A stretch of 64,000 bases of DNA from a virus, in IMG/VR virus record IMGVR_UViG_3300022933_000005, positions 27,340 through 91,339 of that record, one strand, 5' to 3'. The notes under the pieces were generated by a model that searched no databases, was not told the DNA's origin, and saw only the letters and a program-made list of their open reading frames with translations. Positions 1 through 64,000 of this stretch are shown in pieces. A program made the position numbers and the translations under genes. Numbering within the stretch: the stretch's first letter is position 1; each line of letters opens with the position of its first letter.

Positions 1-342
1 GTCTACAGGTCGAAAAGTCATACCCTTGCCGGATACGAGTCCGCCACCAGACAGAGTGTCAATTCCAGTGACACCCCGTTCTCTCAATTTGTCCCATTGG
101 CGCTTAGTTTTCTTCTTGCGTTTGCGACCCTTTTGGGAACGGATCTTCTGAGTTTCTTCAACGACATCTAAAGCGCTTTTTTCTTTTTCGCCGTTGGTGA
201 GGCGCTCGTATTCTTCCATGGTGCTGCACGCCATCCATGTTCCATCGGGATGACGGTGCGCACCGGTACAGCCGAGTTCAGCAGCCTCTCTTAGAGCCTG
301 CGCTTTCTTGGCAGTTTCGGAGTCCGTGCGTGCCTCGGGCAT
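1..342 (-). CDS. Basic phage protein of the head operon, 3' end outside window
   Basis: Reading on the minus strand from an ATG at 342, the frame stays open for 114 codons to the window edge, so the C-terminus is missing. The N-terminal half contains the short segment CTGAHRHPDGTWMACSTMEE, with two Cys and two His that might form a small metal or disulfide unit. A strongly basic stretch follows (KGRKRKKKTKRQW) and then a Gly-rich tail. The start lies 2 nt after the stop of the upstream gene, which fits translational coupling in the long minus-strand head operon. I do not recognise the family. The basic stretch could contact packaged DNA, but that is only a guess. Confidence 0.75.
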   Translation of the reverse strand, partial: MPEARTDSETAKKAQALREAAELGCTGAHRHPDGTWMACSTMEEYERLTNGEKEKSALDVVEETQKIRSQKGRKRKKKTKRQWDKLRERGVTGIDTLSGGGLVSGKGMTFRPVD

Positions 343-344
343 CG

Positions 345-659
345 TTATTCATCGCCGCTGGCAGCTTTTGCGGCGGCAGCGAAATCGTCGCCATGTCTGG
401 ATTGGTAGAGTTCAGCCTCTTCAAGTTCTTCTTTCCATTTTTCTCTGAACTCTTCGAAGGGTTCGCCTTCTAGTTCCCAATCTAGTTTTCCGCCCTCGGA
501 TGCTGGCGCGATAACTTCGTCGTGGTAGGCCATTAGTTCTTTACCAGCGATGTAATTCAATTCGTCGCCATTCTCGTCGTCTTCGGTGGAGAACGGGGGG
601 TACCGCAGAAGCGTTGAGAGCATTATGTGATATTCCTTATGATTTTCTGGAGTAATCAT
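345..659 (-). CDS. Small acidic protein of the head operon, unknown function
   Basis: A 104-residue protein whose ATG overlaps the stop of the 1300-residue gene upstream (ATGA). The predicted product is acidic, rich in Glu and Asp, with a helical-looking centre (FEEFREKWKEELEEAELYQ) and an Ala-rich end (FAAAAKAASGDE). No family is recognised. Position and coupling place it in the structural operon. A small acidic helical protein here could be a chaperone, a scaffold fragment or an antitoxin-like partner of the large neighbour, but the sequence does not decide among these. Confidence 0.75.
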   Translation of the reverse strand: MITPENHKEYHIMLSTLLRYPPFSTEDDENGDELNYIAGKELMAYHDEVIAPASEGGKLDWELEGEPFEEFREKWKEELEEAELYQSRHGDDFAAAAKAASGDE

Positions 660-3600
660 GCTCTAGCCCTTCTGCCTTCGCTGCGTACATCTGATGCTTG
701 CTTGAAGAATTGACTCAATCCTGAAGAACCAAGGGTTCTGCCTAGGGTGATGACGGCACTGCGGTTCATCACCAACTCTACGCTACCCGACTGGATTGTG
801 TCATAACCCAAGATGGGGGCAATAAGGTTTCTGCCGTTGCTGGTGTTATTAATTTTGTTAAGCAGCAACATGGCATTCAAAGAGTCGGGGTTGCCGCTGG
901 TGCGGATCGAATCCAACAAGTGTGTCCAGAGTTGACCAACTTCGGTTTCCCAAATAGGGGCACCTTCGGCAAGATCTGTTATTTTTGCTATTTCAGCATC
1001 CATTCTGGAGACGACTTCGGCAATGTCCGCTTTTTCCAATTCATCTCCGGGATAGGTTGCTCGTACAAGCTCGAATGCCCGACTAACGGATCTATTAGCG
1101 GTAAATTCGGCGTCTAGGGTGTCTCCGTCCATGCGGCGAACATTGGGTGTAAGAACAGCAACCGTGTTGCCTCCTTCTACGGTTTGCCAACTACCCCAAC
1201 TGCCTTGACCGGTTGACCAGTATTCGCCCTTGCCTGAGGCTTCTCCGCCTCCTCCGGGGAGGAAACGCAATTCGTCATCAAGATAATCGGTTGCATTGGA
1301 AGCGCTTCCGTGTCCTCGACCTATGACGGGATGGCCAGCATCAATTAGGGCTTCGAAGTTGTCATCGTCTACAACAACCGGCAAATCATTCATGCCCATA
1401 GCGTCCCAAATGACAGCCATTTCTGGGTTCTGATTGAGTATCTTCTCGACCTCATCTTCGCTAGCTCCGTCTGTGCCCTTACCGCCACGACCCTTCATTC
1501 TGACATCTTTCAGAACCGACTTGTCGCCAAGTAGTGCTCTGGAGGCTTTGCCGAGACGTGCGATACCTTCGTCGCTTGTAACTAACTTGCCATCTGCGTC
1601 GAAATCGACTGCTTTCTTGATTTGTTTCTTTTCAGAAGCATTAATTGCACCTTGGATACCTTTACGACCCTTAACGACCCGCAACTTGCGTCGCAGTTGA
1701 GCGACACGGCGGGCAACTATTGATCTTTTATCCTCTTCACGACGGAAACCGGGAAGAGAACTTCCCGCCCCTCCGCGTCGAGCTTTTCTAAGCGCACGAC
1801 GATAGGCATTGTTCGGGTTTGGAGCCCAAATACGTTGTGCCATTGATCGGGAGAACTCTCCCGCACGGCGCCTAACGCCGGGCTCAACAGCATCAATAGC
1901 GGCTTGACGTTCCGTGAACGTGCTGCCGATAGTCGAATTGATGCGATTGCCTTTACTGAGACCCCAAGAAGCTTTACTTGTTTCTAGACGATCTTTATCA
2001 GCACCGTTTGCACGGTTGTAGATTCGGGCACGCTGTGTCGGCGTAAGATGCTCAAGGAATCGGAAGGCGTCAGGGTCTTTGCCGTTGTTGCTTTGTTCGA
2101 CCATGTTTCGGTAGATTCGAATTTCCCTTAACTGGTCCTTGAGCTGGTCGGCAGCCTTGTCGGTCGCGTCGCCAGTCGCTTCGATTTGACTTTCTATCGC
2201 GGCTTCGATGGTGTCGATATCGGCGTCGGTGAAAATATAGTCCCTAAGTTTTTGGGCAAGCTCGTCACCTTCATAGTCTTTTTCAAAGTCTGGTCTGATT
2301 GCTTGATCGAAATACTGTTTTACGATCCCTCCGAGGGGGTTGACGTGGAAGGTTGCTTCCATTTCTTCTTCGGGGGTCATTTCTGAACGCTTTTTTTGTT
2401 TTGGCTTGCGAGGATCTATGCCGTTCATGTCATTCCATGCGAGTCCGTGCATTCGTCTACGCATTTCTGTGTCAATCGCCGTTCCGACATGCGCTCTTTC
2501 AGCATCGGTAAGGTTTTCCCAAATCTGACCATCAATGTCTGAGTGACGATCAAGTCCGGGTTCAGCTTGACCTCGGCGTCGTCTGCGACTTGACCGCATG
2601 CCCTGCAATTGAGAGGCACGATCTACTGAAGCGTCGCGCGCCCTAGAGCGCATTCCACCCCTTGTAATTCGATCCCATTCACTACCAGCACCCGGTCGCG
2701 CTAACCGCCCCATGCTCGTACCCGTTTGGGCTTCGTGTTGGCGCCTTTCCGTAGCACGCCTAGCCATTTCAGATCTTTGGCCGGGGTCTGTAATGTCAAT
2801 CCAATTGCCACCCCGTTCAGGTTTGTCGTGAAGAGTTGGACGGAATTCATAGATTGAACCGTCTGGCTCTTCATGGGTTTCTCTGGCGGCTCGCCCGACT
2901 CGGGTCATTTCGTCGAACTCGCCTCGCATTCTGCGATTCTCTCGTTCTTGTCGAGTTTCGCCTGACCGGTCTGGAATCGTTCCTGCATATGGGCGACGCT
3001 GGGAGCGCATGCCGCCACGAGGGTTATCTCTTCGTATCGCTTCTCTTAAAGCTTCCTCACGGTTGTCATATTCTTCGGGAAGCCGCATGTTTCTGTTGCC
3101 CGTATCAATGACACGCCATTTGCCAGCTTCATCTCGTGTGATGTCATATCGCTCAGAACGCATGCCTCGTTGAGAGGGCATGCCGCCCGGGCTGCCCAGA
3201 ATCTCGTCTGAGCGTTTCCATAGTGATTGCCGCTCACCGACATCAACTACATAGGAGTCAGTGCCTACGCCGCTCGCTCCGCCTTGCCCCAATCGGACGA
3301 TAGTTCCCTCAGTGTCCTCGCCCCTGTGGCGAACGGTGACCTTGTCCCCGGGCTGTAGACGCTGAGAACGCATACCTTGTTCATCGCGATAGAAGCTGTC
3401 AGTAGTGCCTTCTCGGCGTCGCGGTACAGCAATATCAAGAAGTCGATCTAAATCATCTTCACCAAAATATTCTCCATCATCCGTGATATCCCTTAGTGGG
3501 GTTTCCCAAATGTCATCATCTTCAGAGAATCCTGAAAGTGTGTTTCTGAGAGCTTCGGTTGCTTCGGGGAAATCTTCAATAACCTCTCCAACCGGAGTAC

Positions 3601-4558
3601 TTAAAATCTCGTCTTGGGCACGGTTCTCTTCACGACGATTGCGCAATCTAAATTCGACACCGTCCGCGTCATCGCGTGGGAAGCTACGAGGCTTGGTTCG
3701 GGTATGACGTTGGCCCGGAAGATTTGTGTTAACGCCCGGTATTGAGGGACGTTCCCATACGGTGCCCTCCTGAACTATCCCATCATTATCTCCGTCCCAA
3801 GCGTTTGGATCAAACGGGTCTTTCATTGACCGTCCGATTTTGCGAATACCTCCGCGACCCCTGCCTCCGCCGCCTCCCGGGGCGAGTCTGCGACCAAGAC
3901 GGTTAGCTTTTGTACGGATAGATGACGAATGTTCTTTTGTTCCGAGATACCCCGGATGTTCTTCTAGGTTTAAATGTTTCTCTAAAAGTACTGCTTTAGC
4001 TGCACGACGTGCATTCCCGGACCCCCGAGCAGTTTGAAATAATTCTTCGTTTAGGGCCTTCTGATCTGTTCCTTTTTCGGTGAAATTAAAACCTTTAGAA
4101 TCGGCTCCGAAATGTCCTAAGCGTGCTTTGGCTAAAAGTGAAAGTCTTGCAGAATCGGCACGAAAAGCTGATCCCTTATAGTCTGCTCCAATAAAGAAAT
4201 CTTTATCTGTCAGATTTGATAGCCCAGCATCTTTTACTTGCGGAATCTCTCCGGCATATCTGTAGTTAACTGACTTGACATATACAAGCTGTGAGTGATC
4301 AGGAAAACGAACGGGCTTCCCTTCGGTTGCCTCATCAATCAAAGCTTGTGTTGTCGCTCTTACGGGCGCGAACGATCCAACGGAAATTCCCGGCTGAAGA
4401 TCGTCATAAATGGATTTGGTTAAACCCTTGTTGTAACTTTCAGCCCACTTTTTACCGGCAGCATGGACACCATGACAGACAGTAAAATCATCATCTTTAA
4501 CAATAATTGCAAAAAGTTTATCCGAACTAACGTCTTTGATAATAGCGAACTGTCTCAT
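656..4558 (-). CDS. Giant multidomain head-operon protein with GMRS-punctuated domains and C-terminal ART-like domain
   Basis: 1300 residues. Residues 1-220 form a domain with no recognised family. A Gly/Arg linker (about 220-245) leads into an acidic cassette at 248-280 (DGDNDG, then QEGT and PSIPG). G-M-R-S tetrapeptides occur at about 395, 465, 516, 635 and 653. Between them lie compact units: a small SH3/KOW-like beta unit (about 403-450), a short unit at 470-512, and one copy of the ~95-residue repeat (547-638). The rest is helical and basic up to about 1040. The C-terminus (about 1050-1275) has GRGH, GEYWSTG and a late 'GYDTIQ...LVMNRSAV' segment resembling ADP-ribosyltransferase domains fused to phage head proteins. 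That assignment is inferred from motif order only. ATG overlaps the upstream stop (ATGA). Probably virion-associated; the exact role is unknown. Confidence 0.8.
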   Translation of the reverse strand: MRQFAIIKDVSSDKLFAIIVKDDDFTVCHGVHAAGKKWAESYNKGLTKSIYDDLQPGISVGSFAPVRATTQALIDEATEGKPVRFPDHSQLVYVKSVNYRYAGEIPQVKDAGLSNLTDKDFFIGADYKGSAFRADSARLSLLAKARLGHFGADSKGFNFTEKGTDQKALNEELFQTARGSGNARRAAKAVLLEKHLNLEEHPGYLGTKEHSSSIRTKANRLGRRLAPGGGGGRGRGGIRKIGRSMKDPFDPNAWDGDNDGIVQEGTVWERPSIPGVNTNLPGQRHTRTKPRSFPRDDADGVEFRLRNRREENRAQDEILSTPVGEVIEDFPEATEALRNTLSGFSEDDDIWETPLRDITDDGEYFGEDDLDRLLDIAVPRRREGTTDSFYRDEQGMRSQRLQPGDKVTVRHRGEDTEGTIVRLGQGGASGVGTDSYVVDVGERQSLWKRSDEILGSPGGMPSQRGMRSERYDITRDEAGKWRVIDTGNRNMRLPEEYDNREEALREAIRRDNPRGGMRSQRRPYAGTIPDRSGETRQERENRRMRGEFDEMTRVGRAARETHEEPDGSIYEFRPTLHDKPERGGNWIDITDPGQRSEMARRATERRQHEAQTGTSMGRLARPGAGSEWDRITRGGMRSRARDASVDRASQLQGMRSSRRRRRGQAEPGLDRHSDIDGQIWENLTDAERAHVGTAIDTEMRRRMHGLAWNDMNGIDPRKPKQKKRSEMTPEEEMEATFHVNPLGGIVKQYFDQAIRPDFEKDYEGDELAQKLRDYIFTDADIDTIEAAIESQIEATGDATDKAADQLKDQLREIRIYRNMVEQSNNGKDPDAFRFLEHLTPTQRARIYNRANGADKDRLETSKASWGLSKGNRINSTIGSTFTERQAAIDAVEPGVRRRAGEFSRSMAQRIWAPNPNNAYRRALRKARRGGAGSSLPGFRREEDKRSIVARRVAQLRRKLRVVKGRKGIQGAINASEKKQIKKAVDFDADGKLVTSDEGIARLGKASRALLGDKSVLKDVRMKGRGGKGTDGASEDEVEKILNQNPEMAVIWDAMGMNDLPVVVDDDNFEALIDAGHPVIGRGHGSASNATDYLDDELRFLPGGGGEASGKGEYWSTGQGSWGSWQTVEGGNTVAVLTPNVRRMDGDTLDAEFTANRSVSRAFELVRATYPGDELEKADIAEVVSRMDAEIAKITDLAEGAPIWETEVGQLWTHLLDSIRTSGNPDSLNAMLLLNKINNTSNGRNLIAPILGYDTIQSGSVELVMNRSAVITLGRTLGSSGLSQFFKQASDVRSEGRRARA
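2645..2920 (-). repeat. ~95-residue repeat, copy A (inside the 1300-residue gene)
   Basis: Encodes FDEMTRVGRAARETHEEPDG through SMGRLARPG to GGMRS. It matches two copies in a different gene about 10-12 kb away, so the unit is shared between proteins and not only a tandem duplication. Confidence 0.85.
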
Positions 4559-6495
4559 TGGGAACCGTCCAAGCGGGCGAGAATCGCGTTGTAGGCAGCA
4601 GCAAGTGTCTGGATACGAGCTTCAACAATTGTTTGAATAATATTTAGGTGAGTTTTTTCGGCTGCAGATAAAGCACCGTCGCGGTAAAGGCGATCCTTGT
4701 AATCAGTAAAATTGAATGTACGAGCTCTTTCAAGGAGGCGTTCTAGTTCGTTGCGAAATGCTTCCTGTTGGGCTTCTCGTAATTGTTGGTAATGCGAAGA
4801 ATATATGCTTTCATTCGAAAGTGGTTTCATCGAAGAAATGCTTTCTTCGATTCTTTCTTGTATGCTGATGTCGTCCAAATCTTTGAGTGCAGACGGTATA
4901 TGTGTCGGCACTGTTGCTTCGCCTAGTTTCCCTACGGCAGTGGGCGGTCTATCGTTGACTCCGAGAATTAAGTCAGATAAGAGCATGCGTACTGCGTCTT
5001 CTGGATCTACATCATCGAATGTCCGATCAGTATCCATAGATGGGGCAGCGAGAACGTAGCCACGCCGCTTGCCACCCTTCCCCGTAAACGCTGGGGGGAA
5101 CGCTGCCAAACCTAGATGATTTTGGATTTCTGCTGCCGTAGCAACGTGTAAATGGTCGAAATCGGTTTTCGAAGACTGCATAAGGTAACGATTATCGCCG
5201 ACTTCAAAGATGCCTCCGGGTCGTTTCGTACCCGCTTTTCGCATCGCAGCCTGCAAAATAGATGGATCAATTTCAGCAAGACTGCCCCCACCATTGATGT
5301 GGGTTACAGCGTCATCGACGTTACCAATTTTGTCGCCAACACCTTCGGGCACTTCAGCTTCAGGAACTTCAGCTTCCACTGTGGGTGTTTTGTCTGGCTT
5401 GGATTTGAGGGCATCCGCAACGGAACGAGCTGATCCTTTCCAGTCCTCCGTGTATGCGATACCTGTTCCCGTCTCCTCGTCGACAAATTTTAGTCTGGCC
5501 GCAGGATCTTTAGAATTGTCTTTCTTCATGGCGGCATTAACCGTGCGGCCCAGTTTTCTACGTTCACCGACAGTGAGCCCTCGAACCTTTTCAATAGAAA
5601 GAGAAGATCCGTCAGGAAGAACGTAAGAGATATTAGTAACTCCCGTATTGGACAGGAGACCCAACTCTTCGCCGCCCATTCCATCAACGGATGTGAGATT
5701 CATTAAGTAGGTGGCGCCTTCCATATCCCTGTTGTCTGGGATGGTTCTAAGGACGGCAGGACTGACGACCGGCTCCAACTGGAACCCATCTCGACGGACG
5801 AGCCGAGCCGTGTTTATGTCGGGCTTACCCATGGCTTCTATGATTTTTCCAGTAGCACGAATGCGTTCTTGGCGGTCGTCGTTGCCGACGCGGGGAATAT
5901 CTGGCCTACGGCTTTTTAGAACGTCTTGGCCTGAGCGTCCACGAATTACTTCACCTTCGGGTCCTGCGGGTGCACCAGCAGCGGCCCTACGAATGGCGGC
6001 AATGGTTGCACCGATAGCAGATGGGATATCGAAAAGTTGTTGTCCGCAAGTGGATAGTTGATTATCAGTAAACCGACCACCGTATTGGTAGCCCTCTGGG
6101 CATCGGTGTGCTCGTCCACGTTTGCGAATGCCTCGTCCACCTCCGGGGAGACCGGGAGTGATTGCCCGCCATCCGGCGGAACGTAAGGGACTTCGAACTC
6201 TGGAAATGTTTCCGGGTGTGATGATTGAACCCGCAGCCTGAGCTGCTTGTCCAAGACGAGAACCTGATCCAACTAAGCCCGCTTTGGTAGTTACGCTGAT
6301 GTCGTACTGGCGAGTATTCCCATTTCTATGAGATAAAGCTTTATATTCGCCAATAGTTTCGTCAGATGCGCGTGCATGTCGGATTAGACCCGAAGGAATG
6401 GTGTCGTCAAGCTTTCGTAAAATTGTTCGTTTGACCTGCACTTCTAAACCGTCGCAGCAGCCCAATTCCTTCGTGTAGGTGTAGGAAGTCGCCAT
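4555..6495 (-). CDS. Head-operon protein with Cys-P-x-G cassette and degenerate HipA-like kinase fold
   Basis: 646 residues from the ATG at 6495, which is 2 nt after the upstream stop; a GTG at 6507 is an alternative start. A Gly/Arg linker (117-129) precedes a cassette at 131-156 (RCPEGYQYGGRFTDN, then Cys), also present in the 2201-residue protein. Residues 360-385 are a low-complexity EVPEA linker. Residues about 423-525 resemble the core of HipA/PI-kinase-like folds: a beta strand with Lys, an AAEI-x-x-H-L-G-L helix with a conserved-type Glu, and LLSDLILGVNDR. The Asp-Arg of the catalytic loop is present, but the following residues are PPTA rather than H-x-x-N, so activity is doubtful. 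The C-terminus is helical. Kinase kinship is an inference. Confidence 0.75.
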   Translation of the reverse strand: MATSYTYTKELGCCDGLEVQVKRTILRKLDDTIPSGLIRHARASDETIGEYKALSHRNGNTRQYDISVTTKAGLVGSGSRLGQAAQAAGSIITPGNISRVRSPLRSAGWRAITPGLPGGGRGIRKRGRAHRCPEGYQYGGRFTDNQLSTCGQQLFDIPSAIGATIAAIRRAAAGAPAGPEGEVIRGRSGQDVLKSRRPDIPRVGNDDRQERIRATGKIIEAMGKPDINTARLVRRDGFQLEPVVSPAVLRTIPDNRDMEGATYLMNLTSVDGMGGEELGLLSNTGVTNISYVLPDGSSLSIEKVRGLTVGERRKLGRTVNAAMKKDNSKDPAARLKFVDEETGTGIAYTEDWKGSARSVADALKSKPDKTPTVEAEVPEAEVPEGVGDKIGNVDDAVTHINGGGSLAEIDPSILQAAMRKAGTKRPGGIFEVGDNRYLMQSSKTDFDHLHVATAAEIQNHLGLAAFPPAFTGKGGKRRGYVLAAPSMDTDRTFDDVDPEDAVRMLLSDLILGVNDRPPTAVGKLGEATVPTHIPSALKDLDDISIQERIEESISSMKPLSNESIYSSHYQQLREAQQEAFRNELERLLERARTFNFTDYKDRLYRDGALSAAEKTHLNIIQTIVEARIQTLAAAYNAILARLDGSQ

Positions 6496-6497
6496 AT

Positions 6498-7142
6498 TTA
6501 TTCGCACCCACAGTCCTTAGCTTCGCTGAAATCTGTAACCCATTCGTCGCCGTCGTCGCCTTCTCCGACTAATTCCCAATTGTTGTGATCTCGGAGGTAG
6601 GACGTGAAGTCCTTTTCCATCACAACGAAATCAGCTAAAACGGTTGAAGCATGCTTGAGGTCACTTGTAGTTACTACAGGATTATACCCTATAGTCGTAT
6701 AAGAGCTCTTAGACTCTAAGAAGTCTCCGAAAAATACGTCTTCCTGATCCCAAGCCTCATCGAAACCTTTTTTACGTTTCTTGAAGCGCTTGCGTATTCG
6801 CTTGCTCCATTCGGCATCAGTCCATCCCAGCTTCCGAAGTTTTCCTTTACAATTCTTCATGCCCGGATGATGACACCCTTCGTTGGGCCATTTACCGGTG
6901 GTTTCGTGATGGAGCCACGCGCAAATTCTTTCCAGTGGGTATAACTCAGGGTGATTTTTAAGAATGACACGACAGCGTGTAAACCCGCCGGGCTTTTTCA
7001 TGATTGGGCGCCAATATCTAAGCAATCTCTCCAGATTGCCTCGTCTCGGTCCACGTCCACGGGTAATCGATGTCAATCTCTCTTGAGGGAGATCGAGTAG
7101 AACGTCCTGTGGCCCTTTGATGTCGTAACTGTCAGTTGTCAT
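6498..7142 (-). CDS. Small basic head-operon protein with Cys/His-rich centre
   Basis: 214 residues, ATG at 7142 preceded by AGGTGA. The N-terminal half has the order RRGNLERLLRYW, GGFTRCRVIL, then CAWLHHETTGKWP. This order resembles a conserved block seen in actinophage head proteins (RGN-x-E-x-L-x-x-Y-W, then G-x-F-x-R-C, then Cys and His). That comparison is from memory and is moderate evidence. A Cys and two His just after (EGCHHPGMKNCKGK) could bind metal. A basic helix (RIRKRFKKRKKGF) follows, then an acidic end finishing DCGCE. It lies between the 139-residue protein and the kinase-like protein. Function unknown; probably structural or an assembly factor. Confidence 0.75.
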   Translation of the reverse strand: MTTDSYDIKGPQDVLLDLPQERLTSITRGRGPRRGNLERLLRYWRPIMKKPGGFTRCRVILKNHPELYPLERICAWLHHETTGKWPNEGCHHPGMKNCKGKLRKLGWTDAEWSKRIRKRFKKRKKGFDEAWDQEDVFFGDFLESKSSYTTIGYNPVVTTSDLKHASTVLADFVVMEKDFTSYLRDHNNWELVGEGDDGDEWVTDFSEAKDCGCE

Positions 7143-7168
7143 GTGTAGTCACCTATAATAGTTTACGT

Positions 7169-7588
7169 TCAATTCAGTCCGGGATCTGCGAAGTTTGCAG
7201 GATTCAATGATGAAGTGATTCTTCCTCTATGCGTATGCCAAGGAGGAAATAAGAAACTTCCAACATCGACAACCTGCTCTAGCTGCTCATCTCTTTCATC
7301 TCTTGTCCGTTGTTTGCTGCGCTCGTAACGTTCAATGCGTTCTTCAATAGAGTTTCGACGGTTATCAATATGTGGATCAGACCCATCTTCTAATTGACGA
7401 AGAATCCCAACCAGTTCGTCACGACTATGACTCATCCCATTCCACTGGTTTGGTTTATAACCGAGCGCTCGTTCTAACAAGCTTTGCCAATCCTGAATTG
7501 AAGGTTTTTCCAATTCTCCCCGCTCGGCATTTTTTGTGAAAAATTCAGCAGGTGGAATTTTGTCAGAGAATTTGAGCCATTTAGACAT
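7169..7588 (-). CDS. Hypothetical 139-residue head-operon protein
   Basis: ATG at 7588 with a GGAGG site upstream; its start overlaps the last codons of the 1107-residue gene by 8 nt. The N-terminus is mixed and the centre is a charged helix (RNSIEERIERYERSKQRT) likely to form a coiled coil. The C-terminus is short and Pro/Asn-rich. No family is recognised. Its coupling to both neighbours supports a real gene co-produced with the giant head proteins. Confidence 0.7.
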   Translation of the reverse strand: MSKWLKFSDKIPPAEFFTKNAERGELEKPSIQDWQSLLERALGYKPNQWNGMSHSRDELVGILRQLEDGSDPHIDNRRNSIEERIERYERSKQRTRDERDEQLEQVVDVGSFLFPPWHTHRGRITSSLNPANFADPGLN

Positions 7589-10500
7589 ATGTAGTTCCTC
7601 CCGATCGTATTTTTGGCGTTCCCTTAGGGGAAAGCCATTTAAATAAGCGGGTTAATGCATTCACTTCCGCAGGAGTAAGTTCTCGACGGCCATTCGGACC
7701 CCAAATTGGGAAATCCATTCCCGTAGTCATCAGAGTCATAAACTCTGCTACCAGTTCGTGGCGCCCTCCTCCTGTTAGCTCGTTGAGAAGGGCATGTGAT
7801 GTATGTGCACCCGCGTAACTGCCATAAACCCTATACCCAAGATTATCTGATAAATTCCTCAGCAGGTCGATGTCTGTATCATTTAAGCCATCCCAGAAGC
7901 TGCCATCTTGAATAAGGGTTCCGACTAAGGAAGAAATAATTCCTTCGAGTGCTCCACCCTCTTCAAAGAGGCGATGGTCTCCCATGACATCTATGCCACG
8001 TTGCCCCCTAGGGTCACCGAAACTCTGGGTTTGATTGATTCGACTTCTATCAATGAACTTGTGGTCATAGACGAGAGAAGCAAGTAGTTGGTCAACTAAT
8101 TTTTGTCTTAGTTCGACTCTCTGTTCAGGGCTTTTACTTGAAACGAATTCAGTAACCGGTAGTCCTGTTGAACTAACTTCGCTTTTCGACTCTTTGATTT
8201 TATTAAATCTTACTTTAAGAAGCTTGGCCAAATAGTTTTGACTCCTTTTTACTTCTTCATCATTCAATCGCTTTCTTTCAGCACGTCTTTCTAGGTCTGT
8301 AGGGTTGAATGGATCTTTGAAAGCAGTTTGTACATTGGTGACAGGACGTGGGGCAACCGGAATGGAAGATTTTTCATCAGCCAAAATACGATTAACTACT
8401 GCATGAGCATCGAGTAACGGTGCAACATCTTCTGGCGACACTCGTGCCGACTCGCGTATAACGCTTGCGTTGTCGTCCGTGGCGCGAAACTTGAACCCGG
8501 GTATTCCGCTTTCCCTAAGTACCGTAGGTGCGGGTAAAACTCCTTGGTCGAGTAGCTCGATACCGTTGTCACGTTTATACCAGCCACCCTGAGCCAACAC
8601 GTTATCCGGTACGGCGTCTAACGGTCCTATGTCATTGTCGTCGTCGAGTATAAATAGTGCTTTGTCATCAACCCTGATCCAGTTCTCTCCAGTAGCAGTT
8701 CCGTCTCTTGGCTTGTAGCTGAGATATTTACCCTTTCGATGATCTGTCAATGTGGTGACACCATGGGCAGCGGATTCGCTGGAAAGCAATTGGTATTTTC
8801 CGAAATAGAAGCTGGGAGACATCCCGTACAAAACATGTGCAAGAGTTAATTCTTCACCCGGGGAGATGGTTAGGTCAACGTCTAGCCAAATAAGGGCAGC
8901 CTCACCTGCTAATGCGTTGAAATACTGGGCGAGTCCGGGAGTGGCTGTGTATGCGTTGCCGTCACCATCCATGATGGGTTGTCCCATCCATTCAATAAGC
9001 CGCTGAGCCCTATTGGAACCCGTCTTTTCCATAATGTCGAGATAACGCATCCATTGCCCGACCCCCATAGTGTCAGGGTCGACACTTAGAACACCTCGGA
9101 TATCGCCGTGGTTTGATAAATCTGCAGCAGCTCTATCCACGGCGAGAATCACCCTTGGGCCATATGCTCCATGGGCCAAGGCATAACCACCAGTGCTGGT
9201 TTTATCTATATGTTCGCTATCCAGATCTAGCGCGGTTTTGTCAGCGATGGGGTTTTTTGCTATACGATCTTTTATTCGTTCATATGCTCGTTTTAATGCG
9301 TTTTCTTCACCACCTGAATCTTTGTCTGCAAATGATTTAATATTTGCAGTATGACTTCCATGTCCAGAGAATTCATGTGTTGCAATCGTGGCTCCAAATA
9401 TTGCTTTACCTTGTTTGATAACTGCTGCCTGTTCACCTTCGGGCACATCGTCAAGGTGAGCTGCTAGGGCAATCAGAGCAGTAGTGGCGGTGTTGTGACC
9501 CCATTTTGAACTCTCTTCAGCATCTAAGCCGAGCTCAAAGTCAAGTAGTTGCGGATGATCTTTTTCTTTGCGTAAGCCGATAGTGATTCTTGGTTTTGTG
9601 TGACGAGATGGCGTTGTATCAATTTCGAACATTTCGTCAAGGCGTTCTGAGAACCGTTTGTTTCGTTCTTCCCGTGTACCCGTGGTAGCTCTCAATAGTT
9701 GTAGAGCTATTTTGTTGACCTTCCACTTCTTTCCTTGCTTGCTGGACGCTTGACCCGCAATAGCAGGCGGTCCTTGAATGACTGGATTGCCGGGGGTTCG
9801 ATTGTCCTCATGTGCAATTTCCAAGGTGTGGTTTTGAAGATCAGGGTTATCTCTTAAATTCCTCATTACAGTTAATGCCGTATATTTTTCATACAGAGAA
9901 AACTCTTCGTCGCCTTGCCGATCGGGGGTGATCAAGTCGAAATAGCTGCCCCCCGGATTGTCATATTTACGCCCTATTGGGTCACCATTCTGATTGTAAC
10001 GAATTGTCATTCTTTGATTGAGGCCGGGTCCGAATCCGCTGTGAAGTTGAGCTGCAATTTCTCGAAAATCGTCAGTGGTTCGTATGGGACGCCCGTCAAG
10101 AAAGGCTTCACTCAATTCATTTTCTAAATCGATCCAACTTTGCAAGAGCTCTTCAGGGTCGTTGCCTGTGAGGTGGGCAGACAAGGCTGCTTCTGTTTTC
10201 TTCCAGCTGTAATAACGATTCTTGGCTACATAGAGGTCTTGTGGTGAAGCGTCAAACAAGGTTGTGGGATTTGGCGGCTCATCTTTCATGAACCGTTTCC
10301 GTGGTAGTTGGTTTGTTGACCTAAGACCATCCGGAGTTAGATTCGTTCGTACTGACGGCGTAGCAGCTCTAGCCCACTGGGTACCTTCCTGAATAAAGCC
10401 ATCCAAATCACCGTCATGAGCATTTCTGTCAAACCGAATTCCTCTACGGAAACCTCTGACGGCTCCCGTAGCTGCACGACCAGCCATCCTGCCGACACTT

Positions 10501-10904
10501 CTCGCAAAAGCTTTTTCGTTGAGCCCTGCGGATATCAGCGATCGATATTCGATAGCTCGGTTGGCCTTCTCTTCCATTTGTCGGACACGACTAGGCCCGT
10601 CGTCTGTTTTAAACTTGCTAATCACATTTACGCCAACCAATAAATCAGCCGGTTCGGCAACTCGGTCAATAAAGACGTGTTCCCAGCGAGGTTTTAGACT
10701 TCCCTTGTTGCCGGTCCAAAGAAATTTATGAAAATCTGAATCCATAAGACGCTGTATGCGCGGTTTTTTAGAGACGTATGCAAAAAAGTTGACGAATGTT
10801 GGAGGAGAATCGGGTTTGACCACTACACCGGTAGAGTCGTTATCTGATTCCAATAGATAATAAATTCGACTATCGCCCGTATTGGCAACGTGTATAGCTT
10901 TCAT
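7581..10904 (-). CDS. 1107-residue head-operon protein with acidic DxDxDG cassette
   Basis: N-terminal domain (1-125) of unknown fold, then an Arg/Gly/Ala-rich linker (138-157) and the acidic cassette at 158-188 (NAHDGDLDGFIQEGT). One G-L-R-S follows at 193-196. The remaining ~900 residues form a large domain of unknown family with several His/Glu clusters, notably HEFSGHGSH at about 510-518 and RHELVAEF near the C-terminus. HEFSGH is spaced H-E-x-x-x-H, not the canonical HExxH, so a metalloprotease is not claimed. The start overlaps the upstream stop (TGATG) with GGAG in front. It shares architecture with the 1300- and 1711-residue proteins (N-terminal domain, basic linker, acidic cassette, G-[M/L]-R-S), so a similar virion role is likely. 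Confidence 0.78.
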   Translation of the reverse strand: MKAIHVANTGDSRIYYLLESDNDSTGVVVKPDSPPTFVNFFAYVSKKPRIQRLMDSDFHKFLWTGNKGSLKPRWEHVFIDRVAEPADLLVGVNVISKFKTDDGPSRVRQMEEKANRAIEYRSLISAGLNEKAFARSVGRMAGRAATGAVRGFRRGIRFDRNAHDGDLDGFIQEGTQWARAATPSVRTNLTPDGLRSTNQLPRKRFMKDEPPNPTTLFDASPQDLYVAKNRYYSWKKTEAALSAHLTGNDPEELLQSWIDLENELSEAFLDGRPIRTTDDFREIAAQLHSGFGPGLNQRMTIRYNQNGDPIGRKYDNPGGSYFDLITPDRQGDEEFSLYEKYTALTVMRNLRDNPDLQNHTLEIAHEDNRTPGNPVIQGPPAIAGQASSKQGKKWKVNKIALQLLRATTGTREERNKRFSERLDEMFEIDTTPSRHTKPRITIGLRKEKDHPQLLDFELGLDAEESSKWGHNTATTALIALAAHLDDVPEGEQAAVIKQGKAIFGATIATHEFSGHGSHTANIKSFADKDSGGEENALKRAYERIKDRIAKNPIADKTALDLDSEHIDKTSTGGYALAHGAYGPRVILAVDRAAADLSNHGDIRGVLSVDPDTMGVGQWMRYLDIMEKTGSNRAQRLIEWMGQPIMDGDGNAYTATPGLAQYFNALAGEAALIWLDVDLTISPGEELTLAHVLYGMSPSFYFGKYQLLSSESAAHGVTTLTDHRKGKYLSYKPRDGTATGENWIRVDDKALFILDDDNDIGPLDAVPDNVLAQGGWYKRDNGIELLDQGVLPAPTVLRESGIPGFKFRATDDNASVIRESARVSPEDVAPLLDAHAVVNRILADEKSSIPVAPRPVTNVQTAFKDPFNPTDLERRAERKRLNDEEVKRSQNYLAKLLKVRFNKIKESKSEVSSTGLPVTEFVSSKSPEQRVELRQKLVDQLLASLVYDHKFIDRSRINQTQSFGDPRGQRGIDVMGDHRLFEEGGALEGIISSLVGTLIQDGSFWDGLNDTDIDLLRNLSDNLGYRVYGSYAGAHTSHALLNELTGGGRHELVAEFMTLMTTGMDFPIWGPNGRRELTPAEVNALTRLFKWLSPKGTPKIRSGGTTYV

Positions 10905-13900
10905 CAGACCAAAACTCCTGCGGAGGCGTTGCGGTTTGGCTTCATTTCTTTCCGAATATCTTGAAGTAGTTCAGCTGCACGCTCTGCGATTTCAAGATGT
11001 ATTCGTTTGCGCAAAACATCTGCAGGTGTTGTGCTCGCAATAGCTCCCGGAAGATTACTCATGAACGAATCAACATTCATAAGGTCTATTCCGTCTGGGT
11101 TTGTGAATTTGACACCAACTCCAAGACGATCGAATCGTTCTTGTGCTTTTTTGGCTGCAAGATGTTGGCGAAGCCAGTTGACATTTCGTAGACCTGTAAC
11201 TCGTCCTTCGCTTATGGCGTCGTAGAAGTAACCAATTTCGGCGTCACTAAATCCTGCGCTGCGCAACCTAGCCGCTGCGGATTTGTCGTTTTTCCCTGTA
11301 TCTGCATCACTGAGTTTGAGATTGCGCCAATTGAGCTTGTTGACCGGGTAGCGGACAAACTCGATGTCGTCCATATCGATACCCCCGGCGATTTGTGCTT
11401 CATGGTGCTCGCCGTCGGGGGAGAGGTCTCTGTAGTTTCCAGTTGTTCCCGCTTTTAACAGGTCGTGCATTTTCACGGTGTTGTTGAAGGGGCCGTCTTC
11501 TTGCCCGCCATTCCAGCGGGGGGTGTGTGCGGCCAGAATTTCGTCAGCATCGTTTGAATTCATTGGTGTCGGGATAGCTCCACGACTCATGGCATCGCCA
11601 GTTCCGTAATGGGTTCTATCAGATACCTCTGGGCGCAGAACGATGTCGATGTCTCCACCCATTGCTGCTGGATCTCCCCAAGGGGCTGTTCCTTCTGAAT
11701 CCCAGAAGTCAGGGAGTCGCTCCATTAATGGTCCGTCAATGGCATCGAGGCTTTCGGATATCTGGTCATCATCCATGGCGTGATACAGGTGCCCACTTAT
11801 TGGTCGCTGAGACGCCGGGGTATTTGTGTCAAAACCGTTACGAAGGTCATAATCCATGCGTAAATCCGCAACACTGTTTTCGCCGTATGGAATATCTGGC
11901 CTTGAGTGGCTGCCTGTTTCTAATAGGTTTTCGAATTCGTCCGAATCGAGCAGGACTCTTGGTCTCCGGTCGAATCCTCGGTGGAATTGAACAGCAGCCT
12001 TGGCGATAGTCTCACTAACTTCGTCTTTTTCGTGGTTGGATAGAAACTCAGCAACCTCTGGGTCGATGTCCAAAAATGAACCATTTGGTCCCTGTAGGTA
12101 TTTCCAATCTTCGGAGTAACGGTCAGATTCTAGAGTCGGCACATGCATTAGATCATCCAAAGAGTCGTTGAGCTTCTCATTGTGATCCGAAAGTGCCCTA
12201 CTGCGACTTTGGATCGGCGGTAAGGCTCTAGAAGTGCGATCAGTTGCATAGTTGCTTCCCCAACCACTGGGAGCGGAGAACGCTGAGTCCGGAATCGCTT
12301 CAGCCAAGTCGGCGTTGCGGACGGTCATCGTTTCTGCTGCGCCGGGGTTGTCACTTTGCTTTCTCACACGAATCGACCGCATGCCCGTTCTGGAACCCCT
12401 GTCACGATGACGCTTAAGGATCGAGTGCTGCTGCTGGAGCCGCCGCTTACGTTCCTTCAACGCTTCTCGCTCAACGGATATTTCGGCAACCGAATTATCA
12501 AATTCTTCACGGGTAATAACGAAACCATCTTCATCTTCTCGGAGCTGAAGGAGTTCTGTTTCGAGAGCCCGTTCGCGCCCTACTGCGGTTTGGATTTCAC
12601 GTTCCATGTTTCGCAGTTCTATTTCTCTGCGCTGAGAACGCATCCCGCCACGAGTGATGTCGTCCCACTCGCTGTTGGCTCCCGGTCGTGCAAGCCGCCC
12701 CATGCTTCCGCCGGACTCAGATTCCTCAATACGTCGTCTTCTTGCACGGTCAGCCATATGTCGCCGCATGCTGGGATCAGAAAGATCAATCCAATTCCCG
12801 CCTTGTTCGGGTCTGTCTCGAAGAGTGGGACGGAATTCCCAGATTGAACCATCTGGTTCTTCGTGAGTCTCTCCATGGAATTTTCCGACTCGGGTAATTT
12901 CGTCAAACACGCCATCCATGCGACGGGAAGATCGCATTCCACGTTCTTCGATCGGGCTTTCAGGCAGTGAACTTTTCTGTTCTCTAAGCTCAGCCTGTCG
13001 TTTCGCCCATGTCCCCGGTACGTCTGGAAGCGTCGAAGGGTGTGGGGCAGCTTCATCCGGTCCAGCAGGTGCCCGCTGCATGCCCATATCGTCGGCAAAG
13101 GCCACCCCGTAACCAAGAGCCTCGTTGACTGGCATATGAACAACGACAACGTTCTTGTGGCCCAAGATTTCGTCTTCGTCTCCCGTCAGGCTGGCAACCG
13201 CTACGAGCATCGCCCAGCGGTGATGACCATCAAGAATGAATCCGTCATCGGTAACCAAAATCGGATCTGAAGAACCTTCGAATCCCTTGAAGAGCCAGTG
13301 ATCCGGGTTCTTGATATATGTCCCATCGGGTTGCTTTATGGTGGCCTTCCGGGCTTCTTTCATCACCTTAGGTCCAATTAGTTCGTTCTGACTGGCCTTC
13401 AGGTGCAACAAAGCCTTTTTGATTGGGTTCTCTGTGCCGGTTTCGAGATCATCGCCGGGCCGCAAATCTGCTTTGCCAAATCCACCCTCGACTCGAACGC
13501 CGTCTGCCCTCAGTCGATCGATTAATTCGCGAGTGGTATCTGCTCCGAACTGGGTAGCTTTCGCTGCTTCTTCAAGGATTTCTTCCTCAGACAGTTTACC
13601 TTCCAGCCGAAGTTGTCTCGCCTTTTCGTCGAACTGGTCGTGCCAGAGTGTGGCGGCTTTTGTCGCCGCGCCCCCTGCATCCAACACTTCCTCGTGAGCT
13701 TCTCGTCTAGCGGTCCAGCCGTCCGTGGACTTGAACCAGTCTTCATATTCATCCGTTGAGGGGTCGACATGACCGGCTGCGTTGGCGAGCTTGGTAAGAG
13801 CATCCTCATACTGTTTCTGGTGTTCTTCTGTGTCGAAATCCCAGACAGGACCACTGAACTGAGGCATACTATTTCGTAATATGCCTTCGTGGTCATAGCA

Positions 13901-16900
13901 GAACATGTTTGAGCCCGCTACGGAAACCTTGCATAAGTCATAATGTTCCTTGCCGAGCATGAATGGGGTATTAGTAGCTTCCAACTGTGCGATTAGGCGC
14001 TGTGCTTCAACGTCGTTTCCGTTTTCCAATGCCTCCGCAATAGGTATTCCGTTTTCCAATGCCTCGGCGAATTCCTTATGCAGTAGCGACTGGATCTCTT
14101 CGCCGGTAACTGAATCAGTTGGAACAATCTTGACGTGCATGAGTTTGTCGGAATCAGATTCTTCAGGGTTAAGGCGGTAATTATCTAAAATGATTCTCAT
14201 TGCAAGTTCTGTCTGATCAGCGGTGACGACGAGAGGTTTGCCATGGAAAAACTTCAGCTTCTCTTTGTCGCTAAGGTTCATGTAATCGTCGAGACTTTCG
14301 ACGAACCTACCTTCAGCTAATGCTTCCTTAACGGCTGCAATACTCTCTCGGTGTCTTTGTTTGCGTTGTTCCAGCCCTTTGTGGCCACCAAACTTTTGAC
14401 GCAACCGCCCCAAAATGGTGGGGGGCGCTTGGTCTAATCTGTCCAGCTCTAGCTCTAGGTCGTCGAGTATCACGTGATCGTTGATCTCCTCGGGAGTGAA
14501 ACTTTGTCCCACAGTGGCCCTTGTGGAACGCATCCCGCCATCGCCCCTCCGGACAATGTTTTCCCATTCGCTTCCAGCCCCCGGGCGAGCAAGTCGTCCC
14601 ATGCTTCGACCCTCTTGAGCCTCCAATTGGCGTCTGCGTGTGGCGCGTTCGGCTATTTCTCGTCGGTTTGCAGGGTCTGTCATATCACGCCAGAAACCAC
14701 CTTTTTCTGGACGATCCCGAAGAGTAGGGCGAAACTCCCAGACTGAGCCGTCTGGTTCTTCGTGTGTTTCTCCGGAAAACTTTCCGACTCTGGGTCCGTT
14801 GTCGAATTGGCCCAATTCTCGCCTAGAGCGCATACCGCCCTCAGCGCCGCCCAACCACTGTCCATTCCATGCTTCAAACGGGCCGACGGCTGGCAAAATA
14901 TCGTTGTCGATGAGCTCCACCAAAACTGCTGGGTCGAACAGGTCGTCAATTAGCACCTGCCATTCGCCCTCACCACTTAATGCTCCGATCCAAACATATT
15001 TTGTTCCATCGGACGCAGTTTTGATTTCACCGTCCCCGCCGCTGCCCCAACTGTGTATTTCTGTTCGATGCCGCAATCGTCTAGCAGTTTCGAGCTTTCG
15101 CTTCTCCGTAGTTAGTTGGCGTTCTTGCCTCTTCCTCGCCGCTGCTGCTTCTATCTTTTTCACAGCACTAGTTGGAATGATGATGCCTGATGGCGTCATA
15201 ACTTCGCCCGGTTCGAGAGGAGTGTCCCAAGGCGCTTCACCCATGTCAGTGTCGGGAACAATGGAACCGGGTTTAAACGGAACGTCAACCTCTGGAATCC
15301 CGTAGACAACGTCTGCTATGTCTGCGTCCATCCAATCAAGAACTTCATTGAGTTCGTCGCCTGCGATGCCTCCGGTTCGTTTAAGAGCCGCTAGTTCAGC
15401 TGTTCCCTCTAGAAACAACAGGTTGAGGTGGGCTTTCGCCGAATTGTGAACAGGTAGTCCTCTGGCGTCCAAAGGACTCACATATTGACCCGGAGTAATA
15501 TCTTCTGCATAACCACCAGAGGTTGCTTGCAGGAAACCTTGAACCATGTCTTGGTAATATTGTCCTGCGAGAAGATGCAGCATGCTTCCCTCAAATTGGA
15601 CCATGTCCATCGGGGGAAAGTCGGTAGTGGTGCCGGGTGGAAGCGCATCTTGGAATGTGGAGACAACGGCCATAACGAACTGTTCGTTTGTCCATTCAGA
15701 AGGATGTGCAGTTAATGATTCGAGTCCAGTGCCATCCCTTTTGTAAATCGAGAATTGACCATCACGCTCATAAGCTTCCAACACACGTTGTGCAATCTGT
15801 TGATACTGTTTAACGTGCGCAAGTTCGTGGTATCCGACATGCATGGAAAAGGCTTCGAGACTTCCGCCGTGAGCAGCAGCAGTAAGGTCATTTGCATATT
15901 GTTTATGCCAGTATTCCATTTTTTCAGTATGTGTAAGAAAGTCTGCGATTGCCGCCCATTTCTCGGCGTCTGTTACTGATGCTGAAAAGGTACCTCCAGC
16001 GTCAACCTGTACGAGTTTCGGTCGACCATCTGGACCCTCATGAGTTAGTCCACCCTCTTGAAACGGTCGCAGGGCAATGGCAGTAGCGTTGAATTCGAGT
16101 TTGGTAGCCATTCCGGTGCCGGTACCTTCCCAGAGGGGAATGCATTCCCCTTCGGTACCCCAATAGCTTTGGAAGTCGTCATAATCTGGGTTGTAGGCTC
16201 GGAAAGAAATCTTTTTGAGACCGCTCATGGCTCTCGGATCGTCTCCGAACTCGTGAAGAGTCGAACCTAAGAAGCCTCGCATCGCTGATTCGTGTCGACC
16301 AACAAGACCGTCAACCATTTCCATCGCAGTGGGGTCTTTGGCTCTATACGCATCCCGGATTGCTTGTGCGCCCGTTTTGGTTTGTGCACCCATGAAACTG
16401 AATACGTCTTCGCGTACTGTCGCACGCATCTTTTCCAAATTTTGACGCATCGTAAGATTGTCGTCCCAGAGTTCTTCTCCGAACATGCCGGTGAACAATC
16501 CCTTCCATTCCAGATCAGGGAAATCACCGGTATCTACGTCGGTCATCGCTTCCAACAATGACCACATATCCTCGTTTAGTTCGTCTCCAGCCGAGATGCC
16601 GTACTGATCCATTAAAGATTGAATAACGGTGTTGCGTTCAATCAAGGCTGCTTCAATCGATGCAGTATTACCAATAAGCTGTCCGGCCTTACCTGCGGTT
16701 GCGCGCCGTTCTGCGATATTGGATCTCAGCTGTTCCGCTTCGCTGTCGCCTCGACCGGGTAATGACCAGCTTCGACCTCTACCGGATCTGAGACTATTGA
16801 CAAGACCCCGGACTGTGTCGCGTAATACCTCCACAGGTGAAAAACAGTTTGTGCCGAACTCGTCGGTGAACTGGTTGGCTGCTGGGGTACCGGGGGGGCA

Positions 16901-17509
16901 ACGAAACTTCCCTAAAGCGTCAACAATGAGACCAAGGCCGCTGGCGGCACGTCCCCCAAGGCTTTGGCCCGGAAGGGTGTCTTTGAGGGTTCTGCCGAGA
17001 CCTTTGACCTTAATTTCTTCCTCAGTCTCAATGATTGGTTGACCCGTTCTTGGGTCCTGATCGTAAGTCCGTATCCGAATCTGAGGTCGGGTTGCTCGCC
17101 ACTGCATAGCGTCAGCCATATTGGAGCGCTGTTCTTCTTTCGGCACTGCTTTAGGCGGATCAATCCACCCGAAATTATCTTGACCTGTTTTGAGGTCACG
17201 AGCAGTGACATGCAGTTTGAAAACTTGTCCGGGATCACGAACACCCTTGGGGTCGTAACGAACCTCGGGCTCTATTTCTTTAACTCCTGAACCGGCTGTG
17301 CGTTTTTTGGACTTATCTTTTTCCTGTTCAGGGGAATCTCCGATGCTGCCATCAAGCGCCTTAACTACAATTTGGGCGTTAAGGGTTGGCTGTGCAGCAA
17401 GAATGTTTCTGCGTTCAAGAAAGTCCAGCCCAGCAGCTTCTAAATCTCGCCGACTACGGCGAATTCTTGCTGAGAGGTAGGTTCTTTTTTTTGGAGAGAA
17501 CTCGGTCAT
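10904..17509 (-). CDS. 2201-residue multidomain head-operon protein: zinc-protease-like, ParB-like and ART-like domains
   Basis: N-terminal domain (1-195), then the Cys cassette at 203-222 (RCPPGTPAANQFTDEFG, then Cys). Residues about 470-730 hold HELAH (561-565) with a downstream E-G-T-A-E (701-705), a pattern fitting a gluzincin-type zinc peptidase. G-M-R-S occurs at 892, 992, 1524, 1622 and 1709. Two copies of the ~95-residue repeat lie at 902-995 and 1534-1625. Residues about 1365-1470 contain ILDGHHRWAM, typical of ParB/Srx-like domains. A coiled coil spans 1630-1705. The C-terminus has RPISGH (1902), HYGTGDAM (1967) and HHEAQIAGG (2035) in an order resembling ADP-ribosyltransferase-like toxin domains. 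Roles are inferred from motifs; this is probably a packaged polyprotein or effector carrier. Confidence 0.8.
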   Translation of the reverse strand: MTEFSPKKRTYLSARIRRSRRDLEAAGLDFLERRNILAAQPTLNAQIVVKALDGSIGDSPEQEKDKSKKRTAGSGVKEIEPEVRYDPKGVRDPGQVFKLHVTARDLKTGQDNFGWIDPPKAVPKEEQRSNMADAMQWRATRPQIRIRTYDQDPRTGQPIIETEEEIKVKGLGRTLKDTLPGQSLGGRAASGLGLIVDALGKFRCPPGTPAANQFTDEFGTNCFSPVEVLRDTVRGLVNSLRSGRGRSWSLPGRGDSEAEQLRSNIAERRATAGKAGQLIGNTASIEAALIERNTVIQSLMDQYGISAGDELNEDMWSLLEAMTDVDTGDFPDLEWKGLFTGMFGEELWDDNLTMRQNLEKMRATVREDVFSFMGAQTKTGAQAIRDAYRAKDPTAMEMVDGLVGRHESAMRGFLGSTLHEFGDDPRAMSGLKKISFRAYNPDYDDFQSYWGTEGECIPLWEGTGTGMATKLEFNATAIALRPFQEGGLTHEGPDGRPKLVQVDAGGTFSASVTDAEKWAAIADFLTHTEKMEYWHKQYANDLTAAAHGGSLEAFSMHVGYHELAHVKQYQQIAQRVLEAYERDGQFSIYKRDGTGLESLTAHPSEWTNEQFVMAVVSTFQDALPPGTTTDFPPMDMVQFEGSMLHLLAGQYYQDMVQGFLQATSGGYAEDITPGQYVSPLDARGLPVHNSAKAHLNLLFLEGTAELAALKRTGGIAGDELNEVLDWMDADIADVVYGIPEVDVPFKPGSIVPDTDMGEAPWDTPLEPGEVMTPSGIIIPTSAVKKIEAAAARKRQERQLTTEKRKLETARRLRHRTEIHSWGSGGDGEIKTASDGTKYVWIGALSGEGEWQVLIDDLFDPAVLVELIDNDILPAVGPFEAWNGQWLGGAEGGMRSRRELGQFDNGPRVGKFSGETHEEPDGSVWEFRPTLRDRPEKGGFWRDMTDPANRREIAERATRRRQLEAQEGRSMGRLARPGAGSEWENIVRRGDGGMRSTRATVGQSFTPEEINDHVILDDLELELDRLDQAPPTILGRLRQKFGGHKGLEQRKQRHRESIAAVKEALAEGRFVESLDDYMNLSDKEKLKFFHGKPLVVTADQTELAMRIILDNYRLNPEESDSDKLMHVKIVPTDSVTGEEIQSLLHKEFAEALENGIPIAEALENGNDVEAQRLIAQLEATNTPFMLGKEHYDLCKVSVAGSNMFCYDHEGILRNSMPQFSGPVWDFDTEEHQKQYEDALTKLANAAGHVDPSTDEYEDWFKSTDGWTARREAHEEVLDAGGAATKAATLWHDQFDEKARQLRLEGKLSEEEILEEAAKATQFGADTTRELIDRLRADGVRVEGGFGKADLRPGDDLETGTENPIKKALLHLKASQNELIGPKVMKEARKATIKQPDGTYIKNPDHWLFKGFEGSSDPILVTDDGFILDGHHRWAMLVAVASLTGDEDEILGHKNVVVVHMPVNEALGYGVAFADDMGMQRAPAGPDEAAPHPSTLPDVPGTWAKRQAELREQKSSLPESPIEERGMRSSRRMDGVFDEITRVGKFHGETHEEPDGSIWEFRPTLRDRPEQGGNWIDLSDPSMRRHMADRARRRRIEESESGGSMGRLARPGANSEWDDITRGGMRSQRREIELRNMEREIQTAVGRERALETELLQLREDEDGFVITREEFDNSVAEISVEREALKERKRRLQQQHSILKRHRDRGSRTGMRSIRVRKQSDNPGAAETMTVRNADLAEAIPDSAFSAPSGWGSNYATDRTSRALPPIQSRSRALSDHNEKLNDSLDDLMHVPTLESDRYSEDWKYLQGPNGSFLDIDPEVAEFLSNHEKDEVSETIAKAAVQFHRGFDRRPRVLLDSDEFENLLETGSHSRPDIPYGENSVADLRMDYDLRNGFDTNTPASQRPISGHLYHAMDDDQISESLDAIDGPLMERLPDFWDSEGTAPWGDPAAMGGDIDIVLRPEVSDRTHYGTGDAMSRGAIPTPMNSNDADEILAAHTPRWNGGQEDGPFNNTVKMHDLLKAGTTGNYRDLSPDGEHHEAQIAGGIDMDDIEFVRYPVNKLNWRNLKLSDADTGKNDKSAAARLRSAGFSDAEIGYFYDAISEGRVTGLRNVNWLRQHLAAKKAQERFDRLGVGVKFTNPDGIDLMNVDSFMSNLPGAIASTTPADVLRKRIHLEIAERAAELLQDIRKEMKPNRNASAGVLV
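12635..12910 (-). repeat. ~95-residue repeat, copy C (inside the 2201-residue gene)
   Basis: Encodes the unit beginning FDEITRVGKF, with core GETHEEPDGSIWEFRPTL and SMGRLARPG, ending in GGMRS. It aligns over its full length with copies at 14525-14806 and 2645-2920. Limits are approximate and derived from the protein alignment. Confidence 0.85.
14525..14806 (-). repeat. ~95-residue repeat, copy B (inside the 2201-residue gene)
   Basis: Encodes FDNGPRVGKFSGETHEEPDG through SMGRLARPG to GGMRS, colinear with copy C in the same protein and copy A in the 1300-residue protein. This copy starts 6 residues after a G-M-R-S and ends at another. Confidence 0.85.
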
Positions 17510-17533
17510 TCGGACCCACCTTTCGGGGAGCCC

Positions 17534-19351
17534 CTAAATGGGACCGTTGTTATTGGTTTCCTCCGCGAGTAATTCAAATTCGATCAGAGAAGCCATGAAT
17601 TCTGCATCATCTGCACTCAGGATCGCTTTTTCGTCACTACCAGCAACCCAGTTGGTCGGAATAAGTTCTTCCAGACCAAGATCTTTAGCTCGCTTCATAA
17701 TGTGAGCTTTTGTTGCTGGTTTGTTACTTGCCCGACCATAAGCCTGAACCGCATTACGGAGATCTTCTTCCGACACAATCGGATATGAACCATCCTTCAT
17801 GGCGTGACCCTGATCGGCCAAATCGTCGCGCTCATCGTCTGAGAACGCACGCTTAAGGGCGATTTCAGCAGCTTCGGCCTCGATGGCCTCTGCCTCGTCC
17901 GGCTCGTATGTGTCATAACCCAAAACTTCACCGTCAAGAGCAACGAACACATCATGTGACTTGCCATCTACGCCATTAATTTCTATCGCGTAGCAGTCGA
18001 AAGATTCGAATACATCCGGCTCTACGGCGTTGACTACACCTTCGATTGTCTTAACCGCGATTTCGGCAGCCTCGCTGAAGTCAACAAGGTCAACTGTTTC
18101 GAAAGCATCTTTTTGTTCAAAGACAGAATCGTCGAGGCGGCTAAAGCCGAGAACCTCTCCAGACTTAGCTTCAACGAATACTTCGATAACCTTTTTGCCG
18201 TCAACATCAAGATCGCAGATAAAGAGATCTGCGCGATCTGAATAAACAGAATCAATTACCGTTGCGTACTCTGCGCCCTTGAATTGGACTTCAAGAGCTT
18301 GTTCAACTTCGAGCAAGCTGGGCATGCCCTTTTCAGAGACGCAGCCGCCCGGGCAGTCGTCGCAAACAGAGGCGTTGCCGGGGTAGACCTTTCGGTCGAG
18401 GGCACACAAATATGCACCGACAGATTTCTTAGCTGAGGACTCTTCGTATTCTTCATCTTCTTCCTCCTCCTCTTCCTCAGCAAGAGCTGGGGCTGGGGGA
18501 ACTTCTTCCTCTTCGGCAGCGGGAGCCGGAGGGGCTTCCTCTACGGGAGCGGCTGGAGCAGCGGCGGCAGGATCGGCAGCAGGAGCAGCAGGAGGAGGAG
18601 CAGCAGCAGCAGGAGCCTCTTCCTCTTCGGCATCCTCTTCCTCTTCTTCCTCATCGTCGACGTTTAGGCGGCTTTCGCGCATCATAACGCCAGCTTTTTC
18701 GTCCTTTTCTTCCTCTAGGCCGACCCAACCGTCATCTTCAGTTTTTTCTACGATCGGCTCGTCTTCAGAAATTGGTTCGTTATCAACCTTTTCATCGATT
18801 GACTCATCTTCGGTCTTTTCTTCTACATCATCTTCAGATTTAGCCTCTGTAGCTTCGTGCTCGTCGTGATCCGGGTCGTCATCGTCATCCTCTAATTGGG
18901 TATCAGAGTTATCGCGAGTGTCTTTTTCAATACGACGCTTTTCGGCTTCAACCTCGGAGACCTCGTCCATGACGCTGGCTTTTTCTTCAAGTGCCTTGAT
19001 CAGCACTGCGTCCTCGTCGTCCAGAGTTTCATCATTAACGATGGCTTGTTCCATTGGACTCTCTTTCAGTTCGACCGCTGATGCGCCACACTTACCGCAC
19101 ATCTTACTACCTGCAGTATACTCGCAATCAGTAGTACTGTAGCCCTTAGAACATGTAAGCGCTGTACCATCGGTGTTCAGCTTGACTACGTTTTCTTCTT
19201 CCAGACCCATTTGTTGAGGCTCCTTGTACTGCATGGCTCTGGACAGACACCCCTTAGGGTTGATGCAGCCGACACATGGCTTTGCGACCTTTTCGCCGCT
19301 CAACATGCATTGGTACTTCGATTGTTTGCCTCGGAGACCGCTATTAGACAT
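17534..19351 (-). CDS. Acidic Cys-rich capsid-operon protein with PepSY-like repeats
   Basis: 605 residues. Two related Cys modules are visible: C15, C26, C29, C35 and C316, C330, C333, C337; both read Cys-x-L, basic patch, C-x-x-C, then Cys. A further four Cys lie at 67-88. Between the modules is a long disordered acidic region (130-305) with poly-Glu and an Ala/Pro run. Residues about 350-405 and 425-480 are two similar alpha/beta units with the look of PepSY domains. Residues 503-566 form a helical domain (AMKDGSYPI, AVQAYGRA, HIMKRAKDLG) often found at the ends of phage prohead proteases and related head proteins. It sits directly after the protease gene and may be a scaffold or capsid accessory. 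ATG follows GAGGTAGG. Confidence 0.8.
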   Translation of the reverse strand: MSNSGLRGKQSKYQCMLSGEKVAKPCVGCINPKGCLSRAMQYKEPQQMGLEEENVVKLNTDGTALTCSKGYSTTDCEYTAGSKMCGKCGASAVELKESPMEQAIVNDETLDDEDAVLIKALEEKASVMDEVSEVEAEKRRIEKDTRDNSDTQLEDDDDDPDHDEHEATEAKSEDDVEEKTEDESIDEKVDNEPISEDEPIVEKTEDDGWVGLEEEKDEKAGVMMRESRLNVDDEEEEEEDAEEEEAPAAAAPPPAAPAADPAAAAPAAPVEEAPPAPAAEEEEVPPAPALAEEEEEEEDEEYEESSAKKSVGAYLCALDRKVYPGNASVCDDCPGGCVSEKGMPSLLEVEQALEVQFKGAEYATVIDSVYSDRADLFICDLDVDGKKVIEVFVEAKSGEVLGFSRLDDSVFEQKDAFETVDLVDFSEAAEIAVKTIEGVVNAVEPDVFESFDCYAIEINGVDGKSHDVFVALDGEVLGYDTYEPDEAEAIEAEAAEIALKRAFSDDERDDLADQGHAMKDGSYPIVSEEDLRNAVQAYGRASNKPATKAHIMKRAKDLGLEELIPTNWVAGSDEKAILSADDAEFMASLIEFELLAEETNNNGPI

Positions 19352-19395
19352 TGTATCCTACCTCTTGCGTCTTATTAGTATTAGTAGACATCATC

Positions 19396-22300
19396 TTATA
19401 AATCCGTATTTGGGATGTCGACTGTACGACCTGCTTCGTTCGTGGCTTTCCGTGTTCTGCTTTGAATTGCTTCTGTTTCTTTCAATATGAAAGTCGAAAT
19501 AGCTGCAGAAGAAAGCTTTTCAATCAATTCCGCAAACATCTCTGTTCGAGACCCCTTTTCCGCAGTTTGACGATCCAAAACATGCATTAAAGCATCGAGC
19601 ATCTCGTCAATCTCTGTCTGTGTGACAGTCAACGAACCAGCGTTAGTGCGCTTGTCGCCGGTTTTACCCGATTCTTGACGAGCCAATGTTCGTTTCAAGG
19701 TTCGGAGGGCATCAGCTGTTTGCTGATCTTTGTCTCGTGAAGCCATATCGATTTCTTTTTGAAGAGAATCTTCGATTTTTTTAAACCATGTGGCTTCGCC
19801 CGTAATCTGAGCACGACCTTCGCGCTCTGATCGCATGCCTCGGTTGCCCGTACTGGTTTCATTATTTTGGTTGAGGTTGAGTCTGCGTGATGGAGCTGAA
19901 TACTGTGGTCGAGGATTGCCTCTACTGGGTTTAGCTCCAAGCTCTCGCAATTGGCGTTCCAGACGATCCATTTCTTCTTTGTCACCAGTTGCTCGCGCGT
20001 TACTCCAAAGGTTGCGAAGATCTCCGATCTTTTCTTCTCTGGATGTATGAGCTTGCGAACGCAAACCTTGTCGTCGTCTGGCATCTACATACTCTCGCGT
20101 TGATGTACCCGACAGCTTGCTGCTGTTTTGTCGAATGGATCGTAAACCGCTTGGAGAAAATAGTTCGAGGTTGTTGAGTTCCATAATGTCTAGGTCGTCG
20201 CTACCCCCACCCAGAGTTCGAATTTGAGGGGTGTCTCCTTCGGAAATAAATCGATCACCCTCATAGTCGGAAAGAAGATCTTCAATATGACTCTTACGAC
20301 TTAGCGCGGCAGCACGCAATTCGCCTTCAACCGGCGACAGTTCGCCAGACTCTCTGCTGAGATAACTCTCGAACAATCCATCAAGAGCACGCAATTGGGA
20401 ATGGGTCAAATCATCCGACCCTGAAACTATGTCTAAAGCTTCAGACCAAATGTCTGCGTGTTCACTTCGAACTACATCCCCACTGTTGGTCGCTCTACTG
20501 TCAGCATTAGCAAACGATGACTCTAAGTTATTAAGAACTTTTTTACGTTCTGTTTTAGCTGTTTGTGCCGTTGTTCGTTGGGGCTCTCTATCTTCGGTTT
20601 CACGCTTGCGAACACTAGCTGGGAGTATGACTCCGCCTCTTCGAGCGCGTCGCTCCGCTATCGTTTCAAAGCGACCCTCTGAACGGTCTCTGCGAAGCTC
20701 TCTTTTTTCTATAATCTTGTCTAATTCATTGTAGATACGGTCATAGTCAATTTGCCTCATCCCGCTCTTACTTGGAGTCATTTCCGCACTGAGGAGAGCG
20801 AACTTATCTTCAGTACTCAAATCGTCCCAATCGTCGGGCTTAACTTCTTCAAACTTCTTACCTTTAAAGCGTTCTTGTGAATCTTCCATTACATGCCCCA
20901 TGGGGCGACCGCGAGTCTCTGGTTTAGCTTCGTCGGCAGTTGCCCTTTGTGGGATTTTCTGCTCCGACCTCAAGCCACGACGCGCAGGGTCGAGACTGGT
21001 GCCAGTGGTTGCTTCATCCCATCGGGACAAAAGATCATTCGACTGTCGCCGCTCCGCCGCTTGACCTGCCTCGCGACGAGCTTCGGAACGTCGTGCGATT
21101 CTCTCAACTCGACGTTGTCCTAGACGACTAAGCGCAGCATCATCCATTGCGTTCCAGCGGTCGATATCCGCCCGATCCTCTGGCCTCACATCTCTGATAT
21201 CAGGAATGATGTCCTCGCCGGTAGGTTCGTCAAATAGGGCGTCGGTATCCCCCGGGAAAGCTCGAAGTGACTGAGATCCACTGCGAGATTGTCTTCTCGT
21301 GCGGCCACCTCTACTCATATTGGGTCCACCCATGTCGGCCCTACGGGCACCCCTTAACGTTTCGACAACCGGCTCACCAGCGAGTTGGGGCAGATCTACT
21401 CGCGAACGCCCCTGTTTGGTGGCGTGTGTGTATTGGCCTTCCATGATTGCCCACCGTCGGGGTGAAGCAGAGCCGTGTTCTTTTAAGTCTGCGAACATCA
21501 AATAGTCGCGACCGGGCAAATAAAGACCCCGACGTTCACCCTCTGGAGCACCTATAGCTTCCATCATTTTTGCCTGATTGGCTGGAGTTATGTCAGGATG
21601 AGCACCATTGTTGATTCTCTTATTCCCGAATCCTCTGTATTTATTGTCTGGCAGGTCGAGTTGCGACGACCTAAATTTTTGGGTTGGTGAAAGTGCAGCG
21701 AATTCGAGTATGTCGCGACCTGTTTTGGGATGCATTCGACTTTGGGTAGGCGGCGAAACTTTCTCCCACGCATGGGTGAAGTCGTGATATTGCCCTCTAG
21801 GGATTTTTACTACCCCATCTTTGTTGGCAGCAAGTTTCTGATCATATTTTGCTAAAACACCATTTACTTTGCTGTCTTTGCTTTTGCCAATCAGTGCTTT
21901 TATATGGGAACGAAGTGAATCGATCTCATCTGGCGTTAGCTCAAGTTCAACACCCTTAGATTCGACGGGCAAACGAACAAAACTTTTACGTCCACCTTCC
22001 CAACTATGAATTGCCGCAGAAATCAAATGCTTTCTTCGTTCTGAATCCAACTGCATGAAACGTTGTTTCATCTCAGCATATTCAGCGTCGAATCGTCCCA
22101 CCTCGTCCATCTGGGCCTCTAGAACATCTAGTTTTTTATCCAGATCTTCAATTCGGTCTTTACGTTCCTTAACCGACATATTTCTAATAGCTTGTGATGG
22201 AAGCTGCGCCTTCAGTGCGTCCCATTCAATATTTTCTGTTCGGGTACCGGGTCCTCGCGGATTTACTGCGGCTGGACCTGCTCCAGTGCGTGCAGTAGCT

Positions 22301-24531
22301 CCTCGGCCCCCGCGTATCGGCGTTCCCTCTCTCGGCCCGGTAGGTTTGCGAGTACCATATTTATAAGTGTTGGATCGCACACTGCCCGCTCGTTCATCTT
22401 CAGCAATCTGGCTAAATACTTCGTTCGTATATTCTTCATGTGAGGGCAGGCCCAACATTTCGTTGAGGTCATCACTTCTTGCGTACTTCAACGTGGAGTC
22501 GTCGCCGGGCACATAGCCCTCTGGCTCATCAGCCCCACCGTGATACATGGGTATTTGTCGAGAACGGTCTTTGAGCATCTCTTGCACATTCTCTGATGCA
22601 TCTAACGTCTCGCCCACCTTTTTGAGCTCTTCGTTTCCATACCGATGCAAAGGCTCTCCGGGACCAGTTGGTCCTTCCGAATCAGCGTATTTCTCTTTTC
22701 TAAACCACTCCGTTCTTCGCCCGAGGCCAAAACCGTCAAATGGAACCCAATTGCCGTGGCTACCACCTTCACCCGATTCGAGAGCGTCGGCATCTCGAAG
22801 AACGTCACCTGTACCGGAACGCATATAGAACGGCTGGGTAGTTCCGTCAGCTAATTCGACAAGAAGTATCGGGCGTTTGTTTAGTTCAGTATCAGTGTGC
22901 ATCAAGAGGGTTTCACTGATCTGAAAATCTCCCTCTCTGAGCGTCGGCGTGAGGCGATGGTCCCTAGTCTCTGAGCGCATGCCAGCGGCACGCTCCACCC
23001 TGCGATTCTGGACAGTTCGTTTACCCGGACGAGTTCGATTCGGATTACGACGAGGCTTCCGTGCCTCTCTGACGTGGGCACTGTCATCTGGGTAATCAGG
23101 GGGTTTGATTCTGGTTTTTGGTTCGCCGGGCCAGTTTGTGTTGATACCGGGAATAGATGGACGCTGGAAAGGCGTACCTTCTTGAACTATTCCGTCGCCA
23201 TCACCATCCCAAGCTTTTGGGTCGAACGCTGCGGTGAGGGCTCTCCCAGCCCTACGGCCTTTTCCCAAGCCACCACCTCGCCCCAGTCTTCCACCTAGGG
23301 CCTTCACAGCCGTATCTGCTGCGTCCTCAAATCCGGACGGATAATCACTACACAACAGCCCATCGACACTAGGGGTCACTGTGACTCTGTAATAATCGAA
23401 AATTGGTTGAAGCATGTCTTTGAACTCAAACATGTTGTCCAATGTGCAGGAAATAAGATAATCAGATTTAGCTTCTTCTGTTGTTTCTTTTCCCTGAATT
23501 GGGCTGACATGATGATTCGGCTTATGGCTCATTGGGCCGATGGGCGGCATGTTCGGTTGAACCGGGGAATAAACCGTTTGTGGTTTAACTCGTGCTGGTT
23601 TGCCAAACATGTATCTGCCGTCGCTGGCCTTGTGGTATCCCATTCGATACATGCGGTTAGTCCCATCCACCATCTTGCGGAGGAACACCACCATGTTCTC
23701 GGTGGCCTCAACGATCTTGATCGGTACCTTTGTTCGTGAGTGAATTTCTTGAGCCAGTTCCATGCGAGCTTCCATGTCAATGGGACCAGCCTCACCACGA
23801 GACCAAATGTCTCTATCGGCGTGGTGGGAATCGCTATCTGGTTTCTTAGGCATTGGAATAACGATCATTTGCATGGGAACTCGTCCCATCATCTGACCCT
23901 TTTCGAAAATGAAAGCTTCCTCTTCTTCTGCCTGAATATCTGGTTCTGAAGCAATGTGGTTCTTTGTCCCACATTCACAACCACCAATTCCACAGGCACC
24001 GTATTCTCCGTCCTTGACAGAAATCGTGCCTGTCAGTTGGTTGGCACCATGCAGCACAGGGCTTACTTCATAAAGTTCAACCTCTTTGAGCAAGTTGGCC
24101 TGCTTGACCGGATCGAAAGTGGCTTGAAGGGTCTTATAGCCGATTGACCATTCCTGTTCTTCTCCGAAGAAGGCGACGTTAGCGAATGCCTCTCGCCCTT
24201 TTTCTGCACCCAGATTGAACTGGACTTTTGCAAACAAACCGCCGATTCCAGCACTCTTCATTTTTTCTGGAAGTCGTGGGTCCGAGTTAGCGACTTCGTA
24301 GATCTCTAAAACTTTTCCAATGGGGTCGTTCCAGCTATGTCCCCAAACCACTCTGGGCTTTCTTCTTTTTAGGCTCTCATTGAAGGCGCCGGGAAGAACG
24401 ATGTCGCCAACACTGTCTTTGTTGCCTATGCCAGAAACAAAACATTCGACAATCCCTTGGGCATTGTCAACACTGATCTGAGCGCCGTTTCGGGCTTTAA
24501 ATTGAATGTCATCAAGCAGTTCGTTTGGCAT
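19396..24531 (-). CDS. Prohead protease (S78-like) with giant C-terminal extension
   Basis: 1711 residues from the ATG at 24531, which has GGAGG 7 nt upstream. Residues 1-170 match the HK97-type prohead maturation protease: GIVECFVSGIGNKDSVGDIV, a His in VVWGHSW (65) and a Ser in EWSIGYKT (129), then YEVSPVLHGAN. Usual family members are about 200-400 residues, so over 1300 residues are extra. The extension holds a Cys/Gly patch (180-189), a Gly/Arg linker (412-430), the acidic cassette (436-466), G-[M/L]-R-S at 517, 1186, 1462, 1489 and 1565, and long charged helices. It lies between the portal and the acidic Cys-rich gene, as maturation proteases do. The fusion suggests the protease is made with its own substrates or cargo. 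Confidence 0.85.
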   Translation of the reverse strand: MPNELLDDIQFKARNGAQISVDNAQGIVECFVSGIGNKDSVGDIVLPGAFNESLKRRKPRVVWGHSWNDPIGKVLEIYEVANSDPRLPEKMKSAGIGGLFAKVQFNLGAEKGREAFANVAFFGEEQEWSIGYKTLQATFDPVKQANLLKEVELYEVSPVLHGANQLTGTISVKDGEYGACGIGGCECGTKNHIASEPDIQAEEEEAFIFEKGQMMGRVPMQMIVIPMPKKPDSDSHHADRDIWSRGEAGPIDMEARMELAQEIHSRTKVPIKIVEATENMVVFLRKMVDGTNRMYRMGYHKASDGRYMFGKPARVKPQTVYSPVQPNMPPIGPMSHKPNHHVSPIQGKETTEEAKSDYLISCTLDNMFEFKDMLQPIFDYYRVTVTPSVDGLLCSDYPSGFEDAADTAVKALGGRLGRGGGLGKGRRAGRALTAAFDPKAWDGDGDGIVQEGTPFQRPSIPGINTNWPGEPKTRIKPPDYPDDSAHVREARKPRRNPNRTRPGKRTVQNRRVERAAGMRSETRDHRLTPTLREGDFQISETLLMHTDTELNKRPILLVELADGTTQPFYMRSGTGDVLRDADALESGEGGSHGNWVPFDGFGLGRRTEWFRKEKYADSEGPTGPGEPLHRYGNEELKKVGETLDASENVQEMLKDRSRQIPMYHGGADEPEGYVPGDDSTLKYARSDDLNEMLGLPSHEEYTNEVFSQIAEDERAGSVRSNTYKYGTRKPTGPREGTPIRGGRGATARTGAGPAAVNPRGPGTRTENIEWDALKAQLPSQAIRNMSVKERKDRIEDLDKKLDVLEAQMDEVGRFDAEYAEMKQRFMQLDSERRKHLISAAIHSWEGGRKSFVRLPVESKGVELELTPDEIDSLRSHIKALIGKSKDSKVNGVLAKYDQKLAANKDGVVKIPRGQYHDFTHAWEKVSPPTQSRMHPKTGRDILEFAALSPTQKFRSSQLDLPDNKYRGFGNKRINNGAHPDITPANQAKMMEAIGAPEGERRGLYLPGRDYLMFADLKEHGSASPRRWAIMEGQYTHATKQGRSRVDLPQLAGEPVVETLRGARRADMGGPNMSRGGRTRRQSRSGSQSLRAFPGDTDALFDEPTGEDIIPDIRDVRPEDRADIDRWNAMDDAALSRLGQRRVERIARRSEARREAGQAAERRQSNDLLSRWDEATTGTSLDPARRGLRSEQKIPQRATADEAKPETRGRPMGHVMEDSQERFKGKKFEEVKPDDWDDLSTEDKFALLSAEMTPSKSGMRQIDYDRIYNELDKIIEKRELRRDRSEGRFETIAERRARRGGVILPASVRKRETEDREPQRTTAQTAKTERKKVLNNLESSFANADSRATNSGDVVRSEHADIWSEALDIVSGSDDLTHSQLRALDGLFESYLSRESGELSPVEGELRAAALSRKSHIEDLLSDYEGDRFISEGDTPQIRTLGGGSDDLDIMELNNLELFSPSGLRSIRQNSSKLSGTSTREYVDARRRQGLRSQAHTSREEKIGDLRNLWSNARATGDKEEMDRLERQLRELGAKPSRGNPRPQYSAPSRRLNLNQNNETSTGNRGMRSEREGRAQITGEATWFKKIEDSLQKEIDMASRDKDQQTADALRTLKRTLARQESGKTGDKRTNAGSLTVTQTEIDEMLDALMHVLDRQTAEKGSRTEMFAELIEKLSSAAISTFILKETEAIQSRTRKATNEAGRTVDIPNTDL

Positions 24532-24629
24532 ATTGAAACCTCCGTCAATACATAATAAGCGACAGAAAGCTTCTACCGTGTAAGTAACAAGCATAAGAAC
24601 TGCAGTTTCCGTAAACTATTTTACGGAAA

Positions 24630-26630
24630 TTAACTGATTGGGAAAACCCAAGCCCTTCGAGCCTCATCCTCAGCCAAAGCCGCTGGTGCTTTTGCAAGAA
24701 GGCTGGCAAATACGCTGACTAGCTCACCCTTAACCGCCGCATGACGGCGATCTTCGTCCTGTAATGTCATACAGGTGGTGATCTTTTGATTAATAATCTG
24801 CTCTGTATCTAAATTAATTGATTTAATACGATCCATTTGAGCATTCAGTTGAACCTGAACATCTTCTCCAGATGGCGGTTCGTACTCATCAGATTCATTG
24901 GACTGCTTTTCTTGAGAGTCTTTAATAATTGAGTTCAAAACGGGTCGGATGTCTTCATCCATCTGTCGATCCCATGTACCGAGAGTCATAATATTTTTGA
25001 TATCCAAGGTGCCTTCGGTTAGAAGCGTGCGCGCTTTTCGTCCAGCAGCTTTTTCTAAAATAACTCGTTGCTGTCTCTCGAACAGACGTTCGAAGCTGCG
25101 GTCGAGAATGCCCGTCCAACGCTCGTAGTCCACACCCAGATCGTCCTCTTTGGTCTCAATGTCGAATGGTTCACCCGAGAGTTGTCCCATATTGGGAGCA
25201 GCTTCGGCAGGTGGTCCAGCAGCCGGTGGGCTTTCTTGTTCTTGAGCCAAAGAACCTTGCATGGTGTTCGGGTCAAGGGGTTGTTCACCCGGTTGCGGAC
25301 CTTCCGCTCCCGGCGTTGGCATCCCGGGCTGAGGTGGCATCATGCCCGGTTGCCCGCCCATCATTGCGTTGGGCTGCTCCATTTCCTTCTCAGTATTTGC
25401 GACAGGCGTCAAATTCGGGTTCATAAGTAATGAATCTGCAAGGTCAGATTTAACTGTCTCTTTGCCTGTCATGTCACGATATTCGTTGATGCTTATCAAC
25501 CCGTTCTGGAGTTCATCCATCAAGTAACGATCGCGTTCTTGTTTATAAATAATTAGGTTGGGAACCGTTGAGGTGTCGAAGTCGATGTAATGAATAGGGT
25601 CAATTTCATCCAAGGCACGAGCTATTGGTTCGAGGTGGGGGAGCATTGTCTCCATCCAGAAAACACGAATCTCTTCTCCCGCGTTACTGAACGTTCTTCC
25701 CGAAGCGTTACCTATAACGGTCTCAGGAACTCCGAAGGCAGCAAAGATTTCTTCTTTGGTGATGGTTCTCATTTGGATGTAGGCAGCATCGCGAGGACTC
25801 GATGAGGTATCGACAAAATCAACCCCGTCATCTGCTGCTACTACGGTGGTTGAACCAACGCGACCGAGATTGCCCCTAAATCGTGATCTCAATTCGTTCT
25901 TGTCGTCATCGTCGATTTCGCCACGGAGAACCAATAGGCCCCCGGGTCGGCCATCGTTAAGAAGGAAGTTGCGGTTGTATAGCTTCGCAAGGTTTTCGAT
26001 TTCTATAGCAACGCCCGCAGACTCCATCGGGGTCATCGACAGGTAGGGATCTAAGGGGTGTGGTCTCCGAACCCAAACAACATCTTCTGGCTTAAGACGT
26101 ACTTTCTTTCCGTCGGGCATGGCGACTTCATAACCAGACACAAATGTTTTTGGATGAGGCACTGGTGCGGTGTGTTGAGGGGGAAGCAAATTAAGCCCAA
26201 TAATTCTTCCGTCTCTAGAACGCACTTTCTCTATAAAGGCACCACGGCTACTCATCAGCAGTTGGGCTGAAAGCCGATATCTGAATATAAATGAATTTTC
26301 ACCAATATTAGATTTAGTATTCAAGATATCTAATATTGTGCTTTCCCTCATGACGGAAGAGCTTGTAACTAGTTTTCCATCTGGAGCATTGCCCTCACGA
26401 AGAATAACCGGAAGGCGTGCTTGGTTACCAGCGATCACATCCACACAGCGGGCCACCCATGTGACCTTCTGCATGCCTTCTCGGTACGCCCGTTCAATAT
26501 CCCAAGGGTCGAAGTAAGGTTGCCCAGCAAGTGTCGGGTTTGTGGCTATGGGCGCGCCGGGTCCCACAGCGGCATGTTTCCGCTGTTCTGATCCGTCAAT
26601 AGATTTGTTATTAGTAGAGTTCCACGCCAT
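24630..26630 (-). CDS. Portal protein
   Basis: 666 residues. The N-terminal ~400 residues have the HK97/SPP1-type portal pattern: WVARCVDVIAGNQARLPVIL, LLMSSRGAFIEKV, LPPQHTAPVP, LKPEDVVWVRRPHPLDPY, a G-x-P/N-A-G-E-E-I-R-V-F-W region and LPHLEPIARALDE. About residues 415-480 are a disordered Pro/Gln/Gly/Met-rich stretch, followed by a helical C-terminal domain that could reach into the head. The portal forms the dodecameric DNA entry ring at one capsid vertex and binds the terminase motor. Here it is transcribed divergently from terminase, separated only by a small membrane protein gene and the divergent promoter region. Confidence 0.93.
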   Translation of the reverse strand: MAWNSTNNKSIDGSEQRKHAAVGPGAPIATNPTLAGQPYFDPWDIERAYREGMQKVTWVARCVDVIAGNQARLPVILREGNAPDGKLVTSSSVMRESTILDILNTKSNIGENSFIFRYRLSAQLLMSSRGAFIEKVRSRDGRIIGLNLLPPQHTAPVPHPKTFVSGYEVAMPDGKKVRLKPEDVVWVRRPHPLDPYLSMTPMESAGVAIEIENLAKLYNRNFLLNDGRPGGLLVLRGEIDDDDKNELRSRFRGNLGRVGSTTVVAADDGVDFVDTSSSPRDAAYIQMRTITKEEIFAAFGVPETVIGNASGRTFSNAGEEIRVFWMETMLPHLEPIARALDEIDPIHYIDFDTSTVPNLIIYKQERDRYLMDELQNGLISINEYRDMTGKETVKSDLADSLLMNPNLTPVANTEKEMEQPNAMMGGQPGMMPPQPGMPTPGAEGPQPGEQPLDPNTMQGSLAQEQESPPAAGPPAEAAPNMGQLSGEPFDIETKEDDLGVDYERWTGILDRSFERLFERQQRVILEKAAGRKARTLLTEGTLDIKNIMTLGTWDRQMDEDIRPVLNSIIKDSQEKQSNESDEYEPPSGEDVQVQLNAQMDRIKSINLDTEQIINQKITTCMTLQDEDRRHAAVKGELVSVFASLLAKAPAALAEDEARRAWVFPIS

Positions 26631-26632
26631 CG

Positions 26633-26809
26633 TTACTCAAGACCCAGTAGAAATCCGAATATGCCACAAGCTAGACCCCCAACTATAAGGCCCAACGGCG
26701 GATATACCATCGCTGCACCGATGCCTGTAAGTATGATAAATGATACCATTAGAGCGTTTGCTATTATTCCCCGCTCTTGCAGGCTTTGTATTTTCATCCA
26801 AATATTCAT
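26633..26809 (-). CDS. Small two-helix membrane protein, first gene of the head operon
   Basis: 58 residues from an ATG at 26809 preceded by AGAGGG; an upstream TTG at 26830 would add 7 residues but lacks a good ribosome site. Two hydrophobic segments (ALMVSFIILTGIGAAMVY and LGLIVGGLACGIFGFLLGL) with a short Pro turn make a membrane hairpin. It ends 2 nt before the portal start. Such a protein could be holin-like or a membrane-targeting factor; no family is recognised. Confidence 0.6.
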   Translation of the reverse strand: MNIWMKIQSLQERGIIANALMVSFIILTGIGAAMVYPPLGLIVGGLACGIFGFLLGLE

Positions 26810-26849
26810 GTGCCCTCTTACAATAGTCAAGAACAGGCTGCACTTTGTC

Positions 26850-26867
26850 GCCTATTCTAGAATAGGC
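26850..26867. promoter_or_regulatory. Perfect 18-bp palindrome in the divergent intergenic region, candidate operator
   Basis: GCCTATTCTAGAATAGGC is exactly self-complementary and sits 20 bp upstream of the terminase start and about 41 bp from the first codon of the minus-strand head operon. It has no spacer, so it is a poor RNA hairpin but a good site for a dimeric DNA-binding protein. Promoter elements cannot be assigned with confidence. Control of both divergent operons is an inference. Confidence 0.55.
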
Positions 26868-26887
26868 TAAGACTGTGAGGTGATGGA

Positions 26888-28195
26888 GTGACTACGGATT
26901 GGAATAAGGTACTCGATTACCTAGAGCCGCGCGAATCACCTCACTGCCCAGAGGACGCGTCTCTTACCCAAAAAGTTTTCTTACGCACTTATTCGTTGGA
27001 AGCTCTCTTCGGTGGTGCGGCGGGTGGCGGAAAAAGTTCCGCCCTCTTGATGGCAGCACTTCAATATGTTGACGTGCCACAGTATTCGGCCATCCTGTTT
27101 CGTCGCACCTACGCCGACCTTGCTCTGCCGGGAGCGATCATGGATCGTTTCCAAATGTGGACAGGTCCGGAAGAAGATGTGAAGTGGAACGCCAATACCT
27201 ACACGGCAACTTTTCCCTCTGGTGCCCGAATCTCATTTGGTTACCTAAATAACAGTCAGGATTATTTGCGATACAAGGGTGCGGAGTTCCAGTTCATCGG
27301 GATGGACGAGGTCACCGAAATCCGGGAAGCCGACTACCGATACCTATTCTCTCGCTTGCGTCGTCCGGCATCGGGTCCACTCTCAAAGGTTCCTCTACGG
27401 ATGAGGTGTGCCTCCAACCCCGCGCCTAACTGGGTTAGACAGCGTTTCATTATCGAGGGTCAAAATGAGGGACGAATTTTCGTTCCTAGTTTTTTGGACG
27501 ACAACCCGGGCATTGACGCTGATTCGTATCGACAATCGCTGCAAGCTCTGGACCCCGTGGAACGCAGGCGACTCGAAGAAGGCGACTGGTGGTCTACCAC
27601 TTTAGGTTCTCTGTTCGATAGGGAATCAGTTGTCCTGTTGGATCAGAACGAAATCCCAGAGCTGACCTCAATGGCAAAGGCCGTGCGTTTTTGGGACTTG
27701 GCTGCTACTGAACCGTCCTCAACCAACCCTGATCCAGACTGGACAGTCGGAACCCTCATGATGTTCGACCAAGGAATTGCTTACATTTTGGATGTGAAAC
27801 GTGCAAGGGTCAAAGGGGAAAAAGTGGAGCAACTAATCGCCCAAACCGCTTACGAAGATGGGCATGGGGTTCCAATCAGGATGGAACAAGAACCGGGCTC
27901 CTCTGGAAAAGCCCTTGTAGATCAGTACGCTCGCTACATCGTGCCCGGCTACGATTTCATTGGCATGCGTGCCACCGGAGACAAGGTCACTCGTGCCCGT
28001 CCATTTGCTGCCGCCCTTGCTAACGGCAACGTCAGGGCGGTGCGTGGGCCATGGTTAACCGACTGGCTTGACGAATTATCCAGTTTCCCCGAAGCCTGCA
28101 ATCACGACGATCAGGTGGACTCGGCCACGGGAGCTTTCACACACTTAGCCGGATTGGGGTTGCCTCAGCGCAAACGAGTTGCTATCGTTGTCTGA
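26888..28195 (+). CDS. terL: Terminase large subunit
   Basis: 435 residues from a GTG start with AGGTGATGGA in front. The ATPase domain has Walker A GGAAGGGKS (42-50) and Walker B FQFIGMDE (D140, E141). The C-terminal nuclease domain has the first catalytic Asp in VRFWDLA (D270) and the last acidic motif HDDQVDSATG. The protein cuts the concatemer and pumps DNA through the portal. No small terminase subunit is recognisable beside it. The gene heads the plus-strand cluster and is divergent from the portal, an unusual split of the packaging genes. Confidence 0.95.
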   Translation: MTTDWNKVLDYLEPRESPHCPEDASLTQKVFLRTYSLEALFGGAAGGGKSSALLMAALQYVDVPQYSAILFRRTYADLALPGAIMDRFQMWTGPEEDVKWNANTYTATFPSGARISFGYLNNSQDYLRYKGAEFQFIGMDEVTEIREADYRYLFSRLRRPASGPLSKVPLRMRCASNPAPNWVRQRFIIEGQNEGRIFVPSFLDDNPGIDADSYRQSLQALDPVERRRLEEGDWWSTTLGSLFDRESVVLLDQNEIPELTSMAKAVRFWDLAATEPSSTNPDPDWTVGTLMMFDQGIAYILDVKRARVKGEKVEQLIAQTAYEDGHGVPIRMEQEPGSSGKALVDQYARYIVPGYDFIGMRATGDKVTRARPFAAALANGNVRAVRGPWLTDWLDELSSFPEACNHDDQVDSATGAFTHLAGLGLPQRKRVAIVV

Positions 28196-28228
28196 GTAAT
28201 ACAGAAACCCCTACTAACCGGAGTTGCT

Positions 28229-28717
28229 ATGAATTTGGAGAATATTAGAACCCTCCGCCTGCTTCTCTCACAGCTCGATGAACGAGTTGGCGAGATAGAC
28301 AGAGAAACCCAAGATGTGGCCAACTTGGTCTTAGAGTTGAATCTGGCCAAGGTCGAACTTGGGATTATTTACGACCAAGTCTCAGGGTTGCTGGGCGACC
28401 TCATGATCAATGATCCACTTATCGAGTTGCGTGACGGCGCTCAGGTGGAACGCAAGATGGGGTCCACCCGAAAGGGCTGGAACCACAAAGACCTTGCCAA
28501 CGTGGTCATGGACCGAATCCAGCAGTCCTCAGTTGACATGGATACCGGTGAAGTGGTGGCCACCCCAAAGGACATGGCCATCCAAATGCTTGACTACCTT
28601 GCTCCTTCTTACTGGAGGGTGGGCAAATTGAGCGAGATTGGCCTTAACGCTGATCTCTACTGCGAGCCGTCTGAACCAAAGACGAGCGTCATTGTCAGGA
28701 GGGGTGAAGCCCGATGA
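28229..28717 (+). CDS. Hypothetical protein next to Rad52-like gene
   Basis: 162 residues, ATG with GGAG upstream. The N-terminus (1-60) is a heptad-like helix suited to a coiled coil. The C-terminal half contains STRKGWNHKDLANVVMDRI and a short Trp/Tyr segment, with no catalytic motif I can identify. It overlaps the Rad52-like gene by 4 nt (ATGA), so the two are probably co-translated. A role in recombination or replication is suggested only by context. Confidence 0.8.
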   Translation: MNLENIRTLRLLLSQLDERVGEIDRETQDVANLVLELNLAKVELGIIYDQVSGLLGDLMINDPLIELRDGAQVERKMGSTRKGWNHKDLANVVMDRIQQSSVDMDTGEVVATPKDMAIQMLDYLAPSYWRVGKLSEIGLNADLYCEPSEPKTSVIVRRGEAR

Positions 28718-29373
28718 GCGACATACTAGCCCAGCTTTCAGAACCGTTCCCACGAGAAGTCGAACGCAGTATGAAAAAGGGAGGGACTTCCCTCACCTAT
28801 ATTCCTATCAGCGAAGTCATCACTCGTCTCAATACCGTACTCGGGATTGAGAACTGGTCCTATGAGGTCAGAGACTGCCATCGTGATGCCTTGGACCCTG
28901 AGTGGGTTATCGCCCATGTCCGCCTCACTGTTGTGATCGACAGCAACGTTGTTTACAAAGACGGCTTTGGTGGCCAAAAGATCAAGCGAATGAAAAACGG
29001 CGACCCTGTCGATCTCGGTGACGAGATGAAAGGTGCCGTTTCGGACAGCCTCAAGAAAGCCGCACAGGCTCTTGGCGTTGGTTTGTATCTTGCAAGGTCA
29101 GATGAATCACTTCAACTGGAGCAGGAGATTGCCGAAGAAGAGGCAATCGACCCAGCCGTTAAAGCGGCATGGGAATCCTTTACCTCTGTAGTGTCAAGCC
29201 TAAATGCCGACCAGAAGGCCAAGCTCAACGAGTTTTGGATGGAGTTCTCCGGCAATAGGCCCAAGCCGCAGCAAGATACAGCGACAGTAGCTGACCTGAC
29301 GGCCCTCTCAGAAGAAGCAATTCGTCTGTCATTTAATGCGGAGTACGTTGATGATGACGACTCAAACGAGTGA
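28714..29373 (+). CDS. Rad52/Rad22-like single-strand annealing protein
   Basis: 219 residues. Residues 1-130 match the Rad52-type annealing fold: LTYIPISEVITRLNTVLGIENWSYEV spans the first helix-strand, then VRLTVVI, FGGQKIKRM, and the helix MKGAVSDSLKKAAQALGVGLYL, a signature of the family. The C-terminal ~90 residues are acidic and probably bind partners such as SSB. It anneals complementary strands during phage recombination and repair. Neighbours (PD-(D/E)XK nuclease, HNH nuclease, RuvC-like resolvase) make a coherent recombination block. Confidence 0.9.
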   Translation: MSDILAQLSEPFPREVERSMKKGGTSLTYIPISEVITRLNTVLGIENWSYEVRDCHRDALDPEWVIAHVRLTVVIDSNVVYKDGFGGQKIKRMKNGDPVDLGDEMKGAVSDSLKKAAQALGVGLYLARSDESLQLEQEIAEEEAIDPAVKAAWESFTSVVSSLNADQKAKLNEFWMEFSGNRPKPQQDTATVADLTALSEEAIRLSFNAEYVDDDDSNE

Positions 29374-29707
29374 TGGCGCAACCAAACGCAATGCCGCAAT
29401 GCGGTTGGTTGAATCAAACGCAAAGCCACACCTAAAGAGAGCAGCCAAGTGGGCGATTTACCACATCGCCACAACATTCCCTTCTGACGTTCATTGGACA
29501 ACCGATGCCGTCTTGGATCGTTTAGATCATCAGGGAGTAACTCTTCAAGATAACCGGCTGCTTGGGCCTCTTATGAAGGCCGCTGAAAAGGCCGGGCTTA
29601 TCGAACCCGTAGTCTGTTCTACATGCAGGCGACCAGAGACTGCGCTATCCAATAGGCCATCGCGTCACAAGGCCCCACAGCACCTATGGAGGTCTGTTAG
29701 TGACTGA
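29351..29707 (+). CDS. Small winged-helix-like protein with Cys pair
   Basis: 118 residues from an ATG at 29351 that has GGAG 7 nt upstream; an ATG at 29336 is also in frame. It overlaps the end of the Rad52-like gene. The middle (AIYHIATTFPSDVHWTTDAVLDRLDHQG, LLGPLMKAAEKAGLIEP) looks like a winged-helix unit. It is followed by a CSTCRRPE knuckle and a basic tail. Similar small proteins occur beside phage recombination genes and are thought to bind DNA or replication proteins. Function not established. Confidence 0.75.
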   Translation: MMTTQTSDGATKRNAAMRLVESNAKPHLKRAAKWAIYHIATTFPSDVHWTTDAVLDRLDHQGVTLQDNRLLGPLMKAAEKAGLIEPVVCSTCRRPETALSNRPSRHKAPQHLWRSVSD

Positions 29708-30467
29708 GAAATTAGAAGCACCACCACATCTGTCCCCGTCTTCGATGGGCACATATAACCAATGCCCGATGAAGTTTCGATTCAGCAAAATTGACAAGCT
29801 TCCCGATGAGCCCAGTGAGGCAACCCTGCTAGGAAACTTGGTTCACGATGTTTGTGAACAGTTTTACATGTATGACCCCAACGAGAGGACCAAGGAACTT
29901 ATTGTTCCCCTCTTCGCGGAAGTGTGGGAGTCGGGTGACTGGATTAATCGGATTCACCCATATGTCAGGGGCGATAAACGCATCCGTCAATTCAAATGGC
30001 GTGCCGTGTGGTGTGTCGAGAACTTGTGGGCGGTCGAAGAACCCACGGCGATCGAACCAGAGGGCTTGGAGTATGAACTCAACGGAGAGCTCGGAGGGGT
30101 AACCCTCAAAGGATTTATCGATCGCTTTTCCTTGGCTGGCGACAAACTGGTTATCAGCGATTACAAAACCGGCAAGACTCCCAATCCGAACTATGGTGAC
30201 GACAAGTTTCTCCAACTCAAAATCTATGGCTCACTAGCCAAAGTGTTGGGGGTGGGTGAAACTGAAAAATTAGAATTGCTGTATCTAAAAGATGGCGTAA
30301 GGCTGGAACATAATTTCACCCAAAGTGATTTTGATGAGACTGTCGAATACGTTGTAAATACTAAAAAGGCCATAGATGTTTCATGTGAGACACATGAATT
30401 TGAGACCAGAAAAACGGCGTTGTGCAATTGGTGTGCGTATAAGCCTCAGTGTCCTGCTTGGAGTTGA
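29700..30467 (+). CDS. PD-(D/E)XK exonuclease with Fe-S-type Cys cluster (RecB/Cas4-like)
   Basis: 255 residues from a GTG with GGAGG 7 nt upstream. Visible motifs: SPSSMGTYNQCPMKFRF with C22, GNLVHDVCEQF with H49, GFIDRF (D141), VISDYKTGK (D154, K156), QLKIYGSLA, and a C-terminal CNWCAYKPQC (C242, C245, C251). One upstream and three C-terminal Cys match the iron-sulfur arrangement of AddB/Cas4-type nucleases. The likely role is 5'-3' resection that produces single strands for the Rad52-like protein. Length is typical of phage RecB-like nucleases. Confidence 0.9.
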   Translation: MTEKLEAPPHLSPSSMGTYNQCPMKFRFSKIDKLPDEPSEATLLGNLVHDVCEQFYMYDPNERTKELIVPLFAEVWESGDWINRIHPYVRGDKRIRQFKWRAVWCVENLWAVEEPTAIEPEGLEYELNGELGGVTLKGFIDRFSLAGDKLVISDYKTGKTPNPNYGDDKFLQLKIYGSLAKVLGVGETEKLELLYLKDGVRLEHNFTQSDFDETVEYVVNTKKAIDVSCETHEFETRKTALCNWCAYKPQCPAWS

Positions 30468-30469
30468 AA

Positions 30470-30979
30470 ATGCAAATAACAGATGATGCTTTTGCGCAAT
30501 TAGTTGCGGAAGAAGTCAAAAACAAACTGTCGCCGGACCACCGAAAAACTCTGCTAGAGGCAAAAAATTGGGATCGCTGGAAGCGAGCCCTGAACGCATT
30601 GTCTGAAAACCTCTTGACTCAGATTGAGAGCATCGAAGCAGATGCCGAATCAGACGCGAACCGTTATATGGCGTTAGGCAAAGACGGGCGCAAGTTGGCC
30701 AGAGAAGCAGAAAATGCATATACGTCTAAAAAAACAAAGGTTGAACGTTTTAAGTTCCATGTTGATAATCGTTTGAGTCAAGTAATGGGGATGATTCAGA
30801 CCGGTAAACCCATCGACATGAATCCATTTGAGTCTGCCAATTTTTATCGTCGTGCAATCTTGAAGCATCGAGAACTTATGAATGTGCACGACCTTGAAGA
30901 CACCGCTATTGATCGTGCCTTGTGGGCAGCGTTAGAGAATAAGTGGAACTTTGATCAGGTAACTAGTGACGCCGTATGA
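30470..30979 (+). CDS. Hypothetical helical protein in recombination block
   Basis: 169 residues from an ATG at 30470, 3 nt after the nuclease stop, with GGAG upstream; an earlier in-frame start would overlap the nuclease. Mostly alpha-helical and charged (LAREAENAYTSKKTKVERFK, FESANFYRRAILKHRELM), with no enzyme motif seen. Its stop overlaps the HNH gene start. Possibly a nuclease partner or DNA-binding accessory; not determined. Confidence 0.78.
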   Translation: MQITDDAFAQLVAEEVKNKLSPDHRKTLLEAKNWDRWKRALNALSENLLTQIESIEADAESDANRYMALGKDGRKLAREAENAYTSKKTKVERFKFHVDNRLSQVMGMIQTGKPIDMNPFESANFYRRAILKHRELMNVHDLEDTAIDRALWAALENKWNFDQVTSDAV

Positions 30980-31356
30980 AACGCAAGAAGCCCATGAAGC
31001 GTGGTGGGCCGCTTAAACGAAGTGGCCCATTAAAGCGGACAGGCTCTCTTAACCCACGCAGCAAGAAGATGCAGCAGAAATACGTTGAGCGCAGGAAGGT
31101 GGTCTCTCGCCTCCTGCAAGAGCGGCCCTATTGTGAAGCGTGCCCGGTTTGGGCGCAGCACGATGAGGTAACGCTTTACAAGCGGAATGCAAGCGTCGAT
31201 ATTCACGAATTGAAGCGTCGCTCACAGGGTGGCTCCATTCTTGAAGAAGAAAATCTTATGGCCGTGTGTCGTGATTGCCATGACCGCATCGGACGTGAAC
31301 CGGCAACTGCAATCGAGCTTGGTTTGGCTGTTCCCGGGTGGCGGAAAAAGCCATGA
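30976..31356 (+). CDS. HNH endonuclease
   Basis: 126 residues, ATG overlapping the previous stop (ATGA). The N-terminal 35 residues are strongly basic (KRKKPMKRGGPLKRSGPLK). Two Zn-binding Cys pairs flank the active site: C53/C56 and C98/C101. The core is DIHELKRRSQGG (H77, E78), EENLMAVC (N93) and CRDCHDRIG (H102), a standard HNH signature. It could nick or cut DNA during packaging or recombination. It follows the recombination genes rather than terminase itself and is not obviously inside an intron. Confidence 0.9.
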   Translation: MKRKKPMKRGGPLKRSGPLKRTGSLNPRSKKMQQKYVERRKVVSRLLQERPYCEACPVWAQHDEVTLYKRNASVDIHELKRRSQGGSILEEENLMAVCRDCHDRIGREPATAIELGLAVPGWRKKP

Positions 31357-31880
31357 AGTTCATGGGCCTCGACCTGTCCCTTACATCGACGGGTTACTCC
31401 TGTGACGGGGACATGGACGCAATTGCTGTCAAGAAGAAGGGCGTGGAACGGCTTGCGGCCATCAGGGATGAAGTCATGCTTGCCTGCCGCGAACATCGCC
31501 CAGACGTGGTGTTGATTGAGGGTTACTCATTTGCTTCACGAGCCAGTCAAGCTCACTCCATCGGAGAGTTGGGTGGCGTCATTCGTCTTGCTCTATATGA
31601 AGAGAATTACACCTTCGTGGACATCCCCCCGACCTGCCGTGCCAAGTTCGCGACTGGAAGAGGCAACGCATCGAAGGCTGAAGTCATCTCCGCAATCTCT
31701 GCCCGGACTGGATTAGTCTGGGAGGGCAAGGGTGCCGACGATATGTGTGATGCGTGGATCTTGGAGCAGATGGGACGTACCCGCTTTGGTTTGTCTGACG
31801 AAGAATGGCCAAAGAAGAACTTAGAGGCTTTGGAATCCATCGACTGGTCCCATGTTGTGAGGAAAGATAATGAACTTTAG
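31353..31880 (+). CDS. RuvC-like Holliday junction resolvase
   Basis: 175 residues from the ATG that overlaps the HNH stop. RNase H-fold acidic residues are visible: GLDLSLTSTGY (D7), VVLIEGYSF (E56) and ADDMCDAWIL (D129/D130, D133). The middle helix ASQAHSIGELGGVIRLAL and the VDIPPTCRAKFATGRG strand are typical of phage RuvC-like proteins. The enzyme would resolve branched DNA before packaging. Size and order of motifs match the family. Confidence 0.88.
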   Translation: MKFMGLDLSLTSTGYSCDGDMDAIAVKKKGVERLAAIRDEVMLACREHRPDVVLIEGYSFASRASQAHSIGELGGVIRLALYEENYTFVDIPPTCRAKFATGRGNASKAEVISAISARTGLVWEGKGADDMCDAWILEQMGRTRFGLSDEEWPKKNLEALESIDWSHVVRKDNEL

Positions 31881-32208
31881 AGGCCCTATTAGTCAGGTAG
31901 AGATCGAACAACGACTGTTATATTTCCTTGACGAATTGGAAAGCGAAACAGAAGCTTTTGAAAGCCTCGCTGAAGACAATGCTAAAAAAGAGGCGAGGTA
32001 TAAAGCGTCATGGGCTAAGGAGTATTTGTCGGCCAAGGGATCGATCAAAGAACGAGAATCTTGGGCCGACTACAAAATGGCTGACGAACAGTTTGAGTAC
32101 AAAATATCGGAAGCCCTACTAAAATCGAAGCGAGAGAAATTGCTCTCCTTGAGAACGTCCATCGACGCGATGCGAACGTTAAATGCAAACGTCAGAGTGC
32201 AGGTGTGA
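31870..32208 (+). CDS. Hypothetical coiled-coil protein
   Basis: 112 residues, overlapping the RuvC-like gene by 11 nt. Nearly all helical and charged (SETEAFESLAEDNAKKEARY, ISEALLKSKREKLLSLRTSI). The pattern resembles small phage recombination accessory proteins of unknown function. No motif gives a role. It ends just before the ParB-like gene. Confidence 0.75.
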   Translation: MNFRGPISQVEIEQRLLYFLDELESETEAFESLAEDNAKKEARYKASWAKEYLSAKGSIKERESWADYKMADEQFEYKISEALLKSKREKLLSLRTSIDAMRTLNANVRVQV

Positions 32209-32210
32209 CC

Positions 32211-32993
32211 ATGAAGGGTAACTACAAAGTCCACGAGTCTCTCAACGAGTTGCTTGTCCCATTGAGCGACCTCCAGCCCCTTCTCAATAACCCAAGAGTT
32301 GGAAATGTTGAAGCGATCGCTGCGTCATACGATGAATTTGGTCAAGTGAAGCCCATTGTGATTCGTCTGAACGAAGACGATAAGGCCACGGTTATCGCTG
32401 GCAACCATCAGGTTGAAGCAGCCAAGAAGCTTGGCTGGACTCATATTGCCGCTGTGCCCTTTGATGGGGATGACAAACGAGCTGTTGCTTTTGCCCTTGC
32501 TGACAACCGGACAATGGAGTTGGGCCATACAGATAACACCAAGGCTGTCGACATGATTCTGAGTGTTGTTGATGAGTACAGCGATCTTATGGGCGACTTG
32601 GCGTGGGACGATTTCGAGATTGCTCTTTACGAAGAGCAGGCAGAAATCGCCGCAGACAGAGAAGATGGCACCACAACATTTACTCGTCCGTCTCTGATCG
32701 ACAGGATGGATGATGCGCTAGATGCTTTAGTGCAGGATGGCGAGGATGGGGAACGAAAGATTGTCGCCGACGACAGTGTCGACCATAACGATATTGCTAT
32801 TCAGGGCAGCACAGTTACGCCTCAGGGTGAGTCAAATAAAGCAGTTGTCCAGTACACCTTGGTTTTCGATGATCCTGCCCAGCAGAAAGATTGGTACACC
32901 TTTGTGCGATGGCTTCGCGGGCAACCGGCCTATGAAGGCGATACAACTGCAGAGAAGTTGATGTCATTTGTCGAGGCGCACTCAGAGTTATGA
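32211..32993 (+). CDS. ParB/Srx-like protein, first of a ParB - PAPS reductase-like - ParB triplet
   Basis: 260 residues from the ATG at 32211, with AGG upstream; a GTG 6 nt earlier is possible. Residues about 12-110 form a ParB-like N-domain: VPLSDLQPLLNNPRVG, a QVKPIVIR strand, VIAGNHQVEAAKKLGWTHI and ALADNRTMELGH. The C-terminal half is acidic and unrelated to plasmid ParB. Such domains bind or hydrolyse nucleotides and are often paired with PAPS reductase-like proteins in phages. The gene overlaps the next one by 4 nt, which suggests co-translation. Confidence 0.85.
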   Translation: MKGNYKVHESLNELLVPLSDLQPLLNNPRVGNVEAIAASYDEFGQVKPIVIRLNEDDKATVIAGNHQVEAAKKLGWTHIAAVPFDGDDKRAVAFALADNRTMELGHTDNTKAVDMILSVVDEYSDLMGDLAWDDFEIALYEEQAEIAADREDGTTTFTRPSLIDRMDDALDALVQDGEDGERKIVADDSVDHNDIAIQGSTVTPQGESNKAVVQYTLVFDDPAQQKDWYTFVRWLRGQPAYEGDTTAEKLMSFVEAHSEL

Positions 32994-34117
32994 CTCGTCA
33001 GCGGATGTTTCTAGACATCACATGTCTCGATGCTGCTCGTCAACGGATACGTCACGTTTACGACACCTTCGATACCGTTTGTATTCAATTCTCTGGAGGC
33101 AAAGACAGTACGGCTGTTCTCTATCTGGCTAAAGAGGTGCACGAAGAACGTGACTTAGGTCCAGTCAAAGTCATATTCAGAGATGAAGAGATGGTTAGTC
33201 CTCTCGTTCTCGAATATGTCGAAATGGTCAGAAATTTCGATTGGGTCGACATGGAGTGGTATTGCCTCCCATACGGGGGGGAGGTATGGGTTCTGGGCCG
33301 ACGACAACCCGTGGTGTTGTGGGGGGAGTATCGAGAACAAACAGGGCGATGGGTACGCGAAATGCCGGAAGATGTAATTAGCGCAAAATCGTTCGGGCTA
33401 GAAGGGGGTCAACCCCTACCTGAAGCTGTTGATTTTTACACGATGCAAGGGAAGCAAGGAAGCGTCGCCTTCATTACTGGCGTCCGGGCTGCCGAGTCGA
33501 TGATCCGTTACCGATCCTTGGTGCAGAAGCTGCACGAGAATTACATCGTCACACCTTTCGGCATCAAGCGTGGAACACCTCTCAAATTTGCGAAGGTGAT
33601 TTACGACTGGAATGTTAACGATGTACTCAAATTCATTACCGAAGAACATAATGCCCCCTACTGTGAGTATTACGACAGGGCAGCATTAACTGGATCGAAT
33701 ACTCGTGTCGGGATACCACTCCACTCTGTCGCGATTCGACGCATTGGGGATGTGGTTGCCACAGAACCAGAATTCTACGACAAGCTGTATGAATGCTTTC
33801 CCCAGATCGACGCTCAGCGTCGTTGGTGGAAGGACTTCGACATTGAGCAATTGATCAACAACTATGCCGACGAGGGTTGGGACGGCGTAACTAGTGTCAT
33901 CGAGGATTACATGATCGGTGATTCAAAAGCTCGAAGGGCTAAGGCGTATGCGGCTGAATTCAGAAAGAAACATGCTTTAGATCCGCACTCGTATCCGATT
34001 AATTGGTTAATCAGGAATCTCCTACTCAACGAACTCACCACAACTTCAGCCTCCCCCGTGGGGCCAAAAACGAGAGCCCACACAGTGAGGCAGAAAGCAG
34101 CAGAGGAAGCCTCATGA
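32990..34117 (+). CDS. PAPS reductase-like (adenine nucleotide alpha-hydrolase) protein, IbrA/DndC-like
   Basis: 375 residues. The PP-loop SGGKDST (35-41) in VCIQFSGGKDSTAVLYLA defines the adenine nucleotide alpha-hydrolase fold. FRDEEMVSPLVLEYVE and FITGVRAAESMIRYRS are further family landmarks, and DWNVNDVLKFI is the conserved W-x-x-x-D-V segment. Cys residues are sparse, so a classical sulfate-reducing role is unlikely. IbrA-type proteins are normally next to a ParB-like protein (IbrB), and here one lies on each side with ATGA-type overlaps. Possible roles are DNA or nucleotide modification, or nucleotide sensing; none is shown by sequence. Confidence 0.87.
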   Translation: MTRQRMFLDITCLDAARQRIRHVYDTFDTVCIQFSGGKDSTAVLYLAKEVHEERDLGPVKVIFRDEEMVSPLVLEYVEMVRNFDWVDMEWYCLPYGGEVWVLGRRQPVVLWGEYREQTGRWVREMPEDVISAKSFGLEGGQPLPEAVDFYTMQGKQGSVAFITGVRAAESMIRYRSLVQKLHENYIVTPFGIKRGTPLKFAKVIYDWNVNDVLKFITEEHNAPYCEYYDRAALTGSNTRVGIPLHSVAIRRIGDVVATEPEFYDKLYECFPQIDAQRRWWKDFDIEQLINNYADEGWDGVTSVIEDYMIGDSKARRAKAYAAEFRKKHALDPHSYPINWLIRNLLLNELTTTSASPVGPKTRAHTVRQKAAEEAS

Positions 34118-34680
34118 GTGCAGAGCAATACACGATGTGGGTTCGGGATTACGAGGAGCTCAATATTCCAGAGTGGAATGCCACATATATCCTTAGACCG
34201 GATTTGTTGGTCCTGACAGCGGCCCTAATGGATTATGGGGTGCTTTCCCCACTTGTTGTTCAGAAGGACGGCATGAACGTAATTGACGGCTCTCAGCGGC
34301 TGCGAGCAATCAGGGGTAATAAACACCTGTCAGAACGGTTTGCTGATGGCGTACCTATTCATGTGATTGATTGTGGCGAAACTGAGGCTATGGCTCTACA
34401 CGTTCAATTGAATCGTGGTCGTGGGAACATGGTTGCCCATAAATTATCTCGAATCGTAAAACAACTGAAAAGATCTAGAGCATTTTCGGTAGAAGATTTC
34501 GTGGCTCGTTTTTGTATGAAGGGCGATGAATTGGAATTGATGTTGGATGGCTCGATCATTAAGCACCGAAAAGTTCCGAATCATCGTTATTCGATGGCAT
34601 GGGTTCCGGTGGAAGCTCCGCCCGGAACTGTTGACAAAAAAGAAGTCACAACAGAAAAACCTCCTAACGCCGATAGGTAA
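34114..34680 (+). CDS. Second ParB-like protein (IbrB-like), paired with PAPS reductase-like protein
   Basis: 188 residues from the ATG at 34114 overlapping the upstream stop, with GAGGAAG in front. ParB-type features are LRPDLLVLTAALMDYGVLSP, LVVQKDGMNVIDGSQRLRAI and a late RGNMVAHKLSRIVKQLK helix. It differs clearly from the first ParB-like protein, so this is not a tandem duplication. The conserved D-G-x-x-R (IDGSQR) is present. Likely a functional partner of the PAPS reductase-like protein, as in IbrAB pairs. Confidence 0.82.
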   Translation: MSAEQYTMWVRDYEELNIPEWNATYILRPDLLVLTAALMDYGVLSPLVVQKDGMNVIDGSQRLRAIRGNKHLSERFADGVPIHVIDCGETEAMALHVQLNRGRGNMVAHKLSRIVKQLKRSRAFSVEDFVARFCMKGDELELMLDGSIIKHRKVPNHRYSMAWVPVEAPPGTVDKKEVTTEKPPNADR

Positions 34681-34725
34681 CAATTAACGGGTATATAGTG
34701 TAAGGGCCTAGTGCTACACTTAGAA

Positions 34726-34740
34726 CTAGATCAAATCTAG
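34726..34740. other. Short inverted repeat CTAGAT-CAA-ATCTAG
   Basis: Six-base arms with a 3-base loop, 12 nt before the start of the Arg-rich small gene, in the 72-bp gap after the ParB-like gene. It could be a weak hairpin or a protein site. There is no T-run, so it is not called a terminator. Confidence 0.35.
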
Positions 34741-34752
34741 GAAGGTGTTGTT

Positions 34753-34932
34753 ATGCCCTCACCCGGTAGAGAACGCGAATTCGATTTTCGGCGAGCTGGA
34801 CGAATTCGTCGTAGTATTCGCTCTCTTTTGCGTGGCCGTGAAGCCCGCCGTGGTCGTGGACGTATAGCCAATGAGCGAGTGCGTGACATCATCCGTAGAG
34901 GCGGTAGGCGCCGTCGTCGCGCGATTAGATAG
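34753..34932 (+). CDS. Tiny Arg-rich basic protein (59 residues)
   Basis: ATG at 34753 preceded by GGAAGG, ending TAG at 34932. I count 24 Arg in 59 residues (for example RRAGRIRRSIRSLLRGRE and a final RRGGRRRRRAIR) and no Lys. The strong ribosome site, the position at the head of the head-tail cluster and the 11-nt gap to the next gene support a real gene, although it is short. A protamine-like DNA-binding or capsid-lining role is plausible by composition only. Confidence 0.7.
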   Translation: MPSPGREREFDFRRAGRIRRSIRSLLRGREARRGRGRIANERVRDIIRRGGRRRRRAIR

Positions 34933-34943
34933 GAGCCTGCGAT

Positions 34944-35579
34944 ATGGCTCTGGTAACTCGTGCCAATCTTAAAACCTACATGGATATTGAGTTCAGCTTG
35001 CGTCAACAAGACGCTGCTGACATTGTTCTTGGCGGTCTTCAATCAGAACTGGAAACCTATTTAGGAAGAAAGATTGAAGCAGCCAACTTCACCGAGGATT
35101 ACATTCTCGATTCGAATCATTTGGGTGTTCCTGAAACCTCATTTTTTTATGACAATAAACTAGATTCGAACACAAGCGGCATTCTTTCGTATACAGATCC
35201 TCCAGCGACGGTGTACTTACGAGAAAGTCCGGTTAACTCAATTGCGAGTGTCGTTCTTACTCCCGTAACTCCCGGAAGTGCCGCCGAAACTTTAGTTGCC
35301 GGAACCGAATACGTTGCACGTCGATACGGCGTAGACGTTTATCGCGGTAGCTCCAATGATAAATTAACGATTACTTACAATGCCGGTCTTGCTGGTGCAA
35401 ACATCCCTACTTTTAAGTTAATGATTTTGAGGGCTGCTTCTAGAGAGATGCAGAACATGCACGACGATGTTGTCGGCATTAAGGATCTCGAACCTCGAAA
35501 TATCGCCCCTATGGAAACAGGGTTTACAGATAGGGAGTTGCTGGCGGTCAGACGACATCGCCGAATTCGGGTGGCTTAA
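34944..35579 (+). CDS. Head-tail connector / head completion protein (gp6-like)
   Basis: 211 residues. The N-terminal helical part (VTRANLKTYMDIEFSLRQQDAADIVLGGL, ETYLGRKIE) and the central beta part (VYLRESPVNSIASVVL, YGVDVYRGSSNDKLTITYNAG) followed by a helix (FKLMILRAASREMQNMHDD) match the adaptor proteins that bind under the portal. It starts a plus-strand head-tail joining set. Exact subfamily not assigned. Confidence 0.8.
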   Translation: MALVTRANLKTYMDIEFSLRQQDAADIVLGGLQSELETYLGRKIEAANFTEDYILDSNHLGVPETSFFYDNKLDSNTSGILSYTDPPATVYLRESPVNSIASVVLTPVTPGSAAETLVAGTEYVARRYGVDVYRGSSNDKLTITYNAGLAGANIPTFKLMILRAASREMQNMHDDVVGIKDLEPRNIAPMETGFTDRELLAVRRHRRIRVA

Positions 35580-35580
35580 T

Positions 35581-36111
35581 ATGGCATTTCGAATCGGCAT
35601 TCCTCAGCCGCTTCAAAGGGCGCGGCGGGCAAAAGGTGTTCAGATTGAGTTTGACACCGAATTCAATACTCAACCTCTCAAACGAGAAATCAATGGTGTG
35701 CAGCGGCGTGCCAGAGATTTTGGCCCAGTTTTCGAACGCATCCGTGATGATTTAGAACAGCACTGGGCGAAAAACTTCACGTCAAATGGACTACCCGTAG
35801 GGGGTTGGGCACCACTGGATGCTCAGTATGGCTCATGGAAAGCAGCTCGTTTTCCCGGAGCTCCGACGCTCGTACAGACGGGCCATTTATTTAATAGCCT
35901 GTCTAGCTTGAGGGGAAATCCAAACGAAATTCATCCCCACCGAGCAGTTTTTGGAACAGATATCGAATGGGCCAAATTTCATCAAATGGGAACAAGCAAG
36001 ATGCCGAAGCGACAAATTATTTTTGAACCCCATGAGGCTCATATTCGCTGGGGCCAATGGGCCGTTGATTACATGTCAGAAGGCCGTGCAGCATTGGAAA
36101 GTAGTCTCTAA
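35581..36111 (+). CDS. Phage virion morphogenesis protein (tail completion, Mu gpG-like)
   Basis: 176 residues from the ATG at 35581, 1 nt after the previous stop, with GGTGG upstream. The motifs WAKNFTSNGLPVGGWAPLD, LVQTGHLFNSLSS, FGTDIEWAKFHQMGT and MPKRQIIFE follow the order of the Mu gpG / virion morphogenesis family, which completes the head-tail joint. It overlaps the next gene in a TAATG. Confidence 0.85.
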   Translation: MAFRIGIPQPLQRARRAKGVQIEFDTEFNTQPLKREINGVQRRARDFGPVFERIRDDLEQHWAKNFTSNGLPVGGWAPLDAQYGSWKAARFPGAPTLVQTGHLFNSLSSLRGNPNEIHPHRAVFGTDIEWAKFHQMGTSKMPKRQIIFEPHEAHIRWGQWAVDYMSEGRAALESSL

Positions 36112-36770
36112 TGGCAGCCCTGATGCATGGCGCACAGTTCGCCAAGAGTTATGTAAATGATTTCTTAGAAACGGACCTTCCTGTTCGTCTTGTCGAATAC
36201 AGAAACGGTTGGGGTGCCGACAGTGCCTCTTTGCCTGACCCTTTGAAATTTCTGACTTTTGAACCAGTCGCTATCGATGCTTGGCCAATGATTATTACCG
36301 TTGCCATATCGACAGCGAATATGGAAAGACTCGGCTGGTCGTCGGACACGCCGTCAGAACCCGAGTATCGAGTCAATTACACAATGCGTACTTATATTTG
36401 GGCAAAAGCAAATGGTTCTGAAGCTGCGACCTACATGCGCGATCGGTTAACAACCGTGACCAGAGCAGCTCTTCTTGATCGACCCTGTCTTAAAGCGACA
36501 GACGCGCGAGACACATGGAAAGTAGAAATCGATGAAGCGTCGATGCGTGAAGAGTTTTCCGACTTGACATTAGTAAAAGGTGATCGAGTTATGGCTGGTT
36601 CGTACATTGGCTACACCTTGGGCATCAATGAGGTTGTTGCCAGAACCAATCTCGGCACGGTCAAAGAAGAAGGTGTCCAGATCGGTGTCAAGAATGTTGG
36701 CGTCAGCGATACCTCTCTCGACTTGCCGACAAACCTTGGGTACACGACTACCGGAGGTTCGTCAGAATGA
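36111..36770 (+). CDS. Probable tail terminator / neck protein
   Basis: 219 residues starting in the TAATG overlap. Alpha/beta in outline (WPMIITVAISTANMERLGWS, YRVNYTMRTYIWAKANG, ATYMRDRLTTVTRAALLD), similar in size and position to tail terminator or neck proteins that cap the tail before head joining. The C-terminus is Gly/Thr-rich. Family not recognised directly; assignment is mostly by position between the gpG-like protein and sheath. Confidence 0.65.
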   Translation: MAALMHGAQFAKSYVNDFLETDLPVRLVEYRNGWGADSASLPDPLKFLTFEPVAIDAWPMIITVAISTANMERLGWSSDTPSEPEYRVNYTMRTYIWAKANGSEAATYMRDRLTTVTRAALLDRPCLKATDARDTWKVEIDEASMREEFSDLTLVKGDRVMAGSYIGYTLGINEVVARTNLGTVKEEGVQIGVKNVGVSDTSLDLPTNLGYTTTGGSSE

Positions 36771-37027
36771 GTTGTTGTTTATGTCAAACTGTTCCACGCG
36801 GCTCAGCCGATGCCATATCTATGGATTATGAAAGATCCAATTGTATTATTGTTCATAGCAAGGCACAACACATAATTGAGACTTGTAGCTGTTGTGGTCA
36901 CAGAATAGAGCCATTAGGTAATATGATGTGTCTCAACACAGAATTGATTTCCGGAGCACTAGCTGCCGATCATTTAGAGGTTATTGCCCAGTTTGACACT
37001 ATTGGACATATGGTGCACAAAGGATAA
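36767..37027 (+). CDS. Small Cys-rich protein, probable zinc-binding
   Basis: 86 residues, ATG overlapping the previous stop. Cys clusters CCLC near the N-terminus and CSCCGH near residue 42 suggest a small zinc knuckle or ribbon. The remainder (ISGALAADHLEVIAQFD) is helical. It lies among tail genes. No family recognised; it could be a chaperone or a virion component. Confidence 0.7.
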   Translation: MSCCLCQTVPRGSADAISMDYERSNCIIVHSKAQHIIETCSCCGHRIEPLGNMMCLNTELISGALAADHLEVIAQFDTIGHMVHKG

Positions 37028-37041
37028 GGTACAATCAAGGT

Positions 37042-37404
37042 ATGGCTACTTCATTTCATTGCTTTAATAGCATGCACCGCGACGAAGCGGATACCCGCGT
37101 TAAGGAAGGCGACGTTGTCGTCTACAACATGGGTCTTGCTATTCGCGAAATAGACGAACTGGGACATGTTGTTCCTATCGGACATTTCGGTTGCGTCTCA
37201 GAAAGCAATCCGATCTTAGACAAATTGGTCGAAGCTGGACTTTTAAATCTTATTAGTGGCGGCTCTCCGAAAAAATCTTCCTCCAAGAAAAAGACACCTC
37301 CTGCCGCGTCAACTAAAGGTACTGGATACAACCCTGATGCCAGAGATGGCGATGGTGACGGTCTTGTACAGGACGGCACAGAGTGGGAACGAGAAGCAGA
37401 GTGA
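37042..37404 (+). CDS. Small protein ending in the acidic DxDxDG cassette
   Basis: 120 residues. Residues 1-75 are a compact unit (VKEGDVVVYNMGLAIREIDE, VVPIGHFGCVS). A basic Ser/Lys/Pro linker follows (KKSSSKKKTPPAAS), and the protein ends with GYNPDARDGDGDGLVQDGTE, the same cassette seen in three giant proteins of the minus-strand operon. Here it is a C-terminal tag after a flexible linker. It sits just before the sheath gene. The function is unknown, but the shared tag links it to the head proteins. Confidence 0.8.
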   Translation: MATSFHCFNSMHRDEADTRVKEGDVVVYNMGLAIREIDELGHVVPIGHFGCVSESNPILDKLVEAGLLNLISGGSPKKSSSKKKTPPAASTKGTGYNPDARDGDGDGLVQDGTEWEREAE

Positions 37405-37548
37405 GTACATACTGTAAAAGTCTCACTAGAGAAAGCTTCTAGTCTGATAATCTATAATCAACAGTTACACGGATACACGGAAGCGTTTTGTAGAATAAAC
37501 AAGGCGGCTCCGATGTCCGGAAGCTCCAATTAGGAACGGGAAGGTCTT
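37400..37548 (+). promoter_or_regulatory. Intergenic region upstream of tail sheath, possible late promoter
   Basis: The largest gap in the plus-strand structural cluster. It contains a loose inverted repeat AGTGAG (37400-37405) / CTCACT (37422-37427) and a TATAAT at 37453-37458, but no convincing -35 at the right distance. I see no gene in it. Promoter use is a weak inference. Confidence 0.35.
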
Positions 37549-39039
37549 ATGCCCGGAGTAGTCATTACCACAGCAGTTAGAACGGGTCCATCGGCTGACA
37601 CAGTTCGCGATTCGTCGCAAGCATTTTTTGTCGGTCTAGCTCTGCGAGGGCCTGAGGAAAAGGCCACGCTGGTCACCAGTATTGCTGATTTCGAAGCACA
37701 ATATGGTGGATACCAGTCTTACGCATATTTGCACCCCACCATAGAAACATTCTTTGAAGAGGGCGGCACCCAGTGTTACGTCGTTCGCGTTGTCGGCCCG
37801 TCAGCCACAGAGGGCAAACATAAGCTCCTCGATAGCTCTTCGGGCGACTCGATGCAGCTGACGGCTGTAGGACCGGGCGACTGGTCCGCAAACATGACCT
37901 TCACCGTTGAGGCAGGAACTGTCGCTAGTAGCGTCATTCTTAAGCTTCTCTACTACAACGTTCAGGTGTTCACATCGGGCAACTGCACCACAGTGGATCA
38001 GGTTATCGGCAAGATTAACGGAAGCGCAGTCGCGTCGAAGTATGTGACGGCTTCAAGTTTGGGTTCCAACCTTCCTGCCGCTCTGGCCTCTACGGCACTG
38101 ACCTATTCGGATCAGCCCACTGGCGGCACTACGGCTTCCGACGATGACCGTTCAAACATCACAACTGCGATTCACACGGCAGCGTTGACCAAGTTCAACC
38201 ATGCTTACGGCACGGGATGTGTGGCAAACCCAGAGTCCTCGGCAACGGCGACTTATCAGGGTCTCATCCTCCACGCCAATACTTACAACCGGATTGCCAT
38301 CTTGCATCCGGCAGCCTCACAGACGGTTGCTCAGGCTGAAACATGGGGTGAGACAATTACGGCGAGTGAAACCAACACGGAACATGCCGCTGGCTACTTC
38401 CCTTGGATCAACGTCCCCACCTCAACAGCAGGCGTAACTCGCTTGATCCCACCGGATGGTTATGTGGCAGCGACACGCTCGCGGGCACACAATCAGGTTG
38501 GACCACAGCAAGCAGGTGCAGGAATCATTTCAAACGCCCGCTGGGTAGTTTCCCCAGAGCTGGAAGTTGATCAGATCTCTGGTGACGCCCTAGACGTGGC
38601 TCTAGTGAATGCACTAAGAGTGATCAATAGCTCGCTTCGAGTTTATGGAGCCCGCTCTTTGTCAGGAGACACCACAAACTTCCGCTACATCACCGGTCAG
38701 GATACGGTCAACGGTGTAGTGACAGAAGCGAATGTGGCTCTAGAGGATTTGATCTTCGCGGTAATCAACGGTCGGAACGACATCTTCACAGCGGTCGAAG
38801 GCAAGCTCATCGGAATCTTGGAGCCCCTCCGCCAAAGCGGAGCGCTGTACGAAGCTTTCGATGCAAAAGGTAAGCGAATTGACAAGGGTTACACGGTTCA
38901 GTGTGACGCAGCTATCAATCCGGTTACACAACTTGCGGATGGGCTTGTCAAAGCCAAGGTCGGCCTTCGGGTATCGAGCGTGGGCGACAAGATCGAAGTA
39001 GACATCGTCAAATCCAACCTCACAAACTCAGTGGTATAG
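37549..39039 (+). CDS. Tail sheath protein
   Basis: 496 residues with GGAAGG upstream. MPGVVITTAVRTGP at the start and the FFVGLALRGP, FEAQYGG and GGTQCYVVRVVG segments match the first domain of contractile tail sheaths; ARSLSGDTTNFRYI and the C-terminal VGLRVSSVGDKIEVDIV match the conserved C-terminal domain. This identifies the tail as contractile. A 144-nt intergenic region with no clear terminator precedes it, so an independent late promoter is possible. Confidence 0.92.
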   Translation: MPGVVITTAVRTGPSADTVRDSSQAFFVGLALRGPEEKATLVTSIADFEAQYGGYQSYAYLHPTIETFFEEGGTQCYVVRVVGPSATEGKHKLLDSSSGDSMQLTAVGPGDWSANMTFTVEAGTVASSVILKLLYYNVQVFTSGNCTTVDQVIGKINGSAVASKYVTASSLGSNLPAALASTALTYSDQPTGGTTASDDDRSNITTAIHTAALTKFNHAYGTGCVANPESSATATYQGLILHANTYNRIAILHPAASQTVAQAETWGETITASETNTEHAAGYFPWINVPTSTAGVTRLIPPDGYVAATRSRAHNQVGPQQAGAGIISNARWVVSPELEVDQISGDALDVALVNALRVINSSLRVYGARSLSGDTTNFRYITGQDTVNGVVTEANVALEDLIFAVINGRNDIFTAVEGKLIGILEPLRQSGALYEAFDAKGKRIDKGYTVQCDAAINPVTQLADGLVKAKVGLRVSSVGDKIEVDIVKSNLTNSVV

Positions 39040-39052
39040 GGAGGGCTAACTA

Positions 39053-39529
39053 ATGGCCAAAATTTCACAGCGACAAGTACTCGGACTGATTGAACCGAAA
39101 AACGTAACTCACCCCAAGTGGGAAGGGTTTAAGTTTGCTCAGGTCTCTGGTGGTGAAATCACGGCTGCTGTCGAGAGGATCTATGAAGGCGGCGACAAGT
39201 TCCCGAAGGTTCTATGTGCGCCCTACGAGATCGGCGACATCACCCTGACCGCCCATTACGATGATGATCTGACTGAATCAGACTCCGGAGCGGGTATCGC
39301 CCTCAAAATCAATCAACTTAGAACGCTTGTGGGTAGTTCGTATTACGACATCCGCATTCAAACTTACGATTGCGATATTAACGTCAAGAATCTTGACAGG
39401 CACTACGGCAACGCTCTATTGGTGGGACTTACCGAAGCCGAAGGTGATGCATCTTCAGGCGCCCCCGCCACTTTTGCGCTCACTTTCGCAGTGCAGGGTA
39501 TTGCCGGAGGCGGCACAACCCCCGACTGA
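39053..39529 (+). CDS. Tail tube protein
   Basis: 158 residues with GGAGGG upstream, directly after sheath as in most contractile phages. The beta-rich sequence with FAQVSGGEITAAVERIYEGG, PYEIGDITLTAHYDDD, SYYDIRIQTYD and a Gly-rich FAVQGIAGGG end fits the tube family of myoviruses. It polymerises around the tape measure and forms the inner DNA channel. Confidence 0.87.
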   Translation: MAKISQRQVLGLIEPKNVTHPKWEGFKFAQVSGGEITAAVERIYEGGDKFPKVLCAPYEIGDITLTAHYDDDLTESDSGAGIALKINQLRTLVGSSYYDIRIQTYDCDINVKNLDRHYGNALLVGLTEAEGDASSGAPATFALTFAVQGIAGGGTTPD

Positions 39530-39576
39530 GTAAGTCCTCCCCTACACGGGGGGAATAGCGTGATACTGTACGCCTT

Positions 39577-40134
39577 ATGAGCGACGCATTATATGACGAA
39601 GCATCTGAGGCTAAAACCTCAGACTCAAAATCCACCGCCAAGAAAACCAAGGAAGACTCTGCGGGGGTTATTGGGGGTGTTTTACCGATTGAAGAGACAG
39701 TTCTTGACCGCCTGAAGGCTGTTGTCTCTGCCAAAGTAGAACGCACCGTTGTTCTATTAGAGGTTCCTGATCGTCCGGGCGTTCATTTGAGAATCAGCCC
39801 AAACATCACACAAGCCCAAATGAAGGCTTGGCGTAAAAACGCAGGCGAAGAATCAAAGAATGGTCTCGACCCGATCAAATTCGCTTGCCAAGTAGTTGGC
39901 CAAACATGCGTCGGCATCAGCATGGACGGAGAAGAGGCGTTCGATGAAGCTGGCAATGCGCTCAACTTTGCAGCGCCTGAGATTTTAGAAATGACTAGTG
40001 CCACGAGGCCAGTACCAGACGCAGTTAGAAACTTCTTTGGTACGGACCCACATGTGGAGGGGGCAGCATTGGCAGTACTTGAAGCCGCTGGCTATGGTGA
40101 CACCGTTGATGTTTTAGAGGACCCTACGAACTAG
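39577..40134 (+). CDS. Tail assembly chaperone, first frame
   Basis: 185 residues placed between tube and tape measure, the standard place for tail chaperones. The N-terminus is disordered and acidic/basic; the core VVLLEVPDRPGVHLRISPNI and the helix near AGNALNFAAPEILEMTSATR are plausible for the gpG-type fold. The gene ends at 40134, but a -1 frame remains open past the stop to 40325. This suggests a longer frameshift product as in lambda gpG/gpGT. No start for a separate second gene is seen. Confidence 0.75.
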   Translation: MSDALYDEASEAKTSDSKSTAKKTKEDSAGVIGGVLPIEETVLDRLKAVVSAKVERTVVLLEVPDRPGVHLRISPNITQAQMKAWRKNAGEESKNGLDPIKFACQVVGQTCVGISMDGEEAFDEAGNALNFAAPEILEMTSATRPVPDAVRNFFGTDPHVEGAALAVLEAAGYGDTVDVLEDPTN

Positions 40135-40325
40135 CCTTCGATGCTCTTGTAGAGCAAAGTGCGATAGTTAATGCTGCGCGCCTCTCCGAAGTCTTTCATA
40201 CTAGTCCTTTACAACTACTAGATTGTAGTGATGAGGAATGGCTGATTTTGATGGCCTGTGCTAAAGTTGTAGAGAACGATCGTGAGAAAATGGAGCGTGA
40301 ACGGGAGCTAGAAAAAGGCTCTTAG
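40119..40325 (+). CDS. Tail assembly chaperone, -1 frameshift extension
   Basis: In the -1 frame relative to the preceding gene, translation runs from about 40119 to a TAG at 40323-40325: DALVEQSAIVNAARLSEVFH, then LLDCSDEEWLILMACAKVV and a charged end EKMERERELE. It has no ATG, GTG or TTG near its beginning, so it is most likely reached by frameshift. The possible slip window is 40110-40132, bounded by a -1-frame TGA upstream and the zero-frame TAG downstream. No canonical X-XXY-YYZ heptamer is visible there; GAC-CCT allows only the A-site tRNA to re-pair well. Confidence 0.65.
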   Translation, partial: GPYELAFDALVEQSAIVNAARLSEVFHTSPLQLLDCSDEEWLILMACAKVVENDREKMERERELEKGS

Positions 40326-40365
40326 CGCTACCTTTTGGCCCAGTTGAGTTAAGGGTGGCAAGCAT

Positions 40366-43300
40366 ATGGCCGCAGAAACCGAACTTAAGATTCAGGTTGA
40401 TGTTGACGGCACCCGTAAACTCGACAAGTTAGAGCGAAAAATACGTTCACTGGAACGTACTGTTGACCGTTTAGGAACACGCTCTACTCGTGTTTTCAAA
40501 AACTACGGCTCCCAAATGGACAATACTTTGGGCAAGTCGACGGGTAAATGGAAAAAGCATTTCGACGATCTTGATTCTTTAATCAAGAAGTTTGGTACTG
40601 CCACTCTTGGTGGACTGAAGCTCGCCATGAAAGCCGCTGGAGCAGAAATGGCTTTGATGGCTATTTCGATGGTGTCACTTCATGGCCTATTTAAAATAGG
40701 TCAAGGGCTTGTTAAAACGTATACAGGCTTATTGAATGTTCTGGGCGGCGCTGCCGCTGGTGCGACTCTGGCATTAGCTGGTACCGCAGCAGCTCTTCGT
40801 GAACAGAATGCCGCCATGTTTGCCTTTAGGGGCAACGCAATGGGGGGATATGACGGTTTTGTTACTGGATTGAACAAGGTTCGCGTAGTGATGCGTGGCC
40901 TTCATCGTGATGAGGTCATGGCCGCTGCTGGAGCTGCAAATTTGGAAGCAGCCTATGCCGCAGTGTCTAGAAGATCAACTTTCACCCAAGGGTCCCAAGG
41001 CATGCTTCGCGAGTTAATGGACTTTGCTGCCGCTGGTGGGGACATGAAAAAAGGAATGTCATCAGCAGGTGAGTTGATCGCATCAATACAATCGGGCAAA
41101 GGCAATTGGCGGGAACAGGCCAAATCCATGGGGGAACCCATGAAGAAAGCTATGAAAGATTTGGGTATTACTTCCCGCCAACAACTACAGACAGCCTTGT
41201 CAGACGGATCGTTGGCCGCTGCAGGTGGCGTAGCGGGCCAGTGGGCCGCTGTTAGCGGCACTCTCATTGGTCAATTTAAGGCAGCTTTTACGGGGATCAG
41301 AGCAGATTTTGCTGACCTAGGTCAATCGCTTCTAGCACCACTTAAGGTGCGCTTACAAGAAGTTGTGAGAATATTCCGTGACGGCATGTCTAGAGTGTGG
41401 CTACCCCTTATCCAATTCGGTCAGGGTCCTTTCCTGAGTTCCATAACTGGTTTCGCAGAAAAAACTACGGACATGTTCGTCTCTCTAGTTCGTCGTGGAC
41501 CAGAAGTCGAAGGCGTGTTCGGAAGAATCGCTGATCGTTGGAAAGGTTTTGTTGACGGCTGGAACAACGTCTTGGATCGGTTGCGTCCCCTCATTGACGG
41601 AGCCAAAGTTCTCGAAGGCATGTTCGGAAACATGTTCGGAGCAATAGGCACCTACATAAGAGAGTCCTTCGGCACCTTCAATGAGATGCTGCAGGAAAAT
41701 GAACCCGCAGTTCGAGCATTCGGTACACGCCTAGGCGAACTATTTGCTGCGTTTGGTAATTTCCAAAACGAATTAAAAGCGCTCTTCTTTGAAGCCTTAC
41801 CGTTCATAAACAGAATTTTGTCTGGTGTTAAAAGTATCGTAGATATGTTGACCAACGTTATTCGTGGGGGTCGCGGAATGCTCGGTGCCGTCGGAGACGG
41901 TGCTGGCGCTTACGGACTGTTGGCAGCTGCAATGGTGATTTTGAGCAAGCTCAAGAATTGGGCTGGCGGCTTCTTGTTTATGAAACAAACACAAACAATG
42001 AATGTAAATGCCGGTCAAGTGAATATAGCCGGAGGAGGGGCTGGCGCTACTGGAGTTACCGGAGGCGGGCAACTCAATGCGGGCCAACGAGCACAGATGG
42101 ATGCCCGGGGTATGAAATCTATGAGTTTCCGCCAACGAGTGATGTCGGAGCAGCAAGCCATGAACGCTTCTGGAAAGCCGGGCACGATGTGGCAACGAGG
42201 TATCGGTTCTCGTCTGCGTGCCGCTCGACAGCCAAGCGAAGCTTTCCGTGGAAAAGTCGCTGGCAGTATGGGTGCAAGGGTTGGCCTTGGTATGGGGCTG
42301 GGGATGCTTTCACAGCATGTAGGTTCAGAGTCTCAAGGCGTAATGGCATTAGGTGGCGCGGCTGCATTTATGAGCCCTCAAATTGGTTTAGGTATCGCCG
42401 GACTTGGTTTGGCTGCCACCAGCCAAAATAAAACACATGCCGCATTGGGTGGCGCCGCAGGCGGTGCCGCTATTGGCATGTACGCAGGCCCGTGGGGTGC
42501 CTTGGGTGGTGCCATAGTCGGAGGCGCCTATGGATGGTTGACTGCCGGAGCTAGAAAAGCAGCTGCTGAGAGAGGGCTGGCCCAAGCAGCCGGTGCCGCT
42601 ATCTCCGACGCGATGATAGGAGCCATAGCGTCTCAACTCGGAGTCAATTACGAAGGTATAGGCACAGCTGCCCTAACAACTTCGGCAGTTCGAAAAACTA
42701 TACAGGATGGTCCAGTAGGACAGTATTCAAGCGACCTTCTGTCTGCAGTTTCCAGACAAGACCAAGGGGAGATGGCAAATGTTTTACAGCGGCTAAAGAA
42801 TGATCCCGCGTTTTATGGGATGATTCCTGACAACATTCAACCGGAACACTATTCGGCTGTTGTCAGTGCTTTGGCTACCAGAATGTTCAAAGACATGCAT
42901 CAAATCGACCGCATAATTATGAATACCGAAACAAACATAACCAGCTTAGGTGAATCGTTCAACATGGGCGAAGAAGCAATTCTGGCTATGGCTGGTGCCA
43001 CCGACACTGAACTTTATAGCGCTACCGCCGGATGGGGCGCTTTGGCGATCTCTCTATCTGGGGCGTTGGTAAACGACACAAGAGAACTATCGGCAGCTGC
43101 GGCAGATCGCAGAGTTGCAATACAACAAGGTATGCGAGATGCCATCGAAAGAATCGACGCTCCGCACACACTTGACGAAGCATCTCAAAACATTAGAAAC
43201 ATTCTCAAAAAGGAAGGTCCCCTTTCTGACGACGATCAGAAAACTGTACTAACCGAATTTGGAAACGTTTTTACAGCTATGACAACGCTCACCGGATCTG

Positions 43301-44145
43301 AAACCGCTGGTGCACGGTCGATGCAAAACCTGTTTGGTGCCGGTGGTCAAATCTTCGGACAGGGCCAAATGCTCGAAGGAATGGAGCATGTGTTTCGTAG
43401 CATCTCAGGTATCGGGGGTGCTCTCTTCGGCAATGATCGAAGTGTCGCATTACAAAAATTTGATGCTGCTGAAGTCCTGCACAGTTCAATCCTCGGAGCT
43501 GGAGTCAAGGGTTCAAGCCTGTCGAGTATTTATCAACAGCTTGGAGACATGACGGGTATCGAGAGTTCCGGGATGCTTGAGAGAGATTTTTATCGAGACA
43601 CAACCACTGGGGAATTCCTTACAAGCGGCGCCCTAATGGCCAAACTGGCGAATCTTGGCATCAATGTAGACCTACTCCAAATGACTCCACAAGAACTGAT
43701 GGCTCCCCAAGACAAGTTCGAAGGTGCTGTCGGAGAATTCAGTAGTTCTGTAAGTGATCTAATTACTTCAATTGATATTTGGAGACAAACCAGCGATACT
43801 GCTACACCGCGTCGTGGCGTGGTCGCCATGCGTGGTCGCCTACAAGGAGGCTTAGGTTCAAGCAACTCTGACCATCTTTACGGTGGGGCCTTTGACATGT
43901 CCGGCAGCGGCTTAGGGTCAGTAATGACCAGCATTCGCAATAGTGGCGGCTACGCCGACATGCACGGCTCGGGAAGAACACGGCACCTACACGGCGTACC
44001 TCCCACTGCCCAATCTGGGGGCGGGGAGAGTAACAACTACACAATCAACGTTGTGGGTGGGGATAACGCATCCCCAGCGGAAATCGCGGATCAGGTGATG
44101 GATCGTATCGACCGTCGCTCGGTCGACAGTTACGAGAGGGCCTGA
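40366..44145 (+). CDS. Tape measure protein with C-terminal M15-like peptidase motif
   Basis: 1259 residues, AGGGTGG upstream. N-terminal coiled coil (KLERKIRSLERTVDRLGTRS), several long helices, and two hydrophobic Gly/Ala stretches (about 85-145 and 640-730) suited to membrane contact. Near the C-terminus, S-x-H-x-x-G-x-A-x-D is met by SDHLYGGAFD (about 1168-1177) and HLHGV follows (H1207, H1209), the pattern of M15 zinc peptidases that cut peptidoglycan cross-links. The last ~35 residues are the usual tape measure tail. It sets tail length, and the peptidase may open the cell wall during infection. Peptidase activity is inferred from the motif. Confidence 0.9.
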   Translation: MAAETELKIQVDVDGTRKLDKLERKIRSLERTVDRLGTRSTRVFKNYGSQMDNTLGKSTGKWKKHFDDLDSLIKKFGTATLGGLKLAMKAAGAEMALMAISMVSLHGLFKIGQGLVKTYTGLLNVLGGAAAGATLALAGTAAALREQNAAMFAFRGNAMGGYDGFVTGLNKVRVVMRGLHRDEVMAAAGAANLEAAYAAVSRRSTFTQGSQGMLRELMDFAAAGGDMKKGMSSAGELIASIQSGKGNWREQAKSMGEPMKKAMKDLGITSRQQLQTALSDGSLAAAGGVAGQWAAVSGTLIGQFKAAFTGIRADFADLGQSLLAPLKVRLQEVVRIFRDGMSRVWLPLIQFGQGPFLSSITGFAEKTTDMFVSLVRRGPEVEGVFGRIADRWKGFVDGWNNVLDRLRPLIDGAKVLEGMFGNMFGAIGTYIRESFGTFNEMLQENEPAVRAFGTRLGELFAAFGNFQNELKALFFEALPFINRILSGVKSIVDMLTNVIRGGRGMLGAVGDGAGAYGLLAAAMVILSKLKNWAGGFLFMKQTQTMNVNAGQVNIAGGGAGATGVTGGGQLNAGQRAQMDARGMKSMSFRQRVMSEQQAMNASGKPGTMWQRGIGSRLRAARQPSEAFRGKVAGSMGARVGLGMGLGMLSQHVGSESQGVMALGGAAAFMSPQIGLGIAGLGLAATSQNKTHAALGGAAGGAAIGMYAGPWGALGGAIVGGAYGWLTAGARKAAAERGLAQAAGAAISDAMIGAIASQLGVNYEGIGTAALTTSAVRKTIQDGPVGQYSSDLLSAVSRQDQGEMANVLQRLKNDPAFYGMIPDNIQPEHYSAVVSALATRMFKDMHQIDRIIMNTETNITSLGESFNMGEEAILAMAGATDTELYSATAGWGALAISLSGALVNDTRELSAAAADRRVAIQQGMRDAIERIDAPHTLDEASQNIRNILKKEGPLSDDDQKTVLTEFGNVFTAMTTLTGSETAGARSMQNLFGAGGQIFGQGQMLEGMEHVFRSISGIGGALFGNDRSVALQKFDAAEVLHSSILGAGVKGSSLSSIYQQLGDMTGIESSGMLERDFYRDTTTGEFLTSGALMAKLANLGINVDLLQMTPQELMAPQDKFEGAVGEFSSSVSDLITSIDIWRQTSDTATPRRGVVAMRGRLQGGLGSSNSDHLYGGAFDMSGSGLGSVMTSIRNSGGYADMHGSGRTRHLHGVPPTAQSGGGESNNYTINVVGGDNASPAEIADQVMDRIDRRSVDSYERA

Positions 44146-44146
44146 C

Positions 44147-45865
44147 ATGGGTAATTTTCATTATGGCGATGATTGGCCACAGCGACATGGCATTTTGTAT
44201 TTTGAACCCGAAGACGAAGCGCTCACTATGAGAGCATGGGACCATTTTGATATACACATTGGTGCTTTAGAGCAAGACCAATCCTCTGAGGCGGATTGGT
44301 TGCAGGTGCCTGATTGGCTTCCCGGCTCAGGGAATATAACTTATCGACGTGTCGACTTTTACGGCATAACCTTCACCGACGCCCACACCGGCTATGGGCG
44401 GATGCTGTGGGTTAAAGATGATTCAGGACACAACGGCACAGAAGAGATGTGTGTTTTTTATTATGCCGTAAAGACTGAACGACACTTCTGGCAAGGGTCT
44501 GACACAATCAACTTCCATCAATATTCGTCGGGTGGGTACAAAGACTTTAAAGCTAAAGACTATACCCGGTTCCAGCGTTGGCGGCAATCGAGCGGACGCC
44601 CAACTGTCACCATTGTTGGCGATGGTAGCTTCAAAAGGAAAACTTGGTTCGGACCAGAAGGAACGACACGAGAAAACCCCACCCTTGGTACTTCTCACGG
44701 GAACTCTGCCAATCTTGGCACATGGGATGCACAGAGAGCAGACCCACTTCATCTCGGTAGTGGGGCATTAAATATGGCAACTAGTGCCGAGGCGACTCAA
44801 GCAAGAAGTACATTTATGGAAGCCCACGGCGATCCGTCGCGATGGCAAGGAACATTTTCAAAACAGCGCGATCTAATGGAAGGGATCGAAGGAACGGTTG
44901 TAGCATCGCACATTGGCGCGATGAACGGTGGCCCGTCGGGTATTGGGGCCAATATTGACATGTTCGTTCATAATGCGTTAATAGAAGCAGGTTACAACCA
45001 GTCCCAAATCACATGGTTTCGCAACGGGGGTGTGACTAATCCTCTCACCGATGGGGAAGAACATTTCTCAATCTCCCGGGTAAATACCCCAACCCCTGCG
45101 GCGGGCAATCAGTCAGGAAATAATAAAACTGCTGTAAAAACAACACCGCCTACGCCAGCCGTGTCAAAACTTATTGTTCGCGCCCCAATTGGTTACACCA
45201 AACCAGCCGACAAAGTAGGCGAAAAACCCTATATTCAACAAGTTGGTACATTTTCAGACGACCCACATACATACCATTTTAGAAATATTCCAAACACTGT
45301 TAGTTATCAAGGCTTAGGTTCTCGCTGGGTTGAAATACCCCGTAAGGGAGATTTTCCAATAGTTGAGTGGTCAGATTGGGCGTTGATGAAGGTTTCATTC
45401 GATTTTCTGGTTGCTCATACCACGTTGGACGGTAACGAGGGTCAGGGTGATGGTCTTTACAAAGACATATCGTGGGATTTGGATCAGCTTCGTCAGATGG
45501 CACAACGACCGCTACCTGTTTCGATTTTTGGAATGGATCAATTATTTGCGATTCAAATGAAACGAGCTCAAACGACGGGTCGAGCTATGCAATTTGTTAT
45601 AGCCAATTTCACCGTTAAGTCTGCTCGTAGGGTGGTTGGTGAAGGCGACAAAGAAATCGCTGCCGCTCAATGTTCTATGACTTTGCAAGAAATCCCTATC
45701 GAAAAAATGAGAGTTGTAGAAATGTCTATGCCTCCCATGTCAGGCCCACAGGTTCCGGGAGAGCCTGAACCAGAACCGTCGTCTAGTCCACAACTGCCAA
45801 GCACTCTCCCCGGTGTGGAGATGGCCCCTAAGGATCAAAATCTGATGAATGGACCAGTTAGGTAG
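44147..45865 (+). CDS. Baseplate or tail-hub structural protein
   Basis: 572 residues, 1 nt after the tape measure stop. The N-terminal ~330 residues are a domain of unknown fold with many Trp/Tyr and a segment SGALNMATSAEATQARSTF. A Thr/Pro linker follows. The C-terminal half has beta-rich features (GSRWVEIPRKGDFPIVEWSD, LMKVSFDFLVAH, FVIANFTVKSARRV) similar in place to gp53-like or hub-connector proteins of contractile tails. It ends in a disordered Pro/Ser-rich tail. Position between tape measure and hub supports a baseplate role; the exact family is uncertain. Confidence 0.7.
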   Translation: MGNFHYGDDWPQRHGILYFEPEDEALTMRAWDHFDIHIGALEQDQSSEADWLQVPDWLPGSGNITYRRVDFYGITFTDAHTGYGRMLWVKDDSGHNGTEEMCVFYYAVKTERHFWQGSDTINFHQYSSGGYKDFKAKDYTRFQRWRQSSGRPTVTIVGDGSFKRKTWFGPEGTTRENPTLGTSHGNSANLGTWDAQRADPLHLGSGALNMATSAEATQARSTFMEAHGDPSRWQGTFSKQRDLMEGIEGTVVASHIGAMNGGPSGIGANIDMFVHNALIEAGYNQSQITWFRNGGVTNPLTDGEEHFSISRVNTPTPAAGNQSGNNKTAVKTTPPTPAVSKLIVRAPIGYTKPADKVGEKPYIQQVGTFSDDPHTYHFRNIPNTVSYQGLGSRWVEIPRKGDFPIVEWSDWALMKVSFDFLVAHTTLDGNEGQGDGLYKDISWDLDQLRQMAQRPLPVSIFGMDQLFAIQMKRAQTTGRAMQFVIANFTVKSARRVVGEGDKEIAAAQCSMTLQEIPIEKMRVVEMSMPPMSGPQVPGEPEPEPSSSPQLPSTLPGVEMAPKDQNLMNGPVR

Positions 45866-45867
45866 CG

Positions 45868-47004
45868 ATGCCGGTAACGTCAGATGGCAGCGCACCAGCT
45901 CACGCAGGACCCCGAGAGGGCTGCGATTTAGCTTGGGATGATATTTACATGGCTGATGCCATGTCGGGCATCAACGAAGCTGTTTTGTCTATCCAAACCG
46001 AGTACAGCATGGACATGGTGAGTCAGGTCACGGTTACGGTCCACGATCCAAAGTTCATATTAGCTCGCAACAACTATTTTGCTATAGCTAGAACTGTTTG
46101 GTACAGGAGTTGGACACTAACTGATTTGGTTTTACACCAAACTGCGACCATAGACGGTACCCGGGTTTGGCAGAGAATGGAAATTTCTAGCGCAACAATG
46201 GGTCAAGGACCAGCAACTGGAGCAGTTTGGACTTTGCAGCTTCGTCCTAAAGGAATTCAGGAATTAAAGAGAAACAAAACAGAGGGTGCGATTAGTGGTA
46301 TTGGATCAACTTTTATAAAGAACGCAGCCATTTGGGCTGGTTTGAACTCCATAGTTGAACCCACAACCGAGGCCGAAGCGGAATGGCAGGCCGAAGGAGA
46401 AGACGGTCAAAAAGAATCAGTTTGGGATGTGATGGTAAAGGTGGCGGGCGGCTCTGCGACCGACGCTGAACCATACAAGTTTATGCTTTTCGAGGCCGAT
46501 AATATCTTATGGTTCGGCACACAGAGATGGATTCTAGGTCAGTGGGGCATCAACTACGATAAAAATGTTCGTCACAACACGATCACACCCAGAAATAACC
46601 GCGTCGGAATGAATTCCATTTACATAGGGTGGCCTCCAGCTATTACTCACTCTGATGAGAGTTTCGATACGTTCCGTCTATTAGCTATGCCAACTGCAAC
46701 CCGTTCCGACAACAACCCCTTAGAGGTGACCGGATCGTTACAGTTGGATCGTTTCAATGCTAGGGCTTTGAGACCGGGAATGACAATACAATTAGATTTG
46801 GACAGAGATGAATTTGGAACCATGTATTTTAATGGCTACTACTTAATTAGTACTGTTTCGTTCGAACATTACGGAACCGGTCCCGTTACTGTTGGGTTCA
46901 GGTCTCCTGAACGTATTGCTAAGGATATACCTCAAATCAGTATTGGTGATCGCGGCGATCCGCGAAGGAATACAAGCAGACGAAAATTTGTTGTGTCGGG
47001 ATAA
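45868..47004 (+). CDS. Baseplate hub protein (gpD / gp27-like)
   Basis: 378 residues. The N-terminal strands (AVLSIQTEYSMDMVSQVTVTV) and the alternating barrel with WTLQLRPKGIQELKRN are typical of late-control gpD-like hubs. The C-terminal part (ALRPGMTIQLDLDRDEFGTMY, YYLISTVSFEHYGTGPVTV) forms the second beta barrel. The hub trimer connects the tube to the spike encoded next. Gene order (tape measure, connector, hub, spike, gp25, J) supports this. Confidence 0.8.
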   Translation: MPVTSDGSAPAHAGPREGCDLAWDDIYMADAMSGINEAVLSIQTEYSMDMVSQVTVTVHDPKFILARNNYFAIARTVWYRSWTLTDLVLHQTATIDGTRVWQRMEISSATMGQGPATGAVWTLQLRPKGIQELKRNKTEGAISGIGSTFIKNAAIWAGLNSIVEPTTEAEAEWQAEGEDGQKESVWDVMVKVAGGSATDAEPYKFMLFEADNILWFGTQRWILGQWGINYDKNVRHNTITPRNNRVGMNSIYIGWPPAITHSDESFDTFRLLAMPTATRSDNNPLEVTGSLQLDRFNARALRPGMTIQLDLDRDEFGTMYFNGYYLISTVSFEHYGTGPVTVGFRSPERIAKDIPQISIGDRGDPRRNTSRRKFVVSG

Positions 47005-47862
47005 ATGATGTCTGATACTGGTCTACCTTTTACTGATCCACGCAGATTTCGTTCTGCGACAGGTGGCTCAACCGGAGCGGTCGAACCGGGCGCCATCTAT
47101 GAGGCAAAAGTACTGCACGTCGTGCCATCAACAGCCAATCTTGGCAAAAGGAAAATAGGACAAATATCAATCAAGATCTTAAGCTTGGGAGTCAATCTTC
47201 GTTCAGTCAGTGTTACCAACCAGTCCCCAATTGATCCTTTAACGGTTGATGATCGAGTTTTAGTCGCATTCTTGGATATGAAATTGAAGAGATGCGTTTG
47301 CTTTGGACGTTTGGACGGTCAGGCAGATGTCTTTATTCCTTTTGCTGATACGGATGGGAAAGGGAGCACGCGACCAGTATTCGAAGGCACGATCACTGGT
47401 GAGAAGATTGCTCTTACGGGCTCGGGGACTGCTGCCCTAAATGTCACTAACGGCATTACTGCAAGTACCGGACAGTTCACTTCCATCAACGCCAACTCAC
47501 ATAGTCATTCATCTGATAGGCGAATGAAAACCCGTATTAAGCCACTCACGAATGGGTTAGAGCGGATTAAGCGTCTAGTAGGTGTGAGGTATAAGAAACG
47601 AACTGCTGTTGGGACTACTGAAGAGTTTCAGACGATGGATGGTTACCAATATGGGATTATCGCTCAGGACTCTGCCGCTGTTATCCCTTCTGCCGTGCTG
47701 TATGACCCTGACAAAGACGTTGAGAACGCTCACGGATGGTCTGACGCTTACGGGGTTGACTATGGAACAATAGTTCCTGTGCTGATAGAAGCAGTTAAAG
47801 AACTCGCCCAAAAGGTAGAGGAACTAGAGAACGGCCAGAATCCCAGTTCTGGGGTGGGGTAA
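47005..47862 (+). CDS. Tail spike (gpV / gp5 OB-fold) with C-terminal S74 intramolecular chaperone
   Basis: 285 residues; ATGATG start overlapping the previous stop. Residues 28-112 are an OB-fold-like spike domain (EAKVLHVVPSTANLGKRKIG, DPLTVDDRVLVAFLD). Residues about 125-165 are a short repeat-like beta segment. From S170-D171 begins a Peptidase_S74 chaperone: SDRRMKTRIKPLTNGLERIK, then YQYGIIAQD, VDYGTIVPVLIEAVKELAQK. S74 domains fold trimeric fibres and then cut themselves off at Ser-Asp. Here they follow a membrane-piercing spike rather than a fibre, which is uncommon. Confidence 0.85.
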   Translation: MMSDTGLPFTDPRRFRSATGGSTGAVEPGAIYEAKVLHVVPSTANLGKRKIGQISIKILSLGVNLRSVSVTNQSPIDPLTVDDRVLVAFLDMKLKRCVCFGRLDGQADVFIPFADTDGKGSTRPVFEGTITGEKIALTGSGTAALNVTNGITASTGQFTSINANSHSHSSDRRMKTRIKPLTNGLERIKRLVGVRYKKRTAVGTTEEFQTMDGYQYGIIAQDSAAVIPSAVLYDPDKDVENAHGWSDAYGVDYGTIVPVLIEAVKELAQKVEELENGQNPSSGVG

Positions 47863-47890
47863 ACTATGAATACTGTGGAGGTTGACTGAC

Positions 47891-48193
47891 ATGATGAAAT
47901 TCCCCATCTCTTTTACGGAGACCAGTGGTGGTTTTCAGGAGCTGCACTCCAATCAGGACGACTACTATAAGCAGATATTGGCTGTGACCGCTCGGACGGA
48001 ACCGGGAACACACCCATTAACACCAGATTTTGGGGTTCAAGATCCTACGTTCAAAACAATTGACCGTGGACAGTTCTTGTTTCACGCAGGACGCTATGTG
48101 CCCGAAATAACGATTATATCTATAGAAACTTCGATAGATGAAGGTAACGGAGAAAACATAGTGACCGTCAATTTCTCACGTCGAGGTAACTGA
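47891..48193 (+). CDS. Baseplate wedge protein (gp25 / W-like)
   Basis: 100 residues from the ATG at 47891 with GGAGG 8 nt upstream; an earlier TTG lacks spacing. The ILAVTARTEPGTHPLTPDFG segment, then FLFHAGRYVPEITIISIETS, matches the gp25-like wedge family, which has a lysozyme-like fold but usually no activity. It lies just before the J-like protein, as in T4-related and P2-related baseplates. Confidence 0.88.
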   Translation: MMKFPISFTETSGGFQELHSNQDDYYKQILAVTARTEPGTHPLTPDFGVQDPTFKTIDRGQFLFHAGRYVPEITIISIETSIDEGNGENIVTVNFSRRGN

Positions 48194-48194
48194 T

Positions 48195-49670
48195 ATGCCA
48201 GCAAATTGGAGTGAATATGTAGATATGATTCCCGAAGATGTTACTCCGGGTGACATCTATATCGGATCTGTTGAGTTGGCTCGACTGACGTTGCCAGAAT
48301 TCAAGGTTCGCCAAGGCACCCCAGAAGACGCACTTCTGCAAGCTGCCGCCCATATGAACCACTTAACAATTTCTCACATCAATAGGCTCCCTCCGCGCAT
48401 CATGGAGGGCGTGGGAAGATTGTTAGGTGTACAAAAACGCGAAGGCATTCGAGCCTCGGTAGAGGTGACTATTACCTTAAACCAAGACGTTGGTATCGAC
48501 CTTCCGATCGGAAGCCAGTTCTATTACCAGCGGATTTCTGGTGGAGAAACTTTTCAGTACAGCTATGAAACTACTGAAGAGATTGCGATAGCGGACTGGT
48601 CTGGCACACCAGCATCAATAACGGTTATTTTAACTAGTAGCGAAGTTGCGATTCATCCGGTTGTGACAACCGGTACGGAATTCTTTTCTCAAAGCGTAAT
48701 CTTTCAAATCGACACGATTTATGCTCAACAATCTGGAACCGCACAAGCTGGGACGAGCACGTCAATCACGTTAGCGGCCACAGCATCAGCTACTGATGAT
48801 TATTACAACAACAAGAAAATAACGATTATCAGCGGTACCGGAAACAGTGCTACCGAAGTGACAATTACTGATTATGTAGGTTCTACAAAAGTTGCGACAG
48901 TTGCATCGTGGCCCTCTGGTACTCCGGACGCTACATCTGTCTATAGAATTGCCTCGTCTTTCCTTAACGGAACTGGCCCAGAACGCTCATTCATGTATTT
49001 GAGTCGTGTCCGATCTCATATGCAAAGCTTGGCTTCGGCCATGACAAAAGCCGCGCATGCTCAACAATCTATTATTAGTAACAAAAGTTTTGTTAAATTC
49101 GTGAAAGCGTATGATTTAACAAATTCGGGTGGAGCATATCCGCGTTTAGCTGCTGCAGCTAATGATTTGGGATATATCACTCTTTTTACTTATGGCAATA
49201 ATCGCCAACTAACCACAACCGAGAAACAAGAGATTGCTACCTACGTCGCTGATCGTTCAGTGGCCGGATTGACGATTGGCTGTTTGGATGCGGATATCTT
49301 TGATCTTGAGGTTACAGCAACAGTGAAATACAATTCGGTTTACAATAGTGCTGCACTTTTAACAGATATTAAAAATAAAGTATTGAACTATCTCTCTCCA
49401 CTGGGATATACCGGTATTCGAGCTGGAGTTGTTGAAGGCGAAGGAATTACAGCCGGAGCTATTCTTTCTCAAATCCAAAGCGTCAATGGTGTGCTCTACA
49501 TTGATGACGTGACCTTGACCGTTGCTTCGGGCAACAGTTCGAGCGGAACAGCACACAGTGCTCTCTATCAAATAACTGGCGACAACGTAGAATATCTCGC
49601 TAAAGGAATGCTGCCCCAGCTTACGGAAAGTAACCTAACGATTACATTAACAGCTGTCACGGTAGCGTAA
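48195..49670 (+). CDS. Baseplate wedge protein J-like, with inserted small beta domain
   Basis: 491 residues. DVTPGDIYIGSVELARLTLP, TPEDALLQAAAHMNHLTISH and the C-terminal VTATVKYNSVYNSAALLTDI and GAILSQIQSVNGVLYIDDVT identify the J-like wedge. Residues about 180-255 are an inserted beta domain (SGTAQAGTSTSITLAATASA through TPDATSVYRI) that recurs in the next gene. The insert is common in phage tail proteins, and the domain probably decorates the wedge surface. Confidence 0.88.
   Translation: MPANWSEYVDMIPEDVTPGDIYIGSVELARLTLPEFKVRQGTPEDALLQAAAHMNHLTISHINRLPPRIMEGVGRLLGVQKREGIRASVEVTITLNQDVGIDLPIGSQFYYQRISGGETFQYSYETTEEIAIADWSGTPASITVILTSSEVAIHPVVTTGTEFFSQSVIFQIDTIYAQQSGTAQAGTSTSITLAATASATDDYYNNKKITIISGTGNSATEVTITDYVGSTKVATVASWPSGTPDATSVYRIASSFLNGTGPERSFMYLSRVRSHMQSLASAMTKAAHAQQSIISNKSFVKFVKAYDLTNSGGAYPRLAAAANDLGYITLFTYGNNRQLTTTEKQEIATYVADRSVAGLTIGCLDADIFDLEVTATVKYNSVYNSAALLTDIKNKVLNYLSPLGYTGIRAGVVEGEGITAGAILSQIQSVNGVLYIDDVTLTVASGNSSSGTAHSALYQITGDNVEYLAKGMLPQLTESNLTITLTAVTVA
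48733..48955 (+). repeat. Inserted beta-domain repeat, copy 1 (in J-like gene)
   Basis: Encodes SGTAQAG... to TPDATSVYRI, about 75 residues. It aligns with the copy at 50823-51046 at protein level and in parts at DNA level (shared AATCACGTTAG). Limits approximate. Confidence 0.8.
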
Positions 49671-51247
49671 TGGCTGCGACGACAGTAAACCTGCTAGGGC
49701 TCAACGAAGCTTTCTCGTCGAAGGACGCACTCGGGGATTTCCAGAATCCAAATGAGTATATTTCTGCATGGTCAGTAACGTCCGGAAATGGGACGTATAC
49801 AATCACAGATCTCGAAACGTATACTTTAACCCCGAGCTACTATGCAATGAATGTTGGTCCGACAAATGTGGACCCTATAGTTATCGAGTTAGAGAATCAA
49901 TCGGTTACATCAGCTCAGGCAAAGAATTGCAATCTCGCGTTTTCTGGAAATATTCTTTCGGACTATGACGCAATGATAAAAGTTGAGATTTCTCAGCAGA
50001 CCGAATCATTCGGAAATGTTGTAATTCCAAATCCAGACACCACGACTGGAAATATTTACACAATCCTCGTGGATGGTTATCCAATTCTGAGTTCTTTTAA
50101 CTCGACAGTTAACCTCCCGGGCCAGTGGACAGCGTTTCGTAGCAACTATTACCCAATTGTTGAAAATCAGTCAGCTGCCAGCAACAGCACTTTCAATATG
50201 AAAATCCGGCTTACTGTTAGCGGGCATGAAGGACAGCCATTTCAAATTACTACCTGTGCGCTTATTGATGACACGGCGTTTCATCTAAATAACTATGTTC
50301 AAACAGGTAAATCTTTTATACCAACATTCTATTGGGACATGGACGTAGCGCAAACTAATCCAACATACCCCTACTATAAGTTGCTTGACATTATGACCTC
50401 TAAGGGCAATGAGGGTTTGAGTAGGTATAAGCAATGGTTTGATTATGAATTATCAGAGCTCCATCCACGCCAAACAGGTACAGAAGAATGGACTCGAAGT
50501 ACTTTAGTTGATCCTGAATATGTGGGTTCCGGTCTTACGGCAACCAAAAAAACTGAGACTGAAGCTTGGTTGGCGCAATTCATTGGCGCCACGTTAAAAC
50601 GTAATGTGTGGGCGACAGGCACCAATACGAATGCTGCCGGTGGATCACCTAACGGCAATTTTGAATCATGGATATCCGATGAAGGCGCTTACATTTCTTG
50701 GCAGTTTGAAAATGGATATTACGGAATGCACGGGGGTACGAGAGACGCCGTGTTGAAGTCTGTACAGCAAGTGTTGAGTGGCGACAAAGAGGTTGCGTTA
50801 TACCCGAATTCAATACTTGATTCTGGGACGGCTCAGGCGGGGAGTGCTACAACAATCACGTTAGCTGCTACTGCCTCCGCTAAGGACGACTATTACAACG
50901 GTTCGCAAATCACGCTAACTGGAGGAACCGGGCAGAATGCTGCAACTGTAGATATTACAAATTATGTGGGTAGTACGAAGGTGGCAACGGTTGCCGCTTG
51001 GGCGGCAGGAACTCCTGACGCTACTTCAACATACAAGATCACGAGTCACTGGCACATTTTGTTACAAACGGTACTTAGTGAAACTCCAGACTCGACAACA
51101 GTCGGAGATTCTTCTGCGCCTGTAATGGATGCGGTAGAATTGGCAAGACCCATGGGGTATTTTTATACGCATGCAGTTGTGGCTGCCCTATATCTAACAT
51201 TAGATAATATGGGTATTGGACGACTTAGTGTCAATAAGCTTGGATAG
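49670..51247 (+). CDS. Baseplate / fibre-anchor protein with the same inserted beta domain
   Basis: 525 residues, starting in a TAATG overlap with the J-like gene. The N-terminal part is beta-rich (residues 1-220), then a helical/aromatic region around PTYPYYKLLDIMTSKGNEGL and NVWATGTNTNAAGG. Residues about 385-460 repeat the SGTAQAG...TPDATSTYKI beta domain seen in the J-like protein. It may take the place of the P2 gpI wedge partner and carry fibres, but no direct homology to gpI is evident. Confidence 0.75.
   Translation: MAATTVNLLGLNEAFSSKDALGDFQNPNEYISAWSVTSGNGTYTITDLETYTLTPSYYAMNVGPTNVDPIVIELENQSVTSAQAKNCNLAFSGNILSDYDAMIKVEISQQTESFGNVVIPNPDTTTGNIYTILVDGYPILSSFNSTVNLPGQWTAFRSNYYPIVENQSAASNSTFNMKIRLTVSGHEGQPFQITTCALIDDTAFHLNNYVQTGKSFIPTFYWDMDVAQTNPTYPYYKLLDIMTSKGNEGLSRYKQWFDYELSELHPRQTGTEEWTRSTLVDPEYVGSGLTATKKTETEAWLAQFIGATLKRNVWATGTNTNAAGGSPNGNFESWISDEGAYISWQFENGYYGMHGGTRDAVLKSVQQVLSGDKEVALYPNSILDSGTAQAGSATTITLAATASAKDDYYNGSQITLTGGTGQNAATVDITNYVGSTKVATVAAWAAGTPDATSTYKITSHWHILLQTVLSETPDSTTVGDSSAPVMDAVELARPMGYFYTHAVVAALYLTLDNMGIGRLSVNKLG
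50823..51046 (+). repeat. Inserted beta-domain repeat, copy 2 (in next gene)
   Basis: Encodes SGTAQAG... to TPDATSTYKI, colinear with copy 1 about 2.1 kb upstream, with YVGSTKVATVA identical between the two. Confidence 0.8.
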
Positions 51248-51261
51248 CGGAGGTACAGGAC

Positions 51262-51561
51262 ATGGCTAATGGTTTTAAGGTATTTGCCCAAAACGAGGTT
51301 TTAACCGCTGCCGACGTAAATGATCTGTTGATGGAACAATCGATTTGCGTATTTGCTAGTGCATCAGCAAGAGATAATAACTCTGCCGGGTTTGGTCAAA
51401 TGGCCAGTACGCAACACGACGGATTGTGTGCGTACATAGAAGATGTCGATGAGTTTCAGGTTCGAATCAATGGAACTTGGCAGCGCATGGGAACAAAAGC
51501 TGAAGTGGACGCCGCCTCAGCCGAAGTCGCATTACTCAATCTTTATATGGAAGTTCTTTAG
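51262..51561 (+). CDS. Small tail-associated protein
   Basis: 99 residues, with GGAGG upstream. It begins ANGFKVFAQNEVLTAADVND, a pattern common at the N-termini of phage fibre and tail accessory proteins, and includes DEFQVRINGTWQRMG. The C-terminus is helical (AEVDAASAEVALLNLYM). Probably binds the baseplate or fibres. No enzyme motif. Confidence 0.78.
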   Translation: MANGFKVFAQNEVLTAADVNDLLMEQSICVFASASARDNNSAGFGQMASTQHDGLCAYIEDVDEFQVRINGTWQRMGTKAEVDAASAEVALLNLYMEVL

Positions 51562-51576
51562 TCTTGGGTTGACTCG

Positions 51577-52191
51577 ATGACCATTATCTCCGAGATAAAG
51601 AATTTATATTCAAAACAAACTCGGATTGACATCATCGAGTTTCTGGACAACCATGTGTATCAAACGCCCGTAAATACTGGTGACGATGGATGTCGTAGAC
51701 ACGCTTGGTCCGGTTTACCTTTTTTCGAAGAAGAACATCGTCGTTTAACAAGTTTAGCTTCTAAAGTTTTTGAAGAAGAAGTTGTGCCTACTTATACCTG
51801 TTTGTCGAGCTACCTCACAGATGTCGGCACTCTGGGAATGCATCTAGATAATGAGCGGTGTCGTTACACGATTAGTTACATGATCCGCTGCGATGGTATC
51901 CCTTCTTGGCCTATCTATATTGGCAAAAACGAGTTTTCAGAGAATGAAAGGCCGACAACTCAAACTGGACGATTTCCCCAAGGAGCAAAGGCCATACAAA
52001 AGATTATGGACTCTATGGAATGGGCAAAAATAGATCATTCTCCGAATTCTGCAGCTTTTTTTTCCGGTACTCATAGGTGGCATTATCGAGACAAAATCCC
52101 TGCAGGTGCAGCGGATGCAGTCATGTTTCACTACAATCCTTTACATCCTGATAGGCCCCGGCCCGAAACGGGGAAACCCCCGCTGGTATAA
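51577..52191 (+). CDS. 2-oxoglutarate/Fe(II) oxygenase-like protein
   Basis: 204 residues. The facial triad pattern is present: H89 and D91 in GMHLDNERC, then H166 in FFSGTHRWHYRDKIPAG with R171 for the cosubstrate. CRYTISYMIRCDG and AVMFHYNP are typical strands of the double-stranded beta-helix. Homologues in phage genomes are often near structural genes. Possible substrates include a host or virion protein or a nucleic acid; none can be chosen. It lies within the tail accessory region, between a tail gene and the holin candidate. Confidence 0.78.
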   Translation: MTIISEIKNLYSKQTRIDIIEFLDNHVYQTPVNTGDDGCRRHAWSGLPFFEEEHRRLTSLASKVFEEEVVPTYTCLSSYLTDVGTLGMHLDNERCRYTISYMIRCDGIPSWPIYIGKNEFSENERPTTQTGRFPQGAKAIQKIMDSMEWAKIDHSPNSAAFFSGTHRWHYRDKIPAGAADAVMFHYNPLHPDRPRPETGKPPLV

Positions 52192-52192
52192 T
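52184..52192 (+). promoter_or_regulatory. Extended -10 promoter candidate before the holin gene
   Basis: TGGTATAAT (TG at 52184-52185, TATAAT at 52187-52192) is a consensus extended -10 element overlapping the stop of the oxygenase gene. No good -35 is seen 17 bp upstream, where a GGGG-AAA-CCCC hairpin lies (52171-52180). Extended -10 promoters can work without a -35, so the site is plausible but not proven. Confidence 0.5.
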
Positions 52193-52231
52193 GAACAAGG
52201 ACCACTAACTGCAAACCTAGGAGGGTTTTTT

Positions 52232-52447
52232 ATGAGTATGTCCTTTATTAAAGATGCAATTGAGCGTGCCGTCCGCACATTCGTTCAGGCTTATCTGGGC
52301 GTTTGGATGGCGACTGGTGCTGACTTTGACGGGTTCACCGACACTGCAAATCTGAAGGCGGGCGCTGTAGCAGTTGCCCTTTCAGTTGCTATGGCGATGG
52401 GCTTGAAGAACGTTGGTTCTAACAAAGAATCAGCTTCAGTCAGTTAA
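52232..52447 (+). CDS. Holin-like membrane protein (r1t type)
   Basis: 71 residues with a perfect AGGAGG ribosome site. FIKDAIERAVRTFVQAYLGVWM followed by LKAGAVAVALSVAMAMGLKNVG gives two membrane segments separated by an acidic loop, matching the r1t-type holin outline. Holins permeabilise the membrane to release the endolysin at lysis. No separate endolysin gene is visible in the window. Confidence 0.75.
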   Translation: MSMSFIKDAIERAVRTFVQAYLGVWMATGADFDGFTDTANLKAGAVAVALSVAMAMGLKNVGSNKESASVS

Positions 52448-52483
52448 AGGTGGTGTGATTGCCCGGTACGCAAGCACTCATAA

Positions 52484-52504
52484 CCTACAATGAATAAGTG
52501 TAGG
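52484..52504 (+). promoter_or_regulatory. Hairpin overlapping a ribosome binding site
   Basis: CCTACA-ATGAATAAG-TGTAGG forms a 6-bp stem and 9-nt loop. The 3' arm shares AGG with the ribosome site AGGAGGA (52502-52508) of the next gene (52516), so folding could limit its translation. The stem is short and the effect is uncertain. Confidence 0.35.
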
Positions 52505-52515
52505 AGGAGCGCTCG

Positions 52516-52887
52516 ATGATCGCTGGCATTTACAACATAACGTGCGAACAGGGCGTCGACTTCTCAAGGTCGTGCATCCTGAAGTACCCAGATTCAAGCG
52601 ATCCCACGGGTTCGACGTACCTGTTATATGACTTTACGGGTTATACCGCCAGAATGCAGGTACGTCGGACTCTGGAATCAGCTACTCCTGAGATCGAATT
52701 GACTACCGCTAACGGTGGCATTGTTCTTGGTGGAACGGCTGGGACATTCGAAATTGTCATGACAAGCACGCAGACAGCCGCGCTTGATTCTGACGGTGTT
52801 TACGACTTAGAAATCGTTTCAGGTGGTGGCGTAGTTTCTCGTGTTATTCAAGGCACCTTCACTCTTGATTTGGAGGTGACCCACTAA
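52516..52887 (+). CDS. Small tail-fibre-associated protein
   Basis: 123 residues, good AGGAGGA site. IYNITCEQGVDFSRSCILKY and YDFTGYTARMQVRRTLES, IELTTANGGIVLGG, GVYDLEIVSGGG form a beta-sandwich-like pattern common in phage tail accessory proteins beside fibres. It overlaps the next gene by 1 nt. Likely a virion protein of the distal tail. Confidence 0.8.
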   Translation: MIAGIYNITCEQGVDFSRSCILKYPDSSDPTGSTYLLYDFTGYTARMQVRRTLESATPEIELTTANGGIVLGGTAGTFEIVMTSTQTAALDSDGVYDLEIVSGGGVVSRVIQGTFTLDLEVTH

Positions 52888-53195
52888 TGACAGTTCCTAA
52901 TCAGGTCATTTGTTATGAGGATTCACGCAACACGATTAGTATTGAGCCAGAGGCTCCAACAGTAATAGCGGTTCAGCTTTTGGGTACGGAAACAGTCTTC
53001 GCAAGACGCCATGTCCACACCCAAGCATCACCATCAACTTCGTGGGTCATTACCCATGCGTTGAAGGGTAAACCGCAAGTAACCGTAGTAGACACTGCGG
53101 ACACAACTGTTGTAGGTGATGTATTATATAACAGCGACACTCAAATAACGGTGTCATTCTCGGCAGCTTTCGCTGGGAATGCATATCTCACTTGA
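52887..53195 (+). CDS. Small tail-fibre-associated beta protein
   Basis: 102 residues. The C-terminal half (HTQASPSTSWVITHALKGKP, VTVVDTADTTVVGDVLY, SFSAAFAGNAYLT) is a recurring module in phage fibre and appendage proteins. It starts at the last base of the previous gene. No host or receptor can be inferred. Confidence 0.8.
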   Translation: MTVPNQVICYEDSRNTISIEPEAPTVIAVQLLGTETVFARRHVHTQASPSTSWVITHALKGKPQVTVVDTADTTVVGDVLYNSDTQITVSFSAAFAGNAYLT

Positions 53196-53209
53196 TAGGT
53201 AGGTAGGGG

Positions 53210-54571
53210 ATGGCGACTAAATTCGTTACAAATCTTGACTTAAATCAGAATCAACTTCTGAATGGTCGGTTCGAATCACTGGCTTCTGACCCGGCCTCTG
53301 GGAACTTTGAGGGTCGCCTGATATACAACAGCACCGAGAAGGTGCTCAAGGTCTACGACGGTTCTGCGTGGCGCAAAGCGTTGCACGCTATTACTTCTAC
53401 TACTAATGCGCTGGTTGTCAGCGAATCCAACGGTACTGTTTCCTTTTCTATTGCCGATGTTGTCAATGGCGGAGATTCCGGTCTTCTGAGTGGTGCAGAC
53501 AAAACAAAGCTTGACAACGCCACAAGTACCAACACCAACTCCACTCTCGTCCTGCGCGACGGCAGCGGTCGTATACAGGTTTCGACCCCGTCTGCTGATC
53601 TCGACGCTGCCAACAAGGCTTACGTTGACGCTGCTCGCACCGGGCTTGATGTTAAAGCATCTGTCCGGGCTGCCTCGACTGCTGCCCTTACTTTGGCCAG
53701 TGGTGTCGAAAACGGAGACACCCTTGATGGTGTGACGCTGGCTACTGGCGACAGGATCTTAGTCAAGAACCAGAGCTCTGGCGCTGAGAACGGCATCTAC
53801 ATCGTCGCCGCTTCCGGTGCACCAAGCAGAGCCACTGACGCTGACGCCAACTCGGAGATGACTCCGGGAATGTTCACCTTCGTCGAAGAAGGTACGACGA
53901 ACGCTGACTCTGGTTGGGTAATGACTAATGACGGTGCAATCACCGTCGGCACCACTGCCCTCACCTTCGCCCTCTTCTCGGTCGCTGGCACAATCTTTGC
54001 CGGTGACGGCCTTAGCAAGAGCGGCGACGTACTCAACGTCAATGTCAAGAGCGATGGCGCGGTCATCATTACCAGCGACGAGCTGGAAGTTGAACTCGAT
54101 CCCGGCGTAGCTGGTTTGGCCACGACGGCCAGTGGTCTTGCCATCAAGAGCGACATTGCCGGTACTGGTATTACTTACACCGCTGGTGTCCTTACTTCCG
54201 ATGCTGCCGATTTGGCTGCCGGTGCCGTTGACGGCGGAGTTACGGGAACCCTTCCCATCGCCCAAGGTGGCACCAACGCAACCACCGAAGCCACTGCCCG
54301 CGACAATCTCGCTGCCACCTCGGCTTCAGGTCTCACAGTTTCAACCCCGACAACTGCTCGTGTCGCGACTCAGACAATCGGGGATGGAAGCGCTACCAGC
54401 TTTGCCTTAGTCCACAATTTCGGTACTCGGGCAGTGATAGTTCAGGTATATACCGCTTCTACCTATGACACGGTTATCGCTGATGTTGTGCGAACTAGCA
54501 CAAGCACGGTCACTGTTGATTTCTCTACGGCTCCAGCAAGTGGTGCTTATGTAGTTGTGATTACCGGTTAA
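53210..54571 (+). CDS. Tail fibre protein
   Basis: 453 residues with TAGGTAGGGG upstream. It begins with the anchor-like FVTNLDLNQNQLLNGRFESL and continues with SGNFEGRLIYNSTEKVLKVY, LVLRDGSGRIQVSTP and DLDAANKAYVDAARTGLDVK, typical of fibre shafts. The C-terminal part (TAGVLTSDAADLAAGAV, GGTNATTEATARDNLAAT) ends in a module related to the last part of the 102-residue upstream protein. Probably forms or attaches part of the fibre network. Confidence 0.85.
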   Translation: MATKFVTNLDLNQNQLLNGRFESLASDPASGNFEGRLIYNSTEKVLKVYDGSAWRKALHAITSTTNALVVSESNGTVSFSIADVVNGGDSGLLSGADKTKLDNATSTNTNSTLVLRDGSGRIQVSTPSADLDAANKAYVDAARTGLDVKASVRAASTAALTLASGVENGDTLDGVTLATGDRILVKNQSSGAENGIYIVAASGAPSRATDADANSEMTPGMFTFVEEGTTNADSGWVMTNDGAITVGTTALTFALFSVAGTIFAGDGLSKSGDVLNVNVKSDGAVIITSDELEVELDPGVAGLATTASGLAIKSDIAGTGITYTAGVLTSDAADLAAGAVDGGVTGTLPIAQGGTNATTEATARDNLAATSASGLTVSTPTTARVATQTIGDGSATSFALVHNFGTRAVIVQVYTASTYDTVIADVVRTSTSTVTVDFSTAPASGAYVVVITG

Positions 54572-54629
54572 GACGGTTTTCGCCCATAGCGCCCTGAGGG
54601 GTGCACTATAGGAAGGTACGGTTGAGGCC

Positions 54630-55079
54630 GTGGCTCAGAAGTTCAAAACTGGTATATCTGTCGACGAATTAGCATCAGTATCCTCACAGGCTGTTGGTGT
54701 ACGAGTTGACGGGGATTCTGAGCCACGAGTCAAGATTGATGCCGGGGGCAAAATCACTTGGAGTTCCGGTGACGCTACTGGCGATGTCAACCTGTATCGC
54801 TCCGCTGCCAACACCCTGAAGACGGATGATGCCCTTGACGCCAGTACGGCTGGTGTCGTCAATCTTGTTACCAACGAGGAACCTACGGCAACTGCAGCCG
54901 ATGGAACCATTGCGATTGACACCACAAACAACAAATTCTATTTCAGATCGAATTCCGAGTGGCAAGAAATTGCCTTAGACACTCTGTCTGCAACAGCCGC
55001 AGACGGTGGCTCCTCAGCCTCTTGGGTTCGATTTCATATCAATGCGGATGGTCAAGACTCCACCGTGAATGTCGAATAG
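54630..55079 (+). CDS. Small fibre-like protein
   Basis: 149 residues from a GTG. FKTGISVDELASVSSQAVGV, ITWSSGDATGDVNLYRSAAN, and GTIAIDTTNNKFYFRSNSEW resemble fibre attachment modules. It lies between two fibre genes. The 58-nt gap before it holds a weak GC-rich inverted repeat (about 54588-54607). Confidence 0.78.
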   Translation: MAQKFKTGISVDELASVSSQAVGVRVDGDSEPRVKIDAGGKITWSSGDATGDVNLYRSAANTLKTDDALDASTAGVVNLVTNEEPTATAADGTIAIDTTNNKFYFRSNSEWQEIALDTLSATAADGGSSASWVRFHINADGQDSTVNVE

Positions 55080-55088
55080 GGAGTAACC

Positions 55089-58000
55089 ATGGCAGCAATT
55101 ATTCAATTTCGTAGAGATGCCGCAGCTAACTGGACTTCCAATAACCCGACACTGGCGATCGGTGAGATCGGATACGAAACCGATAACGAGCGTTACAAGA
55201 TCGGCGATGGGTCAACTGCATGGACTTCTCTTGGCTACGGCGGTTTGGGAGACATCCCTCAATACCTGATCGACGCCAAGGGTGATCTTATTGTCGGTAC
55301 AGCGGACAACACAGTTGCTCGGCTTGCCGTTGGAAGCAATGGGCAGATGCTCGTTGCCGACAGTACCGCCGCTGGTGGTCTTTCTTGGGCAGCTAACGAC
55401 ACCATCGTAAATTGGCATGAAGCGGTCGATATGGCAACTGCTGCCGTTCTGCCCAATACCCCCACCTATAGCAATGGAAGTTCTGGCGTTGGGGCAACTC
55501 TTACTGCTGGAGCAAATGCACGACTTGTTGTGGACGGAACGAACGCAACTGCGGGAGATCGTATTCTTGTTCAAGATCAGGCAAGCGCATTACAAAATGG
55601 TCTTTATGATGTAACTACACAAGGTGTAGATGGATCAGCTGCATGGGTGTTGACCCGTGCTGATGATTTTGATGGAACACCAACTGGACAAATTAAACAA
55701 GGTGAGTCTGTCTACGCTCTTGGCGGTACAGCCAACGGTGGTCAGGGTTTCGTTGTTACTTCAACCAGTGATCCACATACCGTTGGAACACATGACGTTG
55801 TCTGGACCCAGTTCACTGGTACACAAGCTTTCACCGCTGGCACATACCTGACAATTACCGGCAACACCATCGATCACGATAGTTCTGGTGTGTCTGCTGG
55901 CTCCTACGGTAGTGCCACCCAAGTTACGACTCTAACTACTGATGCTCAAGGTCATTTAACTGCTGTATCGAATACAACTATTGCCATTCCTTCTACGGCA
56001 GTTACAGATTTCACCGAAGCGACACAGGACGTTGTTGCAGGACAGTTGGTTACGAACGGTACTCATTCTGGTATCGCAGCGACCTATGACGATGCTGGCG
56101 ATGGGGCGATTGACCTTAACGTCGATGATTTCACAATCACTTTGGCTGGCGACCTGAGCGGTAACACAACTATTACGAATCTTGCCGACGCAACGCTAAC
56201 TGCAACCATCGTTGCGGATGCGACAGAGTTGGGGACCGACACCACGGGCAACTACGTTGCCACAGTCGCTGGGACTGCCAACGAGGTTGAGGTTTCCGGG
56301 TCCGGTTCAGAAACGGCTGCCGTAACTGTCGGATTGCCTAGCGACGTAACTGTCACAACCTCTCTTACAACTCCTCTGATCAATGTCTCCGGTGCATCCA
56401 TCGTCCTTGAAGGCGCCACTCCTGATGACTTTGAAACCACTCTGACGGTTACAGATCCGACAGCAGACCGCACCATCACATTCCCGAATGTTGATGGAAC
56501 TGTGGTTACGACTGGAAACCTAAGTGCATCCACAGAGCACATCGAAGACACTGTTGCTGCCCAGTTGGTTACCAACGGCTCCCATTCCGGAATCGCCGCT
56601 ACTTATGATGACGCTGGCGACGGTGCAATTGATCTGAACGTGGATGACTTCACGATCACCTTGGCTGGTGATCTGAGTGGTAACACAACCATTACCAACC
56701 TTGCTGACGCTACGTTAACTGCAACCATCGTTGCGGACGCGACAGCGTTGGGAACCGACACTACGGGCGACTATGTCGCCAGCCTTGTAGCTGGCACGGG
56801 TGTCACTCTCACCAACAACAGCGGAGAAACTTCAACCCCAACTGTTGCCATCGGGCAAGTCGTAGGTACGACAGACACGCCCACTTTTGGCGCAGTCACA
56901 ATTTCTAATACCGTCGCCAACGCGACACATGCTGCAACTAAGGCTTACGTCGACAACGCCATCGCGGGTCTCGACTGGCACGAGGCCGTCAACCTCGGTA
57001 CTGCCGCAGCTTTGCCGAACACTCCGACTTACGACAACGGCACCGCAGGGGTTGGGGCAACTCTGACTTCTGCTACTCAGGTTCGACTTGTTGTCGACGG
57101 TGCAAACACAACTACCGGAAATCGAGTTCTCGTTCAGGATCAGGCAACCGCTGCCCACAACGGTATTTATGATGTAACCGCTCAGGGTGCGTCAGGTTCT
57201 GCCGCATGGGTGCTTACGAGGGCCACCGACTTTGATGGCGCACCAACCGGAGAGATCAAAGCGGGCGAAGCCGTTTACGTTCTGGCAGGGTCTGCCAACG
57301 GCGGTCAAGGATTTGTAGTCACTTCAACCAGTGATCCGCATACAGTCGGAACACACGACGTTGATTTCACACAGTTCACTGGAACTCAGGCGTTCGTCGC
57401 CGGTACCGGTGTCAGTATCACGGGTAACACAATCAATGTTGGAACAGCCGGTGCTGCCCGCATCGTGGTAAATGCCGATGACATTGATCTTGCGACTACG
57501 GCTGTTACGGCAGCCGCTTACGGCAGTGCCACGGCAGTTCCCGGTTACACCGTCGATGCTTACGGTCGTTTGACTGCTGCTGCAAATACAACTATTGCTA
57601 TTCCTTCTACGGCAGTTACAGACTTTACTGAAGCAGTACAAGATGTTTCTGGCGCTCAATTAGCTACAAATGGATCTCATACGGGCATTACAGCTACTTA
57701 TGACGATGCAGGCGATGGGGCCGTAGATCTTGCTCTTGTGACTGAGAACGTTCAAGATATCTCTGGCGCTCAGCTGGCTACCAATGGATCACACACCGGC
57801 ATTACTGCAACTTATGACGACGCTGGCGACGGAGCTATTGATCTAGCCCTTGTAACTGAAAATGTTGAAGACATTACGGGCGCCCAGTTGGCAACTAATG
57901 GTTCCCACACGGGAATTACCGCTACTTACGACGACGGCGGTGACGGAGCTATTGATCTAGCTCTCGTTACGGAGAACGTTCAAGACATTGTGGCGGGTCA

Positions 58001-61000
58001 GCTGGTAACCAACGGCTCTCATTCAGGGATTGCAGCGACCTATGATGACGCTGGCGACGGTGCAATTGATCTGAACGTGGATGACTTCACGATCACTCTT
58101 GCTGGCGACTTGAGCGGTAGCGCGACTATTACCGACCTCGCTGACGCCACATTGACTGCAACCATTGTCGCTGACGCAACAGAGTTGGGAACCGACACCA
58201 CGGGCGACTACGTTGCCAGTCTCGTAGCGGGCACTGGTGTCACTCTCGCCAACAACAGTGGGGAAACTGCGACCCCGACCGTTGCCATTGGACAAGCCGT
58301 AGGTGCATCAGATACTCCCACTTTCGGGTCGGTCACAATCTCTAGTTCCGTTGCCAACGCGACACATGCTGCAACTAAGGCTTACGTCGACAACGCCATC
58401 GCGGGTCTCGACTGGCACGAGGCCGTCAACCTCGGTACTGCCGCAGCTTTGCCGAACACTCCGACTTACGACAACGGCACCGCAGGGGTTGGGGCAACTC
58501 TGACTTCTGCTACTCAGGTTCGACTTGTTGTCGACGGTGCAAACACAACTACCGGAAATCGAGTTCTCGTTCAGGATCAGGCAACCGCTGCCCACAACGG
58601 TATTTATGATGTAACCGCTCAGGGTGCGTCAGGTTCTGCCGCATGGGTGCTTACGAGGGCCACCGACTTTGATGGCGCACCAACCGGAGAGATCAAAGCG
58701 GGCGAAGCCGTTTACGTTCTGGCAGGGTCTGCCAACGGCGGTCAAGGATTTGTAGTCACTTCAACCAGTGACCCGCACACTGTTGGAACAGACGCAATCA
58801 CTTGGACACAGTTCACCGGCACACAGGCATTAACCGCCGGTACTGCTCTATCGATTAGCGGCAACACCATCAATCACGATGCCTCCGGAGCTTCAGCAGC
58901 TTCTTACGGAAGCGCTACGCAGGTTCCGAACTACACCGTTGACGCACAGGGACACTTAACCGCTGCTGCAAATACAACGATTGCCATCCCCTCAACCGCA
59001 GTCACGGACTTCACTGAAGCAACTCAGGATGTATCCGGTGCCCAATTGGCCACCAATGGCTCTCACACCGGCATAGCGGCCACCTACGACGATGCTGGCG
59101 ATGGTGCCATAGATCTGACCCTTACAGCTTCTGGCGCCTCTGCGGCTTCCTACGGGAGTGCAACTCAGGTGCCCAGCTACACGGTCGATACTTATGGTCG
59201 ACTGACGGCAGCGTCAAATACGACAATTGCAATTCCCTCTACGGCTGTCACTGATTTCACAGAAGCAGTACAAGACGTATCCGGTGCCCAACTTGTTACC
59301 AACGGTTCGCACACTCATCTAACCGCCGCCTACGACGATGCAGGTGATGGCGCAATCGATATTGCGCTAAACGTCACGGCTGTTACCGCAGCGGCCTATG
59401 GCAGCGCCACCCAAGTTCCCGGCTACACGGTTGACGCCTACGGACGTTTGACCGCTGCAGCGAATACGACGATCGCTATTCCCTCGACTGCGGTCACGGA
59501 CTTCACTGAAGCAACACAGGATGTATCCGGTGCCCAATTGGCCACCAATGGATCGCATACCGGCATTACTGCTACCTACGACGATGCCGGTGACGGTGCG
59601 GTCGATCTAGCCCTGATTACAGAGAATGTTCAAGACATCACTGGTGCCCAGTTGGCTACCAACGGTTCCCATACGGGCATCACCGCAACTTATGACGATG
59701 CTGGCGATGGGGCGGTTGACCTTGCCTTAATAACTGAAAACGTTCAGGATATTGTTGGAGGACAGTTAGTCACTAACGGTACTCATACTGGTATCGCTGC
59801 AACTTACGATGACGCTGGTGATGGAGCCATCGACCTCAACGTTGATGATTTCACAATCACCTTGGGCGGTGACCTCACAGGTAACGTCACGATTACTGAT
59901 TTGGCTAGCGCAACTCTTACCGCAACGGTTGCTGCCGATTCTGTCGCCTTGGGCACGGATTCGACGGGTAACTACGTTGCTACGGTGGCAGGAACCGCAA
60001 ATGAGGTAGATGTAAGCGGCTCAGGTTCAGAAACTGCAGCAGTAACAATTGGTTTGCCTGCTGCCGTTACTGTCACAACTTCTCTGACGACTCCTTTGGT
60101 CAATGTTTCTGGTGCGTCCATTGTTATGGAGGGCGCAACGGCGGATGACTTTGAGACCACGCTTACGGTTACTGATCCCACGGCGGATCGCACAATCACC
60201 TTCTTGGATGAAACCGGCACCGTCTTTACGACGGCAAGTGTTCAGGCTCTAGCAAACGGTGTCACCGGTACAACGCAGTCACAGAGTGATGCCTCTACGA
60301 AACTAGCCACTACGGCTTATGTCGATACCGGCCTTGGTGCTTTGAGTAGTGATTCAATCACTGACGCTGATGGCGATACGAAGATTCAGGTTGAGGAATC
60401 AGCCAACGAAAACATCATTCGCTTCGATACCGCTGGCACGGAGAGGATGACCATTGCCGCAGATGGCACAGTGACAATCACTGGTGATCTGACAGTCAAT
60501 GGAACAGAAACAACGATTAGTTCTACAACGATCACCGTTGACGATAAGAACATCGAAATTGGTTCAGTTGACACACCTACCGACATCACTGCTGACGGCG
60601 GTGGTTTAACCCTGAAGGGCGCTACCGATAAGACTTGGAACTGGGTCAACTCCACCGATGCGTGGACTTCCTCAGAGCATGTCGATCTTGCTTCCGGTAA
60701 AGCCTTTCATGTTGCAGGTGTTTCTGTTCTAAACGCTACGACTCTTGGTTCAAATGTTGTTGCCTCGTCGTTGACGAGTGTTGGAACGATTGCCTCTCTG
60801 GCAGCCACCGATCTGACAGTTTCAGGCATTGCCACGTTTAGCGGAACAATCGCTGGTGCCAGCCCACTTGTCTTTGAAGGTGCTACTGCCGACGATTATG
60901 AGACAACTTTTGCCATCACTGATCCCACGGCGGATCGGACGATTACGTTCCAAGATGCAACTGGCACTGTCGCCTTTTTGGCTTCTCCAACTTTCACTGG

Positions 61001-61865
61001 TACACCGGTTGCTCCTACTGCGGCAGCAGATACGAATACCACACAAATAGCGACTACGGCATTTGTGATGACAGAGATTGGCGACTATTTAACAACCAGC
61101 ACAGCAAGCAGTACTTATGCTCCGATTGCTTCACCAACTTTAACTGGTACTCCTGCTGCTCCTACTGCTGCTGCTGATACGAATACAACCCAGATTGCCA
61201 CCACGGCCTTTGTAATGACGGAGATTGGTGATTATCTAACAACTAGTACGGCAGCAAGCACTTACGCTCCGTTGGCTTCTCCGACTTTGACTGGTGTCCC
61301 TGCTGCTCCAACTGCTGCGGCAGATACAAACACTACCCAGATTGCCACTACGGCCTACGTTCAGACAGAGTTAGGCGCTCTTAGCAGCGACTCCATTTCT
61401 GACGCTGATGGCGATACGAAGATTCAGGTTGAGGAATCAGCCAACGAAAACATCATTCGCTTCGATACCGCTGGCACGGAGAGGATGACCATTGCCGCAG
61501 ATGGCACAGTGACAATCACTGGTGATCTGACAGTTTCGGGCGGTCTGGTTGCCCCTCTCCAGATCAACGCCCAGACGGGTACGACCTACACGTTCGTGCT
61601 GGGTGATGCGGGGAAGTTGGTTACCTCGTCCAATGCGTCAGCCCAGACGTTGACGGTTCCTCCGAATTCGTCTGTTGCCTATACGGTGGGCACACAAATA
61701 TTGGTTACTCAGGTGGGTACCGGAAGATTGACCCTTGCGGAGGGTTCAGGCGTGACAATCAATTCTGGCGACAGCATGAAATCTCTTTCGGATCAGTACT
61801 GTCTCGCCTCCCTTATCAAAACTGCCACTGATACTTGGTTGCTTATGGGCAACCTTCAGGCTTAG
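55089..61865 (+). CDS. Giant repetitive tail fibre protein
   Basis: 2258 residues. The N-terminal unit (IIQFRRDAAANWTSNNPTLA, RYKIGDGSTAWTSLGYGGLG) is a common fibre entry module. The shaft contains three WHEAV...LPNTPTY modules and many copies of a QLATNGSHTG...TYDDAGDGA module separated by ITITLAGDLSG-type strands. C-terminal repeats APTAAADTNTTQIATTAFV occur three times, before a distal beta region (LVAPLQINAQTGTTYTFVLG). Two copies of a 419-bp segment are apparently identical. The fibre probably reaches the host receptor, and repeat number may vary between strains. An ATG follows GGGAG. Confidence 0.88.
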   Translation: MAAIIQFRRDAAANWTSNNPTLAIGEIGYETDNERYKIGDGSTAWTSLGYGGLGDIPQYLIDAKGDLIVGTADNTVARLAVGSNGQMLVADSTAAGGLSWAANDTIVNWHEAVDMATAAVLPNTPTYSNGSSGVGATLTAGANARLVVDGTNATAGDRILVQDQASALQNGLYDVTTQGVDGSAAWVLTRADDFDGTPTGQIKQGESVYALGGTANGGQGFVVTSTSDPHTVGTHDVVWTQFTGTQAFTAGTYLTITGNTIDHDSSGVSAGSYGSATQVTTLTTDAQGHLTAVSNTTIAIPSTAVTDFTEATQDVVAGQLVTNGTHSGIAATYDDAGDGAIDLNVDDFTITLAGDLSGNTTITNLADATLTATIVADATELGTDTTGNYVATVAGTANEVEVSGSGSETAAVTVGLPSDVTVTTSLTTPLINVSGASIVLEGATPDDFETTLTVTDPTADRTITFPNVDGTVVTTGNLSASTEHIEDTVAAQLVTNGSHSGIAATYDDAGDGAIDLNVDDFTITLAGDLSGNTTITNLADATLTATIVADATALGTDTTGDYVASLVAGTGVTLTNNSGETSTPTVAIGQVVGTTDTPTFGAVTISNTVANATHAATKAYVDNAIAGLDWHEAVNLGTAAALPNTPTYDNGTAGVGATLTSATQVRLVVDGANTTTGNRVLVQDQATAAHNGIYDVTAQGASGSAAWVLTRATDFDGAPTGEIKAGEAVYVLAGSANGGQGFVVTSTSDPHTVGTHDVDFTQFTGTQAFVAGTGVSITGNTINVGTAGAARIVVNADDIDLATTAVTAAAYGSATAVPGYTVDAYGRLTAAANTTIAIPSTAVTDFTEAVQDVSGAQLATNGSHTGITATYDDAGDGAVDLALVTENVQDISGAQLATNGSHTGITATYDDAGDGAIDLALVTENVEDITGAQLATNGSHTGITATYDDGGDGAIDLALVTENVQDIVAGQLVTNGSHSGIAATYDDAGDGAIDLNVDDFTITLAGDLSGSATITDLADATLTATIVADATELGTDTTGDYVASLVAGTGVTLANNSGETATPTVAIGQAVGASDTPTFGSVTISSSVANATHAATKAYVDNAIAGLDWHEAVNLGTAAALPNTPTYDNGTAGVGATLTSATQVRLVVDGANTTTGNRVLVQDQATAAHNGIYDVTAQGASGSAAWVLTRATDFDGAPTGEIKAGEAVYVLAGSANGGQGFVVTSTSDPHTVGTDAITWTQFTGTQALTAGTALSISGNTINHDASGASAASYGSATQVPNYTVDAQGHLTAAANTTIAIPSTAVTDFTEATQDVSGAQLATNGSHTGIAATYDDAGDGAIDLTLTASGASAASYGSATQVPSYTVDTYGRLTAASNTTIAIPSTAVTDFTEAVQDVSGAQLVTNGSHTHLTAAYDDAGDGAIDIALNVTAVTAAAYGSATQVPGYTVDAYGRLTAAANTTIAIPSTAVTDFTEATQDVSGAQLATNGSHTGITATYDDAGDGAVDLALITENVQDITGAQLATNGSHTGITATYDDAGDGAVDLALITENVQDIVGGQLVTNGTHTGIAATYDDAGDGAIDLNVDDFTITLGGDLTGNVTITDLASATLTATVAADSVALGTDSTGNYVATVAGTANEVDVSGSGSETAAVTIGLPAAVTVTTSLTTPLVNVSGASIVMEGATADDFETTLTVTDPTADRTITFLDETGTVFTTASVQALANGVTGTTQSQSDASTKLATTAYVDTGLGALSSDSITDADGDTKIQVEESANENIIRFDTAGTERMTIAADGTVTITGDLTVNGTETTISSTTITVDDKNIEIGSVDTPTDITADGGGLTLKGATDKTWNWVNSTDAWTSSEHVDLASGKAFHVAGVSVLNATTLGSNVVASSLTSVGTIASLAATDLTVSGIATFSGTIAGASPLVFEGATADDYETTFAITDPTADRTITFQDATGTVAFLASPTFTGTPVAPTAAADTNTTQIATTAFVMTEIGDYLTTSTASSTYAPIASPTLTGTPAAPTAAADTNTTQIATTAFVMTEIGDYLTTSTAASTYAPLASPTLTGVPAAPTAAADTNTTQIATTAYVQTELGALSSDSISDADGDTKIQVEESANENIIRFDTAGTERMTIAADGTVTITGDLTVSGGLVAPLQINAQTGTTYTFVLGDAGKLVTSSNASAQTLTVPPNSSVAYTVGTQILVTQVGTGRLTLAEGSGVTINSGDSMKSLSDQYCLASLIKTATDTWLLMGNLQA
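56916..57334 (+). repeat. 419-bp perfect direct repeat, copy 1
   Basis: Identical by eye to 58353-58771 (period 1437 bp) inside the giant fibre gene. The flanking sequences are similar but not identical. It encodes ANATHAATKAYVDNAIAGLD through FVVTSTS. Confidence 0.88.
58353..58771 (+). repeat. 419-bp perfect direct repeat, copy 2
   Basis: Second copy of the 56916-57334 segment. The in-frame repeat suggests recent duplication or gene conversion within the fibre gene. Confidence 0.88.
60361..60496 (+). repeat. 136-bp direct repeat, copy 1
   Basis: Begins CTGACGCTGATGG and ends CTGACAGT; identical by eye to 61399-61534 (offset 1038). Encodes DADGDTKIQVEESANENIIR through ITGDLTV. Confidence 0.88.
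61399..61534 (+). repeat. 136-bp direct repeat, copy 2
   Basis: Second copy of 60361-60496, just upstream of the fibre C-terminal domain. Confidence 0.88.
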
Positions 61866-61868
61866 CCC

Positions 61869-62438
61869 GTGACCCGCCAAACTAGCACGGAGGGCTATAG
61901 GCACCTACAGTCCCAGTCTCCTTCCGGGGTGAGCAGCGTTACGTTCACTTCTGCGGGTTCAGACGAGGCTTGGTCAAATTTCAAGAATTTGATCCTCGTG
62001 GGAAAATACGCCCAAACCTCTACAAGTACTGCCGTTCCTTCATACTTGCAATTGAATGGATCTACAACAAATCACGACGAAGTGTGGCATATCCGCAGAG
62101 GTGCTACGAGTGATTCAAAGTACGGGTATTATAGCGAAGCCCGCACGGCCCCACTGGGTGCGTACTTGGCTTACATACCGGGAAATGTGGGGTCTTGGGC
62201 GAACGAATTTGCATTCGTACATTTGAACATTGGAGATATTAACAATACGAACGCATACAAGCGGGCGTCACATGAAGCCGGATTTTCGTCTACAACTGCA
62301 GCCACCTCGTATTACGTTTGGCACAGTCTAGGTTCTGTAATGGTTAGAGACACTTCTGCACTTACCGAATTCACAATAAGTTTTAGTGGTTATAATTTTA
62401 CGGCTGGGTCGTACTTTGATTTGACGGGAGGCTGGTGA
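61869..62438 (+). CDS. Probable fibre-tip protein 1
   Basis: 189 residues from a GTG start. Beta-rich throughout (VSSVTFTSAGSDEAWSNFKN, LILVGKYAQTSTSTAVPSYL, VMVRDTSALTEFTISFSGYN), ending FTAGSYFDLTGGW. It belongs to a run of three small genes of similar size after the giant fibre. Proteins of this size and place often cap the fibre and bind receptors. Receptor-binding is an inference. Confidence 0.75.
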   Translation: MTRQTSTEGYRHLQSQSPSGVSSVTFTSAGSDEAWSNFKNLILVGKYAQTSTSTAVPSYLQLNGSTTNHDEVWHIRRGATSDSKYGYYSEARTAPLGAYLAYIPGNVGSWANEFAFVHLNIGDINNTNAYKRASHEAGFSSTTAATSYYVWHSLGSVMVRDTSALTEFTISFSGYNFTAGSYFDLTGGW

Positions 62439-62439
62439 C

Positions 62440-63078
62440 ATGGTTGGAATCTCCAGCACACATGCTGTCGCCGCACAGGAAAAACCAAACCCCTATCTTT
62501 CTTATTATTACAATATTTCCAATTACACAACCCAAGGGATCGGTATCGGAGTAAGCAACACAGAGACATTTAGAAATCATAGACATATATCAATTCATAT
62601 AACTGGTGGTGTAGATAACGCTGGCACTGGTGCTTCTACTTCTACCGGAAACTATTATGCGAACATTGCAATGATTGTCAATGGTGACTCCACTAGCAAC
62701 GGTCACGGGGGAACGTCAAACAGTTCATGGGGTACTGCTTCTACGCAGAATGCCCATATGTCAATGCACAGCAGTGCGACTCTTTATATTCTTCCTGCGG
62801 CATGGTATAACTCTTCTGACGGCAAGGACCGAACCAGCACCGTAATAGAATTCTGCAACACAAGTGAAAACGGCACATCTAAACAGTGGTTCGTAAAGGG
62901 CACTGCAAGCCAATCAGATTACTATGGCGGCTACGCCGCCCCCAGCAGTACTTCCGCCGGTTGGTTCAAGGGAGCATCCTTTGGAAACATAACGAGCATA
63001 TCCTTCTATCCGTACACGTTCAACACTTATGCCTATTGGAATAAAGATACCCAATTTGTTATTTATGGGTGGGAGTGA
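62440..63078 (+). CDS. Probable fibre-tip protein 2
   Basis: 212 residues, starting 1 nt after the previous stop with GGGAGG upstream. It contains HRHISIHITGGVDNAGTGAS, YYANIAMIVNGDSTSN and a C-terminal SISFYPYTFNTYAYW, ending VIYGWE. The beta content and the closing strand resemble its two neighbours. It is likely a paralogue with a different surface. Confidence 0.75.
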   Translation: MVGISSTHAVAAQEKPNPYLSYYYNISNYTTQGIGIGVSNTETFRNHRHISIHITGGVDNAGTGASTSTGNYYANIAMIVNGDSTSNGHGGTSNSSWGTASTQNAHMSMHSSATLYILPAAWYNSSDGKDRTSTVIEFCNTSENGTSKQWFVKGTASQSDYYGGYAAPSSTSAGWFKGASFGNITSISFYPYTFNTYAYWNKDTQFVIYGWE

Positions 63079-63641
63079 TGAAAAGCCGAGGATGGAAACT
63101 CATCGCCAGAGATACAGTGTCGGGGACTACCACAACTTCAATCATCCGTACCAACCCGGAGGTTTTCCCCAACTACTCACAATTGTGGATACGGCTGTAT
63201 GCGAGATCTGATGTTAGTGCATACTACGATAATCTGTATTTCTATGTTTACACGGGAGATCCCGCTACCAAAGTTACTTCCGGGTACCACAGTGCCGCGG
63301 TATACAGCACATCCACTACCCGGAGTTGGTCAACCACGACAGGCGCAGCACAGTGCGGCGGATGGATGCCGATTACAGGGGCATTAGCCACAGCAAACTT
63401 TTTCGGGAATGTAGATATTCGCATCCCAAAAGCAAACGATGCCACTTACCGTCATGTATGGGAGGCAACGGGCTACGCGGCAAACAGCAGTACAACCAGC
63501 GGTCACACGGCCTATGCCAAACAGTACGCGGCACATACCGGAACAGGGTCGATAACGGGGATAGAAGTCAAATGCGGCGCTTCTAACAACTTTGTCGCTG
63601 GTAGTAAACTAGACATCTACGGCTACACCGCTGACTCATAG
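63078..63641 (+). CDS. Probable fibre-tip protein 3
   Basis: 187 residues from an ATG overlapping the previous stop (TGATG), GGGAG in front; an upstream GTG at 63069 would add three residues. Beta-rich with SQLWIRLYARSDVSAYYDNL, FYVYTGDPATKV and the closing GSKLDIYGYTADS. It shares its general pattern with the two genes before it, suggesting ancient duplication. Confidence 0.75.
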   Translation: MKSRGWKLIARDTVSGTTTTSIIRTNPEVFPNYSQLWIRLYARSDVSAYYDNLYFYVYTGDPATKVTSGYHSAAVYSTSTTRSWSTTTGAAQCGGWMPITGALATANFFGNVDIRIPKANDATYRHVWEATGYAANSSTTSGHTAYAKQYAAHTGTGSITGIEVKCGASNNFVAGSKLDIYGYTADS

Positions 63642-63648
63642 GAGAATC

Positions 63649-63936
63649 ATGGCAGACGTACCAATGAAGATGGTTGACGGGGTCACGATGCCCATGACGG
63701 AAGAGGAGATCGCCCAGATGGCGGCGTTTGCCGAGTCCGCAGACCTTGACTTTGATCATTTCATTCGTCCAGAACGGAACGGGCTTTTGGCAGGTTCCGA
63801 TTGGACGCAGTTGGAAGACGCACCGTTATCTGATGAAGAGAAAACGGAATGGACAACCTATCGACAGTCCCTACGAGATTTACCGTCTACGGCAGACCGT
63901 GTATCGCTAATCGTATGGCCTACTACGCCAAGTTGA
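63649..63936 (+). CDS. Tail fibre assembly / chaperone-like protein
   Basis: 95 residues. RNGLLAGSDWTQLEDAPLSD followed by EKTEWTTYRQSLRDLP matches the signature of the phage tail assembly chaperone-like family placed after fibre genes. The N-terminus has MTEEEIAQMAAFAE helical content. It probably helps fibre folding or attachment. The end (IVWPTTPS) is consistent with the family. Confidence 0.87.
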   Translation: MADVPMKMVDGVTMPMTEEEIAQMAAFAESADLDFDHFIRPERNGLLAGSDWTQLEDAPLSDEEKTEWTTYRQSLRDLPSTADRVSLIVWPTTPS

Positions 63937-63964
63937 TGCAGTATCGTAAAGAGGAGATCGAATA

Positions 63965-64000
63965 ATGGCTATTGACTTTCCAAACAGCCCGTCAAACGGG
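63965..64000 (+). CDS. Next structural gene, truncated by window edge
   Basis: ATG at 63965 with GAGGAG about 8 nt upstream. Only MAIDFPNSPSNG is visible. This start is typical of phage fibre or tail proteins, but there is too little to name it. Confidence 0.6.
   Translation, partial: MAIDFPNSPSNG

Follow-up and report, generated by a model that had tools for sequence, protein, structure and literature searches.

Prohead proteases of the S78/HK97 type are mostly proteins of about 250-485 aa whose genes lie between those for portal and capsid. T4 gp21 and the herpesvirus assemblins cleave head and scaffold proteins. Polyvalent proteins are giant multidomain chains whose genes belong to the virion gene block. 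Their domains include helicase and zeta-toxin-like ones as well as ArdC-N and MPTase-PolyVal, and ArdC-N and the zincin metallopeptidase are characteristic of them (PMC5512222). These proteins have already been likened to viral polyproteins, their release by a peptidase has been proposed, and the assemblin-like peptidase is described as limited in distribution and always C-terminal (PMC5512222). In other phages, the protease Pro of P1 cleaves the cargo protein DarA (PMC12810830), and gp245 of SPN3US processes proteins inside the head at A-x-E, where it prefers Ser at P1' (PMC10052503).

We analyzed a window of 64,000 nucleotides from an uncultured virus (IMG/VR record IMGVR_UViG_3300022933_000005, a 91-kb contig, positions 27,340 to 91,339; coordinates below are those of this window unless a related locus is named). 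It contains a gene on the minus strand (19396..24531) for a protein of 1711 aa that is delimited by its open reading frame and by the orthologues L002, L004, L005, and L007. The protein resembles the S78/HK97-type proteases in its domain, in its His and Ser residues, in its predicted fold, and in the place of its gene between portal and capsid genes, but it heads a chain of 1711 aa, and of up to about 3.8 kaa in relatives. The reading frame runs from 24531 to 19396 and begins with an ATG preceded by a GGAGG Shine-Dalgarno sequence, which is the likely start codon; the open frame extends from 24594 to 19396 and has an in-frame ATG at 24594 as a possible alternative start. The gene lies downstream of the portal gene (24630..26630, minus strand; PF04860, 2.7e-47), with the terminase large subunit in divergent orientation (26888..28195, plus strand; phrog_979, 4.5e-109). 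It is upstream of a gene for a 605-aa acidic protein (17534..19351, minus strand), a scaffold candidate with a Cys-rich start, a long acidic, Pro/Ala-rich middle, and a conserved C-terminal part, which also follows the polyprotein gene in relatives of the GMRS clade (named after the tag described below). The gene of the HK97-type major capsid protein (MCP) is outside the window, beyond a block of giant ORFs, which places this block between terminase/portal and MCP, i.e., among the virion genes. Further along the window (55089-61865), one and the same PHROG family matches a 2258-aa tail fibre-like protein several times over.

The original prediction saw features of an S78-type protease at the N-terminus, and profile searches agree with it. 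Peptidase_S78 (PF04586, Pfam) matches residues ~24-170 (24022..24462, minus strand) with 43.2 bits for a cut-off of 21, and the head maturation protease family phrog_80 matches with 2.1e-26, while TIGR01543 scores 51.4 bits, slightly below its cut-off of 59. His65 (in VVWGHSW) and Ser129 (in EWSIGYKT) are unchanged in 22 of 22 diverse homologues. When the predicted structure of residues 1-520 was compared with known structures, the top match was T4 gp21 (5jbl, Z 9.2 over 124 residues), and several herpesvirus proteases matched the predicted S78 domain with Z of 5.6-7.2; Foldseek alone gave no match at E<=0.001 for the predicted protease model. Judged by its profile matches and its predicted structure, the N-terminal domain is a prohead protease of the S78 family with an assemblin fold, and is predicted to be proteolytic.

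Two small conserved domains follow the protease. The first, of alpha/beta type (residues 246-316; 23584..23796, minus strand; pLDDT 87-91), is weakly cystatin/NTF2-like by structure, with VIA-align Z of 5.5-7.7 that are within the range of chance, and the second spans residues 356-416 (23284..23466, minus strand; pLDDT 83-88). What the original prediction called an acidic cassette is probably a calcium-loop-like module with the sequence DGDGDGIVQEG (residues 434-478, approximate limits; 23098..23232, minus strand; DGDGDGIVQEGT). Self-BLAST and a search of related genomes found this module, which is common to the protease-polyprotein and to p1300, p1107, and p913 (the 1300-, 1107-, and 913-aa cargo proteins presented below). 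In total, the extension beyond the protease domain comprises ~1500 aa. It includes a variable cassette (residues ~517-774; 22210..22983, minus strand), which is absent or different in the four orthologues named above, and a C-terminal helical domain (residues 1569-1711; 19399..19827, minus strand) that is present in 33 complete ORFs, the window protein included. Pfam recognized only S78 in the window protein and no enzyme domain in its cassettes. A fold search with the predicted extension, whose model has a mean pLDDT of 53, gave no significant match, and tblastn against 50,697 phage records of annotated isolates matched neither the extension nor p913.

The fusion of a protease with such a long extension is confirmed by orthologues, which show it at 72-83% identity in independent contigs of other samples. 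Scans of viral contigs returned, for each query, several hundred sequences related to the N-terminal region, and we extracted 113 distinct protease domains from the loci retained; in these, as in the window protein, the protease domain is N-terminal. Complete relative ORFs range from 435 to 3772 aa, and those incomplete at a contig end reach 3881 aa, so that the size, initially called unusual, is not so within this phage group. The short relatives stop about where the calcium-loop-like module and cassettes are added in the long ones, their C-termini falling soon after the second small domain. One could suspect an artefact of assembly or sequencing, given that the proteases of known isolates are mostly much shorter, but the recurrence of the architecture in other samples and the dozens of long complete relatives make this a negligible concern, and the sequencing error that had been named as a way to refute the fusion is rejected by the same homologues. 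Among annotated isolates with a related domain, proteases longer than the usual 250-485 aa are found in two Gordonia phages (720 and 1633 aa). The 1633-aa capsid maturation protease of Gordonia phage DalanDe (L009:4641-9542) has its S78 domain in its C-terminal part, behind ~1100 residues. We saw no tag repeats of the kind described below in the Gordonia and Brevibacterium proteases. In the genome collection, we found relatives at only three loci, in two MAGs. These are probably phage contigs that were binned along, and the host is therefore not reliably assignable.

The extension is punctuated by a short tag, G-[ML]-R-S. The five sites counted in the original prediction are all present (minus strand): residue 517 (GMRS, 22972..22983), residue 1186 (GLRS, 20965..20976), residue 1462 (GLRS, 20137..20148), residue 1489 (GLRS, 20056..20067), and residue 1565 (GMRS, 19828..19839). 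We scored conservation across eight orthologues, with flanks given as averages. The G, R, and S are kept in 8/8 at the second site (flanks 0.34 and 0.47) and at the third (0.55 and 0.56); the comparison also took in the fourth and fifth sites. The tag is not limited to the protease-polyprotein, since four sibling cargo proteins, whose genes likewise lie between those of portal and MCP, also carry it. In these five large proteins, G[MLI]RS occurs 19 times (5 in the protease extension, 5 in the 2201-aa protein, 5 in the 1300-aa protein, 3 in the 913-aa protein, and 1 in the 1107-aa protein), against a mean of 0.56 and a maximum of 5 in 2000 shuffles, and GMRS is their commonest 4-mer. It was not found in the portal protein, in the MCP, in the acidic 605-aa protein, or in any of the remaining ORFs listed for the window. 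All five sites of the polyprotein are in low-confidence stretches of the predicted extension, the first in one with pLDDT<50, although more than half of the model is also of low confidence; these stretches are probably flexible, as far as the model indicates.

The tag is conserved as protein. Its Gly, Arg, and Ser codons vary freely among synonymous ones, and the constraint is therefore on the protein and not on DNA or on translation starts. Its hydrophobic position is encoded by ATG, TTG, TTA, CTT, CTG, ATA, or GTG. An internal translation start was ruled out, as the Leu/Ile versions use TTA, CTT, CTG, and ATA besides TTG, and so was a DNA-level recombination site, as the codons differ between copies. 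On the related contig G030, all 27 occurrences of a GMRS-like codon pattern are on the strand that encodes the cargo; the opposite strand has none, and the reversed pattern never occurs.

Other lineages have other tags. An unbiased search for the top k-mer of each extension returned, for most long ones, GMRS, GLRS, GFAS(R), GLAS, R/K/G-LSSG, FSSG, or LGSR(S), mostly of the form hydrophobic-x-Ser, and some proteins mix GMAS, GLSS, GFSS, GFAS, and GLRS. Pooled over 86 extensions, [GRK][MLF][RASG]S occurs 714 times versus 103 in shuffles, and 63 of the 86 exceed every one of their own shuffles. There are exceptions: one clade has STRS as its tag, unlike hydrophobic-x-Ser, and 27 longer relatives have no tag at three or more copies, some of them being incomplete at a contig end. 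On the protease tree, the tag label changes 27 times, versus 68.6 with shuffled labels (0 of 200 as low), a difference to which near-copies contribute. Wherever a second cargo protein of a phage was readable, an independent search gave the tag of that phage again: GLSSG in G016 and LRSS(G) in three proteins of G009.

These observations lead us to a reading that we hold to be fairly probable: a head polyprotein led by a protease, with sibling cargo proteins, would be cut at the tags by the attached protease, and the modules would be packaged and probably ejected. The chain would consist of the S78 protease, two small domains, the calcium-loop-like module, several cargo cassettes, and the C-terminal helical domain. 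This protease-headed chain and its siblings would be built into the prohead, where the S78 protease would cut both at the lineage's tag (in this phage G-[ML]-R-S), directly before or directly after the Ser. The freed modules would then be packaged in the head and probably ejected together with the DNA. This reading is favoured by the polyvalent-type domains in the cassettes of relatives, and the cutting of internal head cargo by P1 Pro and by SPN3US gp245 is a precedent for it. The earlier suggestion that the extension is a substrate of the protease gains support; for the extension itself, a chain of exchangeable cargo cassettes is a better description than a scaffold.

The exchange of cassettes is visible in the window phage and its relatives. 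The siblings are the 2201-aa protein (10904..17509, minus strand), with five GMRS sites and a duplicated GMRS-bounded cassette, the 1107-aa protein (7581..10904, minus strand), with the calcium-loop-like module and one GLRS, the 1300-aa protein (656..4558, minus strand), with the module and five GMRS sites, and the 913-aa protein, which adjoins the window on the left (L020:11940-14681, minus strand) and, besides the module and G-x-R-S sites, ends in a zeta-toxin-like kinase (PF06414, 4e-10). The 2201-aa protein has two copies of a GMRS-bounded module of ~100 aa and the 1300-aa protein has one, a module of the 913-aa protein bounded by G-V/I-R-S recurs in the protease extension of L007, and in L191 precisely the 76-aa module that separates site 1489 from site 1565 is missing. 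Of the internal-repeat ends, 36% are within 15 aa of a tag, versus 13% at random. Cassettes are duplicated, shifted between proteins, or lost at tag boundaries. Such shuffling could mean that the tags aid it as low-complexity linkers or as scars of recombination, without any protein partner. We regard this as very improbable: residues are kept while codons differ freely, so that homology at the DNA level is not what is conserved, and the tag is specific to a lineage yet common to unrelated proteins of one phage.

Our preferred reading, cleavage at the tags by the attached protease, competes with another enzymatic one, in which a different enzyme, e.g., the cargo zincin MPTase-PolyVal, would cut the tags and the S78 domain would cut the capsid protein only. 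The cassettes of long relatives include ArdC-N, MPTase-PolyVal, KTSC, and UvrD modules, and the relatives L064, L111, L146, and L222 each have at least two distinct effector domains in one chain, where the window protein has S78 only. In the window, HELAH and LDGHHRW stretches occur in the 2201-aa protein and an HEFSGH stretch in the 1107-aa protein; by their sequence, they suggest metallopeptidase-like and ParB/Srx-like modules, and Pfam gave nothing above cut-off for them in either protein. The HExxH-type stretches of the two proteins, the MPTase-PolyVal domains of relatives, and the metallopeptidase self-processing proposed by Iyer et al. (PMC5512222) would fit such an enzyme. We nevertheless strongly doubt it, as several tagged polyproteins lack a Pfam metallopeptidase, whereas there is always an S78 domain, either in the same chain or encoded directly upstream.

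The latter arrangement is found in some lineages, where protease and extension are separate genes, a state that the original prediction had listed as evidence against the fusion. The separation is probably only partial, because a slippery heptamer and an open -1 frame lead into the polyprotein and are predicted to rejoin the two parts. An in-phase A_AAA_AAA lies just before the end of the protease ORF in six relatives of one clade (L184:11365-11371, L178:10641-10647, L189:4560-4566, L180:3440-3446, L198:11347-11353, and L196 at the end of ORF 7432-8928), and separately in L049 (end of ORF 1414-2721). In these seven relatives from two clades, the -1 frame across the junction is open for 575-3342 codons and runs on into the calcium-loop-like module. 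The -1 products of L184, L178, and L049 reach a C-terminal region resembling that of fused homologues, and the C-terminal helical domain also ends the separate gene of L184 and L178. Five closely related loci share a 9-bp hairpin 7 nt downstream of the heptamer, in which no compensatory changes are seen, and L049 has a different hairpin close downstream. The z-score of the downstream structure is -2.4 to -2.9 in four of the seven loci and weaker in three. Read from the nucleotide sequence, this arrangement suggests that the protease-cargo fusion of the split relatives is made by -1 programmed frameshifting. The window phage has a plain in-frame fusion and no frameshift arrangement. The likeness is to retroviral Gag-Pol, in that a -1 slippery heptamer would join a protease ORF to a long ORF in the split relatives, but here the phages have DNA genomes, the proteins are unrelated, and the frameshifting is predicted and absent from the window phage.

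The strongest objection to cleavage at the tags comes from the capsid protein, which one would expect to be the chief substrate. The MCP lacks the tag, and in ten relatives whose tags differ, an identical K-D is retained close to where HK97 is cleaved (for comparison, the HK97 chain has 385 aa in the prohead and 282 aa when mature); G-[ML]-R-S was thus ruled out as the capsid cleavage site, where K-D is conserved. As the K-D boundary is constant while the tags differ, the protease would have a second or looser specificity, or the tags would serve otherwise, e.g., in docking. A comparison of protease columns with tag type across lineages gave no clear specificity column. Of 13 lineages in which Arg precedes the tag Ser, 9 have E or D at position 52, and all 47 others in which this position is occupied have K. 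Only positions 52 and 55 stand out beyond the ragged N-terminus, a signal that is confounded by phylogeny. If the tag were an uncut peptide for docking or packaging that binds to capsid, portal, or scaffold, this would account for its absence at the MCP boundary, for one tag per cassette border and several per protein, and for its restriction to cargo of the head region. Docking is unlikely in our view: the tag varies from one protease clade to the next while MCPs stay about 65-73% identical across lineages whose tags differ, and a position between modules is more natural for a cleavage site than for a loading signal.

The protease-headed chain differs from the described systems in several ways. 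Like the polyvalent proteins of Iyer et al. 2017, for which release by a peptidase was proposed, the chains are giant and encoded in the virion gene block, and those of some relatives combine two or more effector domains; the assemblin-like peptidase is C-terminal there and N-terminal here, and a lineage-specific tag between modules was not found in the excerpts considered (PMC5512222). MuF polymorphic toxins (PMC5576092) and P1 DarA/DdrB are also head-associated cargo that enters the host, as ours would, but protease and cargo form one chain here, and Pfam matched no MuF domain in any of the large proteins, the window protein included. In giant phages such as phiKZ and SPN3US, the head protease likewise cuts several internal head proteins at a short motif; there, it mainly removes N-terminal propeptides from separate proteins and does not free cassettes from a protease-headed chain. 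We did not find the combination of an N-terminal protease, punctuation by a lineage tag, and a predicted frameshift join in the literature (open-licence PMC papers). Hence, while polyvalent and S78 proteins are known, these three features appear to be new.

More broadly, we see an even chance that these loci represent a large group of uncultured dsDNA phages with capsid-packaged, protease-headed polyproteins, a cleavage tag that is common to the cargo proteins of each phage and diverges with the protease, and, in at least two clades, a fusion made by -1 frameshifting only. If this is true, DNA phages would use a strategy resembling the polyproteins of RNA viruses to load and release many proteins of early infection. 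The tags would predict from sequence which proteins or fragments the heads of uncultured phages package, and the naturally diversified pairs of protease and tag would be a ready set to study and exploit protease specificity.
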